From Piezodorus guildinii (lineage: Eukaryota > Arthropoda > Insecta > Hemiptera > Pentatomidae): 64,000 nt of DNA. The notes beneath the pieces were generated by a model. It was not told where the DNA came from. It saw nothing but the letters and a program-made list of their open reading frames with translations, and did no database searches. The stretch covers positions 1 to 64,000 of the forward strand of contig JAJSOM010000015.1 of the NCBI GenBank assembly GCA_023052935.1, given 5' to 3'. Positions 1 to 64,000 of the stretch are shown one piece after another. Within the stretch, counting starts at the first letter, position 1; each line of letters opens with the position of its first letter. Both the position numbers and the translations under genes were made by a program.

Positions 1-589
1 AGATACAGCTTTATATAATGTTTAAAGAAACATTACATTGGTCCTAGAACCTCTTTGATAGATTACACCAAATATAATGGAAACAGAAATATAAGATATA
101 TAGAATTACAATATTCATATTCGTACACTGGAAAATGAGTTACTAACTCTAACTAGGTGGAGGAATTGAGAGTTTATTGATGAACACCTATTTACTCAGA
201 AAATGCCAGGTTTAAAACCTAAAGGTTTTCAAACCGGTTGCTTTATAACAAACCTTGGTTATCTCTCAATTTTTGTCTGCAATAATACATGAAGAAGAAA
301 ATATGAAGAGATATGGTGAATGGGAACAGAAGGTTGGTTCATCAGAACATATGCCTCCTCATAAAACATGAATTGTAGTTCTTACATAACCTCCTTTAAG
401 AGAATACGGAATTGTAATGCTGTGATGATAATGTTGAGTCAGATATGTACATAATTATTGAGTGTTTAGAATAGACTTTATGGAAAACGTATACAATTAA
501 TTTGATAAATCTGATACGTGAAACACACAACTTTCACATATCTTCCTTCTTTAAATCAACATTCGAATTTTTATCATAATTCATTTTTT
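1..589. other. AT-rich sequence, nothing recognised
   Basis: No convincing coding region, RNA gene or repeat end was recognised. All frames are broken by frequent stops and base composition is strongly AT. Confidence 0.5.
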
Positions 590-760
590 TGAGTAATTTA
601 TTTTTTTTATATTATTAGTTCAATTCTGTTTTTACAGTTATTTTACTCTAAGGCTACAGTCTTAAGTCTACTTTTTATTTCCTGTTATATTATTCTGAAG
701 AGACGTCCCAGAATAAATAAAGAATCATTATCATTATTACTATTATTATTTTTGAAAAAA
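590..760 (+). mobile_element. LINE F 3' end fragment
   Basis: This stretch matches a second copy at 29262-29395: both share a run ending in CCAGAATAAATAAAGAAT followed by AT-rich simple sequence. The shared 3' boundary with an AATAAA-type signal is what a 5'-truncated retrotransposon leaves behind. No coding part remains, so the clade is unknown. Confidence 0.5.
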
Positions 761-914
761 AAAATTAACTAGGAACATATCTCTGCGAGCTTTTTATTCA
801 ATTAGTTATCAAAGTCTTTCGTATGTTATATTCACCCATTTCGTCTGAACTCTAACGTGTTGTAATATTTAATTAATTCTCAATAATAAAATTAAAAATG
901 GTTTAGAGGCAGAA

Positions 915-1625
915 AGATAGGCATTTAGGCGCTGTCACAAATTTAATTTAAAATGAATACAGCGAGTTTAATAAAAATCGTTAAAACCGTTTCTGAGGAA
1001 ATTGTAAGCAGAAGCAAAATGGCAGTGTTGGTTGTTTGTTTTTCGTGGGAAAGTTGCAATAACATATAGTTGCCATAAATATCAAATTTCTCATTCGTAT
1101 GACTTTTTGTTTTTTGTGCTAGCCTTACCTCACACACACAGTTATAACAGTTATAAGTGTAATCAATTGACTATTAACGAAGTTATATCTAATAATAATG
1201 ATAATAATAATATTTAATTGTTTTCAAGGGTCATTCCTTAACTGGTCAATACAGTTCATATATCGCAAATACAAAAATAAAAACAATTGATAACTATTAA
1301 CAGACATTCTAAATATAAAATAAAGCATACTTTTTGAAATCACGTACAAAAATGAAAAGGAAAAAAAAATGGATCAGATTTAGTGGCAGCTCTGGTTCTT
1401 TAAATATATGTGTTAAATAAAAATATGAAATATCATTTTCGTTTGACTTTTCTTTTTTTTTGCTAGACTTACTACAGACGGACGGACTCAGATCGCTTTG
1501 TGGTACTTGTTCATTTGAACTCATGGGACCCTAAAAAGTGTATTTACAGTGAAAACTAGAATTAGAAAATATTTAAGATCCCAATACTTTTCTTTACTAT
1601 ATTTTCATAATATAGGTAAGTGAAA
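915..1625 (-). repeat. R1 dispersed repeat, degraded copy
   Basis: Reverse-strand copy of the ~870-bp R1 repeat (best copies at 2527-3425 and 48838-49712). It retains the stretch matching 'gagtttaatcaaaatcg', the CA-rich part near 1130 and 1455, and the terminal AGGTAAGTGAAA at 1614-1625. About 270 bp near 1146-1415 do not match and look like an insertion or decayed sequence. Confidence 0.55.
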
Positions 1626-2252
1626 TGAAAAATAAAATCAAGGCTTCTCAGTTAGTTGCCAAATATATTATTTTTAAATATATTGAATTAATATAACGAA
1701 CTATCAATATGGAATAAGTTGATTTATTTTCCTTTGTGTTTATATAGTAATGTCTGTGGAACTAATTTCTATGAACTATTGTTTTCAAACCTACTTTCCT
1801 CAATTTCAAAGTTTATTTTAATGTTACTATAAAATACACTACATAAGGGATGAATATGAATTAACCGTCATATATATTATCCAGCGCAGCAATTATTATA
1901 ATGCTATTTTCAGAAGGCTTTTCTAATGTGACTCGTAGGAACCATCGCTATGGAAATACTCGAGCTTACTTTATTACGACCCTGTAATTAAGAAGTTAAT
2001 TATACTTTGCATTTAGGCGTAATTGTATAATATTGCAGTTAGTAATTAACTTAGTCGTTTAATTACAATTTTCTATAATAATCTAGACATTCCATTGGTA
2101 CCATCTATATAAGGAATCATTTTCTTTTACGCTCATTCCATCGTTTCCTCATGATTATCTACATTTATAAAACCAAGTTACTTCTCATTCCCTTAATTAG
2201 TCATCAATGTATTTAAAAAATGACAATGCTCGTGAAGCTAAACATTTTAAGA
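1626..2252. other. AT-rich sequence, nothing recognised
   Basis: Unique-looking AT-rich DNA with no supported gene or repeat boundary. Confidence 0.5.
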
Positions 2253-2526
2253 TTACCTTACCGTCTAGACCTACAATATGTTTTGGGAAAATTCTTCCTA
2301 TAAGTGGTTGAAAAAAATATATTAAAAACCTTCAAAAACATTGTAATTTAAAAGATGATCAAATCATCTTAATCTGACCAGTATTGGCAAAGAAATTGAT
2401 TTTATAATAAATATATTTAATTATAATGGCATTCGTATCCAGGTTCCCATGGAGACATGTTCACTTGTTGTAAAAAACAAACAAAAAAACATTAACTTTA
2501 TCTTTTAATCTAAACCACGATTTTTA
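2253..2526 (+). repeat. Direct repeat D, left copy (flanks R1)
   Basis: About 270 bp repeated in the same orientation at 3429-3712. Shared landmarks are AAATTCTTCCTA, AAAAGATGATCAAATCATCT, GGTTCCCATGGA and CTAAACCACGATTTTT. The two copies directly bracket an R1 copy, which could reflect a tandem duplication of a D-R1 unit or LTR-like ends. Divergence is visible by eye, so the event is not recent. Confidence 0.7.
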
Positions 2527-3425
2527 CTTTCACTTACTATATATAGTAAGGAAAAGTATTGCGATCGTGAAAATTTTTGAATTCCAGTTTTCAACGGAAA
2601 TACATGTTTTAGAGCCCCCCGAGTCGAAATAACCAAGTCCCGCAAAAAGGTCTCTGTGTGTGTCTGTGCGTGGTACCTCCCGGGCGGAAACGGTAAGTCC
2701 TATGAATCTGAAATTTCATATTTAAGACAAATATACGCCCGAGACATTACAAAATGTTTTCCATCAAAATGAGCTTACCAGAAGAGTCACTTTATACTAC
2801 GTATTTTGCACATTTTTTCGATTTTCTCGAAAAGAGGTCCAACGATTTTGATTAAACTCTCTATATCGATGTAAAATTTGATTACCTTTAATGCTATGTA
2901 GGTTTCATTCTGATTAAAATGGCCTGACAGGGCTTAAATGCCGATATTTTAACTTTTTTCCTCTAAAGTACCTTTAATTTTGTAGATTCTATCAAAATAA
3001 TTTTATTATCTTGTGAGCATTGATAAATAACAGCTAAATGTGTATGTTGTGTGAATTTGAAAAACAACTAAAGGAAAAACTGATAACATATTTTTTTAAT
3101 GCAATTTTTTGTTTTTGAACATAAGAACACTAATATACATGTATGATATACCGTTGGAAAGCTAGAGATTTTAGAAAAAAATATTATCTTATACACAAGC
3201 TTTTAAAAGTTAAAAGAAAGTGATGAAATGAACATAAAACTAGCTGATTATTTTAGATAATAATATTATAGATTTTCCAATAAAACACATATTTTTATAG
3301 AAATTCAATTTAATTAATTCTTTAATAGTTTCACGTATTTTTATCTCTAACTGTATTTGAAAATTCTTTCATTGATTTTAAAAATGGAGGTAAGTGAAAG
3401 TCGTGTGTTACCCGCAACAGATTTT
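2527..3425 (+). repeat. R1 dispersed repeat, near full-length copy
   Basis: Reference-quality copy of R1. It begins CTTTCACTTAC at 2527 and ends GTAAGTGAAAG at 3390-3400, an 11-bp terminal inverted repeat, followed by a conserved tail (TCGTGTGTT..CCCGCA). Internal landmarks are TCCCGGGCGGAAACGGTAAG, CATATTTAAGACAAATATAC and ATACATGTATGATATACCGT. No open reading frame survives, so it is best read as a non-autonomous DNA transposon-like repeat. The terminal repeat is short, so the class is uncertain. Confidence 0.7.
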
Positions 3426-3428
3426 TAA

Positions 3429-3712
3429 AATTGCCTTAGATGTGCAATATGACTAGGTTTGGTGAAATTCTTCCTAAAAGTGGTTAAAAAAAATATACTT
3501 AAACCTTCGAAAACATTGTTATTCAAAAGATGATCAAATCATCTTAATATGACCAGTCTTGGCTAAGAAACTGATTTTATTACAAATATATTTAATGATA
3601 TTGGCATTCGTATCCCGGTTCCCATGGAAACATTTTCACTTGTTTTAGTTAAAAAAACAAAACAAAAAAACATCAACTTTTTCTTTTAACCTAAACCACG
3701 ATTTTTTTTAGG
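3429..3712 (+). repeat. Direct repeat D, right copy (flanks R1)
   Basis: Second copy of the ~270-bp direct repeat described at 2253-2526, starting immediately after the R1 tail. Confidence 0.7.
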
Positions 3713-5779
3713 AGCAATGATTCATATTGCTTTATGCTTTATTTTTGTTGGAAATGATTCATGAACAGTGATTATGTTTAAGCTAAAAGCTAAAACGTTT
3801 TGAGTAATATCTGTTTACCTACTTCTGCTGGCATCTTACTATATGTTAGACTAAAATTAAGACCAGCTATTTAATAACAATACTTTATTTTTTGCACCTT
3901 AAAAATATTTAACAACATGATGAATTTGTTATACGAAGCTATAATGAATTTTTTTGTGATTCAAGTACGAGCAGGGTACGTTTTTGAAGGATTTTCCAGA
4001 CTTTTTGAAGAGATATAGAACCATCTGATTTGTTCGCATAATAAGAAGTATTATTGCCAGCTTTCCCAAGTTAAAGAAATGGGGTAATTATGGAGTTTTT
4101 CGATATCAGGGGAAATTGGGTTGTAAGGTAGAGATTAAAGTTCAGAGGTAGACATTCTCACACACACTATTACATATAATTAATACCAATCTAAATTATT
4201 ATTAATGATGTAGTTATTGCTAAATGTTGAGCATTCATGATGAAGAACTTCGTTGGGGATGCGGTCATATAGAAAAACAGAATAATAAGACAAGTGATAT
4301 TCAACCCCGATGAAGGCCTACAATGTAGGCCTAAACGTCGGTACACAAAGTTTCTCTTATTAGTGATTTTTTCTTGTTGACCTCACCCCTAACCACCATC
4401 TCTACCCTAAATAATTTATCTTATTTTGTGATGTGATACATAATAATACTTATGTAATAATGTAAATATTTACGAAATACTTCTTAACTGAAGGTAACTG
4501 ATAGACTGATAACGAAGTTATATGTATAAACATATATGACTTAGCAAAAACTAAAACATTTTCTCAACCGTTATGCTCAATGTCTTAGTTATGTACAGTA
4601 CAAAGTTTACTAATATGTTAACCATTGAAGACGTTAGGGAGTTAAAAAAAACATTTATTATTACGTAAGACAGTGCTTCCAAATCAAGTCTTTTATTAGT
4701 TTCCTTTAATATATCGGGTTCGACGTTTCATTTGATGTAATATATTCATATGATTATTATATTATATATTGTTATATTCTTGTTTGTTTATTTTGTTCAT
4801 TTAAATAACGTATTGTAATTTATTACTATTGAATGTTTCTAGTGGTAATAATATAGAGAACTTATATATTGTTACCCCTTTTGTTTGAATAAGTTTGGTA
4901 TTTTATATCGTAATTTAGCCAGCCCTATTTGTTTGGGAATTGAACACATAATTCACAAACACTTAAACCTTACTCATATGTATCTGATGGTTGTGACGCT
5001 CTCCTTCAAACGCCCTGAAGAAGGCCTATAAGTTTATACTTAATTGTGCTTTCTTTTGACTGCACCCTGAACTAACTTCTCCCATATATATTACATATCA
5101 TATATATATTAGTAAAAAAGTAACAGTCCGCTTTTAATTTCTTAAAAGGAAATCATAATATGTCATTCACAAAGGATCTTCCCTAATGTAAGCCTTTAGA
5201 TTAAGCCTAGAAGTGTTCACTGCGGTCAAAAACAACTTTAATTAGCTTTTATTGAAGACATAACAATTAACCTCTTTGGAACAATTGCCCCCGAAGAACA
5301 TGAAGCGTCAAATTGAAGCGTTTTCCAAGATTGGAGCTCTTAGCCACTGTCTCGCCATGATGTGCCTCTAATGTCCTAAGTACAACACTGCCCTCAGAGA
5401 AAGCAAGATGTCAAGATCCATTGCCGAAATGAATTCTTTTAATTTAACACTACCTTTTTTTTAGCCGCATTAACCAATAATTCATGCTTTATAATTATCA
5501 AGTCATCCACAGACTGTTGCTGAATTTCTTATTTGTTCTGGAAATTCTCTGGTTTTGATTCTTAATTATAGCTGATAAAAGTCCATAATTAAGCCATATG
5601 ATAAATAATTATGATTTGCAGATATAACGGTTTCAAAGTGCTTCCGTTAATTCTTTACCCATTACAAACATCAGAATGATTAAAGAACATTGAGGACAAC
5701 AAAATATTTTATCACTTTAAGAGAGCTTTTGGTTTTCAATGAATTTCGAAATTAATTTTTAAAAAAACTATGCAACTAC
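3713..5779. other. AT-rich sequence with decayed repeat fragments
   Basis: No gene is supported. The only recognisable pieces are a hammerhead-like motif at 4307-4341 and a weaker related string (CTGAAGAAGGCCTATAAG) near 5017-5034. The remainder is AT-rich and unassigned. Confidence 0.5.
4307..4341 (+). ncRNA. Degenerate hammerhead-ribozyme-like motif
   Basis: The order CCGATGA, a perfect GGCCTACA/TGTAGGCC stem, then TAAACGTCGG resembles the hammerhead core CUGAUGA-stem II-GAAA followed by GUC. Two core positions differ (CTGATGA to CCGATGA and GAAA to TAAA), so self-cleavage is unlikely. Hammerheads of this kind are known in Penelope-like elements and retrozymes. This is probably a relic of such an element. 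Stem I and III partners are not established. Confidence 0.4.
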
Positions 5780-6415
5780 AAACTATGCTATAACATCGAC
5801 ATGGTAAGTTTAATCAAAATCGTTCGAGCCATTTTTGAGAAAACCGTAAAAAGGTTCACAATGAATGTTATTAGGAAGATCTGGTTTGCCGGTATTGTTG
5901 AAAAAGTTGTTTCAAGATCTCTGGCATATATGCTCCTTATATATGAAATTTCAATTTTATAAAGCTTATCCGCTGACTCTGACCAGTGATGCGGCTGAGT
6001 GGGAGGCGCTGATATCCCTCGGATTCTGCTTGTCCTTCCACACCACAATTGGGGGGGGGGGAGGAGGCGGTCTCCTTCCGGGGTTCCCCAGCAAATTTTT
6101 AAATTTTGTATAATAGTATGAGAGTGTTTATATTTTGTTCATTTCTCTGTTAACCGTAATATTTATTTAATTTACAAATTTTGTTATTATATACCTTTAT
6201 TTATTTTAGTTTCATTTTATATGATTTGACATTTCTTTTGTATGTATATATTGTAAATATGGTGTGAATGTAATCTTATAGCAATATATTATTATTGTCC
6301 ATCGTGACAGATTGTAATATATCCGAATAAATAAATATTTTCAATAGATAAAACTTATCGTTTTCAAGCTTGGCTTACCACACACATACCTTTTTGCGGG
6401 ACTTGGTCATTGAGG
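5780..6415 (-). repeat. R1 dispersed repeat, split by a LINE insertion
   Basis: Reverse-strand R1 in two parts. 5780-5970 carries the 'gtttaatcaaaatcg' and 'gaaatttcaattttat' landmarks. 6348-6415 continues with 'cttaccacacacatacc' and 'tttttgcgggacttggtca'. The two parts join when the insertion at 5971-6347 is removed. Confidence 0.65.
5971..6347 (+). mobile_element. 5'-truncated LINE (family D-like) with target-site duplication
   Basis: A 377-bp insertion inside R1. It is flanked by ATAAAGCTTATC (5959-5970) and ATAAAACTTATC (6348-6359), a 12-bp target duplication with one mismatch. The 3' part shares GACAGATTGTAATAT and the preceding TGTGAATGTA-type sequence with the family D copy at 23560-23825. 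The upstream part contains a short open stretch with a G run at 6051-6060 but no recognisable domain. Confidence 0.7.
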
Positions 6416-6419
6416 ACAA

Positions 6420-7085
6420 TACTAATAATAATAATAAATATATTTTTATTCAGGTTATATATCCCTTAATAATAACACTTTTTATATTACTTTTTACAGT
6501 AAGTATACATTTTAATATACATGTCTCTTCGAGAGACCAATAAAATTAATTTTTATTTACAAATGTTTAAAAAAAAAAAAAAAAACCTATTTATGTACAA
6601 CAGATATGGAATATAAACTGCCGATAAAGAAATGATACTGATAAAAAAAGTCTCCTATAAGATACTAGAGTTAAACAATTTTATAAATAAATTAAGTATA
6701 CCATAACGCTGGTATTTTGCCAAAATAAATAATTATGTGTTACCTTAAAAGTAGGATAATAGATTTGTAATTTTAAAATTTGGTGTGCGTCTGATCGGGA
6801 TGCTAGAAGGTGTTGAATATGATGTAATTTGAATGAGAGAAGGGAAGAAGCATGGCGAATATGAGTATGTAGGGAATTCCAGAGGGCTGCAGAGCGGATA
6901 TATAAGGAATTATCAAAAGATTTATTTCTGTCGGATGGAATGTTAGGTAGGTCATAATGGCGTGAGCTTGTTTCAAGTTAGAGGACTTAGGAATTAAATT
7001 GTCGTATTCTGCGGATGTATGGAGGATGTTGGGAGTTAATGATTTGAAAAATGTATGTTCGGAGGAAGGATTGTCTACGTATGGA
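6420..7085 (-). pseudogene. LINE reverse transcriptase C-terminus, CR1/L2-like remnant
   Basis: Read on the minus strand, an internal frame gives SFDNSLYIRSAALWNSLHTH followed by an IRHASSLLSFK-type string. The pattern 'F..S....LWNSL...IR...SL..FK' is typical of the extreme C-terminus of CR1/L2/Jockey-type ORF2 proteins. Frameshifts and stops break it. The 3' side ends in a TATT-type simple tail near 6424-6445. A purine run at 6570-6586 lies in the 3' UTR. Clade assignment is tentative. Confidence 0.5.
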
Positions 7086-7242
7086 AGATGTATAATAATA
7101 CTTGTATTTCAGGCTAAATTTCGAATTCACAAATATTCACGAACGCAATACTTTCTCTTCGATTATATTCGATATAATTTACATAATATAATTTATATTC
7201 GATATAAAGGTACATGAAAGCAAAATATGCAACAAATATGGA

Positions 7243-7310
7243 GAGTCCTGTGCTGAGTCTAGTCTCTCACGCTAAAGTTTGTGAGTTCGAATCCCAGTCC
7301 CAGAGGAATT
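7243..7310 (+). mobile_element. tRNA-like SINE head fragment
   Basis: The string TCTCTCACGCTAAAG followed by GTGAGTTCGAATCCCAG resembles the anticodon arm and B box of a serine/leucine-type tRNA. Related strings occur at 62713-62747 (plus) and, reverse-oriented, at 8675-8850. No intact cloverleaf is present, so it is a SINE relic rather than a tRNA gene. Confidence 0.5.
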
Positions 7311-7329
7311 TTTTCTAAGCATTATTATT

Positions 7330-7445
7330 ATAATTATTACAATCTGTTTCAGAATGAACAAGAGTAATACTGATATGAGACCACATTCATACAATATATA
7401 CAGAAAATAATGATAAAGTCAAATCACATAAAATAGAAAAGTAAA

Positions 7446-7518
<73 letters not shown>

Positions 7519-8580
7519 AAAATAATAATAAAAAAAACAAACAACAACCTATAATTGAGATAAATACAAAGTTGACAAATTTATATAAATAGACATCATA
7601 AAAAAAAGTTTTATTTTTAAATAAGTATATTAGATGCGTCATCGGTATCCTCAGGCGCATTCTTCAATGGATATGTCAAATTAAATTTCCTTGCCTACTG
7701 ACCCAGCACTACAAGGTCGTCAATTTCTGATTCTACAGAACGAAAAACTCTTCTCACATTTTTAAAAACTAGTGTATTTTTTCACTTTAATGTTTTCTTG
7801 TAAATATGTAATTTATTTATTTTTTATGGTCGTATCGGGTACACTATGGTCTCATCGACCGGAATCGCACTTTATATAAACCAAAACCTTTCTCACACAT
7901 ACATTGATTATTATATTAGTTGGCCTAAAGGCAATTAACCTAATAATTGAAATAATATTTTATTATTATTTTAGATCGAAACATGATGACAGTTTCATAG
8001 ATCATATTCAAAATCCAAAAAATATAAACTGTTTAAGGAACTAAAAGATAAAGAAGCTATTCAATAATTGAAACAAAACAGAATAAGAGAAACAATGAGA
8101 AGGGTTGTTTAAGGGCATAAATGGCGGTGGTGTTGCACACTCGAGCGAGCAGGGTCCACAGCAGCGCTACCTACCGACATCTCCCTCTAACTAAACTAAT
8201 ACAACTTCTCCATTACTCTTTCTGCACGATATATTTTGTCTTTTTTATTTCTTGGTAATAGTCGGTTACAATTGAGGTATCTATTTCAATTAATTTCCTT
8301 TTTTCTTTTGTTTAATTATTTGTGAAGTTCGCATTCCTCCTTAATCGGAATTCTTTTCCTAAACGTTAATGCTACGAATTTACACGTTGATTACCAAAAG
8401 GTACTAAGAGACGTTTTTTAAGAAATTTATAATTTGACATATTTGTATTCTCCTCACCTAGTTTTATCTAAACCATATAATTTTTATATAACCTTATATT
8501 ATAACTCTCAAGTCCTTTAAAAACGCGATTAAGAAATTAAAGTTTGTTCCAAAAGTATTGTAAATATTAACTACGGATTT
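7330..8580. other. AT-rich intergenic DNA with TA microsatellite
   Basis: Contains an interrupted (AT)n tract at about 7449-7514 and a small GC-richer patch at 8125-8185. No coding region, RNA gene or repeat boundary is supported. Confidence 0.5.
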
Positions 8581-8584
8581 AGTT

Positions 8585-8860
8585 TTGCTTCAAATCATAA
8601 ATTATATATATATATATATATATTTACTGCCCGACAAAAACAAAACTCGAAGATTGGTTAGCCAGGTGAGAGTTTCGAACCCGCAATTCATCGACCTTAA
8701 TATGAATCAGAAAATATTCTTTTCAGATCACAGGAAAACTGTCTTCTTATTACTAATTTATTTCAAATATTCCGTCCCACATTCTTCAATGTTGTGAAAA
8801 ATTACAACCTTTAGCATGAGAGACTCGCGCGCTAGCCACTCAGCCACGGGCTCTTCTAGA
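8585..8860 (-). mobile_element. tRNA-like SINE with separated A and B boxes
   Basis: On the minus strand GTGGCTGAGTGGCTAGCGC (about 8834-8852) matches a serine/leucine-type A box. GCGGGTTCGAAACTC near 8670-8685 resembles a B box. They are ~150 bp apart instead of ~45, so an insertion or a composite of two copies is likely. The (TA)n at 8605-8623 lies at the far end. Confidence 0.45.
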
Positions 8861-8889
8861 ATAAAGATACACTCTTAAAAATCAGACCC

Positions 8890-9240
8890 TAAAAACCCTA
8901 AGTCCCTCGGCTGGATAGGATCTACATTTTAGGCGACGCCTGAAGTTTATTTTATTATATTAAATTACCAGTATTAATCTTGGTTGGTTAACACATACTT
9001 TGTGGTTACCTCAGAAATATGATAAGTCATTTTAGTCTTAAAGGTAAAATTTAATATCTATTCTATGATATAAATAATACATACAATAATTAATATGATA
9101 ATAATAATGAAGTATTAATAGTGGCATAATTACTACAAAACCTTATAAGTTTGACAAAAGAGTAAAGGGAATCTGTTATTATTTATTGATTTTTTACATT
9201 ACAGTAATATTTCCAATAATAAAAATAAAAATTTCTTGAG
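8890..9240. other. AT-rich sequence, nothing recognised
   Basis: No supported feature. Confidence 0.45.
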
Positions 9241-9245
9241 GATAT

Positions 9246-9402
<157 letters not shown>

Positions 9403-9958
9403 ATTTCCATGAATAGGTTATTATTTTGAATGGTATTTATTGATTAGTATTTTCAGTAGTATTTAACACTATATTACATATATCTGGCTAAATAGTCATT
9501 TTTAAAATTCCCTGCTTTATTAGAAAACTTATATAAATGGGTTTCGAAATTCGTCATCGGTACCTGGAAGTGGTCTTATGTATTTCACCTCTACGGTGAG
9601 TCGAAAAAGGCTTTTTCCCCAACACCCGAAGGCAATATTCCTCGTATCTTTCTATACCAAACCATCAACTCCCAGCACCCTCCATATATCTTCAATCTCC
9701 TGCTATTCACAAAATAGCTCTTACTAAAAATAAGGATGTTTACTTTTTGCTTAAATGTTCTGTAGTCAATATTTTACTTTTTCCCATTTATTTATAGATG
9801 CTGCTTCTGATTTGTTTAATTATTGAAATACATGTTGTCATTACCAAAATTTAATGTATATTATTTTATTTCCCAAAATTGATTAAATCATGACAAGTCA
9901 AAACGTGTAATGTTGTAGTGACGAACACTCCCGTAGGACTTCATGTCTAGATGTAAAG
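9403..9958. other. Intergenic sequence, nothing recognised
   Basis: Slightly GC-richer around 9555-9705 but without a recognisable protein or repeat match inside the window. Confidence 0.45.
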
Positions 9959-10125
9959 AATTACTTTCAATCAGCAACTTCTCTGCTAAATTAAAGCATA
10001 GGAAGAGGTGCTGCTGGACTCTTTCCTTCCCTATGCCTACCATGTCTAATCTCACTTTTTATAAACCACATTTGTTTAACGTCCGATAGCTTCTTACAGG
10101 TGCAAATAAAGAAATATAAAGGAAA
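9959..10125 (+). mobile_element. LINE A 3' end fragment
   Basis: Shares the family A 3' tail: CTCTGCTAAATTAAAGC, a stretch ending CCTTCCCTATGCCTACCATG, CACATTTG and TTACAGGTGCAAATAAA, then an A-rich end. The same order is seen at 16915-17060 and 51590-51720. Only non-coding tail remains. Confidence 0.65.
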
Positions 10126-10159
10126 AAATATTCATTTGCTCTTAAAAAAGTGACGCTGT

Positions 10160-10262
10160 TAAGAGAGAAGCTAGCAGTTTCTGCTAATCCCTCTACAAGT
10201 TAAGGGACAAGGCTGGTTACAGGTTCATCTGGCTGATAGTAAATGTTGTATAATCATGTGAG
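10160..10262 (+). repeat. Dispersed repeat R4, copy 1
   Basis: Aligns by eye with 25132-25232: both have GGGACAAG, a TTCA(T/C)CTG(G/A)CTGATA block and TATAATCAT(G/A)TG. Two copies only, function unknown. Confidence 0.5.
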
Positions 10263-10273
10263 CATATAACATA

Positions 10274-10529
<256 letters not shown>

Positions 10530-11557
10530 TATAATATAATATTATTATTCGTAACTGCTTTGCTGCGCTTCTAGTGTATGTGAAGTACTATTCTATAATC
10601 TATTAACGTTTTCATAGCAAACTGCACGGAAACGATAATACACTTATAAAAGAAATATCAGTAGGTGAAATGCTAATTAAAGTCATCATGTCAGCTGCTA
10701 AAATTTTATATAGCACATTGCTTATTGTCAGATAACTAAGACAGGTACGAAATAAACAACTCTACAACAAATATTACTCTACTATTTTTTAAAAATATAA
10801 CCTGTATAATCTTTTAGTCAGGAATCGCTCTTATTCTATGGCCCAATGCGTTATTCTCTGGAGACATAAGTATAATCCAGAATAACCTATTTTTTATATC
10901 CAAATGCTTTAAAAAAAAAAGAAAAAAAAAAGAAGAAAATGTTTATAAATAATCACATAAATTGATTATGAGACCTTGGAATACTAATAATACCTTGAAC
11001 TAGATAAAATTAGCTAAAATTAGTTTCGGAAATATTTGCTTATATTTAATATTTTGTGAACGATAGAATAATATTTACCTAAACGGGGGACTTTGAATTC
11101 CCTAATCGATATTATGAAATTAACTCCCCTCCGGAAACGCCGTGTTCTCTAATTTAGGCCCTAAATGTGAGCTTAATTAGGTTGACACCCTTTCTAGTTG
11201 TGTGTACGTTCATTATAGTCAGTAAATATTTTAACCTCGTCATATATCAGAAATTTGAATATAGTTCGCTTCCTTCTTCGTTATAACCAAACAAATCGGT
11301 TATATTAAGTGTTGTTAAATCTTCTTACTGTGTAATAGGGACATTTTGCCAACAAAATTTTTGTCTACCTTTTTCTTTACCAGATATCACTAGTCTTTGC
11401 GCAAAAGAGCTTTAAGCATTATCTTTTTTAACATGGGGTCTTATGTTTTTATATGAATAAATAATTTTTGTTTAAATTTGTATAAAGAATATTTCCTAAT
11501 GAGATGTTATATTTCCTAATTCCATAGCGATTAATAAATAAAGAAATAATCATAATA
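10530..11557. other. AT-rich sequence, nothing recognised
   Basis: Contains a purine-rich A/G run at about 10910-10940. No supported gene or repeat. Confidence 0.5.
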
Positions 11558-12185
11558 CTTTTTTTTTTCTTTATATCTATACTCACGCCTGTAAGAATGT
11601 ATCTGACAATCAGCAAATGTGCTGTACAAATTGAGATCAGGCATGGTAGGCATGGGGAAGGAAAGTGCCCAGCAGCACCCCTTCCTTGGCTTTGATTTAG
11701 CAGAGGAGGTCTCTCATCCAGCTTCTTTTAAGCCTTCTTCTGACCGGCATTTCAACTATTGACATGTCGTTAATCAGTCTATTGTCGTGTCCGTTAACTT
11801 TACTGTGAAAACGAGTATAGAGTGTTCGTATATGTTGGTCAACTGTTGGTTGTTGTAAGTCCGTATGTAGGGTTCTGTTGTTTACGTACCAAGGAGCTGT
11901 CGTAATCAGTTTTAAAATTTTGGATTGAAATGATTGCAGTTTTCGTATGTGGTCTTTTTAGCTGAGTCGAAAATCTGTGAAGCGTAAGTCCATATTGGCT
12001 TAAGGAGGTATGTGTATGTATTCAGTTTCTGTCTAATTTTTAATTTTGATGATTTTGATAAAAGAGTGTATAGTACATTCAATCGGTGGTTAAGAGTCAG
12101 TCTTTTCATCTTGACATGTGAGTCCTAAGTCATACTTCGATCGAGTGTCAGTCCTAGGTAATGAGTTTCATAATACTTTTACCTG
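11558..12185 (-). pseudogene. LINE A, 5'-truncated reverse transcriptase copy
   Basis: On the minus strand a 65-residue frame (11912-12109) reads LKIRQKLNTYTYLLKPIWTY and continues ASQIFDSAKK. This is the region of a Jockey-clade reverse transcriptase between the palm and the C-terminal tail ('K..LY..LI.PIWTYA'). Upstream, degraded sequence matches a 'YLGLTLDR..TW..HVK' motif. Downstream it decays through the C-terminal RRLK.SW.RDLL block into a 3' tail containing 'tgctgattgtcag' and 'acaggcgtgag'. A T run at 11560-11570 is the poly(A) tail. Several frameshifts make it non-functional. Confidence 0.75.
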
Positions 12186-12229
12186 TTTTTTGTTTATGAC
12201 GGGAGGTCCCTCAGCCAGCTCCTTTTCAG

Positions 12230-12728
12230 CCTTCGGCGGCTCAAACCTTCCACTTAACTACAAAAGGCTCATCTACGTGACCATCATTAGATCTATATGG
12301 ACTTACAGAGTTGAGCTTTGGGGCTCTACTAAACCATCGAATTCTTCCCGTATCCAATCTGTACAATTCAAAATCCTTCGTAAAATCCTCAACGCTCCTA
12401 ACTTTGTCACAAATAAAATCATCCATAAAGATCTAAATGTTCCATATGTTGCTGATTTGGCCCGCACCAGATATCAATCCTTCTATGACAAACTCCATTC
12501 CCACCCCAACCACCTAGTTTCAACCATAGCTTCCTGTTCGATTCCTGATAATCCTCCGAGGCGTCTGAACAGAAGATGGCCTCGAGACCTTCTAGTTTAA
12601 AATAGTTACTAGAGTGCTACCGTTGGGTTGTTCCTCTACAAGTCTGTCTCATGTGATTTTTCTGTAAGCATATTTACTTGTAATATAAACTACAGTTGTA
12701 AATCTCAAAAAATAAATATTAAAAAAAA
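12230..12728 (+). pseudogene. LINE B, 5'-truncated reverse transcriptase copy
   Basis: The last ~122 codons of ORF2 are still open and end at 12600. They run from NYKRLIYVTIIRSIWTYRVE through a WGSTKPSNSSRIQ block, a KILRKILNAPNFVTNKIIHK block and a PPRRLNRRWPRDLLV end. This is the Jockey-type C-terminal region. An upstream ATG at 12118 only extends the frame into unrelated LINE A sequence and is not a real start. The 3' UTR carries GAGTGCTACCGTTGGGT and ends in poly(A) at 12720-12729. The copy abuts LINE A on the opposite strand. Other copies are at 50766-51384 and 61198-62496. Confidence 0.8.
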
Positions 12729-12729
12729 A

Positions 12730-13503
12730 CATGACAAATCCTATAATTTAAAATTAGTTTCAAAACTTGGTAAAGTCGTCCTGTAAACTTCACATTACGA
12801 GACTTAAGACGTTGTTTTGGTTATAACGGCAAAAACTGCGGGTGGTTATTGTTGCCCAAAACTAAGGCGTTTTTCCCAAACTTAACTGACATATTAAATT
12901 AAAAATATTTTGTGCAAGCAATTTTTTTTTCTCGATTTTTTTTTATGCAGACTGATTTATTAAGTTCTAGATTCACCTGACGAAAATTGATCAAAATATT
13001 AATTAAAATAGACACATACATAAGATCGTAAAGTAATGGTTACAGTTTGGTTGGCTTCATTTGGTTGGATACCATGCAGCTTCTTAAATACTGGAGAAAC
13101 CTTCAATGCCGAATCGTATTGTAATAAAATTAATGCAGAACGGCATCAGAAATGTGCTATAATCAAGCTATCTTTGAGAGGTCAAAAGGGGCCTTTTTTG
13201 CATGACAACTCCCGTATGTCTCACATTAGACGCCACAAAAAGTTTTGAAGCTTAAATGTGATGCTCTGCCACATCCGCCCTTCTCTAGACCTTTGCATAC
13301 GGATAATAATTCCTTTAGACACCTGGACTTCTTAAGAAAATATTATATTTACAAAAGAAATTAGACGCGTTTTAGGAGCATATCAATTTTAAATATGGAA
13401 CATTATATTCCGAGTGAATGGAAATGTTTCCATCACTTTGGCAGAAAGTTATTGATATTAGTGGAGACTAAATATAACGTAACGGTTGTTAGTCTTTCTT
13501 CTA
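12730..13503. other. Intergenic sequence, nothing recognised
   Basis: A 70-codon open stretch at 13036-13248 has no recognisable domain and is probably chance. Confidence 0.45.
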
Positions 13504-13504
13504 T

Positions 13505-13718
13505 TAAAAAAAAAAAAAATTCATATTTATTATTCGCACATGTCAAACGCAATATGTGACAATAAGCAAATGTGCTACAGAAACATAAGCAACGGTCATA
13601 ATATGCATAGAGAATTTTAGTCTATTATAGAGTCCGTGTAATTTGCTATGACAATGCGAATATAGAGTTTGTATGTAAGTCCATCATTATGTAAGTCCGT
13701 ACGTATTTTAACTGAATG

Positions 13719-13751
<33 letters not shown>

Positions 13752-14260
13752 TGCCACTACAACTCATAAAGGGTCTTGGGCTCAGTACATTAGAGATTTT
13801 TACTGTTTTTAGGCCAACGGCCGTGCAATGAGGTGATTTGGCCGAGGTCACGCTCAGCCGCCAGGTTTTTCCCCATTTTCGGGTACCCACTTTAGAGGCT
13901 GGGTCTGCCCAAGGAGGGTCTCCATACCCTAGGGTCGCCCCCCGGCTAAAATGACAGAATAAATAATATACACTAGACCACGCCGCTCCCCTTTAACTGA
14001 ATTTCTGCTTTTGCATGTGATTCTATTTTGCTGAACCATGTGAGTTTCAGTAAGTATGTATTAATATATAATAATAGTAAGTATGTATGTATATGTATTC
14101 AGTTTTTGTGTTATATTTAATTTCGATGATTTGCATAAAAGAGAGTATATTACTTTCAGCCGCTGGTTGAGAGGTTATCTTTTCATCTTGACGTGTGGAC
14201 CCCAAGTCACCCTTTGGTCCAGAGTTAGTCCTGGGTACCTACAGTCTTTCTTTTTAAAAC
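13505..14260 (-). pseudogene. LINE A copy interrupted by a SINE
   Basis: Minus-strand LINE A in two parts, 13505-13717 and 14003-14260. The upstream part of the protein survives as YPGLTLDQRVTWGPHVKMKR near 14175-14235. The downstream part is 3' UTR with 'gacaataagcaaatgtgct'. Removing the SINE at 13718-13991 restores a continuous family A match. Confidence 0.75.
13718..13991 (-). mobile_element. GC-rich SINE with poly(A) tail and 11-bp target duplication
   Basis: Flanked by TTTAACTGAAT at 13707-13717 and again at 13992-14002. Read on the minus strand it starts GGGGAGCGGCGTGGTCTAGT, an A-box-like start, runs through a GC-rich body and ends in about 28 A residues (the A run at 13719-13747 is on the plus strand side as T on the element strand; tail orientation is therefore uncertain). 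Body GC content is far above its surroundings. The exact target duplication makes this one of the clearest single insertions in the window. No second copy was seen here. Confidence 0.75.
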
Positions 14261-15040
14261 AAAATCCTGCATTATTTTTTTTCCGAAAAAACAAGTAGAA
14301 AACAAAATTACTAAAAACAAACTTGAATAGGATAACACCTAAGACCTCAGTAATGTGTGGACAACGAAGAAAAGCGAAACCTACGTGAATATCACAATAC
14401 GAGAGGGATCGAGTGTTAACAATATAAAGGATTGTTTCCCCCTTCATATTATCCAGTCTCTTAGAAACAATGTCTCGGAGGAGGAAAGGGGTTGGTTGCA
14501 TTGAGTTAGTTGGATACTGTAGCTACACCGGGCACAGCAAAGGTGCCTCCGAGGAAGGCAGTAAAAGCTTCGGAGAAGTTTAAGACAACTTCAACCCTGA
14601 GTGAGGTAGGAAGGAGGGTTACGGAGGGGGGTTACGAAGGAGGGCTTTTTACCCCTCACAAACAAACCTTCTTCTCTTACAAAGAACTTCCAACCCCCAC
14701 CTAACTTCACAACGTGTTTAATAAATAGTCTCGTCTCTGTTGTTTTAGCTGATCGTAGCCAGTCAAATTGCCGCGGAATGAATATTTAAAAATAAACTTA
14801 ATATAAAATACATTGTCTTGAAATAACATTTTGTATTGTTTATGAAAATAAATGAAATGAAATGAAAAATAATTTTTATTCTGAGGCATCCTAAGATTAA
14901 TATACAGTGAACAGAAAAAGTCCAATTTGTCTGGTTTCTTTTGAAATACTCGTATAATTAATTATTCAGTCAATTAAATTATATAGGTTAATATTAATTT
15001 TCTAATAAAAAAAAATTAATAAATAAAAAACAAACAAAAA
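14261..15040. other. Unassigned sequence with a GC-rich patch
   Basis: 14510-14700 is purine/GC-rich and open on the plus strand for 64 codons but has no recognisable domain. The rest is AT-rich. An A-rich run at 15005-15050 borders the next LINE A copy. Confidence 0.4.
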
Positions 15041-15044
15041 AAAA

Positions 15045-15990
15045 ACACTTCATATCAATATTCACGCCTGTCAAAAGCTATCTGACAAACAGCAAATGTG
15101 CTGCACAAATTGAGATCAGGAACGGTAGGCATGGGGAAGTAAAGTTCCCAGCAGCACTTCTTCCTTGGCTTTGATTTAGCATAGGAGGTCTCACATCCAG
15201 CTTCTTTTTAGCCTTCTTCTGATTGGCATTTCAGCTATTGACATGTTGTTAATCAGTCTATTGTGTTGTCTATCAAGTTTACTGTGAAAACGTGAATAGA
15301 ATGTTCGTATATGTTGGTCAACTGTTGGTTGTTGCATGTCTGTATGTAGGATTCTGTTGTTTACGCACCAAGGAGCTGTCGTTATGAGTCTTAGAATTTT
15401 GGATTGAAATGATTGCAGTTTTTGTATGTGAGTCTTTTATGCTGAACCGAAAATCTGTGAAGCGTAAGTCCATATCGCCTTAAATATGTATGTGTATTAC
15501 TATGTTCTGTGGCATATAGGGTAATAAAGTAATTTACTTAGAATATACATTTTATTTATCAAATATCACTTACTATTCACATATTATTATGCATAAAACT
15601 TGGTACAGAGATGCATTGTTATTATCGAGAATACTGAGGTTCTATTTACCACATAATATTACATATAGGTACCTTTGGACATGACTGCTTGACCCCCAAC
15701 TTCCGACTTCCGTGCTGGACTTCCTCTTATCTTGCCGTCCGGGCTCAGACTCCCCAGGTACTCCGCTATCCCTGCTGTACGAGTGGAGGGGTCTATTTTT
15801 TGTATAGCCCTTCTAAGAAGCCTTCCTGCTTGTCGCCCGGAAACTGCTCTATTTTGTACAAATCAAAAATATTTCTTCACCTCCCAATATTCTCGATACA
15901 TAGCAGTATGAATTCAGTTTCTGTCTAATTTTTAATAATAACGCGTTCATACAGTCGGTGGTTGAGAGTCTGTCTTTTTATTTTGACATG
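15045..15990 (-). pseudogene. LINE A copy interrupted by a solo LTR
   Basis: Minus-strand LINE A closely paralleling 11558-12185: shared 'gacaaacagcaaatgtgct', 'gcatggggaag', 'ttgctgtgaaaacgt'-type and 'gaaaatctgtgaagcgtaag' blocks. It is split by the LTR at 15498-15905 and resumes with 'gaattcagtttctgtct'. Coding sequence is broken throughout. Confidence 0.75.
15498..15905 (+). mobile_element. Solo LTR-like insertion
   Basis: 408 bp with termini TACTATGT and ACATAGCA, compatible with a TG..CA LTR whose second base mutated. It is bracketed by GTAT at 15494-15497 and 15906-15909, a 4-bp target duplication. It contains a GC-rich 3' half. A related, longer sequence lies at 29981-30760 (shared GAGAATACTGAGG, ATAATATTACA and TACCTTTG blocks). 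No internal retrotransposon region is present. Class is inferred from structure only. Confidence 0.55.
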
Positions 15991-16725
15991 TGAGCAAGAT
16001 TAATATGAATAAAATATACAAAAAACGAAAACAGATAACTACATCATATTTGTTTTTTGTTGTGCATCGTGTCAAGATCTGAATAATTCTTCCATTGTTA
16101 TCTATTTTTGTGGTTATTCGCTGAGCAATATAATTTGCTATTGAGTTATACTTAAAAGAAGATTTTATTGGATGGGAATTTTCGATTATGGGGAAAATTT
16201 ACTCGTTTTTATTTTAACCACTAGAATTTTACACATTTATTTTTCTGAAAAAGTTAGCCTGACCCATAAATACCTGACTTTTCAGAACACATACATAATA
16301 AGACCACCTCAAACTTATGACTCATCATGTTTGATGTGCTCTTTCTTTACAGTTAAGCTTTTTTATAAAGAAATTTTTCTTACACTCAAGCATAACAATA
16401 AAGCCCCATGTTTCTTAAGAACTATAAAGGTTAAAATAAAATAAACATATCATACCACTCGTGCTTGTCTCTTCACAAAGTTTTTATTATTTCAGAGATA
16501 ATACATTTGACTGTTTATAAAATCTGTTTATCGAGGAAATAAATAAAAACCAACTGCTTATGTTTAAATGCCTCTATAAACTTTCTCATAAAGCATAAAT
16601 CCCTGATGTTTTATTCGTAATATTAAAAAAAATAAAGTACACTAAAAATTGTTTGTACTATAATTATGATTTACTTAAGTACTAAAGCTTATTGGACGCC
16701 TCACAGATATACGGGACTGCCAAAA
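15991..16725. other. AT-rich sequence, nothing recognised
   Basis: A 90-codon open stretch at 16172-16444 is low-complexity in composition, lacks a domain and has no neighbours supporting it. I do not call it a gene. Confidence 0.45.
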
Positions 16726-17084
16726 AAAGACACACATACGCAAAATTCAATTTTTTCAATCCATAACTTTCAGAACTATCACAAACTCACCATAGTACGT
16801 TAGCAACACTTTTTTTCATACTAACAATCAAATACTACATTACATGGCCACTAGTAACATGCCGGAAAATACTCGCAGAAGACTGAAAAGAAGTTGGATA
16901 AGGGACCTTCTAAGCTAAATCCGTAATAGGAAGCACGCCAGGAAGAAGGACCACAGGGCATCTTCTCTCCATCATGCCTACCACGCCAACTATCATTCCT
17001 TCATCATCACATTTGCTGATTGTCAACATTTATTGACAGGTGTGAATAAAAAAAATTTGAAGATAAAAAAAAAAAAAAATTTTT
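16726..17084 (+). pseudogene. LINE A, 3' end copy
   Basis: Plus-strand copy ending the ORF with RRRLKRSWIRDLLS and a stop at about 16916-16919. The family A 3' tail follows, with 'catcatgcctaccacgcc', 'catttgctgattgtcaac' and 'gacaggtgtgaataaa', then an A-rich tail. About 60 codons of the reverse transcriptase C-terminus are recognisable upstream. Confidence 0.7.
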
Positions 17085-17145
17085 GTTCATATGTTGAATC
17101 AACTAGAAATCTTAGTAAAATTGTATATTACTATAGTATTTATGT

Positions 17146-18289
17146 GTTCGTTAATTATCAGGCCGATTTGCAAAAGAAATTCTTGGATATTTTTTAAAAC
17201 ACTTTATTTATTCCAGTATCGCGACGTTTCAGCCTCTAGGGCCATTTTCAAGCTTCTGTAAATCAATTAAAATCTTATTGCATTTATATATTTTTCCAAC
17301 AATTCAATTTCAACAACATATAATAAATTATTTTTAATAATTTTGTCACCTACCATGCATATCCATCTCAGTTATCTTTTAATTTTACCGCTTTTCACCA
17401 GCGTCGTCATAATTTTTTTAAAAATGTCATTTTTCAAAAAAACCTGTATTCAAAAATATCATATTATTTTTGATCATCCATTGAAAAAGTGGATCTATTT
17501 ATTCAAAAAAGAAAATGAACATTTTTTCCAACTTACTTAACAGTTTTCAGCCGCCTTTTAGGTGTTCTCGTGCGCGACTGAACTTGGGGTGGGGATGCCA
17601 AAGGATTTATATATTTACTCTCTCGATAGTACTTGCATATAAGGTGTTTAGGTTGTAAACGTCTGTTTGGTGGTTAACTGACTACACAAGGAAGAAAACA
17701 TAAATAAACGTAGAATCATAGAATCAATTTACATAACAAAAAATTTAGAAAAATCAGTTAACCACCAAACAGACGTTGACAACCTAAACACCTTTTATGC
17801 AAGTACTATCGAGAGAGTAAATATATAAATCCTTTGGCATCCCCACCCCAAGTTCAGTCGCGCACGAGAACACCTAAAAGGCGGCTGAAAACTGTTAAGT
17901 AAGTTGGAAAAAATGTTTATTTTCTTTTTTGAATAAATAGATCCACTTTTTCAATGGATGATGAAAAATAATATGATATTTTTGAATACAGGTTTTTTTG
18001 AAAAATGACATTTTTAAAAAATTATGACGACGCTGGTGAAAAGCGGTAAAATTAAAAGATAACTGAGATGGATATGCATGGTAGGTGACAAAATTATTAA
18101 AAATAATTTATTATATGTTGTTGTAATTGAATTGTTGGAAAAATACATAAATGCAATAAGATTTTAATTGATTTACAGAAGCTTGAAAATGGCCCTAGAG
18201 GCTGAAACGTCGCGATACTGGAATAAATAAAGTGTTTTAAAAAAATATCCAAGAATTTCTTTTGCAAATCGGCCTGATAATTAACGAAC
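17146..18289. mobile_element. 1.14-kb foldback element, 536-bp arms
   Basis: 17146-17681 is the near-perfect reverse complement of 17754-18289, with a 72-nt loop at 17682-17753. Few mismatches and one-base indels are visible. Each arm carries the string AAAATGGCCCTAGAGGCTGA followed by AACGTCG, resembling the 3' part of a hammerhead core. This may indicate a Penelope-like terminal repeat arranged tail to tail. No open reading frame over 70 codons is meaningful. The structure could form a long hairpin RNA if transcribed. Confidence 0.85.
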
Positions 18290-18605
18290 AAATATTAGAA
18301 CAAAAGAAAAATGACGACAATGATGAGAAAAATAGTATTTATGTTATTTTACATGTTTAGTGCTCTATTCTACTAAACTATATATTAAATATATGTTTGT
18401 TAAGTTGAAGTTTATGTACGGTCTATATAATTATTAGTGATGACGAGAAACTGTTATGTTAGTCATCAAAAAGTCATTTAGGGGTGCAGGTAGATCCAAC
18501 GTGATGTTGTTGATGGTTTTGATTTCTTGACAAATGTACTGCAGAGGCCTGAGTCTTGATGAATAGTCGCCAACAGAATTATTATATTTCATTTCGGTTC
18601 TAAAT

Positions 18606-18735
18606 TAATTAGTGGAGTGTTACCAATGGGTAGTTTCTTCTCAGGACTACCATATGTACTAATCATATATAAAGCCTATTTGCTTGTTGTATTTATTTAA
18701 TACAGTTGTAAATTTCTTTATATAAATAAAAAAAA
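18606..18735 (+). mobile_element. LINE B 3' UTR fragment
   Basis: Matches the family B tail at 12605-12725: GGAGTGTTACCAATGGGTAG, TTTGCTTGTTGTATT and ACAGTTGTAAAT, then an A-rich end. No coding part. Confidence 0.6.
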
Positions 18736-18847
18736 TTAATTAGTAGTAGAGGAGGTGTTTTATCCCTTAGAAAAATAAAAATGGGTCAATCCGTTTGAAA
18801 TACCCCAATTTTTATTAATTTTGCCACTCATCATTTTCGATTTTAAT

Positions 18848-19832
18848 GATGTTTTTAACCAGTTATTCTCTATCTTTCATGAATAAAAACCGTAGTTAAA
18901 TTTTTTTCTGGCAAAGGCTTTTAGTGTTGCAGCCGATTTAAGTGAGCTTCGAGATTGAAAACATGTGCTGGAAAAATTACTCTAATTATGGTAACTCTGC
19001 AGATATCGAGTCAATTTAATGGCTGAGGCTCAACTGGTTCAAATGTTATTAATTTGGTTTGGCATCAAGTAGGTTGATAAGATGTGTGCAAGCAAGACAA
19101 GGCAGTAATGTGTAATCAACACTAATATTACAAAGCTGAAGAGTTTGTTTGAACATGCTAATCTTAGAAACTACTGGTTAGAATTAAACATTTTTTGTGT
19201 TAGATAGTCCATTTATCGAGGAAGGCTAAAGGCTATATAACATCACGCTGTGACTACTAGGAGTGAAGAGTCAGTGGAAAAAACGGGAGAAATTAACCTC
19301 CCATTCTAGATTCTAAATGACTTACCTTTTAATTTTAAAATAATTAAATATCCCGTTAAGTTATCTTTTGTCGTAACAATTAATAAATAACAGCGGCATT
19401 TATACATTTTTAAAACGTAATAATCGATTTACGTCAAGACTGCTTTTTCAACTACGTATATGTCGCATTGTCAAGGTCGGGTTGCGGAGAAAATCAGAAT
19501 GTTCTTCTGCCACAAGAATATAAAACTAAAAATGGTATTTTCGAAGAAGTACTGTTAAATATATTCTTTTAAAAACTTTCTAATCGCGATCAGAATAACA
19601 GAAATGGACGCAGACGGAGTCGCGGCCAACAGCTGGTTTTTTCGAAACAAACTGGGTCTCAACCATTAATCTTTATCCTGTCGTTCTTATTATATAGAAG
19701 TATCATCTGTACTGAACTTGGCGAAAGCATTTCTTTGAAAATTTATATTGAAAAGAAGGACAATGCTTACGCGATCGAAATTTCTACAACAAGTAATGCA
19801 GGGTAGAGAATAACTGGTTTAAAAATAGTTAA
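18848..19832. mobile_element. Possible non-autonomous DNA element
   Basis: TTTTTAACCAGTTATTCTCT near 18853 is closely matched in reverse complement near 19804-19827 (AGAGAATAACTGGTTTAAAA). This gives ~20-bp inverted ends around ~985 bp. The interior has no recognised protein. Target duplications are not clear, so this could be coincidence or an older repeat. Confidence 0.35.
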
Positions 19833-19917
19833 AATAAAAAGTGTTGAGCGGCAAGGTCTGGACGATTTCGATTGGATTGATCTATATTATTATTATTTCT
19901 CCATACAGTTTAAATTA

Positions 19918-20240
19918 ATTCTTAGCATTGATAAATAACAGCTAATAATGCATGTTAAGCGAATTTTGCAAAGCAACTATAGGAGAAAACTTAAAAAATA
20001 TTTTTTTAATGCAATTTTTTGTTTTTGAACATAAGAGCAGTAATATACATGTATGATATACCGTTGGAAAGCTAAAGATTTTAAAAGAAATATTATTGCA
20101 TACATAAGCTTTTAAAAGTTAATAGAGAGTGATGAAAAGTCGATAAAACTAACTGATTATTTTAGATAATAATATAATAGATTTTTTAATAAAACACATG
20201 TTTCCATAGAAATTACATTTAATTAATTCTTTAATGGTTT
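19918..20240 (+). repeat. R1 partial copy (right half)
   Basis: Starts at the CATTGATAAATAACAGCTAA landmark and runs to the TTAATTCTTTAATGGTTTCAC end, where a full R1 copy begins at once. This is a head-to-tail arrangement. Confidence 0.65.
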
Positions 20241-21112
20241 CACTTACTATATAAAATAAGGGGAAGTATTGCGATCGGGAAAAGTTTTCAACGGAAATAC
20301 ACGTTTTAGGGTCTCTTGAGTCCAAATAATCAAGTCCCGCAAAAAGGTCTGTGTGTGAGTGTGGTAACTCCCGAGCGGAAGCAGTAAGCCCTACAAATCT
20401 GAAATTTCATATTTAAGACAAATATACGCCCGAGACGTTACAAAACCTTTTTCATCAAAATGAGCTTACCAGAAGAGCCACTTTATACAATGCATTTTGC
20501 ACCTTTTTTCGATTTTCTCGAAAACGGTTCCGACGATTTTGATTAAACTCGCTATATCGATGTAAAATTTAATGGGATTTAATACCATGTAGGTTCTATT
20601 CTGATCAAAATGGTCCGGCAGGGCTTAAATGCCGATATTTTAAATTTTCTTCCCCTAAAGTACCTTTAATATTGTAGATTTAATAAAAATAACTATATTA
20701 ACTTGTTAATTCGGATGAAAAACAGGTAAATATATAAATTGAATAATTTCGATACCCAACTAAAGAAGAAAACAGAAAAATATTTTTTTAATGCAATTTT
20801 ATGTTTTTGAACATAAGAGCAGTAATATACATGTATGATATACCGTTGGAAAGCTAAAGATTTTAGAAAAAATATTATCTCATACACAAGCTTCTAAAAG
20901 TTAGTACAGAGTGATGAAATGAACATAAGACTAACTGATTATTTTAGATAATAAAATAATAGAGTTTTTAATAAAACACATGTTTCAATAAATTCAATTT
21001 AATTAATTCCTAAATAGTTTCACGTATTTTTATCTCTAACTGTTTTTGAAAATTCTTTCATTGATTTTAAAAATGGAGGTAAGTGAAAGTCGTGTGTTGC
21101 CCGCACCCGATT
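20238..21112 (+). repeat. R1 dispersed repeat, near full-length copy
   Basis: Begins TTTCACTTAC and ends GTAAGTGAAAG at 21079-21089 plus the tail TCGTGTGTTGCCCGCACC. All internal landmarks are present and collinear with 2527-3425. Apparent short open stretches on either strand are shared by several R1 copies but contain no known domain. Confidence 0.75.
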
Positions 21113-21566
21113 TTTTTTATTAGCAATGCATTTGTAAATGAAATTATAAAAAACAAGCATTAATCTTTTCGCTGCGTAGTAGCTAGTAAGGCTTAACCTT
21201 GTTTACGTGGCTAGCATATGAACAGCCTTTGTTTGAAGCTGAGTTTATTTCTCTATATTTTTTTTTGCAGACCTACAAAGCAAAAATTTTATCTTTAATA
21301 TTAAAAAAACAACAACAAAAGATCGTCGCTTTTTTATTCGGAATCAAGACTGACATTGATGAGGTTAATTTTATTTTTGTATTTTTTTTTTAATTCTGCA
21401 TTTTAATAGAACCTTTATTGAAACATTGCGTCGAAGATGAAAAAACTATAACGGAGGACTTAAATATCGGAGCAGATAAAAGACTCAGCCCAAGGCCTGT
21501 GACATGTAAGTGGCCTGAAAACATGCAAAAAGTGGAAAAGCAGGTATCCTTTTCTATGTACGATGT
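21113..21566. other. Intergenic sequence, nothing recognised
   Basis: A 64-codon open stretch at 21199-21393 looks non-biological (poly-F and lysine/glutamine-rich runs). Confidence 0.45.
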
Positions 21567-21579
21567 AGTGGCAATTTAA

Positions 21580-22240
21580 TAATAATAATAGGCTTAGCGA
21601 ACCCGATGTTCACCGTTCAAGCCCAAGCCCCCGAGATCAGCCTTAACGCAATCCTCTCATCGACGCTTTGGCCTACCTTTCGGACGCCTACCAGTCGGGT
21701 CAGCAAATACCAACCTTCTCGGAATCCACTCCTCAACGAGCCCAACAACCTTACATGCCCATTTTAGTCTCCGCGCTGCTATCAACTCAATTATATTCAC
21801 AGGATACAAGTTCCGCAATTCCGCGTTGTGTAACCTTCTAAACTCCCCAGTGGCCTCATCTCTCTTCGGACCAAATATTTTACACAGTACCTTATTTTTG
21901 AATACCTTAAGCCGCTGTTCATCCTTCAATGTAAGCGGCCACGTTTCACATCCGTAAAAAACCGTCGGAAGAATAATAGTTTTATAAATTCTAACCTTTA
22001 AGTTTTTAGACAGAAGCCGCGAGCTAAGTAACTAATCAAATGAATAATAACACGCATTTTCCACCTTTAACCGGGACTTTATTCCTTCCTGGATTTCTTT
22101 TTTTTTCTTGTTATCATTGAACCTAAATACTTGAATTTCTCTACGTGTTTAAAAGTATGCCCTGATTCATCAATATCACCAAGATCGCCACCGTTTCTGC
22201 TACTAAGCATATATTTCGTCTTATCGGTAGTTATATTTAA
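21580..22240 (-). pseudogene. RTE-type LINE, 5'-truncated, with 13-bp target duplication
   Basis: Flanked by AGTGGCAATTTAA at 21567-21579 and 22241-22253. On the minus strand a 90-codon frame (21657-21929) contains LKVFKNKVLCKIFGPKRDEA, then TGEFRRLHNAELRNLY. This is the C-terminal signature of arthropod endonuclease-reverse transcriptase LINEs. Upstream codons give a 'KTIILPTVFYGCETW' region, and further upstream an 'ESGHTFKHVEKFKYLG'-like block broken by stops. The 3' end is a short (TAA)n tail, usual for RTE-like elements. Clade is inferred from these features only. Confidence 0.8.
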
Positions 22241-22253
22241 AGTGGCAATTTAA

Positions 22254-22745
22254 AGAGACAATTAATTTATTTAGAAAGCGTTAGATGTATATCTGCATAG
22301 TTAATAGTAGAGTCAGTAATTGGAAAAGTAGGAGCTTAACGCAGTGATCCAAAGCCTGTAAACCCCTGAGCTATGCTGACACTAATCCTATGATATGATA
22401 ATAAAATGTTTATAATTCATAATGTAAGCTCCTCTCAGACTTAATAACATCTCTCACCATCAGCTGATTAAAGACAGCTAATAGAAGAAGTTGATTAAGG
22501 GAGTGTTGGAGGTGTGGCTGCTCCTGGTATTGGAACCTCCTTCCATTAAATTGCAGATCGATGGAGTCGGTCCCTCTGCGACCGGTTCCTATCTAACCGT
22601 TTGGCTTTTATCAATAAGCCATTTTAAGTTCTTTACGAGCGAAATGTAAAACCGACTACAGGTTGATGTCCTAGTGGTCCATATTATATCTAAAAATTTT
22701 CTGCGTCTCTTTTACTTAACTATATTATATGAATATCCTAAGATA
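22254..22745. other. Intergenic sequence, nothing recognised
   Basis: Moderately GC-rich at 22490-22680 without a recognisable protein or repeat partner. Confidence 0.4.
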
Positions 22746-22747
22746 TC

Positions 22748-22860
22748 TCAGGCCACTGGGAAGTTTAGAAAGTTGCACAACGAGTAATTGCGGAGCTCGT
22801 ACCCTGTGAATATAATTGAGTTGATAGAATCGCGGAGTCAGATCCTCTCTTAGTGTCCCG
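22748..22860 (+). pseudogene. RTE-type LINE fragment
   Basis: Encodes a broken ATGKFRKLHNE..LR..YPVNIIEL string, matching the family copy at 21580-22240 on the opposite strand. Confidence 0.6.
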
Positions 22861-22989
22861 AACTTATGACTAATACTGCGGCTTCAGTTCTTGCAATATA
22901 ATTGGGTTGAATAGGAGCTCTAGAGCAACAAATAACATCGAAGTCATAGTAATGTGGAATTTTATAGAATACATTTTGTATTACTTATC

Positions 22990-23250
22990 ACTAGGGGTGG
23001 GCATAATCGAATGATTGTCATAATCGGATGATCGGACTTCGATGATTTAAATAATCGAATGACCGAATGATTAATATGGATAGGAGAGACCATATGCCAC
23101 AATTCTCGTCTCTATGATGGCTGAGCTGGCTGAGCCCTGATGGAAATATGGATATAATTTATGTGATAAGAAAAAAAAAAAAAAAGTCGTTTTAATCCGA
23201 TAATCAATTAATTCGAATGATTGAAATAATCGAATGATCCGATAATCGTC
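22990..23250 (+). mobile_element. hAT-like or simple-iteration element with ATCGAATGA repeats
   Basis: Begins CTAGGGGTGGGCATAATCGA, resembling the TAGGGGTGGGC start of many hAT elements. It holds at least five spaced imperfect copies of AATCGAATGA/AATCGGATGA in the two ends (23007-23070 and 23190-23250). The matching right terminus is not visible, so the assignment is weak. Confidence 0.4.
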
Positions 23251-23559
23251 ATCATTAAGTTTATATTCAGCATTTCTTGTTAAGTAATTTAGAAAGAACA
23301 TCCATAACGTAAACGCTGTTACTCATGATGAATAAAATATACAAAGATATTGATTTAACTTTAACAAAATTATCATATATAGGTTTACTTTAGCTCACTA
23401 AAAAAAGAACTTTCAAACAAAATATTTCACTTAATTTCAATTTTTGATTTCTATGATTAAGGATAATTATTGATCTAAAGGTACTAAAAACATTTCAGTT
23501 TCTGTAACAATTTTATCAGTATTACTTTCAGTACCAAATTTTTTTTTCATCTATTGGAG

Positions 23560-23825
23560 TTCTAGCATTGGCTAGATTCTCCACTCAAGTGCTGTATGCT
23601 TGTGAATTGTATATAGGTATGAGTGACTTTTGTATATATTTTTATTGATTTTGTTTTGTATATATGTATATCATATTATTATATAAATTTATTGTTTTGT
23701 ATATATCGTGTGAATGTAGTATGAATGTTGTACGTTATCACTATTAAAAATGTCCAGAATTGGACAGATTGTAATATTGCTCAATAGAGAATTGTTTCTC
23801 TCTGAAAAAAATTTTATCTAAAAAC
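23560..23825 (+). mobile_element. LINE D 3' end fragment
   Basis: Shares GTTCTAGCATTGG, CTCCACTCAAGTGCTGTATG, GAGTGACTTTTGT, TGTGAATGTAGTATG and GACAGATTGTAATAT with the minus-strand copy at 58745-59330. Ends in an A-rich tail. Non-coding. Confidence 0.65.
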
Positions 23826-24005
23826 CGTTCAAGCCCAAGCCTCCGAGATGAGACACCATCATCCCATCCACACTTCGGCCTAGCTTTTGGACTCCTAGCA
23901 GTCGCTTTAGAGAATACTAACTTTTTTGGAATTCGTTCTTCACTGAGCCCAACAACTTTACGTCACCGCTACGCTATCAACTCAATTATACTCACGATTT
24001 CGTCA
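23823..24005 (-). pseudogene. RTE-type LINE fragment
   Basis: Parallels 21615-21800: CCGTTCAAGCCCAAGCC, CGAGATGAG, then the block encoding the C-terminal 'R.L.F.....GRPK' region. Heavily mutated. Confidence 0.6.
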
Positions 24006-24069
24006 AAATTGGTGAGGCACATTGGGACCTCTCCATTCTAGAATTTTTTGGGAATAATTCCCTATAATA

Positions 24070-24862
24070 AGCCCCTGAGTCCAAATAACCAAGTCCCACA
24101 AAAAAGTCTGTGTGTGTGTTTGGTAACTCCCGGGCGGAAACGATAAGTCCTATGAAACTGAAATTTCATATTTAAGACAAATATACGCCCGAAACGTGAC
24201 AAAACTTTTTTCATCAAAATGAGCTTACCAAAAGGGGCACTTTATACCAGGCATTTTGCACCTTTTTTCGATTTTCTCAAAAACGCTTCCGACTATTTTG
24301 ATTAAACTCGCTATATTGATGTAAAATTTAATGAGCTTTAATATCATGTAGGTTTCATTCTGATTAAAATGGTCTGACAGGGCTTAAATGCCGATATTTA
24401 AAATTTTCTTCCCCTAAAGTACCTTTAATTTTGTAGATTCAATAAAAAAAACTATATTTGTTAATGCTGATGAAAAACAGGTAAATATATAAATTGAATG
24501 AATTCGATACTCAAATAAAGGAGAAAACAGGAAAAATATTTTTTTAATGCAATTTTTCGTTTTTGAACATAAGAGCAGTAATATACATGTATGATATACC
24601 GTTGGAAAGCTAAAGATTTTATAAAAAATATTATCTCATACTCATGCATTTAAAAGTTATAGAGAGTGATGAAAGGAAGATAAAACTAAGTGATTATTTT
24701 AGATAATAATATAATAGATTTTTTAATAAAACACATGTTTCTATATAAATTCAATATAATTAATTCTTTAATAGTTTCACGTATTTTTATCTCTAACTGT
24801 ATTTGAAAATTCTTCAATTGATTTTTAAAATGGAGGTAAGTGAAAGTCGTGTGTTGCCCGCA
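24070..24862 (+). repeat. R1 dispersed repeat, 5'-shortened copy
   Basis: Starts within the R1 left end (CCTGAGTCCAAATAACCAAG) and runs to GTAAGTGAAAG at 24836-24846 plus the tail. Collinear with other copies. Confidence 0.75.
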
Positions 24863-25555
24863 CCAGATTTTTTGTTTATAAAGTCAATGATGGGGTCAAT
24901 GCCCCCCGCTCCCATTAAACTTTTTATTGTTCGATCTTCGGCTGGAATTCAGCATGTCACCTGCTAGGGGAATCCATCTGAACATATCACTCTGAAACAT
25001 ACTGACATAAGTAGTTATTTATTATATTAGTGTCATAAAAGCGATAAGATATTGATAAAAATATTTAAATATAATAAAAAATAATAACAGCTTAATTTCA
25101 CTAGCTCTTAAAACAGTAATAATGTATTGTGAAGAGATATACCGCGTTCTGCTTTTGCCTCTGCAAGGTGGGGGACAAGCATAGTTTAAGATTCACCTGA
25201 CTGATACTAAATTTAGTATAATCATATGTATATTTATTTTTCTGTAGGTTTTACTTAATTCGTTTTTGTAGATTTTCGGCAATTATTGAGTGATTGGCGT
25301 ACGTTTAGAGCAATATACAATATTTCAATGTGAGTGCTTTGCCATTCTGAACCATAAAAAGTATCTAATTAGTATAAAATGTATATATATTTTCTTTCTA
25401 TTCAAATATTTTGATTACACTTGTCAATCAATCTTGACAATTAGCGAATTTAGGGAAGATTATGATAATTTTAAATCATCATTATAACATTTAATAGCCT
25501 TTATTATTGTCAAAAATTACAGTATTTTTTAAAATGTATTATACTATATTTTTTT
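24863..25555. other. Intergenic sequence with repeat R4 copy 2
   Basis: 25132-25232 aligns with 10160-10262. A 65-codon open stretch at 25290-25487 has no recognised domain. Otherwise nothing is supported. Confidence 0.45.
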
Positions 25556-25557
25556 TT

Positions 25558-26740
25558 ATCTTAAAATTTTTTATTCACACTTGTCAATTAATGTAGACAA
25601 TCAGTGAATCCGAGGAATGTTGTGATATTTGGGCGTGATAGGAATGATGGAGTGATGTCCAGGGACACCTTTTCCTGGTGTGCATATTAGGTCAGAACGT
25701 CCCTCATCCAACTTATTTTTAGCCTTTCGCGAGTATTATCTGCTATGTGACCAGTGGCCATGGTTTGAATTAGTGTGTTCGTGTAAATTGTTGTGAAAAC
25801 GTTTTAGTCTGGTCAATAGAGGTTGAAAAGGAGGATTCACACTTCAAGAAGTGCATCATTTTATTTTATTTTCTAATATTGTTTACTACCATTAGGTAGT
25901 ACTTAAGCAAAGTTTTGGTCATCTCCATCCTTTTGCTTCGTCAGCCATCTTGCAAAAACGTTAAGAAATTGGTAGTCCTTCTTCTTATTCCCAATGCATT
26001 TTTTGGTCGGAAGTGAAAAGAAAGTTTGCCGAATCGGCAATTTCCCTCCATTTTCCCTCTCGTAATTCGTATACGCTTAGTCTTGAAAACAATTTTATAT
26101 ACCAAATTTGCTGGAAATTGGATTGTTTTCGTTTTTATAAATATACCAAAATCGAAAAATGAATTGGGAATGAGCTAAAGAACAAAAATTGATAAAACTA
26201 CCTATTTTTTACAGTTTATTCAGAATGGCGGACGAAGCAAAAGGGTGAGGATGACGGAAACTTGGGTTAAGTACTACCTAATGGTCCTAAACTATATTTA
26301 AAAATAAAATAAATTGTCGCACCTTTTATAGGGCGAACTTCCTCTATAGAGTGAACTATAGGTCTGTATGCAGAGTAATGCTACTAACGTACCAAGGTGA
26401 ATTCGATATGGTTCTAAAGGTAAGTCTAAATATGCTTCATTAAGTATGTGTAAGTGTTCAATTTTGGTTTAAGTTTTAATTTTGAACGTCTTGAAAGTTT
26501 GTTCTTGATGTGTGGGCCCCTAGTTGTTTTTTGGTCGAATGTCAAGCCAAGATGTTTGTGTCTGAATGTGAAATTTGAATGTTGTGAAAATATAATGGTG
26601 GGCAGTTTTTATTTTGGAGATTAAAGGTAATATGTTGGGATTTGTCTCGGTTGGTCGAATTTTCTAAACTTTGAACAAATTTTGAAGTTGTGTATGGTAG
26701 CGTTGTAATGTATGGGTGGCTTGTAAAGGAAAAATGTATA
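25558..26740 (-). pseudogene. LINE A relative interrupted by a DNA element
   Basis: Parts 25558-25820 and 26353-26740 follow the order of LINE A on the minus strand: 'cacttgtcaattaatg' tail, 'ccctcatccaactt', 'gtgttcgtgtaaattg', then 'gtctgtatgcagag', 'aacgtaccaaggtg', 'gtgtaagtgttcaattttgg' and 'tgtgggcccctagt'. Coding is destroyed. The element at 25822-26352 lies between them. Confidence 0.65.
25822..26352. mobile_element. Non-autonomous DNA transposon with ~110-bp inverted ends
   Basis: The left end (25860-25945: TTTTATTTTATTTTCTAATA ... CCATTAGGTAGTACTTAA ... CTTTTGCTTCGTC) is the diverged reverse complement of the right end (26228-26330). The ends extend to near AATAGAGG on the left and CCTCTATAG on the right. 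No transposase is encoded in ~530 bp. It sits inside a LINE A relative, so it is the younger of the two. Confidence 0.75.
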
Positions 26741-27540
26741 TATATTGTATATATTTATATATACAAAAAAATATATATATATATATTTTTTTTTTTTTAA
26801 TATTTCTTGATCATCGAGGATTTTGCTACTTAAGAATGAATGTTTTAATCAATCAGTAATAAAGATTTCCAAATAAAAATTGTAGTTGTAACAGTGGGAA
26901 TACAGAATGGTGTAGAAGATTAGGACAGAGCTCAGAGGCATCAGCCGAGTTCGGGACCGCGCGCGATAATTGAAAAAATGTCGGTCGGCGGCGCTAGCCT
27001 GTTTTCCGATAAATCAACCAATTCCCCACCCTTCCGCCCCCAACAAATATTTCACTGCACCATTGACTCTCTTGTTTCTCTGTCTCTTATATAATTTTAA
27101 AAGCATTCGCTCGAGAAAATATTCAATAGTTATTTTAAAGAGATTATAAGTATGAATTCCATTATTAAATATTTCATAATAAAAATCATTTATAATTATA
27201 AACTTAATTACAAAATCGGAGTAATTAGAAAAAAAATATTGCGGAAAACACACTAGTTTCATTTGCATCAGCTGTTACAATAAATTTAAGGACTAAAATT
27301 TATTTAAATAAAAAATTTATTCAGTTTCATTGGTTCAATTCTGGATTTAAATGAAATAATATCACAATGTAGAAAAGTTATAGTTGGAAATCAGTATTAA
27401 GTTTATGCCCTCGATATTCGTTACTTTTCATAAAATTTGAACCACAGCGATCCTAAAACTTCATGTATAATTGAGGGATTAAAGCTTCCATTTCCCAGTG
27501 GGCTCACCCTCCTAGAAAAAAAAAAAAGAAGTGAAAAACG
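26741..27540. other. Microsatellite and unassigned sequence
   Basis: 26745-26798 is TA/T-rich. 26920-27060 is GC-richer (GGGACCGCGCGCG). No gene is recognised. An 84-codon minus-strand open stretch at 27014-27268 has no domain. Confidence 0.4.
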
Positions 27541-27542
27541 TT

Positions 27543-27620
27543 TTTTTCGAAATCTTTGAGGCGTTGTTCATCCTTCGAAGTGAGCGGCCACGTATCAAAT
27601 TCGTACAGAACAGCCGCACA
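27543..27620 (-). pseudogene. RTE-type LINE fragment
   Basis: Short minus-strand match to 21900-21970 (GTTCATCCTTC, AGTGAGCGGCCACGT, CGTACAGAACAGCC), corresponding to the conserved 'LKDEQRLKVF' area. Confidence 0.5.
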
Positions 27621-27687
27621 GTGGGGGAAAATCTGTATTTAGTGACAAAAATTCTACAACTCTTGATTTAAAAAATATTAAATAAAA

Positions 27688-28860
27688 ATCTGGTGGGAGC
27701 AACACACGAATTTCACATACCTCCGTTGTTTACAGAAAAATAAGAATCTTTAAATACCATGAGAGATGAAAATAGATTGTAAAACAAAATAATTATATAA
27801 AACTTCAACAGAAACATGTACTTTATTAAATAATCTATATTATTATTATCTACAAAAATCAGCCATTTGTATTCGCTTCCTATCATTCTCCATTAACATT
27901 TACAATTGTGTGTATAAGACAATATTTTTTCTAAAATAATTAGCTTTTCAACGGTATATTAGACAACTTTTTATGTAATTAAATTACATTAAACATTTTT
28001 TTTGGTCATTTCTCCTTTAATTGGTTATCAAATTCGTTCAATTTTTATGTTTATCCTCATTTAATCAATCTTTCTAGGATGATATGGTTAATATTTTAGA
28101 ATGTACAAAATCAAAGATAGTTTTGAAGGAAAAAATACAGAAAGTCGCCATTTAATCCTTGTCAGACTATCTCAATCAGGATGAAACTTATATCATACAA
28201 AATCCCATCGAATTTTACATCGATATAAGGAGTTTAATTAAAGTCCTTAGAGCCGTTTTTGTTTTGCTTCATTAAAAAATAAACGTTTCCATACTACATG
28301 AAAGATAGAAACAGGCATTAATTTTTAATATTATATTATATTATTATGTAAAATTATTAGTTTCTAATTTATATAGGTTTATATTAACAAAAATTATATA
28401 AAAACATATTTTTCCCTTTTGTTGTTTATAAAATTCGTTCAACATGTATACTTTCCCGGTTTTCATCGATGCTAATTAGATGAAATGATCATTTCTTTCG
28501 TATATACAAAACTTAAAGTACTTAAAAAGAAGAAAAATTAAAATATAGACATTTAAGCCACGTCGAGTTGGTGGCTATTTCAATCAGAATATTAAAGTCC
28601 TTTGATAGAGTGGATATAATCATCCAGCATATGGTTTTAAGATATGAAATTTCAATTTTATACAAACTTATTGTTTTCGAGGTAGACTTACTTCACATAC
28701 ACACAAATAGATTTTTGCGGGATTGGGTCATTTCGACTCAGGCGATCCTGAAAGAAGTATTCCTGTTGAAAACTTGGATTAATTTATTTATAATTTATAA
28801 AATTAATATCACGATCGCAATACATGCTCTTATTATATATTTCATATATAAATAAGTGAA
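27688..28860 (-). repeat. R1 dispersed repeats, two partial copies head to tail
   Basis: 27688-28270 begins at the R1 right end (CTGGTGGGAGCAACACACGA) and runs to the 'taattaaagtcc' region. 28275-28860 starts again inside the right half and continues to the left end with 'cacatacacacaaatag' and 'ttttgcgggattgggtca'. Both are more diverged than the plus-strand copies. Confidence 0.6.
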
Positions 28861-29261
28861 AATAAAGTTAACATGAAATGATATTTATCCTTTTTACTTA
28901 AAGTTAGAGAGCGACGCTGTCAATTCAATCCCCAAATAATCCAAATTAGATGGTAATTTCAGGGAAAATCTACAAACAAAGCAGACAGATTCGTTTATTT
29001 ATCTATTCAACTTTCACTTTCATGGATAAGTTCAGCAGCAAATATTATTTGATTAGATTATTTTTTCAAAGATATAAGATTAAATAATGTATAATTTTAA
29101 AAACAAATAAGAGCATTGTATTTTTTTTAACTAGAAATTTTTAATTTTTCTTTATAATGTTATTATATTTTTTATTATATATTATTGTATGTTCTCATTT
29201 TAACATATAAATATATATTTTTTTCTTATTTGCACATTTTATTAGAAGTGATCTTTTGAGT
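28861..29261. other. AT-rich sequence, nothing recognised
   Basis: No supported feature. Confidence 0.45.
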
Positions 29262-29395
29262 TATTTTATTTCTTTATTCTATTAATTTAATTCTGTTAGC
29301 GTCAATTATTTTACTCTTAGACTCTAGTTGTTTATTTCCTGTAATATTATTCTTTAGGGACTCGTTCCAGAATAAATAAAGAATTTTTAATATAT
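29262..29395 (+). mobile_element. LINE F 3' end fragment
   Basis: Second copy of the tail seen at 590-760 (TTTATTTCCTGTAATATTAT, CGTTCCAGAATAAATAAAGA), ending in a TA microsatellite. Confidence 0.5.
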
Positions 29396-29890
29396 ATATA
29401 TATATATACATACATACATTTTTACTTCATTTGTTGATAGTGAAATTATTTTTAATTTCTCATTTATTCATTTTATGAAAAAGATTTAATGATTCTTTTT
29501 TCGGATTTGGGTTCATCAATTTCTGACTAAAGTCAACTTTGCAACACACAATTGATATAATATTGAAATACTGATGGATAAATGAATAGGGAACAGTTTC
29601 CAACTCTAACAAAGGATCAAGACACGTATTTCGTGCCTTGAGACAAGCGATAAAAATCACTGGCCAGTCGCCAAGTGAAAAAGAGAGGGATGTATTACAT
29701 TTACTCTTTTCAGGTATAAAAGTCGCATTACTAGGTTTGACTTTCGTTACAATGTTTAAAAGGAAAAATTATGACAGGTATCAGAAATATTATGAAAATA
29801 TAATATAAAGATATGACAGAAATATATTTCTTCATAGTTCTTTCACTGATCATTATTAGAATAGAAAGTTCTCCCTGATTTAGTTCTATA

Positions 29891-29896
<6 letters not shown>
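29396..29896. other. AT-rich sequence, nothing recognised
   Basis: A 66-codon minus-strand open stretch (29460-29660) has no recognisable domain. Confidence 0.45.

Positions 29897-29897
<1 letters not shown>

Positions 29898-29980
<83 letters not shown>
29898..29980. repeat. (TA)n microsatellite
   Basis: About 80 bp of nearly uninterrupted TA. Confidence 0.95.
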
Positions 29981-29981
<1 letters not shown>

Positions 29982-30760
29982 GTTGCTATGTTTTTGACCG
30001 GCTGCTTTTCTAAGGCAGCGGTAGCTTCAAAAACTAGCTTACTTACTATATTTAGTCAATATATAAACTATATTTAATGATACCATTGGATCTCCTTTCC
30101 AAAGGTATCATGTTTACCAATCCAATAGGTGGCATGCAGGGTAAGATTAAAGTAAACAATATTCAATTAATACATTACTATAATCATTAATTTACACATA
30201 TCATTATATTAACACATTGCCTAAAACTCTGATTGAGAATACTGAGGGACATTTTCTCTACTACCTTTGCCATACAATATTACAAATAACAATATACCTT
30301 TGAAACACTTAACCGGCTGGCGAAGGTGAAATCAGTCTTAGGTCCCCTTTCTGGGCATCATCCTGCAGCTGCTCTCAGAACCCCGACGGCCACCTCCTCT
30401 TCTTGTAGATGGAACCCGACTCACTCTTTCTGAGGATAAAACTTGACTAACTCTTCGGTTCTTCTCTCTCTTTCTCGTCACCTCGGGCGGGCCGATGTGG
30501 GAAGTGCCCCGGTTGGCGGTATAGCCTTTGTGCTAATATTCTTATCTTTTCATCCATCTTAATATTCTTGTTGGCCGCCGCTGGGGGGAAACTACCAGAG
30601 GTTTCTGGTACCGCTGGGGGGCCCATACCGATGGGAAATCTAGGGGGCTAGGTAAACACATTTTGATGTTTTGCCGACAAAGGTTCGTTATCATTAATTG
30701 TTTAATATTAAAATTATTTAATAATGAACTCCCCTCAGTAACCTCAGTAAATTACAATAT
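29981..30760 (+). mobile_element. LTR-like repeat related to the solo LTR at 15498
   Basis: Begins near TGCTATGTTTTT and aligns with 15505-15690 through GGTGGCATGCAGGGTAA, GAGAATACTGAGG, ATACAATATTACA and ATACCTTTG. A GC/CT-rich 3' part (30320-30650) includes a near-duplicated CCGCTGGGGGG. No second LTR or internal coding region is visible, and the right end is not clear. Confidence 0.4.
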
Positions 30761-30779
30761 ATATATACATATACCTGTA

Positions 30780-31000
30780 TTTTATAAATGATCACAAGAT
30801 GATGGGGTTAATTTTTTCTATTCTAAAAAGAAGAAAATTTTAAATATTGGTATGTAAGCCCTGACTATTTCAATCGAAACTTTATGATATTAAAGCCCAT
30901 TGAATTTTACAATGGTGAAAAATTTAGGAAAAAAATTGGTTCCCTGATTTTGATGAAAAAGTTGCTGTATGCTGTATCATATTGAGCTTATAGTTGTATT
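30780..31000 (-). repeat. R1 copy, left half, split by the giant palindrome
   Basis: Carries 'aaagaagaaaattttaaata', 'taagccctgactatttcaat', 'aaagcccattgaattttaca' and 'gattttgatgaaaa', i.e. R1 on the minus strand. It stops at 31000. The remaining R1 sequence resumes at 47897 with 'gaaattt' and the CA-rich landmark. Confidence 0.6.
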
Positions 31001-31134
31001 AAAGGGCCTAGCCGGATAAGCATGTGAAATCTGCCCCCGCGTGTATTAGAACCAAATTTATACCATTGAGTCACACCTATGAGAAACAACCTTACGCAAA
31101 TTTTTAGCCCCTTAATCCGAACGGGGGGGAAGTT

Positions 31135-31735
31135 ATGGTGGGGGGAAGATAAAACAAAAAAAATTGTTTTCTCCTGAACTGCTCAACTGATTTTCACGAA
31201 AAAAATATATGTTATGGATTTTATAAATAGGTTTCAAAAAATATTTTTTTAAATTTTTTTCCACGAAAATGTTGGTCCCAAAAAATTTTTGAATTTTTCA
31301 AAAAAATATTTTTTGGTTATGATGGTTTGGTACACCTCCAATTTTTCGCTACTTTATTTCATTATAGGGTCCTCCATAACATATATTTTTTTCAATTTTA
31401 TCGGAAGTGTACCCCATGGTGAAAAATAAAAAAAACAAATTTTTCTCCTGAACGAATCAACCGACTTTCACGAAAAAAATATATGGTAATGGTTTTCTAA
31501 CAGAGTTTCAAAAAACATTTTTTTGAATTTTTTATTTCGGAAACGTGAGTCAAAATTTTAATTTTTAATTTTTCAAAAATAAATTTTAAATTATGTTAGA
31601 TTAGTACACCAACAATTTTTTACTAATTTGATTCATTGGAGGGTCCTGCGCAATATATTTTTTTTTCAAGTTGGTCTAAAATGTACCCAATAAGGAAAAA
31701 TAAAAAAAACAGCATTTTTTCAACTCTCTGAGGTC
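31135..31735 (+). repeat. Diverged ~300-bp tandem duplication, left arm
   Basis: Two head-to-tail units (about 31135-31435 and 31436-31735) share TTTTCTCCTGAAC, TTCACGAAAAAAATATATG, TTTCAAAAAA, GGGTCCT and AAGTGTACCC-type blocks. They are clearly diverged from each other although left and right arms match closely, so this duplication predates the palindrome. Confidence 0.75.
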
Positions 31736-31923
31736 ACGCATGAAGAGCTCTATCCCTAGCTGTGGGACCGTAATGCCATTAGATATCACTTACACACTAT
31801 GCACATACATACTATTTATTATACCTATTATTATAAATATCTTATATTGGATCGAATATATTTATTTTTGTTTGCATTTAGTTAATTTTTTTTACTTGGA
31901 TAACTACTACACAGTACTATATG

Positions 31924-31986
<63 letters not shown>
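31924..31986. repeat. (AT)n microsatellite, left arm only
   Basis: About 60 bp of AT. The equivalent right-arm position (about 46960-46980) has only GTTTTATATAAATATAGC. Confidence 0.95.
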
Positions 31987-31990
<4 letters not shown>

Positions 31991-32089
31991 GTAACTAAAA
32001 AGATTTTTTTAATATATATTTTTTCATATTAGTAGAGGGAAAACAGGCGAGCTGGCGCACTTTTTTGAGGAGCCAATCAGATGCCAGCA

Positions 32090-32275
32090 TTTGGTCACGT
32101 GACCTATGGCGGGAGATTTGAATTTGAATTTCCACCACGACCTAACCTTAACCACGCTGGTTCGCGCCATCGACCTAACCTAAACCACCGGGCCACGCCC
32201 CTTTTTAGTCACGTGTTCCTTTATCGACCTAACCTAAACCACTAAGCCACGCCCCTTTTTGATCACGTGACCCCT
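32090..32275. promoter_or_regulatory. Cluster of CACGTG palindromes, left arm
   Basis: GTCACGTGAC-type sites at 32094-32103, 32211-32217 and 32261-32269 lie among repeats of CGACCTAACC and CCACGCCCCTTTTT. Two further CACGTG sites recur near 34928 and 35121. CACGTG is a bHLH-type E-box. A regulatory or origin role is inferred from clustering only. Confidence 0.5.
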
Positions 32276-32282
32276 GTTTGAG

Positions 32283-33520
32283 GTTATAAAGCATGAGTCT
32301 ACCCGACGTACATTTTCTTTTCCCTACGTTTTGGGCTAATTTAGTCTTTATAAAGCATGAGTCTACCCGTCCGCCATTTTCTTTTATGACGTCACAATTT
32401 ACAAAGCATGAGTCTACCCGGTGTCCATTTTCTTTTCCCTACGTTTTGGGCTAATTTAGTATTTATAAAGCATGAGTCTACCCGTCCCCCATTTTCTTTT
32501 ATGACGTCACAATTTACAAAGCATGAGTCTACCCGGTGTCCATTTTCTTTTCCCTACGTTTTGGGCTAATTTAGTATTTATAAAGCATGAGTCTACCCGT
32601 CCGCCATTTTGTTTTATGACGTCACAATTTACAAAGCATGAGTCTACCCGGCGTCCATTTTCTTTTCCCTACGTTTTGGGCTAATTCAGTATTTATAAAG
32701 CATGAGTCTACCCGTCCGCCATTTTCTTTTATGACGTCACAGTTTACAAAGCATGAGTCTACCCGACGTCCATTTTCTTTTCCCTACGTTTTGGGCTAAT
32801 TTAGTATTTATAAAGCATGAGTCTACCCGGACGCCATTGTGCTTCCCCCACTCCTTCAATAGTTAACCAATCAGAGTGCCTAACTTGAGAGTTCCTCCCG
32901 GCTAGGTCCGATGGTCAAATTGTAATGTGTGCTTTAACGAAACCTTTCAAACTGAGACATAACCTTACTATTGTTTACATTTTTTTGAAACCTCCCTTAC
33001 TGTTACATAACCTTCTCATTGTTTACATTTTGCTCCCCCCACTCCTTCAATAGTTAACCAATGAGAGTGCCTAACTTGAGAGTTTATAAAGCATGAGTCT
33101 ACCCGGCGTCCATTTTCTTTTCCCTACGTTTTGGGCTAATTTAGTCTTTATAAAGCATGAGTCTACCCGGCGTCCATCTTCTTTTCCCTACGTTTTGGGC
33201 TAATTTAGTATTTATAAAGCATGAGTCTACCCGTCCACCATTTTCTTTTATGACGTCACAATTTACAAAGCATGAGTCTACCCGGTGTCCATTTTCTTTT
33301 CCCTACGTTTTGGGCTAATTTAGTATTTATAAAGCATGAGTCTACCCGTCCCCCATTTTCTTTTATGACGTCACAATTTACAAAGCCTGAGTCTACTCGA
33401 CGTCCATCTTCTTTTCCCTACGTTTTGAGCGTATTAAGTATTTATAAAGCATGAGTCTACCCGTCCGCCATATTGTTTTATGACGTCACAATTTAAAAGC
33501 CTTAAGTCTATCCAGCCGCC
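32283..33520 (+). repeat. Promoter-like tandem array, left arm
   Basis: A dimeric unit of ~117 bp repeats with interruptions. Half A reads TTTATAAAGCATGAGTCTAC followed by CCGTCCGCCATTTTCTTTT and ATGACGTCAC. Half B reads TTTACAAAGCATGAGTCTAC followed by a CCATTTTCTTTTCCCTACG and TTTTGGGCTAATTTAGTA block. I count seven TGACGTCA palindromes and about ten TATAAAG strings. The sequence CCATTTT in each half is also strongly conserved. Interruption at about 32860-33085 holds a GTTAACCAAT(C/G)AGAGTGCC block twice. Arrays of CRE-type palindromes resemble the homologous-region enhancers/origins of large insect DNA viruses in style; homology is not claimed. Confidence 0.85.
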
Positions 33521-33540
33521 ATTTTGTTTTTTTAATATAG

Positions 33541-34440
33541 GATGATTATACCTGACCGGTTCGAGCATGCACCGACATGTCGAATCATGTAAAAACAGGT
33601 TAGCGAAAGTACAAACAGGTTTGAATCATGTTGAAGCATGCAGGTATGTGAAACGGAAACATGGACTTTGAACCTTCCTAATGCCTAATAATATAAACAT
33701 CGTTATAGGGCTTCTTAATCCTATACAGCTTTGAACTTTGATCTTTAATCCTACATTTTAAGAAGCGATAAAAAGTTCCTTAAGCTTAAACGTAAACATG
33801 GACTTTGAACCTTCTTAATGCCTTTAATATAAACATCGTTATACGGCTTCTTAATCCTGTACAGCTTTGAACTTTGATCCTTAATCCTAATATTTAAATA
33901 GCGATAAAAGGTTCCTTAAGCTCTTGGACTACGGTCTATTATCTTCCTATGTGTAATGATTTTTAATCCTATACAGCTTTGAACTTTGATTCTTAATCCT
34001 ACTATTTAAATAGCGATAAAAGGTTCCTTAAGCTCTGAGACTTTGAAGCATTATTATATATATAAATATAATGCGGACCTTGTACGTTTCATGTCTTAGT
34101 ATAGTAAATCCCTAAAGATTTAATCGTAAAAAAGATAAATTTAAGACGTCAATATCAACTTTGTACTGATAATTGCTTAAAGTATAAATATTCCTTAAGC
34201 TCTGAGACTTTGAACCATTACTCTCTTAAGTATATATATAAATATAATGCGGATCTTGTACGTTTTATCTCTTAGTATAGTAAAAAGATTTAATCGTAAA
34301 CAAGATAAATTTAAGACGTAAATATCAACTTTGTTCTAATAATTGCTGAAAGTATAAATATATAATAATATAAAACTTGTACCTATTTCGGTAGGCGAAT
34401 ATAATTTTTTTATATATTTTTTCAACCGTTTTAATTGTTT
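33541..34440 (+). repeat. Nested tandem blocks, left arm
   Basis: Three copies of a ~100-bp unit with ATACAGCTTTGAACTTTGAT and AGCGATAAAAGGTTCCTTAA (33715-34040) precede two ~165-bp units with CTCTGAGACTTTGAA, ATAATGCGGA(C/T)CTTGTACG and TAAATTTAAGACGT (34034-34370). A palindrome-rich start at 33553-33650 repeats GCATGC and ACATGT-type strings. No coding potential. Confidence 0.75.
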
Positions 34441-34477
34441 TCTCAACTTCTTAGACCATTTTTTTTTTACCTTTTCT

Positions 34478-34621
34478 ATGTATTATTTACTTATCATTAA
34501 CAATTCTGCTTTAGAATTGCTATTTCGCGATGTTTTCGGAAGAGTTCGTCTCGGCCGGCTTTGGTCTTCTACCTCACCTAGTTGGACAATCTCTAATCCT
34601 TCCGAAAGAAATAAACAATGA
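34478..34621 (+). CDS. Possible 47-aa micro-ORF, left arm
   Basis: A start at 34478 opens a 47-codon frame ending TGA at 34619-34621. It contains a FRDVFGRVRLGRLWSS string and a serine/threonine-rich tail. The identical frame exists at 44233-44376 in the other arm, whereas the T-run just upstream differs in length between arms. No domain or homolog is recognised and it could be chance in a duplicated block. Part of the upstream sequence (34375-34470) is paralogous to 35745-35835. Confidence 0.25.
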   Translation: MYYLLIINNSALELLFRDVFGRVRLGRLWSSTSPSWTISNPSERNKQ

Positions 34622-34984
34622 TATCGTTAATTCTATCGAAAAAACAACTAACTAGTGTTATCTCTTGCTAAGGTATTATCAATAATATAGCCGTGAATAA
34701 TGATACACTACATCGTAATTATTTCGTATTACACGAGTTTATCGTATCATTATATAGTCGTTAAGTAATCAAAGTTTAGAACCTTTTTCAGTTCAATATT
34801 GAGCCTTCAGCTCTTTGATTTAGAATTTTTAATCTTTAAAAACATAATAAAAATAGTACGTTATGACAGAAAATTTCAATAAACACCTCTATCTAACTTT
34901 AACTAGTATACGACGCCCACTATTAATCACGTGACCTATGAACACATCCCCTTATTGTTCATGCCTTTTTCTAATCAGCTAATC

Positions 34985-35365
34985 AAATTGCTCCATTTTA
35001 TGGATTTGAAAGTTCCTTCCGGCTAGGTCCGGTGGTCATCGCTAACCTACTAATTGTATTTATATAAATTCAATCAACATTTCGGCCTAAACTTAACTAA
35101 CATACAATTCCCTTTTTAATCACGTGACCCTGGGACCCTGTTCTTATCATTCATACCCATCTCTAATCGGTGCTCTATTTTAAGCATCTGAAAGTTTGAT
35201 CCGGCGAAGTCCGATGACACTTGCTAACCTACTCATTGTACTTATATTTTACGCATGCAAAAGTTCCTCCCGGCTAGTTCCGATGGTACTCGCTAGCTTA
35301 CTCATTGTACTTATAATTTAAATATCCGAAAGTTCCTCCCGGTTAGTTCTGATGATACTCGCGGA
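34985..35365 (+). repeat. Tandem repeats around CCCGGCTAG..CCGATGGT, left arm
   Basis: Four spaced units carry AAAGTTCCTCCCGGCTAG and TCCGATGGT followed by CGCTA(A/G)C(C/T)TAC and CATTGTACTTATA. A related string is at 32892-32915. Non-coding and of unknown role. Confidence 0.7.
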
Positions 35366-36018
35366 CCCATTGCCAAGTTTACTTTCTTTTTCTTTTTTAA
35401 GCCTTCCTAACTGTTACATAACCTTCTCAATGAATGAAAATTTTGTAGCATGTTCAATAGTATAATTTTCGGTAATATTTCTATACCTTTCTTATTTAAT
35501 TTAATTGTCTCCTAACTTAGTCGCAGAACACACATTACCTTATAAAATATCCACAAGAGCGCAGCACCCACTCTATTTTGTAATATGTCCAACAGGGCGC
35601 AGCTCCTATTCCTTTGGGATTGTATATGTTATCTTCCCAATAATGTTTTGTAGAGGCTGAGTGTGCCCAACCGCCATTTTATTTTATGGCGCCACCATGT
35701 TTGAAGCATAAATATTTATATACACAATGATATAAAACTTCATTTTCGACCTATTACGGTCGGAAATTTGTTTTTTATACATAATATTTTCAGCATTTAC
35801 AATTGTTTTTGCGCCTTCTCAGACGGTTATTTACCTGTCCGGACGATTACTTAATTTTAATCAACAACTATGGTCTACCCAGATCTGGATTACCCTCATA
35901 CTCGGAAAGCTTTGGCCTTCCCCCACTCCTTTTCATCCCAACATCGGTACACACCTCCTAATCCTTTAAGCCTTGGACTTTGAACAGATAATTCCTAAAT
36001 TTTGTAAACAAAGGAGAC

Positions 36019-36060
36019 TATAAATAGGGATGGTTTTCTAGGCCTCTTTCTCATTCTCTT
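36019..36060 (+). promoter_or_regulatory. TATA box and initiator of the zinc-finger gene, left arm
   Basis: TATAAATAG at 36019-36027 is followed ~30 nt later by TTCTCATTCTC (36048-36058), an insect-type initiator context. This predicts a start near 36051 and a ~320-nt leader before the ATG at 36370. The arrangement is the standard spacing for RNA polymerase II. Confidence 0.6.
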
Positions 36061-36369
36061 TTACAGCCTCTTGAAAGATAATTTTAAACGTGTCAGTACT
36101 GTTTTATTGAACTGTTTTTCATTTTGGCTTTAAATTGTAGATCATTATAAGTTTTTCAACTATTTTCCATTTTTCTTTTACCCTTCGGATTTTCTAATTT
36201 ATCTTTCTTATGTTTAGAAGAAATTTATTCATTTATTATTTGCTATTTGTTTTTTTGTTTTTGTTTTTTTACGATTATTATTTTGATTATTTCATTTATT
36301 TTTAAGTTTATTAATTATATCGCATTTAATTTTTTTTTTTTTTTTTTTTTTTATCATTCGTTTTCAATA

Positions 36370-37011
36370 ATGGCATCAGGTAACAATAAGTGTGGATATT
36401 GTGATAGAAATTTCAGCCGAAAAGATAGCAAACTACGTCACGAAAAGTCATGCTTGACAACTCAGAAACGGCGTACATGTGTTTCTTGCGGCGAGATTTT
36501 TTCGTCTCTAAACCAACTCATGAATCATTTACGTCGTTGTCAGAGAGAAACTCCCCTTGTCATGACGAAACGAAGGCGGTTGGAAATGGCTATAGGGCCT
36601 TTATTTGAAATCGAGACAGCGTTTGGAGGGGATATTAAGACTTTTTACCTTCCATGTTCTGAACCAATTGATGCTGTGGAATTTCTCTGCCATCAGACTG
36701 AAACATTATATCGATTAATTACAGAATTTTTGGCGGAATCAGATGCTCCTCTAAAATTCAATCTAGTTCTAAAGGCCACTTATGAAAATATTAGTGGGGA
36801 GACGTGCGATAGGGCGTTTAAAACCCAAAACATAACAATATCCGAAAGTTCTTCGGTCTTGAACAGTCTCAGTGGAAGCTACTCGAAAATAGCTACCGAG
36901 ATGGAGGATATGACAATAAAGGGGAGCGGTTGGTTCCTTAAAAGTCTAGACGGACTTCTTCTAAGAGTGAATCGATTAAGGCCTCTAGGTGCCTCAAGTC
37001 ATGATAAATAA
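36370..37011 (+). CDS. Two-zinc-finger protein with GSGW-type motif, left arm copy
   Basis: 213 residues from ATG at 36370 (context AATAATGG). The frame is open further upstream to 36247, but that part is a poly-T-derived hydrophobic run with no ATG. Residues 7-27 form C-x2-C-x12-H-x3-C and residues ~36-56 form a second C-x2-C-x12-H-x3-C finger. A basic segment TKRRRLEM follows near residue 65. The C-terminus has GSGWFLKSLDGLLLRVNRLR then PLGASS. I recall this GSGW..L..L.V.....PL...S pattern from arthropod selfish-element proteins, often upstream of a family B DNA polymerase. Here the protein stops shortly after it. Nuclear DNA binding is inferred from the fingers. AATAAA overlaps the stop at 37007-37012. 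The gene is convergent with the two-exon gene at 37721-38150. The copy at 41843-42484 encodes the identical protein. Confidence 0.8.
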   Translation: MASGNNKCGYCDRNFSRKDSKLRHEKSCLTTQKRRTCVSCGEIFSSLNQLMNHLRRCQRETPLVMTKRRRLEMAIGPLFEIETAFGGDIKTFYLPCSEPIDAVEFLCHQTETLYRLITEFLAESDAPLKFNLVLKATYENISGETCDRAFKTQNITISESSSVLNSLSGSYSKIATEMEDMTIKGSGWFLKSLDGLLLRVNRLRPLGASSHDK

Positions 37012-37720
37012 ACTAATTATTTAATGATTAAATTAAATGAATACAAACCAGTTTCTTTCTTTTTTTTTATTATAAGAACATTGTTATATTTTTATTTACT
37101 CAAGTGAAATACTACTTTTGTCCAAGAGAAAAACTTATTATTTTCTTTATTTATTTATTTTTTATTCAATAAAGGTTTAATTTATCACTTGTTAAGGTTT
37201 TACATAATTTTTTTATTATTTTAAAGATATGTATTCTTTATTGGTATTTATATTTATTTAAAAAATATACACACTTAAAAATATGGCCAAATGAAATAAG
37301 GTTTAAAGAAAGTTTTATATTATTTATCGTTCCGGATGCTGTTTAAATAAATAAATCATATGTAATTCACTTAAAAACAACTTAATATTTGTTAAGTTTT
37401 TACATTTTCTGTCATGAACTTTGAACTTTTTAATCCTTTTATGATATCAGGATAGGTGAAGTGGCCTTTGAACCAGTAATTCTCAGCCATCAAACATTGT
37501 TATTATTTCTCTATATTTTTAATAATTTTGACTTGAAAAAATGAGGAATCATTTTTTTATGAAATATATAGGTCTTTATTAATAATTTAATGATATAATA
37601 TTTTAGTAACACTATTGAAAATGGGTACAAAGGGGAAATAAAAAAATAAAAAAACGGCATAAGGAAACAAAAAATATTTATTATATCCAAATACTGTTAT
37701 GTACAGCAAATAAAACACCA
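37012..37720. other. AT-rich spacer between convergent genes, left arm
   Basis: Contains several AATAAA strings usable as polyadenylation signals for both convergent genes and a TTTGAACTTTTTAATCC string echoing the tandem blocks at 33715-34040. No coding region. Confidence 0.5.
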
Positions 37721-38150
37721 TTAAATAAATGAAATTTCATCTTTAAAACAAACTCTCCCTTTATATATTAATGATATCATCTCATTATTATTGTTGAAAG
37801 CTACAATCTCTTCATCCGACATCTTAAATCTTTTAGGAAGATATACTCTGATTGTATTATCATGATCCTTCAACGTGGCGACCAACGCTAACCCTAATTT
37901 GGTCTTAAGATGCTCCAATTCCGCTATGATGTATGGCCGCCCGATTTCAATATCCTTCAGTTTACACACTAAACGAGCGTCATCGTTTAAATGATTCAAT
38001 AACTTTTTGAAGTCCCTCGCAGAACTAAAAATAGAGAAAAAAAACAAAACAGGTGTTTAGGATAAATATGGTAAGAAAAAAACTCTATTAAAAAAAATAA
38101 ATAATAATAATGAGATATTATTAAAGTAATAAATATACTTACGAATTCAT
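37721..38150 (-). CDS. Two-exon gene for a 103-aa basic/beta-rich protein, left arm copy
   Basis: Exon 1 is 38143-38150 (ATGAATTC, Met-Asn and two bases of Ser). The intron is 38025-38142 (118 nt, GTAAGT...TTTTTAG). Exon 2 is 37721-38024. Splicing gives MNSSARDFKK as the start in frame, whereas the unspliced frame has no ATG and runs into the T-rich splice tract. The body contains LKDIEIGRPYIIAELEHLKT, then KLGLALVATL and a VYLPKRF motif near residues 68-74, ending YKGRVCFKDEISFI. The pattern 'Y.I......KTK.G......L......VYLPKRF...' resembles small proteins I recall beside polymerase-bearing arthropod elements. An OB-like or ssDNA-binding role is a guess from the short beta-rich plan. The copy at 40703-41132 is identical in protein. 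Confidence 0.75.
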
Positions 38151-38203
38151 GACGATTGATATGATGATGATGTAAAACAATATGCTACGATCGGATGCTA
38201 GAA

Positions 38204-38300
38204 CGAAAATGAATCCCTAGGTACTCACTCGTCAAGGACTATTAGTTGTGTGCATGCACGCTAGTTGCGCATGCGCTAACCCCCCTCCCTTCTTCCCCCT
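38204..38300 (-). promoter_or_regulatory. GC-rich promoter region of the two-exon gene, left arm
   Basis: Upstream of the start at 38150 lie GTGCATGCAC (38250-38259) and GCGCATGCGC (38267-38276), two self-complementary sites. The second equals the core of NRF-1/Ewg-type sites. No TATA box is seen, in contrast with the zinc-finger gene. A C-rich stretch continues to 38340. Confidence 0.5.
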
Positions 38301-38420
38301 CCACCAACCTCACTCCTACTCTTACCATCACTCGTCCAATTTCAAACAATCATTTTCACGATTGTCAATTCTCTGTCACTAATTAGGACATTATTTTTTG
38401 TTAATATTCATATTTGATAT

Positions 38421-38421
38421 A

Positions 38422-38452
<31 letters not shown>

Positions 38453-38466
38453 TCTCTCTCTCTCTC
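38421..38466. repeat. (TC)n microsatellite, left arm
   Basis: About 45 bp of TC with one interruption; mirrored as (GA)n at 40387-40431. Confidence 0.95.
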
Positions 38467-39399
38467 GAAATTCAATAATTCATTAAGTTATTGGAAACAT
38501 CAAGACTCTCATGTAGAATTAGATCGTGAAGGTTTTTATTCAGCATATCGCGATTAGGAAATCTTCCAGAAATATAAGTTGCTAAACATCAACGTATAAG
38601 CATTTGATGCTAATTGGAAATGTAATAACCACTGATTATCATGAAACTGTTAGTAAAAATAAGGAAGAGCATAAAGTCCAGCGGAGAGATAGGATGAGAA
38701 TTCATCAGATGAAAATTTGTCAACTATTTGATAGTCAATATGATCCAATCTTCCTAATATTTACACTTTTATAGCATTATTGTCCAACGATTGCGAAATC
38801 GTTCTTAAAATAATGCATGTTTTTATATTTTCTAAGGTTTTATTAATGGATATTCCTATTATTATCTCACTACTGTTGAGAGGTACGAACGATTGGGGAT
38901 GATTTATATAAGGTTAAGTTCTATAACCTTATTCTATGAGGTTCGTGGTCTTACAGGTACAATTTCCTAATATTGAAGATCAGGAACTTACATTCACATG
39001 AATTATCAGGTACGCTATCTGTCTTCCTCATATAATGGAATAAATAAATGAAGTACTAGTTTAATCACCTTTAGGAAACTCAGATCTTGTTTTTGTGAAA
39101 CAGAAACAATTTTTTATTTTAGGATAGGGACTGTTGTTCATTGATTTTGATTTTCACCTGTGCCTGTACCTGCCCTTCCCCCCTTCTCCCTCTCCCCCCC
39201 CTAACCTCCCCCCCCTCCCTCCTCCTCCCTGGCTCACCCGTGAAACGAACGCTAGTCGTCTACATGAACACATTAGTTGTATATTTTAAGGATTTTTTTT
39301 TTTTTATATTTATATTTCAGGACGATATCAGCCGGTCGTGGAAGTTAGAGTTAGTTATGGGTGATGGGAGATGGTCAAAAGTGGTTAAGGATGGTCAGG
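38467..39399. other. Central noncoding part of the left arm
   Basis: No gene. 39170-39235 is an almost pure C/T tract and 39290-39305 a T run. Mirrored at 39456-40386. Confidence 0.5.
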
Positions 39400-39455
39400 G
39401 ATAGAGAGAGAGAGGTTCAGATATCGGGAGAAATCTGAACCTCTCTCTCTATCCC
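39400..39455. repeat. Centre of the palindrome: hairpin with 10-nt loop
   Basis: AGAGAGAGAGAGGTTCAGAT (39403-39422) pairs exactly with ATCTGAACCTCTCTCTCT (39433-39450), leaving ATCGGGAGAA as the unpaired loop (39423-39432). The loop is the only non-symmetric sequence at the centre. It is compatible with a replicated hairpin telomere or a template-switch junction. Confidence 0.9.
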
Positions 39456-40386
39456 TGACCATCCTTAACCACTTTTGACCATCTCCCATCACCCATAACT
39501 AACTCTAACTTCCACGACCGGCTGATATCGTCCTGAAATATAAATATAAAAAAAAAAAATCCTTAAAATATACAACTAATGTGTTCATGTAGACGACTAG
39601 CGTTCGTTTCACGGGTGAGCCAGGGAGGAGGAGGGAGGGGGGGGGAGGGTAGGGGGGGGAGAGGGAGAAGGGGGGAAGGGCAGGTACAGGCACAGGTGAA
39701 AATCAAAATCAATGAACAACAGTCCCTATCCTAAAATAAAAAATTGTTTCTGTTTCACAAAAACAAGATCTGAGTTTCCTAAAGGTGATTAAACTAGTAC
39801 TTCATTTATTTATTCCATTATATGAGGAAGACAGATAGCGTACCTGATAATTCATGTGAATGTAAGTTCCTGATCTTCAATATTAGGAAATTGTACCTGT
39901 AAGACCACGAACCTCATAGAATAAGGTTATAGAACTTAACCTTATATAAATCATCCCCAATCGTTCGTACCTCTCAACAGTAGTGAGATAATAATAGGAA
40001 TATCCATTAATAAAACCTTAGAAAATATAAAAACATGCATTATTTTAAGAACGATTTCGCAATCGTTGGACAATAATGCTATAAAAGTGTAAATATTAGG
40101 AAGATTGGATCATATTGACTATCAAATAGTTGACAAATTTTCATCTGATGAATTCTCATCCTATCTCTCCGCTGGACTTTATGCTCTTCCTTATTTTTAC
40201 TAACAGTTTCATGATAATCAGTGGTTATTACATTTCCAATTAGCATCAAATGCTTATACGTTGATGTTTAGCAACTTATATTTCTGGAAGATTTCCTAAT
40301 CGCGATATGCTGAATAAAAACCTTCACGATCTAATTCTACATGAGAGTCTTGATGTTTCCAATAACTTAATGAATTATTGAATTTC
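39456..40386. other. Central noncoding part of the right arm
   Basis: Mirror of 38467-39399, with a G-rich tract at 39620-39690. Confidence 0.5.
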
Positions 40387-40400
40387 GAGAGAGAGAGAGA

Positions 40401-40431
<31 letters not shown>
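40387..40431. repeat. (GA)n microsatellite, right arm
   Basis: Mirror of the TC tract at 38421-38466. Confidence 0.95.
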
Positions 40432-40552
40432 TATATCAAATATGAATATTAACAAAAAATAATGTCCTAATTAGTGACAGAGAATTGACAATCGTGAAAA
40501 TGATTGTTTGAAATTGGACGAGTGATGGTAAGAGTAGGAGTGAGGTTGGTGG

Positions 40553-40650
40553 AGGGGGAAGAAGGGAGGGGGGTTAGCGCATGCGCAACTAGCGTGCATG
40601 CACACAACTAATAGTCCTTGACGAGTGAGTACCTAGGGATTCATTTTCGT
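40553..40650 (+). promoter_or_regulatory. GC-rich promoter region of the two-exon gene, right arm
   Basis: GCGCATGCGC at 40577-40586 and GTGCATGCAC at 40594-40603, mirror of the left-arm sites, 100-125 bp upstream of the start at 40703. Confidence 0.5.
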
Positions 40651-40702
40651 TCTAGCATCCGATCGTAGCATATTGTTTTACATCATCATCATATCAATCG
40701 TC

Positions 40703-41132
40703 ATGAATTCGTAAGTATATTTATTACTTTAATAATATCTCATTATTATTATTTATTTTTTTTAATAGAGTTTTTTTCTTACCATATTTATCCTAAACAC
40801 CTGTTTTGTTTTTTTTCTCTATTTTTAGTTCTGCGAGGGACTTCAAAAAGTTATTGAATCATTTAAACGATGACGCTCGTTTAGTGTGTAAACTGAAGGA
40901 TATTGAAATCGGGCGGCCATACATCATAGCGGAATTGGAGCATCTTAAGACCAAATTAGGGTTAGCGTTGGTCGCCACGTTGAAGGATCATGATAATACA
41001 ATCAGAGTATATCTTCCTAAAAGATTTAAGATGTCGGATGAAGAGATTGTAGCTTTCAACAATAATAATGAGATGATATCATTAATATATAAAGGGAGAG
41101 TTTGTTTTAAAGATGAAATTTCATTTATTTAA
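40703..41132 (+). CDS. Two-exon gene for a 103-aa protein, right arm copy
   Basis: Exon 1 is 40703-40710, the intron is 40711-40828 (GTAAGT to TTTTTAG) and exon 2 is 40829-41132 with TAA at the end. The protein is identical to the left-arm copy. The two copies are divergent about the palindrome centre, with starts ~2.55 kb apart. Preservation of the splice sites and reading frame in both arms supports a real gene. It ends 710 bp from the end of the convergent zinc-finger gene. Confidence 0.75.
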
Positions 41133-41842
41133 TGGTGTTTTATTTGCTGTACATAACAGTATTTGGATATAATAAATATTTTTTGTTTCCTTATGCCGTT
41201 TTTTTATTTTTTTATTTCCCCTTTGTACCCATTTTCAATAGTGTTACTAAAATATTATATCATTAAATTATTAATAAAGACCTATATATTTCATAAAAAA
41301 AATGATTCCTCATTTTTTCAAGTCAAAATTATTAAAAATATAGAGAAATAATAACAATGTTTGATGGCTGAGAATTACTGGTTCAAAGGCCACTTCACCT
41401 ATCCTGATATCATAAAAGGATTAAAAAGTTCAAAGTTCATGACAGAAAATGTAAAAACTTAACAAATATTAAGTTGTTTTTAAGTGAATTACATATGATT
41501 TATTTATTTAAACAGCATCCGGAACGATAAATAATATAAAACTTTCTTTAAACCTTATTTCATTTGGCCATATTTTTAAGTGTGTATATTTTTTAAATAA
41601 ATATAAATACCAATAAAGAATACATATCTTTAAAATAATAAAAAAATTATGTAAAACCTTAACAAGTGATAAATTAAACCTTTATTGAATAAAAAATAAA
41701 TAAATAAAGAAAATAATAAGTTTTTCTCTTGGACAAAAGTAGTATTTCACTTGAGTAAATAAAAATATAACAATGTTCTTATAATAAAAAAAAAGAAAGA
41801 AACTGGTTTGTATTCATTTAATTTAATCATTAAATAATTAGT
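41133..41842. other. AT-rich spacer between convergent genes, right arm
   Basis: Mirror of 37012-37720; a single-base length difference between arms falls within it. Confidence 0.5.
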
Positions 41843-42484
41843 TTATTTATCATGACTTGAGGCACCTAGAGGCCTTAATCGATTCACTCTTAGAAGAAGT
41901 CCGTCTAGACTTTTAAGGAACCAACCGCTCCCCTTTATTGTCATATCCTCCATCTCGGTAGCTATTTTCGAGTAGCTTCCACTGAGACTGTTCAAGACCG
42001 AAGAACTTTCGGATATTGTTATGTTTTGGGTTTTAAACGCCCTATCGCACGTCTCCCCACTAATATTTTCATAAGTGGCCTTTAGAACTAGATTGAATTT
42101 TAGAGGAGCATCTGATTCCGCCAAAAATTCTGTAATTAATCGATATAATGTTTCAGTCTGATGGCAGAGAAATTCCACAGCATCAATTGGTTCAGAACAT
42201 GGAAGGTAAAAAGTCTTAATATCCCCTCCAAACGCTGTCTCGATTTCAAATAAAGGCCCTATAGCCATTTCCAACCGCCTTCGTTTCGTCATGACAAGGG
42301 GAGTTTCTCTCTGACAACGACGTAAATGATTCATGAGTTGGTTTAGAGACGAAAAAATCTCGCCGCAAGAAACACATGTACGCCGTTTCTGAGTTGTCAA
42401 GCATGACTTTTCGTGACGTAGTTTGCTATCTTTTCGGCTGAAATTTCTATCACAATATCCACACTTATTGTTACCTGATGCCAT
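41843..42484 (-). CDS. Two-zinc-finger protein with GSGW-type motif, right arm copy
   Basis: Mirror of 36370-37011 with the start at 42484 and stop at 41843. The 213-residue product is identical, including both C2HC fingers, the TKRRRLEM basic segment and the C-terminal GSGW motif. Identity of protein in both arms, with indels tolerated only outside it, suggests recent duplication, gene conversion or selection. Confidence 0.8.
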   Translation of the reverse strand: MASGNNKCGYCDRNFSRKDSKLRHEKSCLTTQKRRTCVSCGEIFSSLNQLMNHLRRCQRETPLVMTKRRRLEMAIGPLFEIETAFGGDIKTFYLPCSEPIDAVEFLCHQTETLYRLITEFLAESDAPLKFNLVLKATYENISGETCDRAFKTQNITISESSSVLNSLSGSYSKIATEMEDMTIKGSGWFLKSLDGLLLRVNRLRPLGASSHDK

Positions 42485-42793
42485 TATTGAAAACGAATGA
42501 TAAAAAAAAAAAAAAAAAAAAAAATTAAATGCGATATAATTAATAAACTTAAAAATAAATGAAATAATCAAAATAATAATCGTAAAAAAACAAAAACAAA
42601 AAAACAAATAGCAAATAATAAATGAATAAATTTCTTCTAAACATAAGAAAGATAAATTAGAAAATCCGAAGGGTAAAAGAAAAATGGAAAATAGTTGAAA
42701 AACTTATAATGATCTACAATTTAAAGCCAAAATGAAAAACAGTTCAATAAAACAGTACTGACACGTTTAAAATTATCTTTCAAGAGGCTGTAA

Positions 42794-42835
42794 AAGAGAA
42801 TGAGAAAGAGGCCTAGAAAACCATCCCTATTTATA
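42794..42835 (-). promoter_or_regulatory. TATA box and initiator of the zinc-finger gene, right arm
   Basis: Mirror of the left-arm promoter; TATAAATAG reads on the minus strand at 42827-42835. Confidence 0.6.
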
Positions 42836-43489
42836 GTCTCCTTTGTTTACAAAATTTAGGAATTATCTGTTCAAAGTCCAAGGCTTAAAGGATTAGGAGG
42901 TGTGTACCGATGTTGGGATGAAAAGGAGTGGGGGAAGGCCAAAGCTTTCCGAGTATGAGGGTAATCCAGATCTGGGTAGACCATAGTTGTTGATTAAAAT
43001 TAAGTAATCGTCCGGACAGGTAAATAACCGTCTGAGAAGGCGCAAAAACAATTGTAAATGCTGAAAATATTATGTATAAAAAACAAATTTCCGACCGTAA
43101 TAGGTCGAAAATGAAGTTTTATATCATTGTGTATATAAATATTTATGCTTCAAACATGGTGGCGCCATAAAATAAAATGGCGGTTGGGCACACTCAGCCT
43201 CTACAAAACATTATTGGGAAGATAACATATACAATCCCAAAGGAATAGGAGCTGCGCCCTGTTGGACATATTACAAAATAGAGTGGGTGCTGCGCTCTTG
43301 TGGATATTTTATAAGGTAATGTGTGTTCTGCGACTAAGTTAGGAGACAATTAAATTAAATAAGAAAGGTATAGAAATATTACCGAAAATTATACTATTGA
43401 ACATGCTACAAAATTTTCATTCATTGAGAAGGTTATGTAACAGTTAGGAAGGCTTAAAAAAGAAAAAGAAAGTAAACTTGGCAATGGGT

Positions 43490-43870
43490 CCGCGAGTATC
43501 ATCAGAACTAACCGGGAGGAACTTTCGGATATTTAAATTATAAGTACAATGAGTAAGCTAGCGAGTACCATCGGAACTAGCCGGGAGGAACTTTTGCATG
43601 CGTAAAATATAAGTACAATGAGTAGGTTAGCAAGTGTCATCGGACTTCGCCGGATCAAACTTTCAGATGCTTAAAATAGAGCACCGATTAGAGATGGGTA
43701 TGAATGATAAGAACAGGGTCCCAGGGTCACGTGATTAAAAAGGGAATTGTATGTTAGTTAAGTTTAGGCCGAAATGTTGATTGAATTTATATAAATACAA
43801 TTAGTAGGTTAGCGATGACCACCGGACCTAGCCGGAAGGAACTTTCAAATCCATAAAATGGAGCAATTTG
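43490..43870 (-). repeat. Tandem repeats around CCCGGCTAG, right arm
   Basis: Mirror of 34985-35365. Confidence 0.7.
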
Positions 43871-44232
43871 ATTAGCTGATTAGAAAAAGGCATGAACAAT
43901 AAGGGGATGTGTTCATAGGTCACGTGATTAATAGTGGGCGTCGTATACTAGTTAAAGTTAGATAGAGGTGTTTATTGAAATTTTCTGTCATAACGTACTA
44001 TTTTTATTATGTTTTTAAAGATTAAAAATTCTAAATCAAAGAGCTGAAGGCTCAATATTGAACTGAAAAAGGTTCTAAACTTTGATTACTTAACGACTAT
44101 ATAATGATACGATAAACTCGTGTAATACGAAATAATTACGATGTAGTGTATCATTATTCACGGCTATATTATTGATAATACCTTAGCAAGAGATAACACT
44201 AGTTAGTTGTTTTTTCGATAGAATTAACGATA

Positions 44233-44376
44233 TCATTGTTTATTTCTTTCGGAAGGATTAGAGATTGTCCAACTAGGTGAGGTAGAAGACCAAAGCCGGC
44301 CGAGACGAACTCTTCCGAAAACATCGCGAAATAGCAATTCTAAAGCAGAATTGTTAATGATAAGTAAATAATACAT
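44233..44376 (-). CDS. Possible 47-aa micro-ORF, right arm
   Basis: Mirror of 34478-34621 with the same predicted product. The neighbouring A run (44390-44398) is one base shorter than in the left arm. Unrecognised and doubtful as a gene. Confidence 0.25.
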   Translation of the reverse strand: MYYLLIINNSALELLFRDVFGRVRLGRLWSSTSPSWTISNPSERNKQ

Positions 44377-44415
44377 AGAAAAGGTAAAAAAAAATGGTCT
44401 AAGAAGTTGAGAAAA

Positions 44416-45315
44416 CAATTAAAACGGTTGAAAAAATATATAAAAAAATTATATTCGCCTACCGAAATAGGTACAAGTTTTATATTATTATATATTTATA
44501 CTTTCAGCAATTATTAGAACAAAGTTGATATTTACGTCTTAAATTTATCTTGTTTACGATTAAATCTTTTTACTATACTAAGAGATAAAACGTACAAGAT
44601 CCGCATTATATTTATATATATACTTAAGAGAGTAATGGTTCAAAGTCTCAGAGCTTAAGGAATATTTATACTTTAAGCAATTATCAGTACAAAGTTGATA
44701 TTGACGTCTTAAATTTATCTTTTTTACGATTAAATCTTTAGGGATTTACTATACTAAGACATGAAACGTACAAGGTCCGCATTATATTTATATATATATA
44801 ATAATGCTTCAAAGTCTCAGAGCTTAAGGAACCTTTTATCGCTATTTAAATAGTAGGATTAAGAATCAAAGTTCAAAGCTGTATAGGATTAAAAATCATT
44901 ACACATAGGAAGATAATAGACCGTAGTCCAAGAGCTTAAGGAACCTTTTATCGCTATTTAAATATTAGGATTAAGGATCAAAGTTCAAAGCTGTACAGGA
45001 TTAAGAAGCCGTATAACGATGTTTATATTAAAGGCATTAAGAAGGTTCAAAGTCCATGTTTACGTTTAAGCTTAAGGAACTTTTTATCGCTTCTTAAAAT
45101 GTAGGATTAAAGATCAAAGTTCAAAGCTGTATAGGATTAAGAAGCCCTATAACGATGTTTATATTATTAGGCATTAGGAAGGTTCAAAGTCCATGTTTCC
45201 GTTTCACATACCTGCATGCTTCAACATGATTCAAACCTGTTTGTACTTTCGCAAACCCTTTGTTTTTACATGATTCGACATGTCGGTGCATGCTCGAACC
45301 GGTCAGGTATAATCA
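44416..45315 (-). repeat. Nested tandem blocks, right arm
   Basis: Mirror of 33541-34440. The segment at 45248-45268 differs from the left arm (TTTCGCAAACCCTTTG against a shorter TTTCGCTAACCTG equivalent). Confidence 0.7.
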
Positions 45316-45337
45316 TCCTATATTAAAAAAACAAAAT

Positions 45338-46575
45338 GGCGGCTGGATAGACTTAAGGCTTTTAAATTGTGACGTCATAAAACAATATGGCGGACGGGTA
45401 GACTCATGCTTTATAAATACTTAATACGCTCAAAACGTAGGGAAAAGAAGATGGACGTCGAGTAGACTCAGGCTTTGTAAATTGTGACGTCATAAAAGAA
45501 AATGGGGGACGGGTAGACTCATGCTTTATAAATACTAAATTAGCCCAAAACGTAGGGAAAAGAAAATGGACACCGGGTAGACTCATGCTTTGTAAATTGT
45601 GACGTCATAAAAGAAAATGGTGGACGGGTAGACTCATGCTTTATAAATACTAAATTAGCCCAAAACGTAGGGAAAAGAAGATGGACGCCGGGTAGACTCA
45701 TGCTTTATAAAGACTAAATTAGCCCAAAACGTAGGGAAAAGAAAATGGACGCCGGGTAGACTCATGCTTTATAAACTCTCAAGTTAGGCACTCTCATTGG
45801 TTAACTATTGAAGGAGTGGGGGGAGCAAAATGTAAACAATGAGAAGGTTATGTAACAGTAAGGGAGGTTTCAAAAAAATGTAAACAATAGTAAGGTTATG
45901 TCTCAGTTTGAAAGGTTTCGTAAAAGCACACATTACAATTTGACCATCGGACCTAGCCGGGAGGAACTCTCAAGTTAGGCACTCTGATTGGTTAACTATT
46001 GAAGGAGTGGGGGAAGCACAATGGCGTCCGGGTAGACTCATGCTTTATAAATACTAAATTAGCCCAAAACGTAGGGAAAAGAAAATGGACGTCGGGTAGA
46101 CTCATGCTTTGTAAACTGTGACGTCATAAAAGAAAATGGCGGACGGGTAGACTCATGCTTTATAAATACTGAATTAGCCCAAAACGTAGGGAAAAGAAAA
46201 TGGACGCCGGGTAGACTCATGCTTTGTAAATTGTGACGTCATAAAACAAAATGGCGGACGGGTAGACTCATGCTTTATAAATACTAAATTAGCCCAAAAC
46301 GTAGGGAAAAGAAAATGGACATCGGGTAGACTCATGCTTTGTAAATTGTGACGTCATAAAAGAAAATGGGGGACGGGTAGACTCATGCTTTATAAATACT
46401 AAATTAGCCCAAAACGTAGGGAAAAGAAAATGGACACCGGGTAGACTCATGCTTTGTAAATTGTGACGTCATAAAAGAAAATGGCGGACGGGTAGACTCA
46501 TGCTTTATAAAGACTAAATTAGCCCAAAACGTAGGGAAAAGAAAATGTACGTCGGGTAGACTCATGCTTTATAAC
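45338..46575 (-). repeat. Promoter-like tandem array, right arm
   Basis: Mirror of 32283-33520 with seven TGACGTCA palindromes and the same TATAAAGCATGAGTCTAC core. A few unit variants differ in single bases from the left arm (for example the CATCG/CACCG variant near 46320). Confidence 0.85.
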
Positions 46576-46582
46576 CTCAAAC

Positions 46583-46768
46583 AGGGGTCACGTGATCAAA
46601 AAGGGGCGTGGCTTAGTGGTTTAGGTTAGGTCGATAAAGGAACACGTGACTAAAAAGGGGCGTGGCCCGGTGGTTTAGGTTAGGTCGATGGCGCGAACCA
46701 GCGTGGTTAAGGTTAGGTCGTGGTGGAAATTCAAATTCAAATCTCCCGCCATAGGTCACGTGACCAAA
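46583..46768. promoter_or_regulatory. Cluster of CACGTG palindromes, right arm
   Basis: Mirror of 32090-32275; CACGTG for example at 46757-46762. Confidence 0.5.
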
Positions 46769-46827
46769 TGCTGGCATCTGATTGGCTCCTCAAAAAAGTG
46801 CGCCAGCTCGCCTGTTTTCCCTCTACT

Positions 46828-46938
46828 CATATTATTATATGTTAATCAAAAAAGTTATGATGACAGACTTGCATGAAGTGTTCGACGAAAAGCCTGTCGA
46901 CTGTTAACTTTTTTGATTATTTAACATATAATAATATG
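46828..46938. repeat. 111-bp hairpin insertion unique to the right arm
   Basis: CATATTATTATATGTTAATC ... pairs with its reverse complement ending CATATAATAATATG, with an inner GACAG/CTGTC pair. The left arm has only CATATTA at this point (about 32024-32030). This looks like a small MITE or fold-back insertion after, or a deletion before, arm duplication. Confidence 0.8.
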
Positions 46939-47161
46939 AAAAAAATCTTTTTAGTTACGTTTTATATAAATATAGCATATAGTGCTGTGTAGTAGTTATC
47001 CAAGTAAGAAAAATTAACTAAATACAAGAAAAATACATATATTCGATCCAATATAAGATATTTATAATAATAGGTATAATAAATAGTATGTATGTGCATA
47101 GTGTGTAAGTGATATCTAATGGCATTACGGTCCCACAGCTAGGGATAGAGCTCTTCATGCG

Positions 47162-47762
47162 TGACCTCAGAGAGTTGAAAAAATGCTGTTTTTTTATTTT
47201 TCCTTATTGGGTACATTTTAGACCAACTTGAAAAAAAAATATATTGCGCAGGACCCTCCAATGAATCAAATTAGTAAAAATTTGTAGGTGTACTAATCTA
47301 ACATAATTTAAAATTTATTTTTGAAAAATTAAAAATTAAAATTTTGACTCACGTTTTCGAAATAAAAAATTCAAAAAAATGTTTTTTGAAACTCTATTAG
47401 AAAACCATTACCATATATTTTTTTCGTGAAAGTCGTTTGATTCGTTCAGGAGAAAAATTTGTTTTTTTTATTTTTCACCATGGGGTACACTTCCGATAAA
47501 ATTGAAAAAAATATATGTTATGGAGGACCCTATAATGAAATAAAGTAGCGAAAAATTGGAGGTGTACCAAACCATCATAACCAAAAAATATTTTTTTGAA
47601 AAATTCAAAAATTTTTTGGGACCAACATTTTCGTGGAAAAAAATTTAAAAAAATATTTTTTGAAACCTATTTATAAAATCCATAACATATATTTTTTTCG
47701 TGAAAATCAGTTGAGTAGTTCAGGAGAAAACAATTTTTTTTGTTTTATCTTCCCCCCTCCAT
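47162..47762 (-). repeat. Diverged ~300-bp tandem duplication, right arm
   Basis: Mirror of 31135-31735 with a few substitutions. Confidence 0.75.
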
Positions 47763-47896
47763 AACTTCCCCCCCGTTAAGATTAAGGGGCTAAAAATTTG
47801 CGTAAGGTTGTTTCTCATAGGCGTGACTCAATGGTATAAATTTGGTTCAAATACACGCGGGGGCAGATTTCACATGCTTATCTGGCTAGGCCCTTT

Positions 47897-48535
47897 GAAA
47901 TTTATTTTTCGTAGGGCTCTTGGTTTTTGTGTTATATTTACCACACACACACACACGCATGAGAGGGCACACAGACATTTTCGCGAGGCTTGGTTATTTC
48001 AGTTGTAAACTAGAATTAGAAAAAGAATAACGATCGCAACACTTTCCTTTACTATATATTTCATATGTTAGTTAGCGAAGGTAGAAAAAAATAATGCTTA
48101 ATATTAATAATTAGCTAAATAAAAAAGCAGGTGCGCGCAATACACACCTTTGTTCAAATCAATATAGATTTTTTAAAATAAAGTTAGAGTGGAAAAAAGT
48201 TTTAAGAATTGCACTGGGTTTCGATGGAAACAGCTATTACAGATTAAATCATCTATCATATTATTATCCGTTTTTTCCCCTCCATTACCATTTACAACTT
48301 CGTGTATACCAGATTTTTTCTAAAATCCTTAACTATCCCACGGTATATGATCCATATATATTACTGTTCTCATGTTGAAAAAAAAAATACATTTAAAAAT
48401 ATTTTGGCTATTCTTTAGTTGAATTTCAAATCCGTTCAACTTTATGTAGTTACCCGTTTTTTTATCATTTCTCACAAGAGGACATACATTCTGAAATATA
48501 AAATTTAACAGGAGAGGTAAGTGTAAGTCGTGTGT
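47897..48535 (-). repeat. R1 copy, right half, beyond the giant palindrome
   Basis: Resumes R1 on the minus strand at 'gaaattt', followed by the CA tract at 47943-47956, 'ggcttggttatttcag' and the 'actatatatttcat' end near 48060. A further diverged partial R1 runs about 48140-48535 and ends in GTAAGTG(T)AAGTCGTGTGTTG. The pairing with 30780-31000 defines the insertion site of the palindrome. Confidence 0.55.
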
Positions 48536-48837
48536 TGCGCACCCCAGATTATTTAATTAAATATCCAAATAGCTGTTCATTGAGGATAACAATATAATAG
48601 ATTATCTAATAAATACATGTTTCTTTCGAAACCCAATGTAGTTAATACACTTTTTTTATCTCTTATTAATTTTTAATTTCTTGGGATTATTAATTAATTA
48701 ATTGGGACAATATTACAAAATACCCAGGAGTCAGCCACCAAACTAATGAATTATCTAAAAGACACATCAATATTTTCCAAAATTAAAAAAAAAAAAAGTT
48801 TCTGTTTTTGATTTTTAATATTTTATATATATTGTTA
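48536..48837 (+). repeat. R1 partial copy (right half, decayed)
   Basis: Contains GATAACAATATAATAGATTA and ATACATGTTTCTTTCGAAA, matching the R1 right half. Confidence 0.4.
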
Positions 48838-49712
48838 CTTTCACCTACTATAAATAGCAAGGGGAAGTATTGCAATCGTGAAAATTTTCGAATTCCAGTT
48901 TTCAACGGAAATACACGTTTTAGGGTCCCCTGAGTCCAAATAACCAAGTCCGTGTGTGTGTGTGTGGTAACTCCCGGGCGGAAACGGTAAGTCCTATGAA
49001 ACTGAAATTTCATATTTAAGACAACTATACGCCCGAGACGTGACAAAACGTTTTTCATCAAAATGAACTTACCAGAAGAGGCACTTTATACCATGCATTT
49101 TGCACCTTTTTCGATTTTCTCAAAAACGGTTTCGACGATTTTGATTAAACTCGCTATATCGATGTAAAATTTAATGGGCTTTAATATCATGTAGGTTTTA
49201 TTTGGATAAAAATGGTCTGACAGGGCTTAAATGCCGATATTTTAAATTTTCTTCCCCTAAAGTACCTTTAATTTTGTATATTTAATAATAATAACTAGAT
49301 TATCTTGTTAACGCTGATGAAAAACAGGTAAATATATAAATTGAACAAAATTCGATACCCAACTAAAGGAGAAAACAGAAACAATATTTTTTTTGTTGCA
49401 ATTTTTCGTTTTTGAACATAAGAGCAGTAATATACATGTATGATATACCGTTGGAAAGCTAAAGATTTTAGAAATAAATATCATCTTATACACAAGCTTT
49501 TAAAAGTTAATAGAGAGTGATGAAACGAACATAAAACTAACTGATTATTTTAGATAATAATATAATAGATTTTTTAATAAAACACATGTTTCTATATAAA
49601 TTCAATTTGATTAATTCCTTAATAATTTCACGTATTTTTATCTCTAACTGTATTTGAAAATTCTTTCATTGTTTTTAAAAATGGAGGTAAGTGAAAGTCG
49701 TGTGTTGCCTGC
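48838..49712 (+). repeat. R1 dispersed repeat, near full-length copy
   Basis: Starts CTTTCACCTAC and ends GTAAGTGAAAG near 49687-49697 plus the tail. Collinear with 2527-3425 and 20238-21112. Short open stretches at 48783-49061 and 49308-49493 (minus) recur in other R1 copies but carry no domain. Confidence 0.8.
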
Positions 49713-50100
49713 ACCAGATTTATTTATTTATTATTATTATTATTTTTTTTTTTTAATTTTGTTCTTTTCTTATATGCAGTATATATATGCAGTATTCTTA
49801 TAAAATATTATATCTGTATTATTAGTATTATGTATGTTTTAGTATATATGTATTTTATGATTAGTATATTTGTATGTATTATTTTCGTATTGTATGTATT
49901 ATTTCGTATATTATGTATAATGTTTGTATTGTATTTTATTATTTATCATGTATGTATTATTATTAGTATATATATATGTATGTATTATTAGTATATATGT
50001 ATGTATTATTACTTTTATTATATTGTATCTGCATTATTAGTTTAGGGCTAAAATGACCTTTATGGTTGAAAAGCCTTTATGTTACAAAATAAATAAATAA
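49713..50100 (+). mobile_element. AT-rich insertion, probable retrotransposon 3' end
   Basis: Low-complexity TATGTATTATTAGTATA iterations end in AAAATGACCTTTATGG and CAAAATAAATAAATAA. An R1-type end string (GTGAAAGTCGGGTGTTGG) reappears at about 50130-50148. This suggests insertion near an R1 end. Confidence 0.35.
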
Positions 50101-50160
50101 TTTCTTGGATTTATTTTAACAATGGAAATAAGTGAAAGTCGGGTGTTGGCCGCAACAGAT

Positions 50161-50765
50161 TTTTTAATTATCTATTAAATTCTGAATGACTCAGTGCTTA
50201 TTCCATTCGGCTTTTATTTAATCAGACTTCAATAAACAATAAACGTTTACATGTTGCATACAAGTTTTAAATATGCACGTCATAAATGCACAAAATAGTG
50301 TATTAAAATATTTATTCTTCTCTAGTATATATGCTTGGATACTTGCTCTTATATTTTTGCAATTCCAGGGGCAATAAGTTACAAGGACTTATGAACCAAT
50401 AAACTAAGGGTTTAGTTTATTTCTGTCGTAAATCAAAGCGAACTGCCCTGGTTTAAATTAGAAGTGATATAATTTATTTACAGCTTAAGTATTACTGTTA
50501 TAGGGTAGTATATATTTATATTTGACATAAAAACATCGTAAATAATGCTTAAATTTACAAAAATAATATCCTCATATGATTGCTTGTTTGAATATACTAC
50601 TGGAGAAGGCTTTGATTTAAAATGCTACTTAGGAAATTACAATCGTAAGCCATTTGATCTTTTTTAACAGAAGTATGAATTTGAATCATACAGGCTCGGT
50701 AAACTTTCCGAAAAGTCATAATTTTTTCATAAGGATAAAATTTAAAATATATATTTAAATATATA
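50161..50765. other. AT-rich sequence, nothing recognised
   Basis: No supported feature. Confidence 0.45.
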
Positions 50766-51384
50766 TATTTTTTTTTATTTAAAAGAAATTTACAACTGTA
50801 TTACAATAAAATACATTAAGTAAATGTGCTGAAAGATCAAGTGGGCGTGATCTATCTATACACAGGTCTCGAGGCCATCGTCTTTTCAGCCGCCTAGGAA
50901 GATGATTAGGACTAGGAGATGAGAGTTTGCGGACGAGTGGGTTGGAGTGGACGGGTAATTTGGAATAAAAGGAGGAATATCTAGTTCGGGCTAGATCAGC
51001 GACTAATGGGATATTTAGGTCTTTATGAATTATTTTATTGGTGACAAAGTAAGGGGCGTTTAGGATCTTTCGGAGGATTTTGGATTGCATGGATTGAATG
51101 CGGGAAGAATTGGATGGTTTGGTGGATCCCCATAACTCAATCCTATATGTCCAAATAGGCCTAATGATGGTTATATAAATTAATTTTTTGTAGTATGTGG
51201 AAAGTTTTGATCGTTTGTCCAGTAAGTGTTGTAGTAAGCGGTATCTACGAGCTGTTTCTTGTAGTTTCAGTCTAGTGTGAGGATTCCAAGTAAGACATTT
51301 GTCTAAATGGAGTCCTAGGTACCGGATCTGTTCAACTGAGATGAGTGGAATATTGTTAAAGGAGATAGTGGGACAGGCGGACAT
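50766..51384 (-). pseudogene. LINE B, 5'-truncated reverse transcriptase copy with open 201-codon frame
   Basis: The minus-strand frame 50779-51384 encodes ISVEQIRYLGLHLDKCLTWN, then a LKLQETARRYRLLQHLLDKR block, YITIIRPIWTYRIELWGSTK, the KILRKILNAPYFVTNKIIHK block, DLARTRYSSFYSKL and a PRRLKRRWPRDL end. This is the region after the catalytic YADD box through the C-terminus of a Jockey-type ORF2. It is uninterrupted, making it the best preserved LINE coding segment here. The 5' truncation at 51384 removes the catalytic domain. A T run at 50769-50780 is the poly(A) end. Confidence 0.85.
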
Positions 51385-51461
51385 AGGTTTTAAATATTTT
51401 AATATAAAAAAAAATTTACCTATAAACGTGTTTCCTAAAACATTTTTTTTAATACGGGCTT

Positions 51462-51735
51462 ACAAAAAAACAACAGTTGACCAACAAAAACGACCTCTCT
51501 ATTCCCGTGTTAAAAGTAAACTGCACGGACATGCCAATAACTGAAATGCCTGTTAAAAGAAGGCTGAAGAGAAGCTGGATGAGAGATCTCCTCTGTTAAA
51601 TTAAAGCCTCGAAAGGAGTGCTGCAGGATACTTTCCTTTCTCAGACCTATCATGTCTGCTGTCTAAATGATACAATAAAACATTTGCTAATTGGAAGATA
51701 ACTTCTTACAGGTTCTAAAATTTAGTGAAATTTTC
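51462..51735 (+). pseudogene. LINE A, 3' end copy
   Basis: Encodes MPVKRRLKRSWMRDLLC and a stop near 51556-51597, preceded by a broken DQQKRPLYSRVKSKLHGHAN stretch in a different frame. The family A 3' tail follows (CCTATCATGTCTGC, ACATTTGCTAATTGG, TTACAGG). Confidence 0.65.
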
Positions 51736-51811
51736 TTTAAAACTTACTTGCTTGTTTATATACATTTTTGTGTTCATACTTACGTTTATTCTATACTAAA
51801 TTCATGTTAAT

Positions 51812-52305
51812 TTATGTCGCTGGTGTTTCCTTTGCCTTTGTACAAGTTGCACTGGCGTGGCTAAGACCACATCTTACACAACGTGGAGGGTGGTTACAGT
51901 ACGACTTCGTGTGTCCGTACTGCTGACATCTGATACACTGTGGTATGACTCTTCTTTTTCTTGGTTCTTCTACTCTTATTTTTGTATAGAATATAGATGG
52001 AATCTCAAAAAATTTTTCATTGTAGGTTGATTTGGAGATGTCAACGAAAAACATTGGTAGTGGGTTTTTTAACCTAGAAATCACATTAGTTACGTTTACA
52101 ACATTGTAACCATATTTTTCTATACCTTTTTTTATTTCCAAAATAGGGGTAGTGTGGTGGAGGTTTTTCACGACTATCCTGTGGTTTTTGTCTTCAGGAA
52201 GTTCATAAGTATGAAAATCAGCTTCTGAATTCTTAAGACTGCTTACTAATTTTCGACTGCCAGGGAGGACATCCAGCCAACTACCGTGGGTGCCAAGTTC
52301 TGAAG
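51812..52305 (-). pseudogene. LINE gag (ORF1) N-terminal part, inverted half
   Basis: On the minus strand an uninterrupted frame from about 52300 down to 51812 gives a PRE_C2HC-type region (HRIVVKNLHHTTPILEIKKG), then 'PLPMFFVDI', then zinc knuckles CIRCQQYGHTKSYC and CVRCGLSHASATC, ending KAKETPAT. This is the typical order of arthropod Jockey-type gag proteins, which bind the element RNA. The frame continues artificially to 52405 into the opposite-strand half. Its C-terminal continuation lies on the plus strand at 52306-52776, as expected from twin priming. Confidence 0.75.
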
Positions 52306-52980
52306 GAGTTGAGGATTCAACGAACATCACGAATACACACCTCCGAACGACCTCATCCTCCATCACGAAATTTCGACGAATTTCCAGATCTCCGTCAAAA
52401 AACATCTATCAACCCACCAAAACAGGATAATGGTAAGATAGAGTTGCCAGTTCAGCAGCTGAGAGCTCCGACTCGACAACAGGAACCAGCACTCCAGCCA
52501 CTGGAACCACCACTCCAGCCATTGGGGCCACCAAACCAGCCACGGGAATCATCATCCCTCCAGATGGGACCAAATTACGCATTTCCGGCTCCCAACAACG
52601 TACCAACAGGCTCGGGTATGAGGAGGAAAATACCACAGCGGTCGTCTTCAGGTGAAAATACATCCCATATTTCACAAATAATTAGAGGGTTGAATAATCT
52701 TATTCAGCCCCTTTTGAGCCTTCTCCAAGAGCTCGCTTACTGCACTCAAGCTATGAACACTTCAAGTGGCCCCTAATCATATAATGATAGCCTTATTAAC
52801 ACTCTGAAATAAAATAAAGAATTCAATCAATTCATCAACATGAAATAAACCTGACGAGAAGACGTGCTGCTGGGTACTGTCCTTCCTCATGCCTGACATG
52901 TCATTTTTTTGTTTATTATTTCATCCTATTTGCTGATTGTCACAATACTGCTGACAGGTGCAAATCAATAAATGAAGTTA
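52306..52980 (+). pseudogene. LINE gag C-terminal part and 3' tail, direct half
   Basis: The plus-strand frame to 52776 encodes PPSRNFDEFPDLRQKTSINP, a Q/P-rich repeat segment (QQEPALQPLEPPLQPLGPP) and QIIRGLNNLIQPLLSLLQEL, the usual C-terminal helix of such gags. After the stop only ~200 bp of family A-like 3' UTR follow (CCTTCCTCATGCCTGACATG, CTATTTGCTGATTGTCAC, GACAGGTGCAAATC), ending in poly(A) at 52981-52994. The reverse transcriptase ORF is absent. This could be a gag-only, HAL1-like derivative. A plus-strand ATG at 52309 lies at the junction and is not a true start. Confidence 0.7.
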
Positions 52981-52994
52981 AAAAAAAAAAAAAA

Positions 52995-54290
52995 TGTTAA
53001 TTTATAAATAAAAAATTACTTAGTTATCATATAAATTAAATACTGAGTTTTTACACAAAATATTTTGTATTGAATGTCCGTTAAACTCATACAAATTAGA
53101 GAAAAATGTGAATAGTAACAGACATTTTTACCGGTTTCAAATATAATGCATACCCTTCAACTGCATCGCTATTTTACTCTTAACACCAATTACCTTCTAC
53201 CCATCGAGCTATTTATACAAGGCCAAAAAAGGCTTAGACTCACTGACCTACTGGTCACAATTCTATAACTCAAGAGCATATCTTGTCGAAACAGAAGACT
53301 AGTGCGGTGCCCTCCAGTTTTTCAATATTATTTTGTTTGGGAGCAGAGAAGGCGTTGGGTTTTGGGAAGGGCACTTCCTGGAGACGAGAAGAGTTACTTA
53401 GGGCTTTAGTTATGAAAACGTTTAGCACCCATTAGCAAGGGTAGACCCTTCAGATAGGATTAATATATTCAGCGACCCTTAACTGACTTTAACATTGATC
53501 GGTAATGAAGTTGGAGTGGCTTTGCCAAAGTTGAATAGACTGTTGAATCGATACAAGACAAGGATTCTCTCGAGTTCTCCCATCGTCCGGACCAATGCTA
53601 TAAGCTATTGTTATTAATAGTTAAACACTAACTAATATTCGACTTTTAATGTGTATTGCAATTATAAATGCATTATTGTGTTATTCGCCAATTCTTGTAA
53701 CGCTATTTTTTCAAAAAAAACTAAACAAATGAGGAATAAATATTAAATGTCATCGTAAAAGGAGACGGTCCAGAGCTTAAAGTTGATCACAACTTGATCG
53801 GGTAGCTTTTACACTGCTTACTTATTTTTCGTTATAGGACTATTTTTAATATAACAGATAAAAATATAAAAAAACAAAGAATAATATAAAATTGCAGACT
53901 GGTAATTAACTTCAGCCCAATTTTATTTAATTATGATGCACTATTTATGATTCTAAAACCAAAAATGGACCAGTCTTTTAATTAATCATATAAAAATTAA
54001 AGAAAACAAAGCAAGAAATTCCTTAATAAATAAAATAAAAAATGCATTTCACAGTAATATATTTTTAGCCCTATTATTGAATTACAGTCTTGTTCTATTT
54101 TTGGTATGATTTCGACCATTTTTTATAAGATAATTTTTGTTTGTTATAAGATAATTTGAAGAAGAATTGGTTACAAATCAGGACAATATATGTTTTAATA
54201 AGAAATAATCCTAATTCCTAAAGCATGGTTTTAATTTTAGTATTGTATAGATAATTTTCATTTCTAACCTTTTTTGAAAATGTTTTTGTT
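52995..54290. other. Intergenic sequence, nothing recognised
   Basis: 53150-53600 is less AT-rich but all frames are closed and no repeat partner was seen in the window. Confidence 0.45.
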
Positions 54291-54291
54291 T

Positions 54292-54410
54292 TTGCAGGTG
54301 AGTATTTCTCGCTGGACCATAAATCTGTGAGGCGTAAGTCCATGTGGTTTAAGTATGCATGAGTATGTATTATTTATTTTATTTTTTTGTTAATTTTAGT
54401 AGTGTCGATC
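54292..54410 (-). mobile_element. LINE A fragment
   Basis: Short match to LINE A minus copies: AAATCTGTGAGGCGTAAGTC, CATG.GG.TTAAGTATGCAT and GAGTATGTATT. Confidence 0.55.
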
Positions 54411-56947
54411 TGAAATGTTGTACGGTTTTAAAAATTAAAATGAATGTCAAAAGGTACGTTACTAACTACCTGAATTAAACATTAATATTTTTTAATTTAC
54501 ACCTTAATTAAGTTGGATTTTATATGGAGTTGCGATGCAAGGGAACGGAAACAGTAGATTAGAATAAAAATTTAAATAAAATATGCAAGTAGACGTTTGA
54601 TATATGAGTATTGTTATATTTCTTTGTTGTTGTGAAAACCTATTAAATGGACCAAATACAGACTATAAATTAACTAAGCTGTCTAATCCGATATGGTTTT
54701 ACAATGCGATTAACGATACTGCTACAAAAATCTATCCAAGAAGTTAAGAAACTAATAAAAGGAACTATTAAGAAATCATTATATATACTTTAGAAAAGAA
54801 AACATGTTGGAAATGAAGTTTGAGTACTCTAAAATTATGGATAATGGTGGAGAAGTTGTTGAGCATATAATGAATTTATAGCTAAGTTGATTGGCGGGTA
54901 CGATAATTGAAGAGATAACAATTAAATAAGTCCGACCGGACTAAGTTAGTCCGGACTAAGTTAATATCTTAAGAAACAATCAAAATAAATATACAAAAAA
55001 AATTTTTATTGCTCCTTGTTTGTCTGTTTCAATAAAAACTAATATATATGCCAAAGCATCAACACTCAATAAAATAAGTTCTTATATTTAAGTGCGATCA
55101 CTTTGACGGCCAAAATAACATCCAATCGAACTATTCATGGCAACTGGAAAGCCCCTACTACTATAATGCGGCTAGACCCGCATTACATATCAATCATGCG
55201 ACATAGGTATCAAAACGCGCCGTAAAGGTTAAGGTAACTCGGAACTCATCACAATTATTCCTAATTTATAATTATTAGAGACCTGATTTTCTAGCAGTAA
55301 AAAACTAAAAACGTGCAGTAAAACCTTGAAACATTTTAATATATATCTTAAACGTCCAAATAATAAATTAAACTAAATCTATATAAAAGGGGAACTGAAC
55401 TTTTATAACTTAAAAAAACCCGAATCTCGTGAGCAAAGCATAAATTGATCATCAATCAAATATTTATCTGTTTCGTCCCTCGGGGTAATTAGATATCCAG
55501 GTTTGAATTTTTGACGAGACACTGGTTCTCCTTTCGGCAATATTTAAACATTAACATGATAACATGATGACTGAAGAGTTGTAAACCGAGGATTCAGTAT
55601 AACAACAATAACAATGGACGTCTTCGAATTAGTCCTTCGATGTAGTGACGTTGAACGAATAAAACAATGAAACGCATTATGTTAGACGGATAGGTTTACT
55701 TACTGAAGTCAGTAGACCAAATATTTCCATTCATTTTTTTTCTTCTTAACTAATAATTTAATTCTAGAAGTAACAAGAGATAAATGATAAAATTACATTG
55801 TAAATATTTATTAGTATTTCTGCGTATATTTATTACCGAAAATTTGGTTAGAATAATTGTGATATTAAAATTTTATTATCAAATTAAGCACAAAAAAGGC
55901 AAAACGTTCAATATTAAATTGTAATACATGAACGGGATAGCTGTCCGGATTGAAAAACCCAACTAAATAGAACGTGCAAAATTATGTAAATCCGCCCTCT
56001 AATTGTAAGTCATTCTGTGCAGAAAAATAGCTCATTTTTTAAAACCTTTATTGAGTTATACTCGCCTATTCTCGGATATGAACGCTGGAATATCACCTTT
56101 TCCTCATTTAATTGTTGGCTCAAAGTCCATGAGTCATAATTTAAAGTACATATTTCCACATACTTCTTTTCTTTAAGAGAACTAATTTTCTGAGGGTCAA
56201 ATGAAATTTTTAAAATAGAATAAATTATACTAGTGATAATAATATGGTAGTAAATGTAATAAAATAAATATTTCAAAAAATGTATATCAATTATTTTTAT
56301 TAATAATATTTGTAAAATTAAGCAAATATGTTTAATAAAATATATGGTTGAAGCCGTGTAATAAAAAAAAAAGTAAATGCTTTTATTATAGATATTTTTT
56401 TTCTAAATATTAAGATAGAATTGGCTTATTCATTTACCTGTAATCGGAGGGAGGAAGGTACAGGAGGCCTCCAATAGGTAGCGCCACTTATTGGAAGCTC
56501 TTCAACCCCGATCGATACTTTGGGTACCGCTTACTTACATTTAGTTCTATCATTACTAATCAATAAAATATGTTAATAATATTTATGTAACTTTATTATT
56601 AATAAATTATCTAAAGAATTACGGTTTATCTATATATTAACAGAAGAATGAGATAGTTTTTAAGGCAGTTGCGACTCAAATTTTAAGGTTCCTGCATATA
56701 TATCATTCTACATATTTAAAATTTTAGTTTTAAGATATTATTAACAAATAATATAGTAACAATATGATACAATAAGAAGTGTGATGAGGTTTTACTATTT
56801 TTATTTTGCTAGTTTCTCTTTTTTATATTTTTATTTCTGGTAAATATATTTTTTATTAATTTGGCTCTCACTGTAGATTGTTATAGTGATTTTAATAAAT
56901 TTAATATAATAATTATTCTCAAGATTTACTATAAAAATGTTTAAATA

Positions 56948-56950
<3 letters not shown>
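54411..56950. other. AT-rich intergenic sequence
   Basis: No gene is supported; the 88-codon minus-strand open stretch at 56010-56276 lacks any domain. Small points are a CCGGACTAAGTTA direct/inverted repeat at 54931-54962 and a GC-richer patch at 56440-56535. Confidence 0.45.

Positions 56951-56951
<1 letters not shown>

Positions 56952-57036
<85 letters not shown>
56952..57036. repeat. (TA)n microsatellite
   Basis: About 85 bp of uninterrupted TA. Confidence 0.95.
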
Positions 57037-57038
<2 letters not shown>

Positions 57039-57059
57039 CTCTGAATAATGCACTTTTTT

Positions 57060-57965
57060 AGGAATTAGAATAGTTATTTCAGAATTAGTGAAACGTAATG
57101 CCTCAGCAGGAGTACCTCATGGATCGGTTCTCAATTCATTACCTTACATAGTATACACACATGACATGCCAATCAGCTCTGAAACTCTCACAACAACGTA
57201 TGCAGACGATACAACTATCTTAACAAATAATTTAAATCCTACACACGCCTCAAAAACATTCCAACACCACTTAACACAACTCCACAATCGGTGCAAACTT
57301 TAAAAAAATCTACTTAACTAAGACAAATCCCAACAAATTATTTTTACTCTCCAACCTAAAACCTGCCATCCAGTATATCTTAACAACAACTAAATTCCAC
57401 AGACAGACACAATTAGATGTATTGGTTTTAAATTCAAAAAAAGAATGTCATGGGACACACATATAAAAAACAGAGAGATGACGCTAAACAAAAGGCTAAA
57501 AATGTATATTCACCATGTTCAAAACGTTTAAAATTAAAACTTAAACAAAAATTGAAAAGTTACACATATTTACTAAAACCCATTACGACTTAAACATTGG
57601 ATTACGTATACTTAAAATTTTGCAATAAAAAATTTCATCATTCAAGTTCATTGGTACGTCAAAAATATCACTTTACATACTGACCTAGACATACCAACAG
57701 TCAACGAAAAGATCAGGACCCTCAACAAACGTTTTCACAACTTATACGGGCATACTAGCACATTAATATAGAACATGGCCAATACTGACATGGCTTACAT
57801 CATCCGTCAAAGGCTGAAAAGGTGCTGGACCTGCCATTTCCTCTTTCTAGAGACTCTGCAGGGTATCACTCTATGAATAACGACCTACTATGCCACAAAA
57901 TCTAATCCTTGTGGTTGCACTGGCTGTCCAAAAAGTCGTGAATGAAAATATTAATATTAAAAAAA
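57060..57965 (+). pseudogene. Jockey-type LINE reverse transcriptase remnant with YADD box
   Basis: The first 71 codons (57088-57303) contain [20 protein letters not shown], the fingers/palm 'GVPQGS' motif with Q changed to H. The catalytic TTTYADDTTIL box follows. Downstream frames, broken by stops, continue through 'CIGFKFKKRMSWDTHIKN', a 'LKQKLKSYTYLLKPI'-like block and 'RQRLKRCWTCH' near 57807-57837. It ends in an A-rich tail at 57955-57968. The element is related to LINE A. It is inactive because of many stops and an absent endonuclease. Confidence 0.75.
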
Positions 57966-58740
57966 AAATGATTAGTTAAAGGTAGGTTGTTTACTTAGTG
58001 ACCAATATAAAATAATTTATCATATCAAAATAAACCTAATATCGAATATTAAGATTAAGGTATTTTATATAAATAAATGGTTGGTGTTAACATGAATATG
58101 TAACCTTCAGTGAAATTCCGTCTCCCCTTTTATATGAATTACTTCATTAGTAATATATGTATTTTATTGCTAAGTGGTGCATTGCCATAAAAAACACGTG
58201 TAACCCTAAGAAACAGGTATTAGAGAAATAGTGACAATAAAATGTGTTTCGCTCTGTATTTTCATTTGCAAGTAACTTACAAATGATACATTGGATTCGA
58301 GATCATTTTAAAACAAACAAAAAAAAGTTTAAATATAATCTTGGGGTTGTATTTTGTTTATAAAAGGAAAGAGGGGAGAGTTTACTTATTAATATTTCAT
58401 TGGGTACTTCATTAAATATTAAGGGGGAAAATCTTTCCCGGATGTTTATTTTTGTTTTTAATTTTGGTCACCTTTTGAATTTTTTATCCGTTAGTGAAGT
58501 TTGAGGAGCGTAAAATTGCAAGGCTAATTTTATTAGGGAGTTGGGGTTGGGGCGATTACTCCCCGTTGACCCCCCTCCCTTCTAACCCCACTCTCTAGGG
58601 GTTTCTACCCTTTCGGAACCGAAATCAGGTACCTTGGGTTCATTAATTCTGATCTATAATTAGCTGTGAATATGGAGATAAAATCATTGAAGATTATATT
58701 ACTGCTATATAATAAGTAATAATAAAACAGTTTTAATTGA
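57966..58740. other. Unassigned sequence with a GC-rich repeat patch
   Basis: 58520-58625 resembles 63010-63112 (CCCCCCTCC, CTCTAGGGGTTTC/CTAGAGTTTCCGCCCT). Otherwise AT-rich without a gene. Confidence 0.4.
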
Positions 58741-58744
58741 GTTA

Positions 58745-59330
58745 TATAACAAATTGTCCTTATGAGAACAATTTAATTAGTGATAAAGTACAACATTCAC
58801 ACAATATTTACAAAATAATAAAATTATAAAATAGTAATACAATATACATATATACAAAAAGAATCAATAAGAATATCAACAAAAGTCACTCATACATATA
58901 TACAATAATCAAGCATACAGCACGTGAGTGGAGAATATACCAATGTTAGAACTCCAATTTACATATTGACAAGAAGCCTTGAGGCCACTGCCATTTGAAT
59001 CTTCTAGGGGGATGGTAAGGGTGTGTGGAGCTGGATAGGGATTGAGCTAGCGGATTGAGGTAATGTATAAGGTTCTGATGGAATTCAGAGACTTTTGATG
59101 GTATAAGGTTTGAAATGGAATATTTAGGTCGCGGTGTAAGGTATGGTTGGATACACTATAAGGAACATTAACTATGGTTCGGAGGACTTTGGATTGGAAG
59201 GATTGAAGTTGGAAAATTTGGCTGTCCCCCACAGTTCGTAGGTCCAGATAAGTTTTAGTACAGTTTCTATAGATACTTTAGAATTTCTGATCAGTATTCT
59301 GTAGAATTGCTCAAATCGTCGAATAATAAT
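58745..59330 (-). pseudogene. LINE D, 5'-truncated reverse transcriptase copy
   Basis: The minus-strand frame 59047-59232 reads LQSFQSKVLRTIVNVPYSVS then NHTLHRDLNIPFQ, the same C-terminal region as LINE B (KILRKILNAPY...HKDLN). The 3' UTR contains 'catacagcacgtgagtgg', 'aaaagtcactcatacatata' and 'acaacattcacacaatattt', shared with 23560-23825 and 61902-62084. Confidence 0.75.
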
Positions 59331-59576
59331 AAAATATAATAAATATTATTAAACGTTTTTAATAAAAGTTTGAAACCTAGAAGTCCCTCTTCGCCTTTCT
59401 GAAAATGTTTTTATGAAATTAGTCACAGACTGTAATACTTTTTTTTAGTAGTATGAACGTTACGTGTTTTGAAATTTAAACAAATTTTTCAAGGATTGTA
59501 CCAATTTTTTAGTAGCATTGGGTGATTTTGTAGATTATTGTACTTAATCCAATATTATTTTTTCTTTAAATTGTAT

Positions 59577-59613
59577 TGGCCGAAGATTCTCAATGTAGGT
59601 CAAAACGACGGCT
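59577..59613 (+). ncRNA. Hammerhead-like motif, strongly degenerate
   Basis: CCGAAGATTCTCAATGTAGG then TCAAAACGACGG follows the spacing of the motif at 4307-4341 but lacks the CTGATGA core and a good stem II. Confidence 0.2.
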
Positions 59614-59621
59614 CAAAAATA

Positions 59622-60105
59622 TTGGGTTGTTTCACATGAAATGTCCGTTTTTATAGTTTCTGAAATACATAAAGGATTTTGCAGGTCTCTATTGTTTTCT
59701 TCCGTAACATGGGTACCTCATGATCTCACTGAGCAGCAGCAAGACCCCCATGTTCAAAAACATATCATGCAAAAATTGAAAGAAATGGGCTACGAAGTTC
59801 TTCCGCACCCACCATATTCTCCCGACTTGTCTCCAACAGATTACCACCTGTTCAGGAATTTAGACAATTTCGTCAAAGGAAAACTTTTGAAAATGATGAT
59901 CAAGTGAAAAGTGCTTTTTCAGATTTTGTTTCACTTCAAAGCACAGAGTTTTTCAGTTCGGGGATAAAAATGTTGGTGCCACGCTGGGAAAAATGTGTAG
60001 AAAAAGAAGGTAAATACATCGAATAAAATTATCTTGTTTTCATATCGTATTTTTAACAAAAAATCCTTTATCTTGAAAACGGACATTTCATGTGATACTA
60101 CCCAA
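59622..60105 (+). pseudogene. Internally deleted mariner transposon
   Basis: Ends TTGGGTTGTTTCACATGAAA and (reverse complement) TTGGGTAGTATCACATGAAA, both continuing TGTCCGTTTT, are bracketed by TA at 59620-59621 and 60106-60107. The 484-bp body keeps the transposase C-terminal third: WVPHDLTEQQ, then HPPYSPDLSPTDYHLFRNL containing the last catalytic Asp region, then in another frame FENDDQVKSAFSDFVSLQST through VEKEGKYIE and a stop at 60024-60026. The frame change at ~59885 fits loss of one A from a GGAAAA run. The N-terminal DNA-binding domain and the first catalytic Asp are deleted, so it is non-autonomous. Confidence 0.9.
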
Positions 60106-60107
60106 TA

Positions 60108-61190
60108 CAATAAGTTTATCTTATTGGTGTGATTTTTTGGTGATCAAACCTCTGACCTACATCTACATCTCTAAGGTCTCAACGGTCAACAAAGCTCCTC
60201 CATTGAATTAAAAATGATTTTAAGTGTTGGTAATACGATGCAATGTTCTCGATATAAATACAATCGATATTTCGGTTCACTATCGACTCAAAACGGTTGG
60301 ATATTTGAGGATGAGTTAAATGGGACGAGGGTATTAAATGAGAGGAGGCAGTGAGGGAGGCTATCGGAACTTGTGGGGCCCAATCGTGAGGAATTAATAG
60401 GTTTATTTCCACGTTCCCTCTCAGCCCTTTGATAATCGAACTTTGACTGATCATGGATCTTGGGTTTCGGTTCTAATGTTTAATGTTTCTAATATTTTTC
60501 TGTATCTGCGCATCCCTCTAACGATTCGGAAGTAGTGTTGGAACAAATGAAGTACTGTAACGAAAAAGGTGTTTTGCGCATGAACCAGTAAATTTCATCA
60601 CGTGGGAAAAAAGCCTGATTATGTCTAAGTCCAAGACCTCTATTTTTGAATCAGCAGTCTTTTCTCTTAGTCCCATGGCTTTTTAACTGCGTCCTTATTG
60701 TGTGAAAGTCGGAAGTATAGAATTTTACTAAAATTATTAAGCACTAATAAGTTCCTGAAAATTTCTTCACGTCACAGACTTCACTACAACTCATAACATT
60801 TAGTAAAAATATGTATTATTGTGGAATTACATTAAGCTTTTGGTTCAATTTTGGCTCACTGCTAAATACTATATCTCGGCTATTCTCACATTCGAAATAA
60901 AAATAGCGTAACGGTTTGAAAAAAAAATAATAATAAATAAAAATAACGCCAAATAAAATGTTATAACAGTCGAAGTTATTACTTTCAAGATCTTCGTATA
61001 GTTCACATGTAAAGTTTATATAACAAGAAACATGTAACGTTTACTCCTTCGTTGTAGTGACACAGTGACAACTATTTCTTTTTTATTATTCATTGAGATT
61101 TGCAACCGTATTAGTTAATACAACAAGTAAATTAGCTGCCAGATGAAATACATTAAGAGAAAATGCGCATTGGCACCACTCTTCCCATGC
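60108..61190. other. Intergenic sequence, nothing recognised
   Basis: A 91-codon minus-strand open stretch (60179-60454) has non-random-looking composition (HDWAPQVPIASLTASSHLIP) but I do not recognise it; it may be part of an unidentified retroelement. Confidence 0.4.
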
Positions 61191-61197
61191 CTGTTGT

Positions 61198-61500
61198 GGG
61201 CCTTCAACCAATTCCTTTTTCTTTTTTTAAAATTAATTTATTGAAATTTACAATGTACTAAATAATACAAAAAGTAAATATGATAAAAGAAAAATGACAT
61301 GAAAAAGACTTGTAGAAGAACTACCCAATGGTAGCACTCCTGTAAATATTCTAAATTAGAAGGTCTCGAGGCCATCTTCTTTTCAGACGCCTCGGAGGAT
61401 TGTCAAGAATGGAAGAGGAAGCAAGGATTGAAACTATGGGGTTCATATGGGAGTGGAGTTTGTCAGCGAAGGATTGATTACTGGTACGGGCCAAATAAAA
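61198..61500 (-). pseudogene. LINE B, 3' end copy
   Basis: Minus-strand match to the last ~60 codons and 3' UTR of LINE B (GTCTCGAGGCCATCTTCTTT, AGACGCCTCGGAGGATTGTC). It shares with the next copy even the flanking string TTGTGGGCCTTC beyond the poly(A) end. Confidence 0.7.
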
Positions 61501-61727
61501 AAAAATGAATCAGTTAATATAATATATTCATCATTGTTAAAATTAAATTAAAATTTAATTTATAAATATGAATAATAACTAATTAATTTTAAAAAATGTG
61601 CAAATTACCTAGTGTGAGTGGATGGTTACAACCAGAAGCCTCATGTCTGAATAGGAAGTCCGTGAAAGAGAGAGAAGGGGGTCAAAATTAAAATGGCGGA
61701 TCATTTAATTATTCTTTTTTTTTTTGT
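61501..61727. other. AT-rich spacer
   Basis: Nothing recognised between two LINE B copies. Confidence 0.4.
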
Positions 61728-61761
61728 TCCGACATTTCGGCCTATATTGTGGGCCTTCGAC
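61728..61761 (-). ncRNA. Hammerhead-like motif
   Basis: On the minus strand GAAGGCCCACAATATAGGCC is followed by GAAATGTCGG. A GGCC/GGCC stem II and the GAAA core are kept, but the CTGATGA box is reduced to GTCGA. It is cut by the LINE B insertion or duplication. Confidence 0.35.
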
Positions 61762-61764
61762 CAA

Positions 61765-62496
61765 TACCTTTTTTTTTTTAAACATAATTTATTCAAATTT
61801 ACAATGCACTAAATAACACAACAAGTAAATATGATAAAAGAAAAATGACATGAAAAAGACTTGTAGAAGAACTACTCAATGGTAGCACTCCTGTAACTAT
61901 TTTCTTTTTTTTCAACAACAATTTTTATTGAGTAAAATTACAATCTGTCCCAATTTGGACATCAATAGTAGTGGTGAAAGATATCATATACTACATTCAT
62001 ACAATATTTACACAGCATAAAATTACAATAAAATATATAAACAATAATGAATCAATACAATAAGTCAAGAATTCACTTCTACCTTGTAACTATTCTGAAC
62101 TAGAAGGTCTCGATGCCATCTTCTTTTCAGACGCCTCGGAGGATTGTCAGGAATCGAAGAGGAAGCTCGGATTGAAACTAGTGGGTTAGAGTGAGAGTGG
62201 AGTTTTTCATGGAAGGAGTGATATCTGGTTCGAGCCAGATCAGTTACATATCGAACATTAAGGTCTTTGTGGATGAGTTTATTTGTGACAAAGTAAGGAG
62301 CATTGAGGATTTTTCGAAGGATTTTGGACTGTAAGGATTTAATATGGGAAGAATTTGATGGTTTAGTAGAGTCCCAAAGCTCAACTATGAACGTCCAGAT
62401 AGGCCTTATGATGGTAATATAGATGAGCCTTTTGTAGATAAGTGGAAGATTAGAGCGTCTGTCCACTAAGTGTTGAAGTAAGCGAAACCGAGTCAA
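61765..62496 (-). pseudogene. LINE B copy interrupted by LINE D
   Basis: The 143-codon minus-strand frame 62065-62496 contains FRLLQHLVDRRSNLPLIYKR, YITIIRPIWTFIVELWDSTK, KILRKILNAPYFVTNKLIHK and PPRRLKRRWHRDLLV. The 3' UTR is at 61765-61901. The insertion at 61902-62084 separates the stop region from the UTR and adds spurious codons to the frame's end. Confidence 0.8.
61902..62084 (-). mobile_element. LINE D 3' fragment with 10-bp target duplication
   Basis: Flanked by TGTAACTATT at 61892-61901 and 62085-62094. The interior matches the LINE D tail ('attacaatctgtcccaattt', 'catacaatatttacac'). Severely 5'-truncated. Confidence 0.8.
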
Positions 62497-62685
62497 CTAT
62501 TTAATATTCAAAGCGAATGTTTTCGGGTTATCTAATTTAATTTAGGCTGACAAAATGTTGATTTTTTTTTCTTCTGGGTATTTCCAATATTGTTGGAGTA
62601 AACTTAAAGATGGTAAATTTTAAATATATATAAAGCTACTCTTATCTTTGATAGTGATAAATGGACACAGTAAGCTTGGATTGTG
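62497..62685. other. AT-rich spacer
   Basis: Nothing recognised. Confidence 0.4.
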
Positions 62686-62689
62686 ATAG

Positions 62690-62870
62690 AACAGAAGAGA
62701 TTCTCTCGCACCAAAAATTGTAAGTTCGAATCCCAGTGCTAGTCGGAGGGACGTTCACAAGCATTTACTTAAATGGGGATCTACCCAGAGCCTCTCCCAC
62801 GGCTTTGTGAGACTGGTGGCCACTCACCGAAATTGGCGTAAGGAGTTAATGAACCTAACCTATAAAATTG
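62690..62870 (+). mobile_element. tRNA-like SINE
   Basis: ATTCTCTCGCACCAAAAATT then GTAAGTTCGAATCCCAGTGC corresponds to the 7243-7310 head. The body continues GGAGGGACGTTCACAAGCAT and a CACTCACCGAAATTGGCGTA block, ending near GAACCTAACCTATAAAA. Target duplications are not visible. Confidence 0.5.
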
Positions 62871-62989
62871 TGTATTCTTCCAGCAGATAACACCGCGTGG
62901 CCAAGGGTCTACACAGCTTGTCGTTACACCGGAAGAAAATATATCAATATTTAATCTGGTTTATTCGGTTTTAGGAAAGGAGTGGACTA

Positions 62990-63112
62990 ATACAGGCTAG
63001 GCTTTAAATATTGCAGGGCCGTTTAGGCAATCGGTCGGAGGGAGGGGGGGTTCGGTGGCCCCCCTCATTGAAAATTTAGGCCCTAGAGTTTCCGCCCTGT
63101 CAGGACCTACCT
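62990..63112. repeat. GC-rich dispersed patch
   Basis: GCAGGGCCG at the start and CCGCCCTGTC near the end give weak inverted ends. The interior GGAGGGAGGGGGGGTTCGGT resembles 58540-58600. Confidence 0.35.
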
Positions 63113-64000
63113 AATTTTGCCACTCTTTCTCTTTCTTTTTTGTTCTTCGCCGCAGAACATGGAATTTATTCTTTTCAATTAGTGCTCTTGCTTGTTTCCT
63201 TCAACAATTCTTGTCTTCTTTAATTCCATCTCAAATTTTCGAGGGAGAGACAAATACCTTACCTTTTTCGAATACTCTTCTATATTTACTAAGTTTAGTT
63301 TCTTTTCTTTTTTAATTTTTCTGGAAGGTTTTCTTAATATAAACACTTAAATGATCATACATTAACTTCCTTTTGCCAATCAATTACTTTATTTCATAAG
63401 CATTCACATCTACCAACGTTTCGGTGCTGTTTCCCCATTTTCAAGACTTTTTTAAAAACACTTTTGCACATATAACCCATCACTTCACTTCATAGCTCAC
63501 TGCTATTCGTCCTCATGGGTGTTCATTGGCTGACTGTTCCTATTATTTTCAAATATAGATAAAAATAATGAAAGAAGAATTAAGGTTTTCTTTTATTTCA
63601 TGAAACTGTAAATAAAAAATAATCAATCCATGTAGATCCTAGTTTTTATTTTGTCAGTGAGGGCAAAATATTGAAATTATTTTTTTACAAACGTATCGTT
63701 TTTATAAATCATGTTACTATCATATCTGAATATTCTGCTTTGATAAATAAAATCAATAAGTTTTGTTTTGTTTTTTAATGGAGGAGAGAAACGTCATTAA
63801 CTATTCATGTATGATTAAAATATTGAATGAAACTTGTAAAATGATTTGTGAATGAAGGTTGAATTAAATGGATTGGGCTTAAGGGACTAGACATGATGAT
63901 GAGAACAACTGGAGCGAGATGAGAATTGAGAAGTTCATCAACTGTTGTCTCAGGCCACCTCAACTTTAGTCACGGTCCAACTTTCTCCTATGCATTTATA
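63113..64000. other. AT-rich sequence with one hammerhead-like string
   Basis: On the minus strand at 63412-63450, CTTGAAAATGGGGAAACAGC is followed by ACCGAAACGTTGG, akin to the strings in the 17146-18289 foldback. No gene is supported up to the window end. Confidence 0.4.

What the first reader, a model, noticed from the sequence alone, without database searches (positions are those of the whole stretch)
31001..47896. 16.9-kb near-perfect palindrome carrying duplicated genes: candidate undescribed mobile or virus-like element
Two ~8.4-kb inverted arms around a 10-nt loop each hold the same two genes, a promoter-like array and several tandem-repeat blocks, with no polymerase, integrase or transposase visible. 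It interrupts another repeat (R1), giving clear limits. No element class I know consists of two complete gene-bearing arms with essentially no unique centre. It may be an inverted dimer of a linear DNA element whose polymerase lies elsewhere.
Basis: partly seen in the sequence, partly recalled or inferred. Interest (0 to 1): 0.92.

Follow-up and report, generated by a model that had tools for sequence, protein, structure and literature searches.

The report
Palindromic, hairpin-born Polinton satellite element
A stretch of DNA from a large eukaryotic genome (probably an animal) that reads the same on both strands is one copy of a multiplying, stripped-down relative of a virus-like jumping element, apparently doubled back on itself during copying, which gives an unusual view of how such elements replicate.

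Summary
The palindrome is real, but its stated limits belong to another element. The outer ~1 kb on each side is a common 2-kb foldback repeat; the palindrome proper is 32031-46827 (14,797 bp), inserted in it with a 6-bp target duplication (CATATT), as empty copies show. Its ends match Polintons/Mavericks in the same genome, one of which has polymerase, integrase, ATPase and capsid genes. Each arm is a Polinton's polymerase end, with the polymerase cut to its first ~211 residues, the region published as the terminal-protein (primer) domain. It is not an assembly artefact: all 40 scored centre loci have inverted arms, and 16 of 16 elements read at both ends have 6-bp duplications. Arms within a copy differ by 0-5 substitutions per 4 kb; copies differ by 6-93. 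Other palindromes start from the capsid end, so they arise repeatedly. Best reading: fold-back (hairpin) derivatives of protein-primed linear DNA, integrated in trans; this lineage multiplied as a satellite. The mechanism is inferred, not shown. My literature listings showed no report of palindromic Polintons.

The parts
31001..32030 (+). left half of the host ~2.05-kb foldback element (not part of the palindrome proper), including TSD copy 1
   Evidence: matches arms of L002-L006 and L008 up to about window position 32034, i.e. to the junction plus a few shared bases
32025..32030 (.). 6-bp target site duplication CATATT, left copy
   Evidence: empty sites in L003, L004, L006
32031..39422 (+). 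left arm of the palindromic element, 5'-AGTAGAGGG...
32284..33500 (+). 115-bp tandem arrays near the end (TATA-like and TGACGTCA motifs, read by eye); similar sequence lies in Polinton ends
36370..37011 (+). gene 1, 213 aa: C2H2 fingers plus a domain matching the N-terminal 211 residues of Polinton pPolB (terminal-protein domain D1); candidate priming Ser186
   Evidence: zf-C2H2; 71.6% identity to C6el pPolB, E 1e-106; alignment; section 7 of PMC11071308
37721..38024 (-). gene 2, exon 2: small protein of unknown family; one 82-aa relative, P0001, 73% identity
38143..38150 (-). gene 2, putative exon 1 (ATGAATTC) with GT...AG intron 38025-38142
   Evidence: read by eye; not tested by RNA
39423..39432 (.). 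10-nt centre loop ATCGGGAGAA between GGTTCAGAT and ATCTGAACC
   Evidence: same centre at other loci
39433..46827 (-). right arm, ...CCCTCTACT-3'
40703..40710 (+). gene 2, second copy, putative exon 1 (mirror of 38143-38150)
   Evidence: by symmetry
40829..41132 (+). gene 2, second copy, exon 2
41843..42484 (-). gene 1, second copy
45348..46574 (-). 115-bp tandem arrays, right arm
46828..46833 (.). 6-bp target site duplication CATATT, right copy
46828..47896 (-). right half of the host foldback element, including TSD copy 2 and the foldback's own middle

Best explanation
It is a non-autonomous, near-perfectly palindromic derivative of a Polinton (Maverick). Shown: 14.8-kb element with Polinton-type ends and 6-bp TSD; arms homologous to the pPolB-side end of a Polinton with most of pPolB missing; many copies; arms matched within each copy compared. 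Inferred: a truncated linear molecule with one Polinton end folded back at its broken 3' end during protein-primed, strand-displacing replication and was copied into an inverted dimer with a 10-nt turn. Because both ends of the dimer are Polinton ends, polymerase and integrase from complete Polintons can replicate and insert it. It cycles between a single-arm hairpin and a duplex palindrome, which keeps the arms alike. It probably persists as a satellite; the kept 213-aa protein would be a stand-alone terminal protein (inferred from homology only).
For: Empty sites and TSD. 16 of 16 elements read at both ends carry a perfect 6-bp TSD and AGTAGA...TCTACT ends: 13 of the 14 pairs; the 14th (C1el) at its true outer ends, read by eye; C14b, read by eye; window. 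Of the 16, 6 are palindromic, 8 ordinary, 2 not read inside. Window arm aligns to the pPolB-side end of C6el; gene 1 is 71.6% identical to C6el pPolB residues 1-211. C6el has DNA_pol_B_2, rve, A32-like ATPase and DJR capsid. Arm-arm substitutions 0,0,0,0,5,2 in 6 elements against 6-93 (median 48) in 99 between-element comparisons over ~4 kb. At 40 of 40 scored centre loci arm sequence lies inverted on both sides: 35 with two matched arms, 5 one-arm loci read past the centre. Palindromes also from the capsid side: the 8 inverted capsid-gene pairs that I read all have inverted arms, with differing turn points; one pair carries the same kind of stop codon in both genes. The D1 domain of polinton pPolB is reported as a terminal protein, from structure models (PMC11071308: abstract, section 7 and passages read).
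Against: No extrachromosomal hairpin or duplex was observed, and no raw reads were available. Chromosomal gene conversion could also keep arms alike, and for one element (C5_226: 5 within, 7-8 to the nearest other) the contrast is small. A GA-repeat difference beside the loop goes with loop orientation in 4 of the 5 simple centres viewed (equal in the fifth), so arms are not fully equalised at the tip. No non-palindromic parent with this centre was found among the 40 scored of 83 candidates. Gene 2 was not found in C6el, C1el or C14b. No sign of purifying selection within the family: gene 1 has 1 silent and 5 replacement sites, gene 2 exon 2 has 1 and 3, though numbers are too small for a test. 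In C5_953 the sampled stretches show no gene 1 although it is palindromic, so gene 1 does not seem to be needed to form a palindrome. Models of both proteins had low confidence, pLDDT 43.5 and 38.4.
Confidence: 0.8

Rival explanations
1. Chromosomal inverted duplication after insertion: single Polinton ends were duplicated in place by fold-back repair, and arms are kept alike by intrachromosomal gene conversion.
For: Fold-back junctions with short filler or overlaps are also typical of chromosomal break repair (recalled); arms are alike within loci.
Against: The 6 palindromes read at both ends stop exactly at element ends with 6-bp TSDs and unduplicated target; the same centre recurs at dozens of loci; homogeneity stops at the element border, with the flanking host arms 1.4% different.
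Confidence: 0.1
2. Assembly or foldback-read artefact.
For: Perfect palindromes are classic chimera products (recalled); the window lies on an unplaced 118.8-kb contig with a 5-kb run of N.
Against: Same palindrome on C1-C7 at different places, TSDs at 16 of 16 elements read, arms with private differences such as an insertion in one C1el arm, and two-sided flanks.
Confidence: 0.02
3. Palindrome arose once for this lineage, before integration, but the element now moves as ordinary double-stranded DNA; arm identity comes only from young age plus gene conversion, with no hairpin stage.
For: Shared centre among copies; GA-repeat asymmetry retained with loop orientation in 4 of 5; C5_226 arms are nearly as far apart as its nearest relatives.
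Against: C7_864 arms differ by 2 while its nearest of the compared relatives differs by 71 or more, and C5_143 by 0 against 29; palindromes from both Polinton ends point to a replication habit.
Confidence: 0.15

Closest known systems
Polinton/Maverick elements (Preplasmiviricota)
   Same: 6-bp TSD; AGT-type termini (vertebrate Mavericks: (AGT)2...(ACT)2 and 6-bp TSD; passages of PMC8097293 read); end sequence and pPolB N-terminus homologous to a complete Polinton in this genome
   Different: no polymerase core, integrase, ATPase or capsid gene; two gene-bearing arms with no unique middle
Hairpin/palindromic deletion derivatives of protein-primed linear plasmids (kalilo of Neurospora; pGKL1-derived hairpin plasmid)
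   Same: hairpin and duplex forms of a deletion derivative of a protein-primed linear DNA
   Different: those are mitochondrial or cytoplasmic; this one is integrated in chromosomes in many copies. Kalilo: only the reference title seen (in PMC11071308); pGKL1 hairpin plasmid recalled, no call
AAV snapback genomes
   Same: replication-born fold-back form of one genome end
   Different: parvovirus, packaged particles; only the abstract start seen in a search listing (PMC8235507)
Foldback/MITE elements
   Same: long inverted arms
   Different: the host 2-kb repeat is such an element; the inner palindrome has Polinton ends, Polinton TSD length and genes

Membership tests
Polinton/Maverick | 6-bp target site duplication | tested here: met
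   window CATATT with empty sites; 16 of 16 family members read at both ends
Polinton/Maverick | AG/AGT-type termini in inverted repeats | tested here: met
   5'-AGTAGAGGG...CCCTCTACT-3'
Polinton/Maverick | protein-primed DNA polymerase B | tested here: not met
   only a region matching the N-terminal 211 residues is present
Polinton/Maverick | RVE integrase | tested here: not met
   no further ORF of 120 aa or more in the element (shorter ORFs, not all searched); rve found in C6el
Polinton/Maverick | DJR capsid, packaging ATPase | tested here: not met
   no further ORF of 120 aa or more in the element; both found in C6el
Non-autonomous Polinton derivative | ends shared with autonomous Polintons in the same genome | tested here: met
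   32046-34551 aligns to C6el ends; AGTAGAGGG ends on 7 ordinary Polintons
Protein-primed hairpin replicon | covalent terminal protein and hairpin form in cells | not testable with these tools
   needs DNA from the organism
Protein-primed hairpin replicon | candidate priming Ser/Tyr between helix 2 and last strand, Gly/Pro nearby | tested here: inconclusive
   Ser186 in KGSGW; Ser also in C6el and C1el; strand/helix order fits but the model is low confidence
Foldback TE | member of the 2-kb host foldback family | tested here: not met
   the host copies compared lack the inner 14.8 kb

The most novel reading that the evidence does not exclude
A new kind of eukaryotic satellite replicon: a 7.4-kb single-arm hairpin DNA that carries its own stand-alone terminal protein and one small protein, borrows Polinton polymerase and integrase, and inserts as a palindromic dimer. 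The recurrent palindromes from both Polinton ends would be a fossil record showing that Polintons replicate outside the chromosome by protein priming and strand displacement.
Probability: 0.45. Interest if true: 0.88.

Novelty: new variant of a known kind. Interest (0 to 1): 0.78.

Why it matters
How Polintons replicate is largely inferred from their genes (my recalled view of the field). A genome with many palindromic derivatives, from both ends, with shared or differing turn points and matched arms, makes the protein-primed, hairpin-forming route directly testable, and it adds a palindromic satellite to the Polinton world. I saw no report of palindromic Polintons in the listings (open-licence PMC papers only; the few papers listed as holding both words were not opened); 'palindrom' does not occur in the main text of PMC8097293 or PMC6431247. 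It also warns annotators not to dismiss long palindromes as assembly faults.

Tried and rejected
Rejected: one palindrome with limits 31001/47896 (nested insertion shown); a MITE insertion in the right arm (it is the middle of the host foldback); flip/flop of the loop as proof of hairpin replication (insertion orientation explains it); selection test on genes 1 and 2 (too few changes); 'one-arm' centre hits as non-palindromic parents (all 5 continue into the inverted arm); finding the host foldback's own TSD (none clear in 6 copies viewed). One search compared arms without turning the right-hand ones; it is meaningless and was redone.

Led nowhere: protein database searches for gene 1 and an alignment search for gene 2 (only P0001); viral contig scans; PDB and NCBIfam searches (zinc fingers for gene 1, only weak matches, E 0.095 or more, for gene 2, none for the C14b polymerase ORF); Rfam and tRNA scans; both structure models were poor, so no fold search was run. 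The polymerase ORFs of C14b gave no DNA_pol_B_2 match in Pfam, only Endonuclease_7 and weak zinc-finger-type matches; I call them polymerase by motifs read by eye and by likeness to C6el and C1el. I recalled an OB-fold likeness for gene 2; nothing here supports or refutes it.

Caveats: genome searches score only the best candidates (40 in the DNA searches), so copy numbers are uncertain. In one search all 15 fetched arms were compared; one broken arm (C4_170_R) was dropped. In one search I read two 2-kb stretches in each of 10 of the 14 end pairs. Of the capsid pairs I read the 8 with equal or nearly equal scores, and for 7 of them only the part between the two genes; three further minus/plus neighbours within 10 kb with unequal scores (C2:155854191/155860792, C4:25574614/25581919, C4:25587711/25597470) were not read.
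Full report
What was reported and what is there. The window has a near-perfect palindrome from 31001 to 47896. Aligned arm to arm, it falls in two zones: an outer 861 bp with 12 substitutions and an inner ~7.39 kb with 4 substitutions and 7 small indels. The whole genome is held (1.203 Gb, 434 contigs; window = first 64 kb of the 118.8-kb contig C14). Searching it with the left outer kilobase gave 84 matches (40 of 2213 candidates scored), many in plus/minus pairs about 1.1 kb apart. These are ~2.05-kb foldback elements. Six of them (L002-L006, L008) were compared with the window: the left outer arm matches to about 32034 and the right outer arm to about 46827. Empty copies L003, L004 and L006 read straight through ...TTTTTTCATATTATTATATG..., while the window has CATATT on both sides of an insert that begins AGTAGAGGG and ends CCCTCTACT. 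So the palindrome proper is 32031-46827, inserted in the middle of a foldback element, which itself interrupts a minus-strand copy of the R1 repeat (two partial matches at 61-66% identity).

A family with Polinton insertion marks. The first 260 bp of the insert has 835 candidates in the genome; 40 were scored, giving 41 matches, of which 30 form 15 facing pairs 10.9-19.2 kb apart, the window's included. I read both ends of the other 14 pairs: 13 of 14 have a perfect 6-bp target duplication. The 14th (C1el) has its true ends about 180 bp farther out, with duplication ATTGTT (by eye). A relative on the window's own contig (C14b, 105758-118012) has GACAAC (by eye). With the window that is 16 of 16. 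All end in AGTAGA...TCTACT. Vertebrate Mavericks are described with 6-bp duplications and (AGT)2...(ACT)2 ends (PMC8097293, passages only).

The complete relative. C6el (C6:9338828-9354684) is not palindromic. Its ORFs match DNA_pol_B_2 (3e-17), integrase core rve (1e-15) with a chromodomain just under its cut-off, an A32-like ATPase (2.8e-5) and the double-jelly-roll capsid domain (2e-118): a Polinton by these features. The window arm aligns to its polymerase-side end: 32046-34551 in pieces at 81-90%, gene 1 at 75% (DNA), and a 100-bp piece from beyond the polymerase stop at 72%. Gene 1 (213 aa) is 71.6% identical to residues 1-211 of C6el pPolB (E 1e-106), and 32% identical to the matching region in C1el and C14b. 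It stops just before the next conserved block of pPolB. A preprint on these polymerases assigns the N-terminal domain D1 to the terminal protein from structure models, followed by an OTU-like protease, with a Ser or Tyr linking residue between helix 2 and strand 4 and a Gly or Pro nearby (PMC11071308: abstract, section 7 and passages read). In the window protein Ser186 sits in KGSGW after the last predicted helix, and Ser is also there in C6el and C1el; the model is poor (pLDDT 38.4), so this is a lead. Gene 2 has one known relative, P0001 (73%), and was not found in C6el, C1el or C14b. C14b's polymerase ORFs matched Endonuclease_7 in Pfam but not DNA_pol_B_2.

Palindromes are heritable and recurrent. 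With gene-1 DNA, 40 of 250 candidates were scored: 15 inverted pairs and 10 single matches, all 99-100% identical. With the centre, 40 of 83 candidates were scored, giving 40 loci: 35 have both arms (18 full length with the 2-nt gap) and 5 have one matched arm (the script's tally says 34 and 6 because it books one overlapping pair as one-arm). The 5, plus 2 with very short second arms, were read past the centre, and all 7 continue into the other arm in inverted orientation. In the unequal ones, one arm comes within about 20 nt of the query's centre end and the other is cut at varying points. Chosen by end sequence alone, 10 of the 14 pairs were sampled inside: 7 look like ordinary Polintons, 91-99% identical to C6el, and 3 are palindromes (C3_217 and C4_318 of the window type; C5_953 from the capsid side, with no gene 1 in the stretches read). 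C1el is a palindrome with a pPolB-type gene in each arm (one broken), a 37-nt loop and a LINE-like insert in one arm only. The capsid domain has 128 matches (126 of 157 candidates scored), among them 8 close inverted pairs with equal (7) or nearly equal (1) scores; in one pair both genes have one TAA stop. The middles of these 8 were read (7, 1), and all show inverted arms, 98.9-99.9% alike, with differing turn points; L098 and L104 have no match to C6el at the threshold used. Three further inverted neighbours with unequal scores were not read. Some of these may be centre revisions of others, but the window type, C1el, C5_953 and L101 turn at unrelated places, so separate origins are likely. 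The five junctions read closely show short filler, overlaps or a tight hairpin turn.

Arms are matched within each copy. Over ~4 kb, arm-to-arm substitutions in 6 elements are 0, 0, 0, 0, 5 and 2; 99 between-element comparisons give 6-93, median 48. In all 6 the arms are closer to each other than to any other compared arm, though narrowly in C5_226 (5 against 7-8). In 14 of 15 arms gene 1 and gene 2 exon 2 are open; one is broken. Matched arms that stop at the element border (the host arms differ by 1.4%) fit equalisation before or at insertion, as expected if the moving form is a hairpin, but gene conversion is not excluded. A GA-repeat difference beside the loop goes with loop orientation in 4 of 5 simple centres, so equalisation is not complete at the tip. 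Changes among copies give no sign of purifying selection on either gene, on very few sites.

Mechanism. Shown: nested insertion, Polinton ends and target duplications, homology to the polymerase end, many palindromic copies, palindromes from both Polinton ends, matched arms. Inferred: fold-back priming of a displaced or broken single strand in protein-primed replication makes an inverted dimer; its two Polinton ends let helper polymerase and integrase copy and insert it; a hairpin stage keeps arms alike. The retained terminal-protein domain could let this lineage supply its own primer, which may be why it multiplied; C5_953 suggests that it is not needed to form a palindrome. Precedents are hairpin derivatives of protein-primed linear plasmids (kalilo: reference title seen; pGKL1 hairpin plasmid: recalled) and AAV snapback genomes (abstract start in a listing).

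Verdict. The element is a non-autonomous, palindromic Polinton derivative: a new variant of a known kind, very unlikely to be an artefact. No paper on palindromic Polintons appeared in the listings; the few papers listed there that hold both words were not opened.

Noticed in passing
window 31001-32030 and 46828-47896; L002-L006, L008: High-copy ~2.05-kb foldback element (ends AAAGGGCCTAGCC, 2213 candidates) with 274-bp repeats in its arms; no clear target duplication at the six copies viewed, window included.
   Followed up: partly
window 17141-18294: Another near-perfect palindrome, about 1.15 kb, arms 94-99% identical.
   Followed up: no
C14:105758-118012 (L013, L014): Second, divergent palindromic relative on the same contig, with polymerase-like ORFs partly in the arms and a 1.27-kb unique centre; perhaps a centre-deleted form of the C1el type (not aligned directly).
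   Followed up: partly
window 32284-33500 and 45348-46574: 115-bp tandem arrays with TATA-like and TGACGTCA motifs, similar to sequence in ends of complete Polintons.
   Followed up: partly
L056, L091-L094, L096: Centre truncations are one-sided: one arm runs through the loop (in four of these six to ...GAGAAAT), the other is cut at varying points; the loop-side break looks nearly constant.
   Followed up: partly
C4:109663243 and C4:109669778: Two inverted capsid genes, each with one in-frame TAA, in the two arms of one palindrome.
   Followed up: partly
C1:29728034-29732615 (L066): LINE-like insert (Jockey-like, name recalled) in one arm only of a palindromic Polinton; the arm matches overlap by 21 bp at its site.
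   Followed up: partly
window 2520-3426, 20238-21115, 24072-24880, 27671-28261, 48831-49731: R1, a ~0.9-kb repeat of the window in several copies, function unknown.
   Followed up: no
window 37721-38150 and 40703-41132: Gene 2 seems to have a spliceosomal-type intron and has one relative on a 709-nt ENA contig (P0001); its family and role are unknown.
   Followed up: partly
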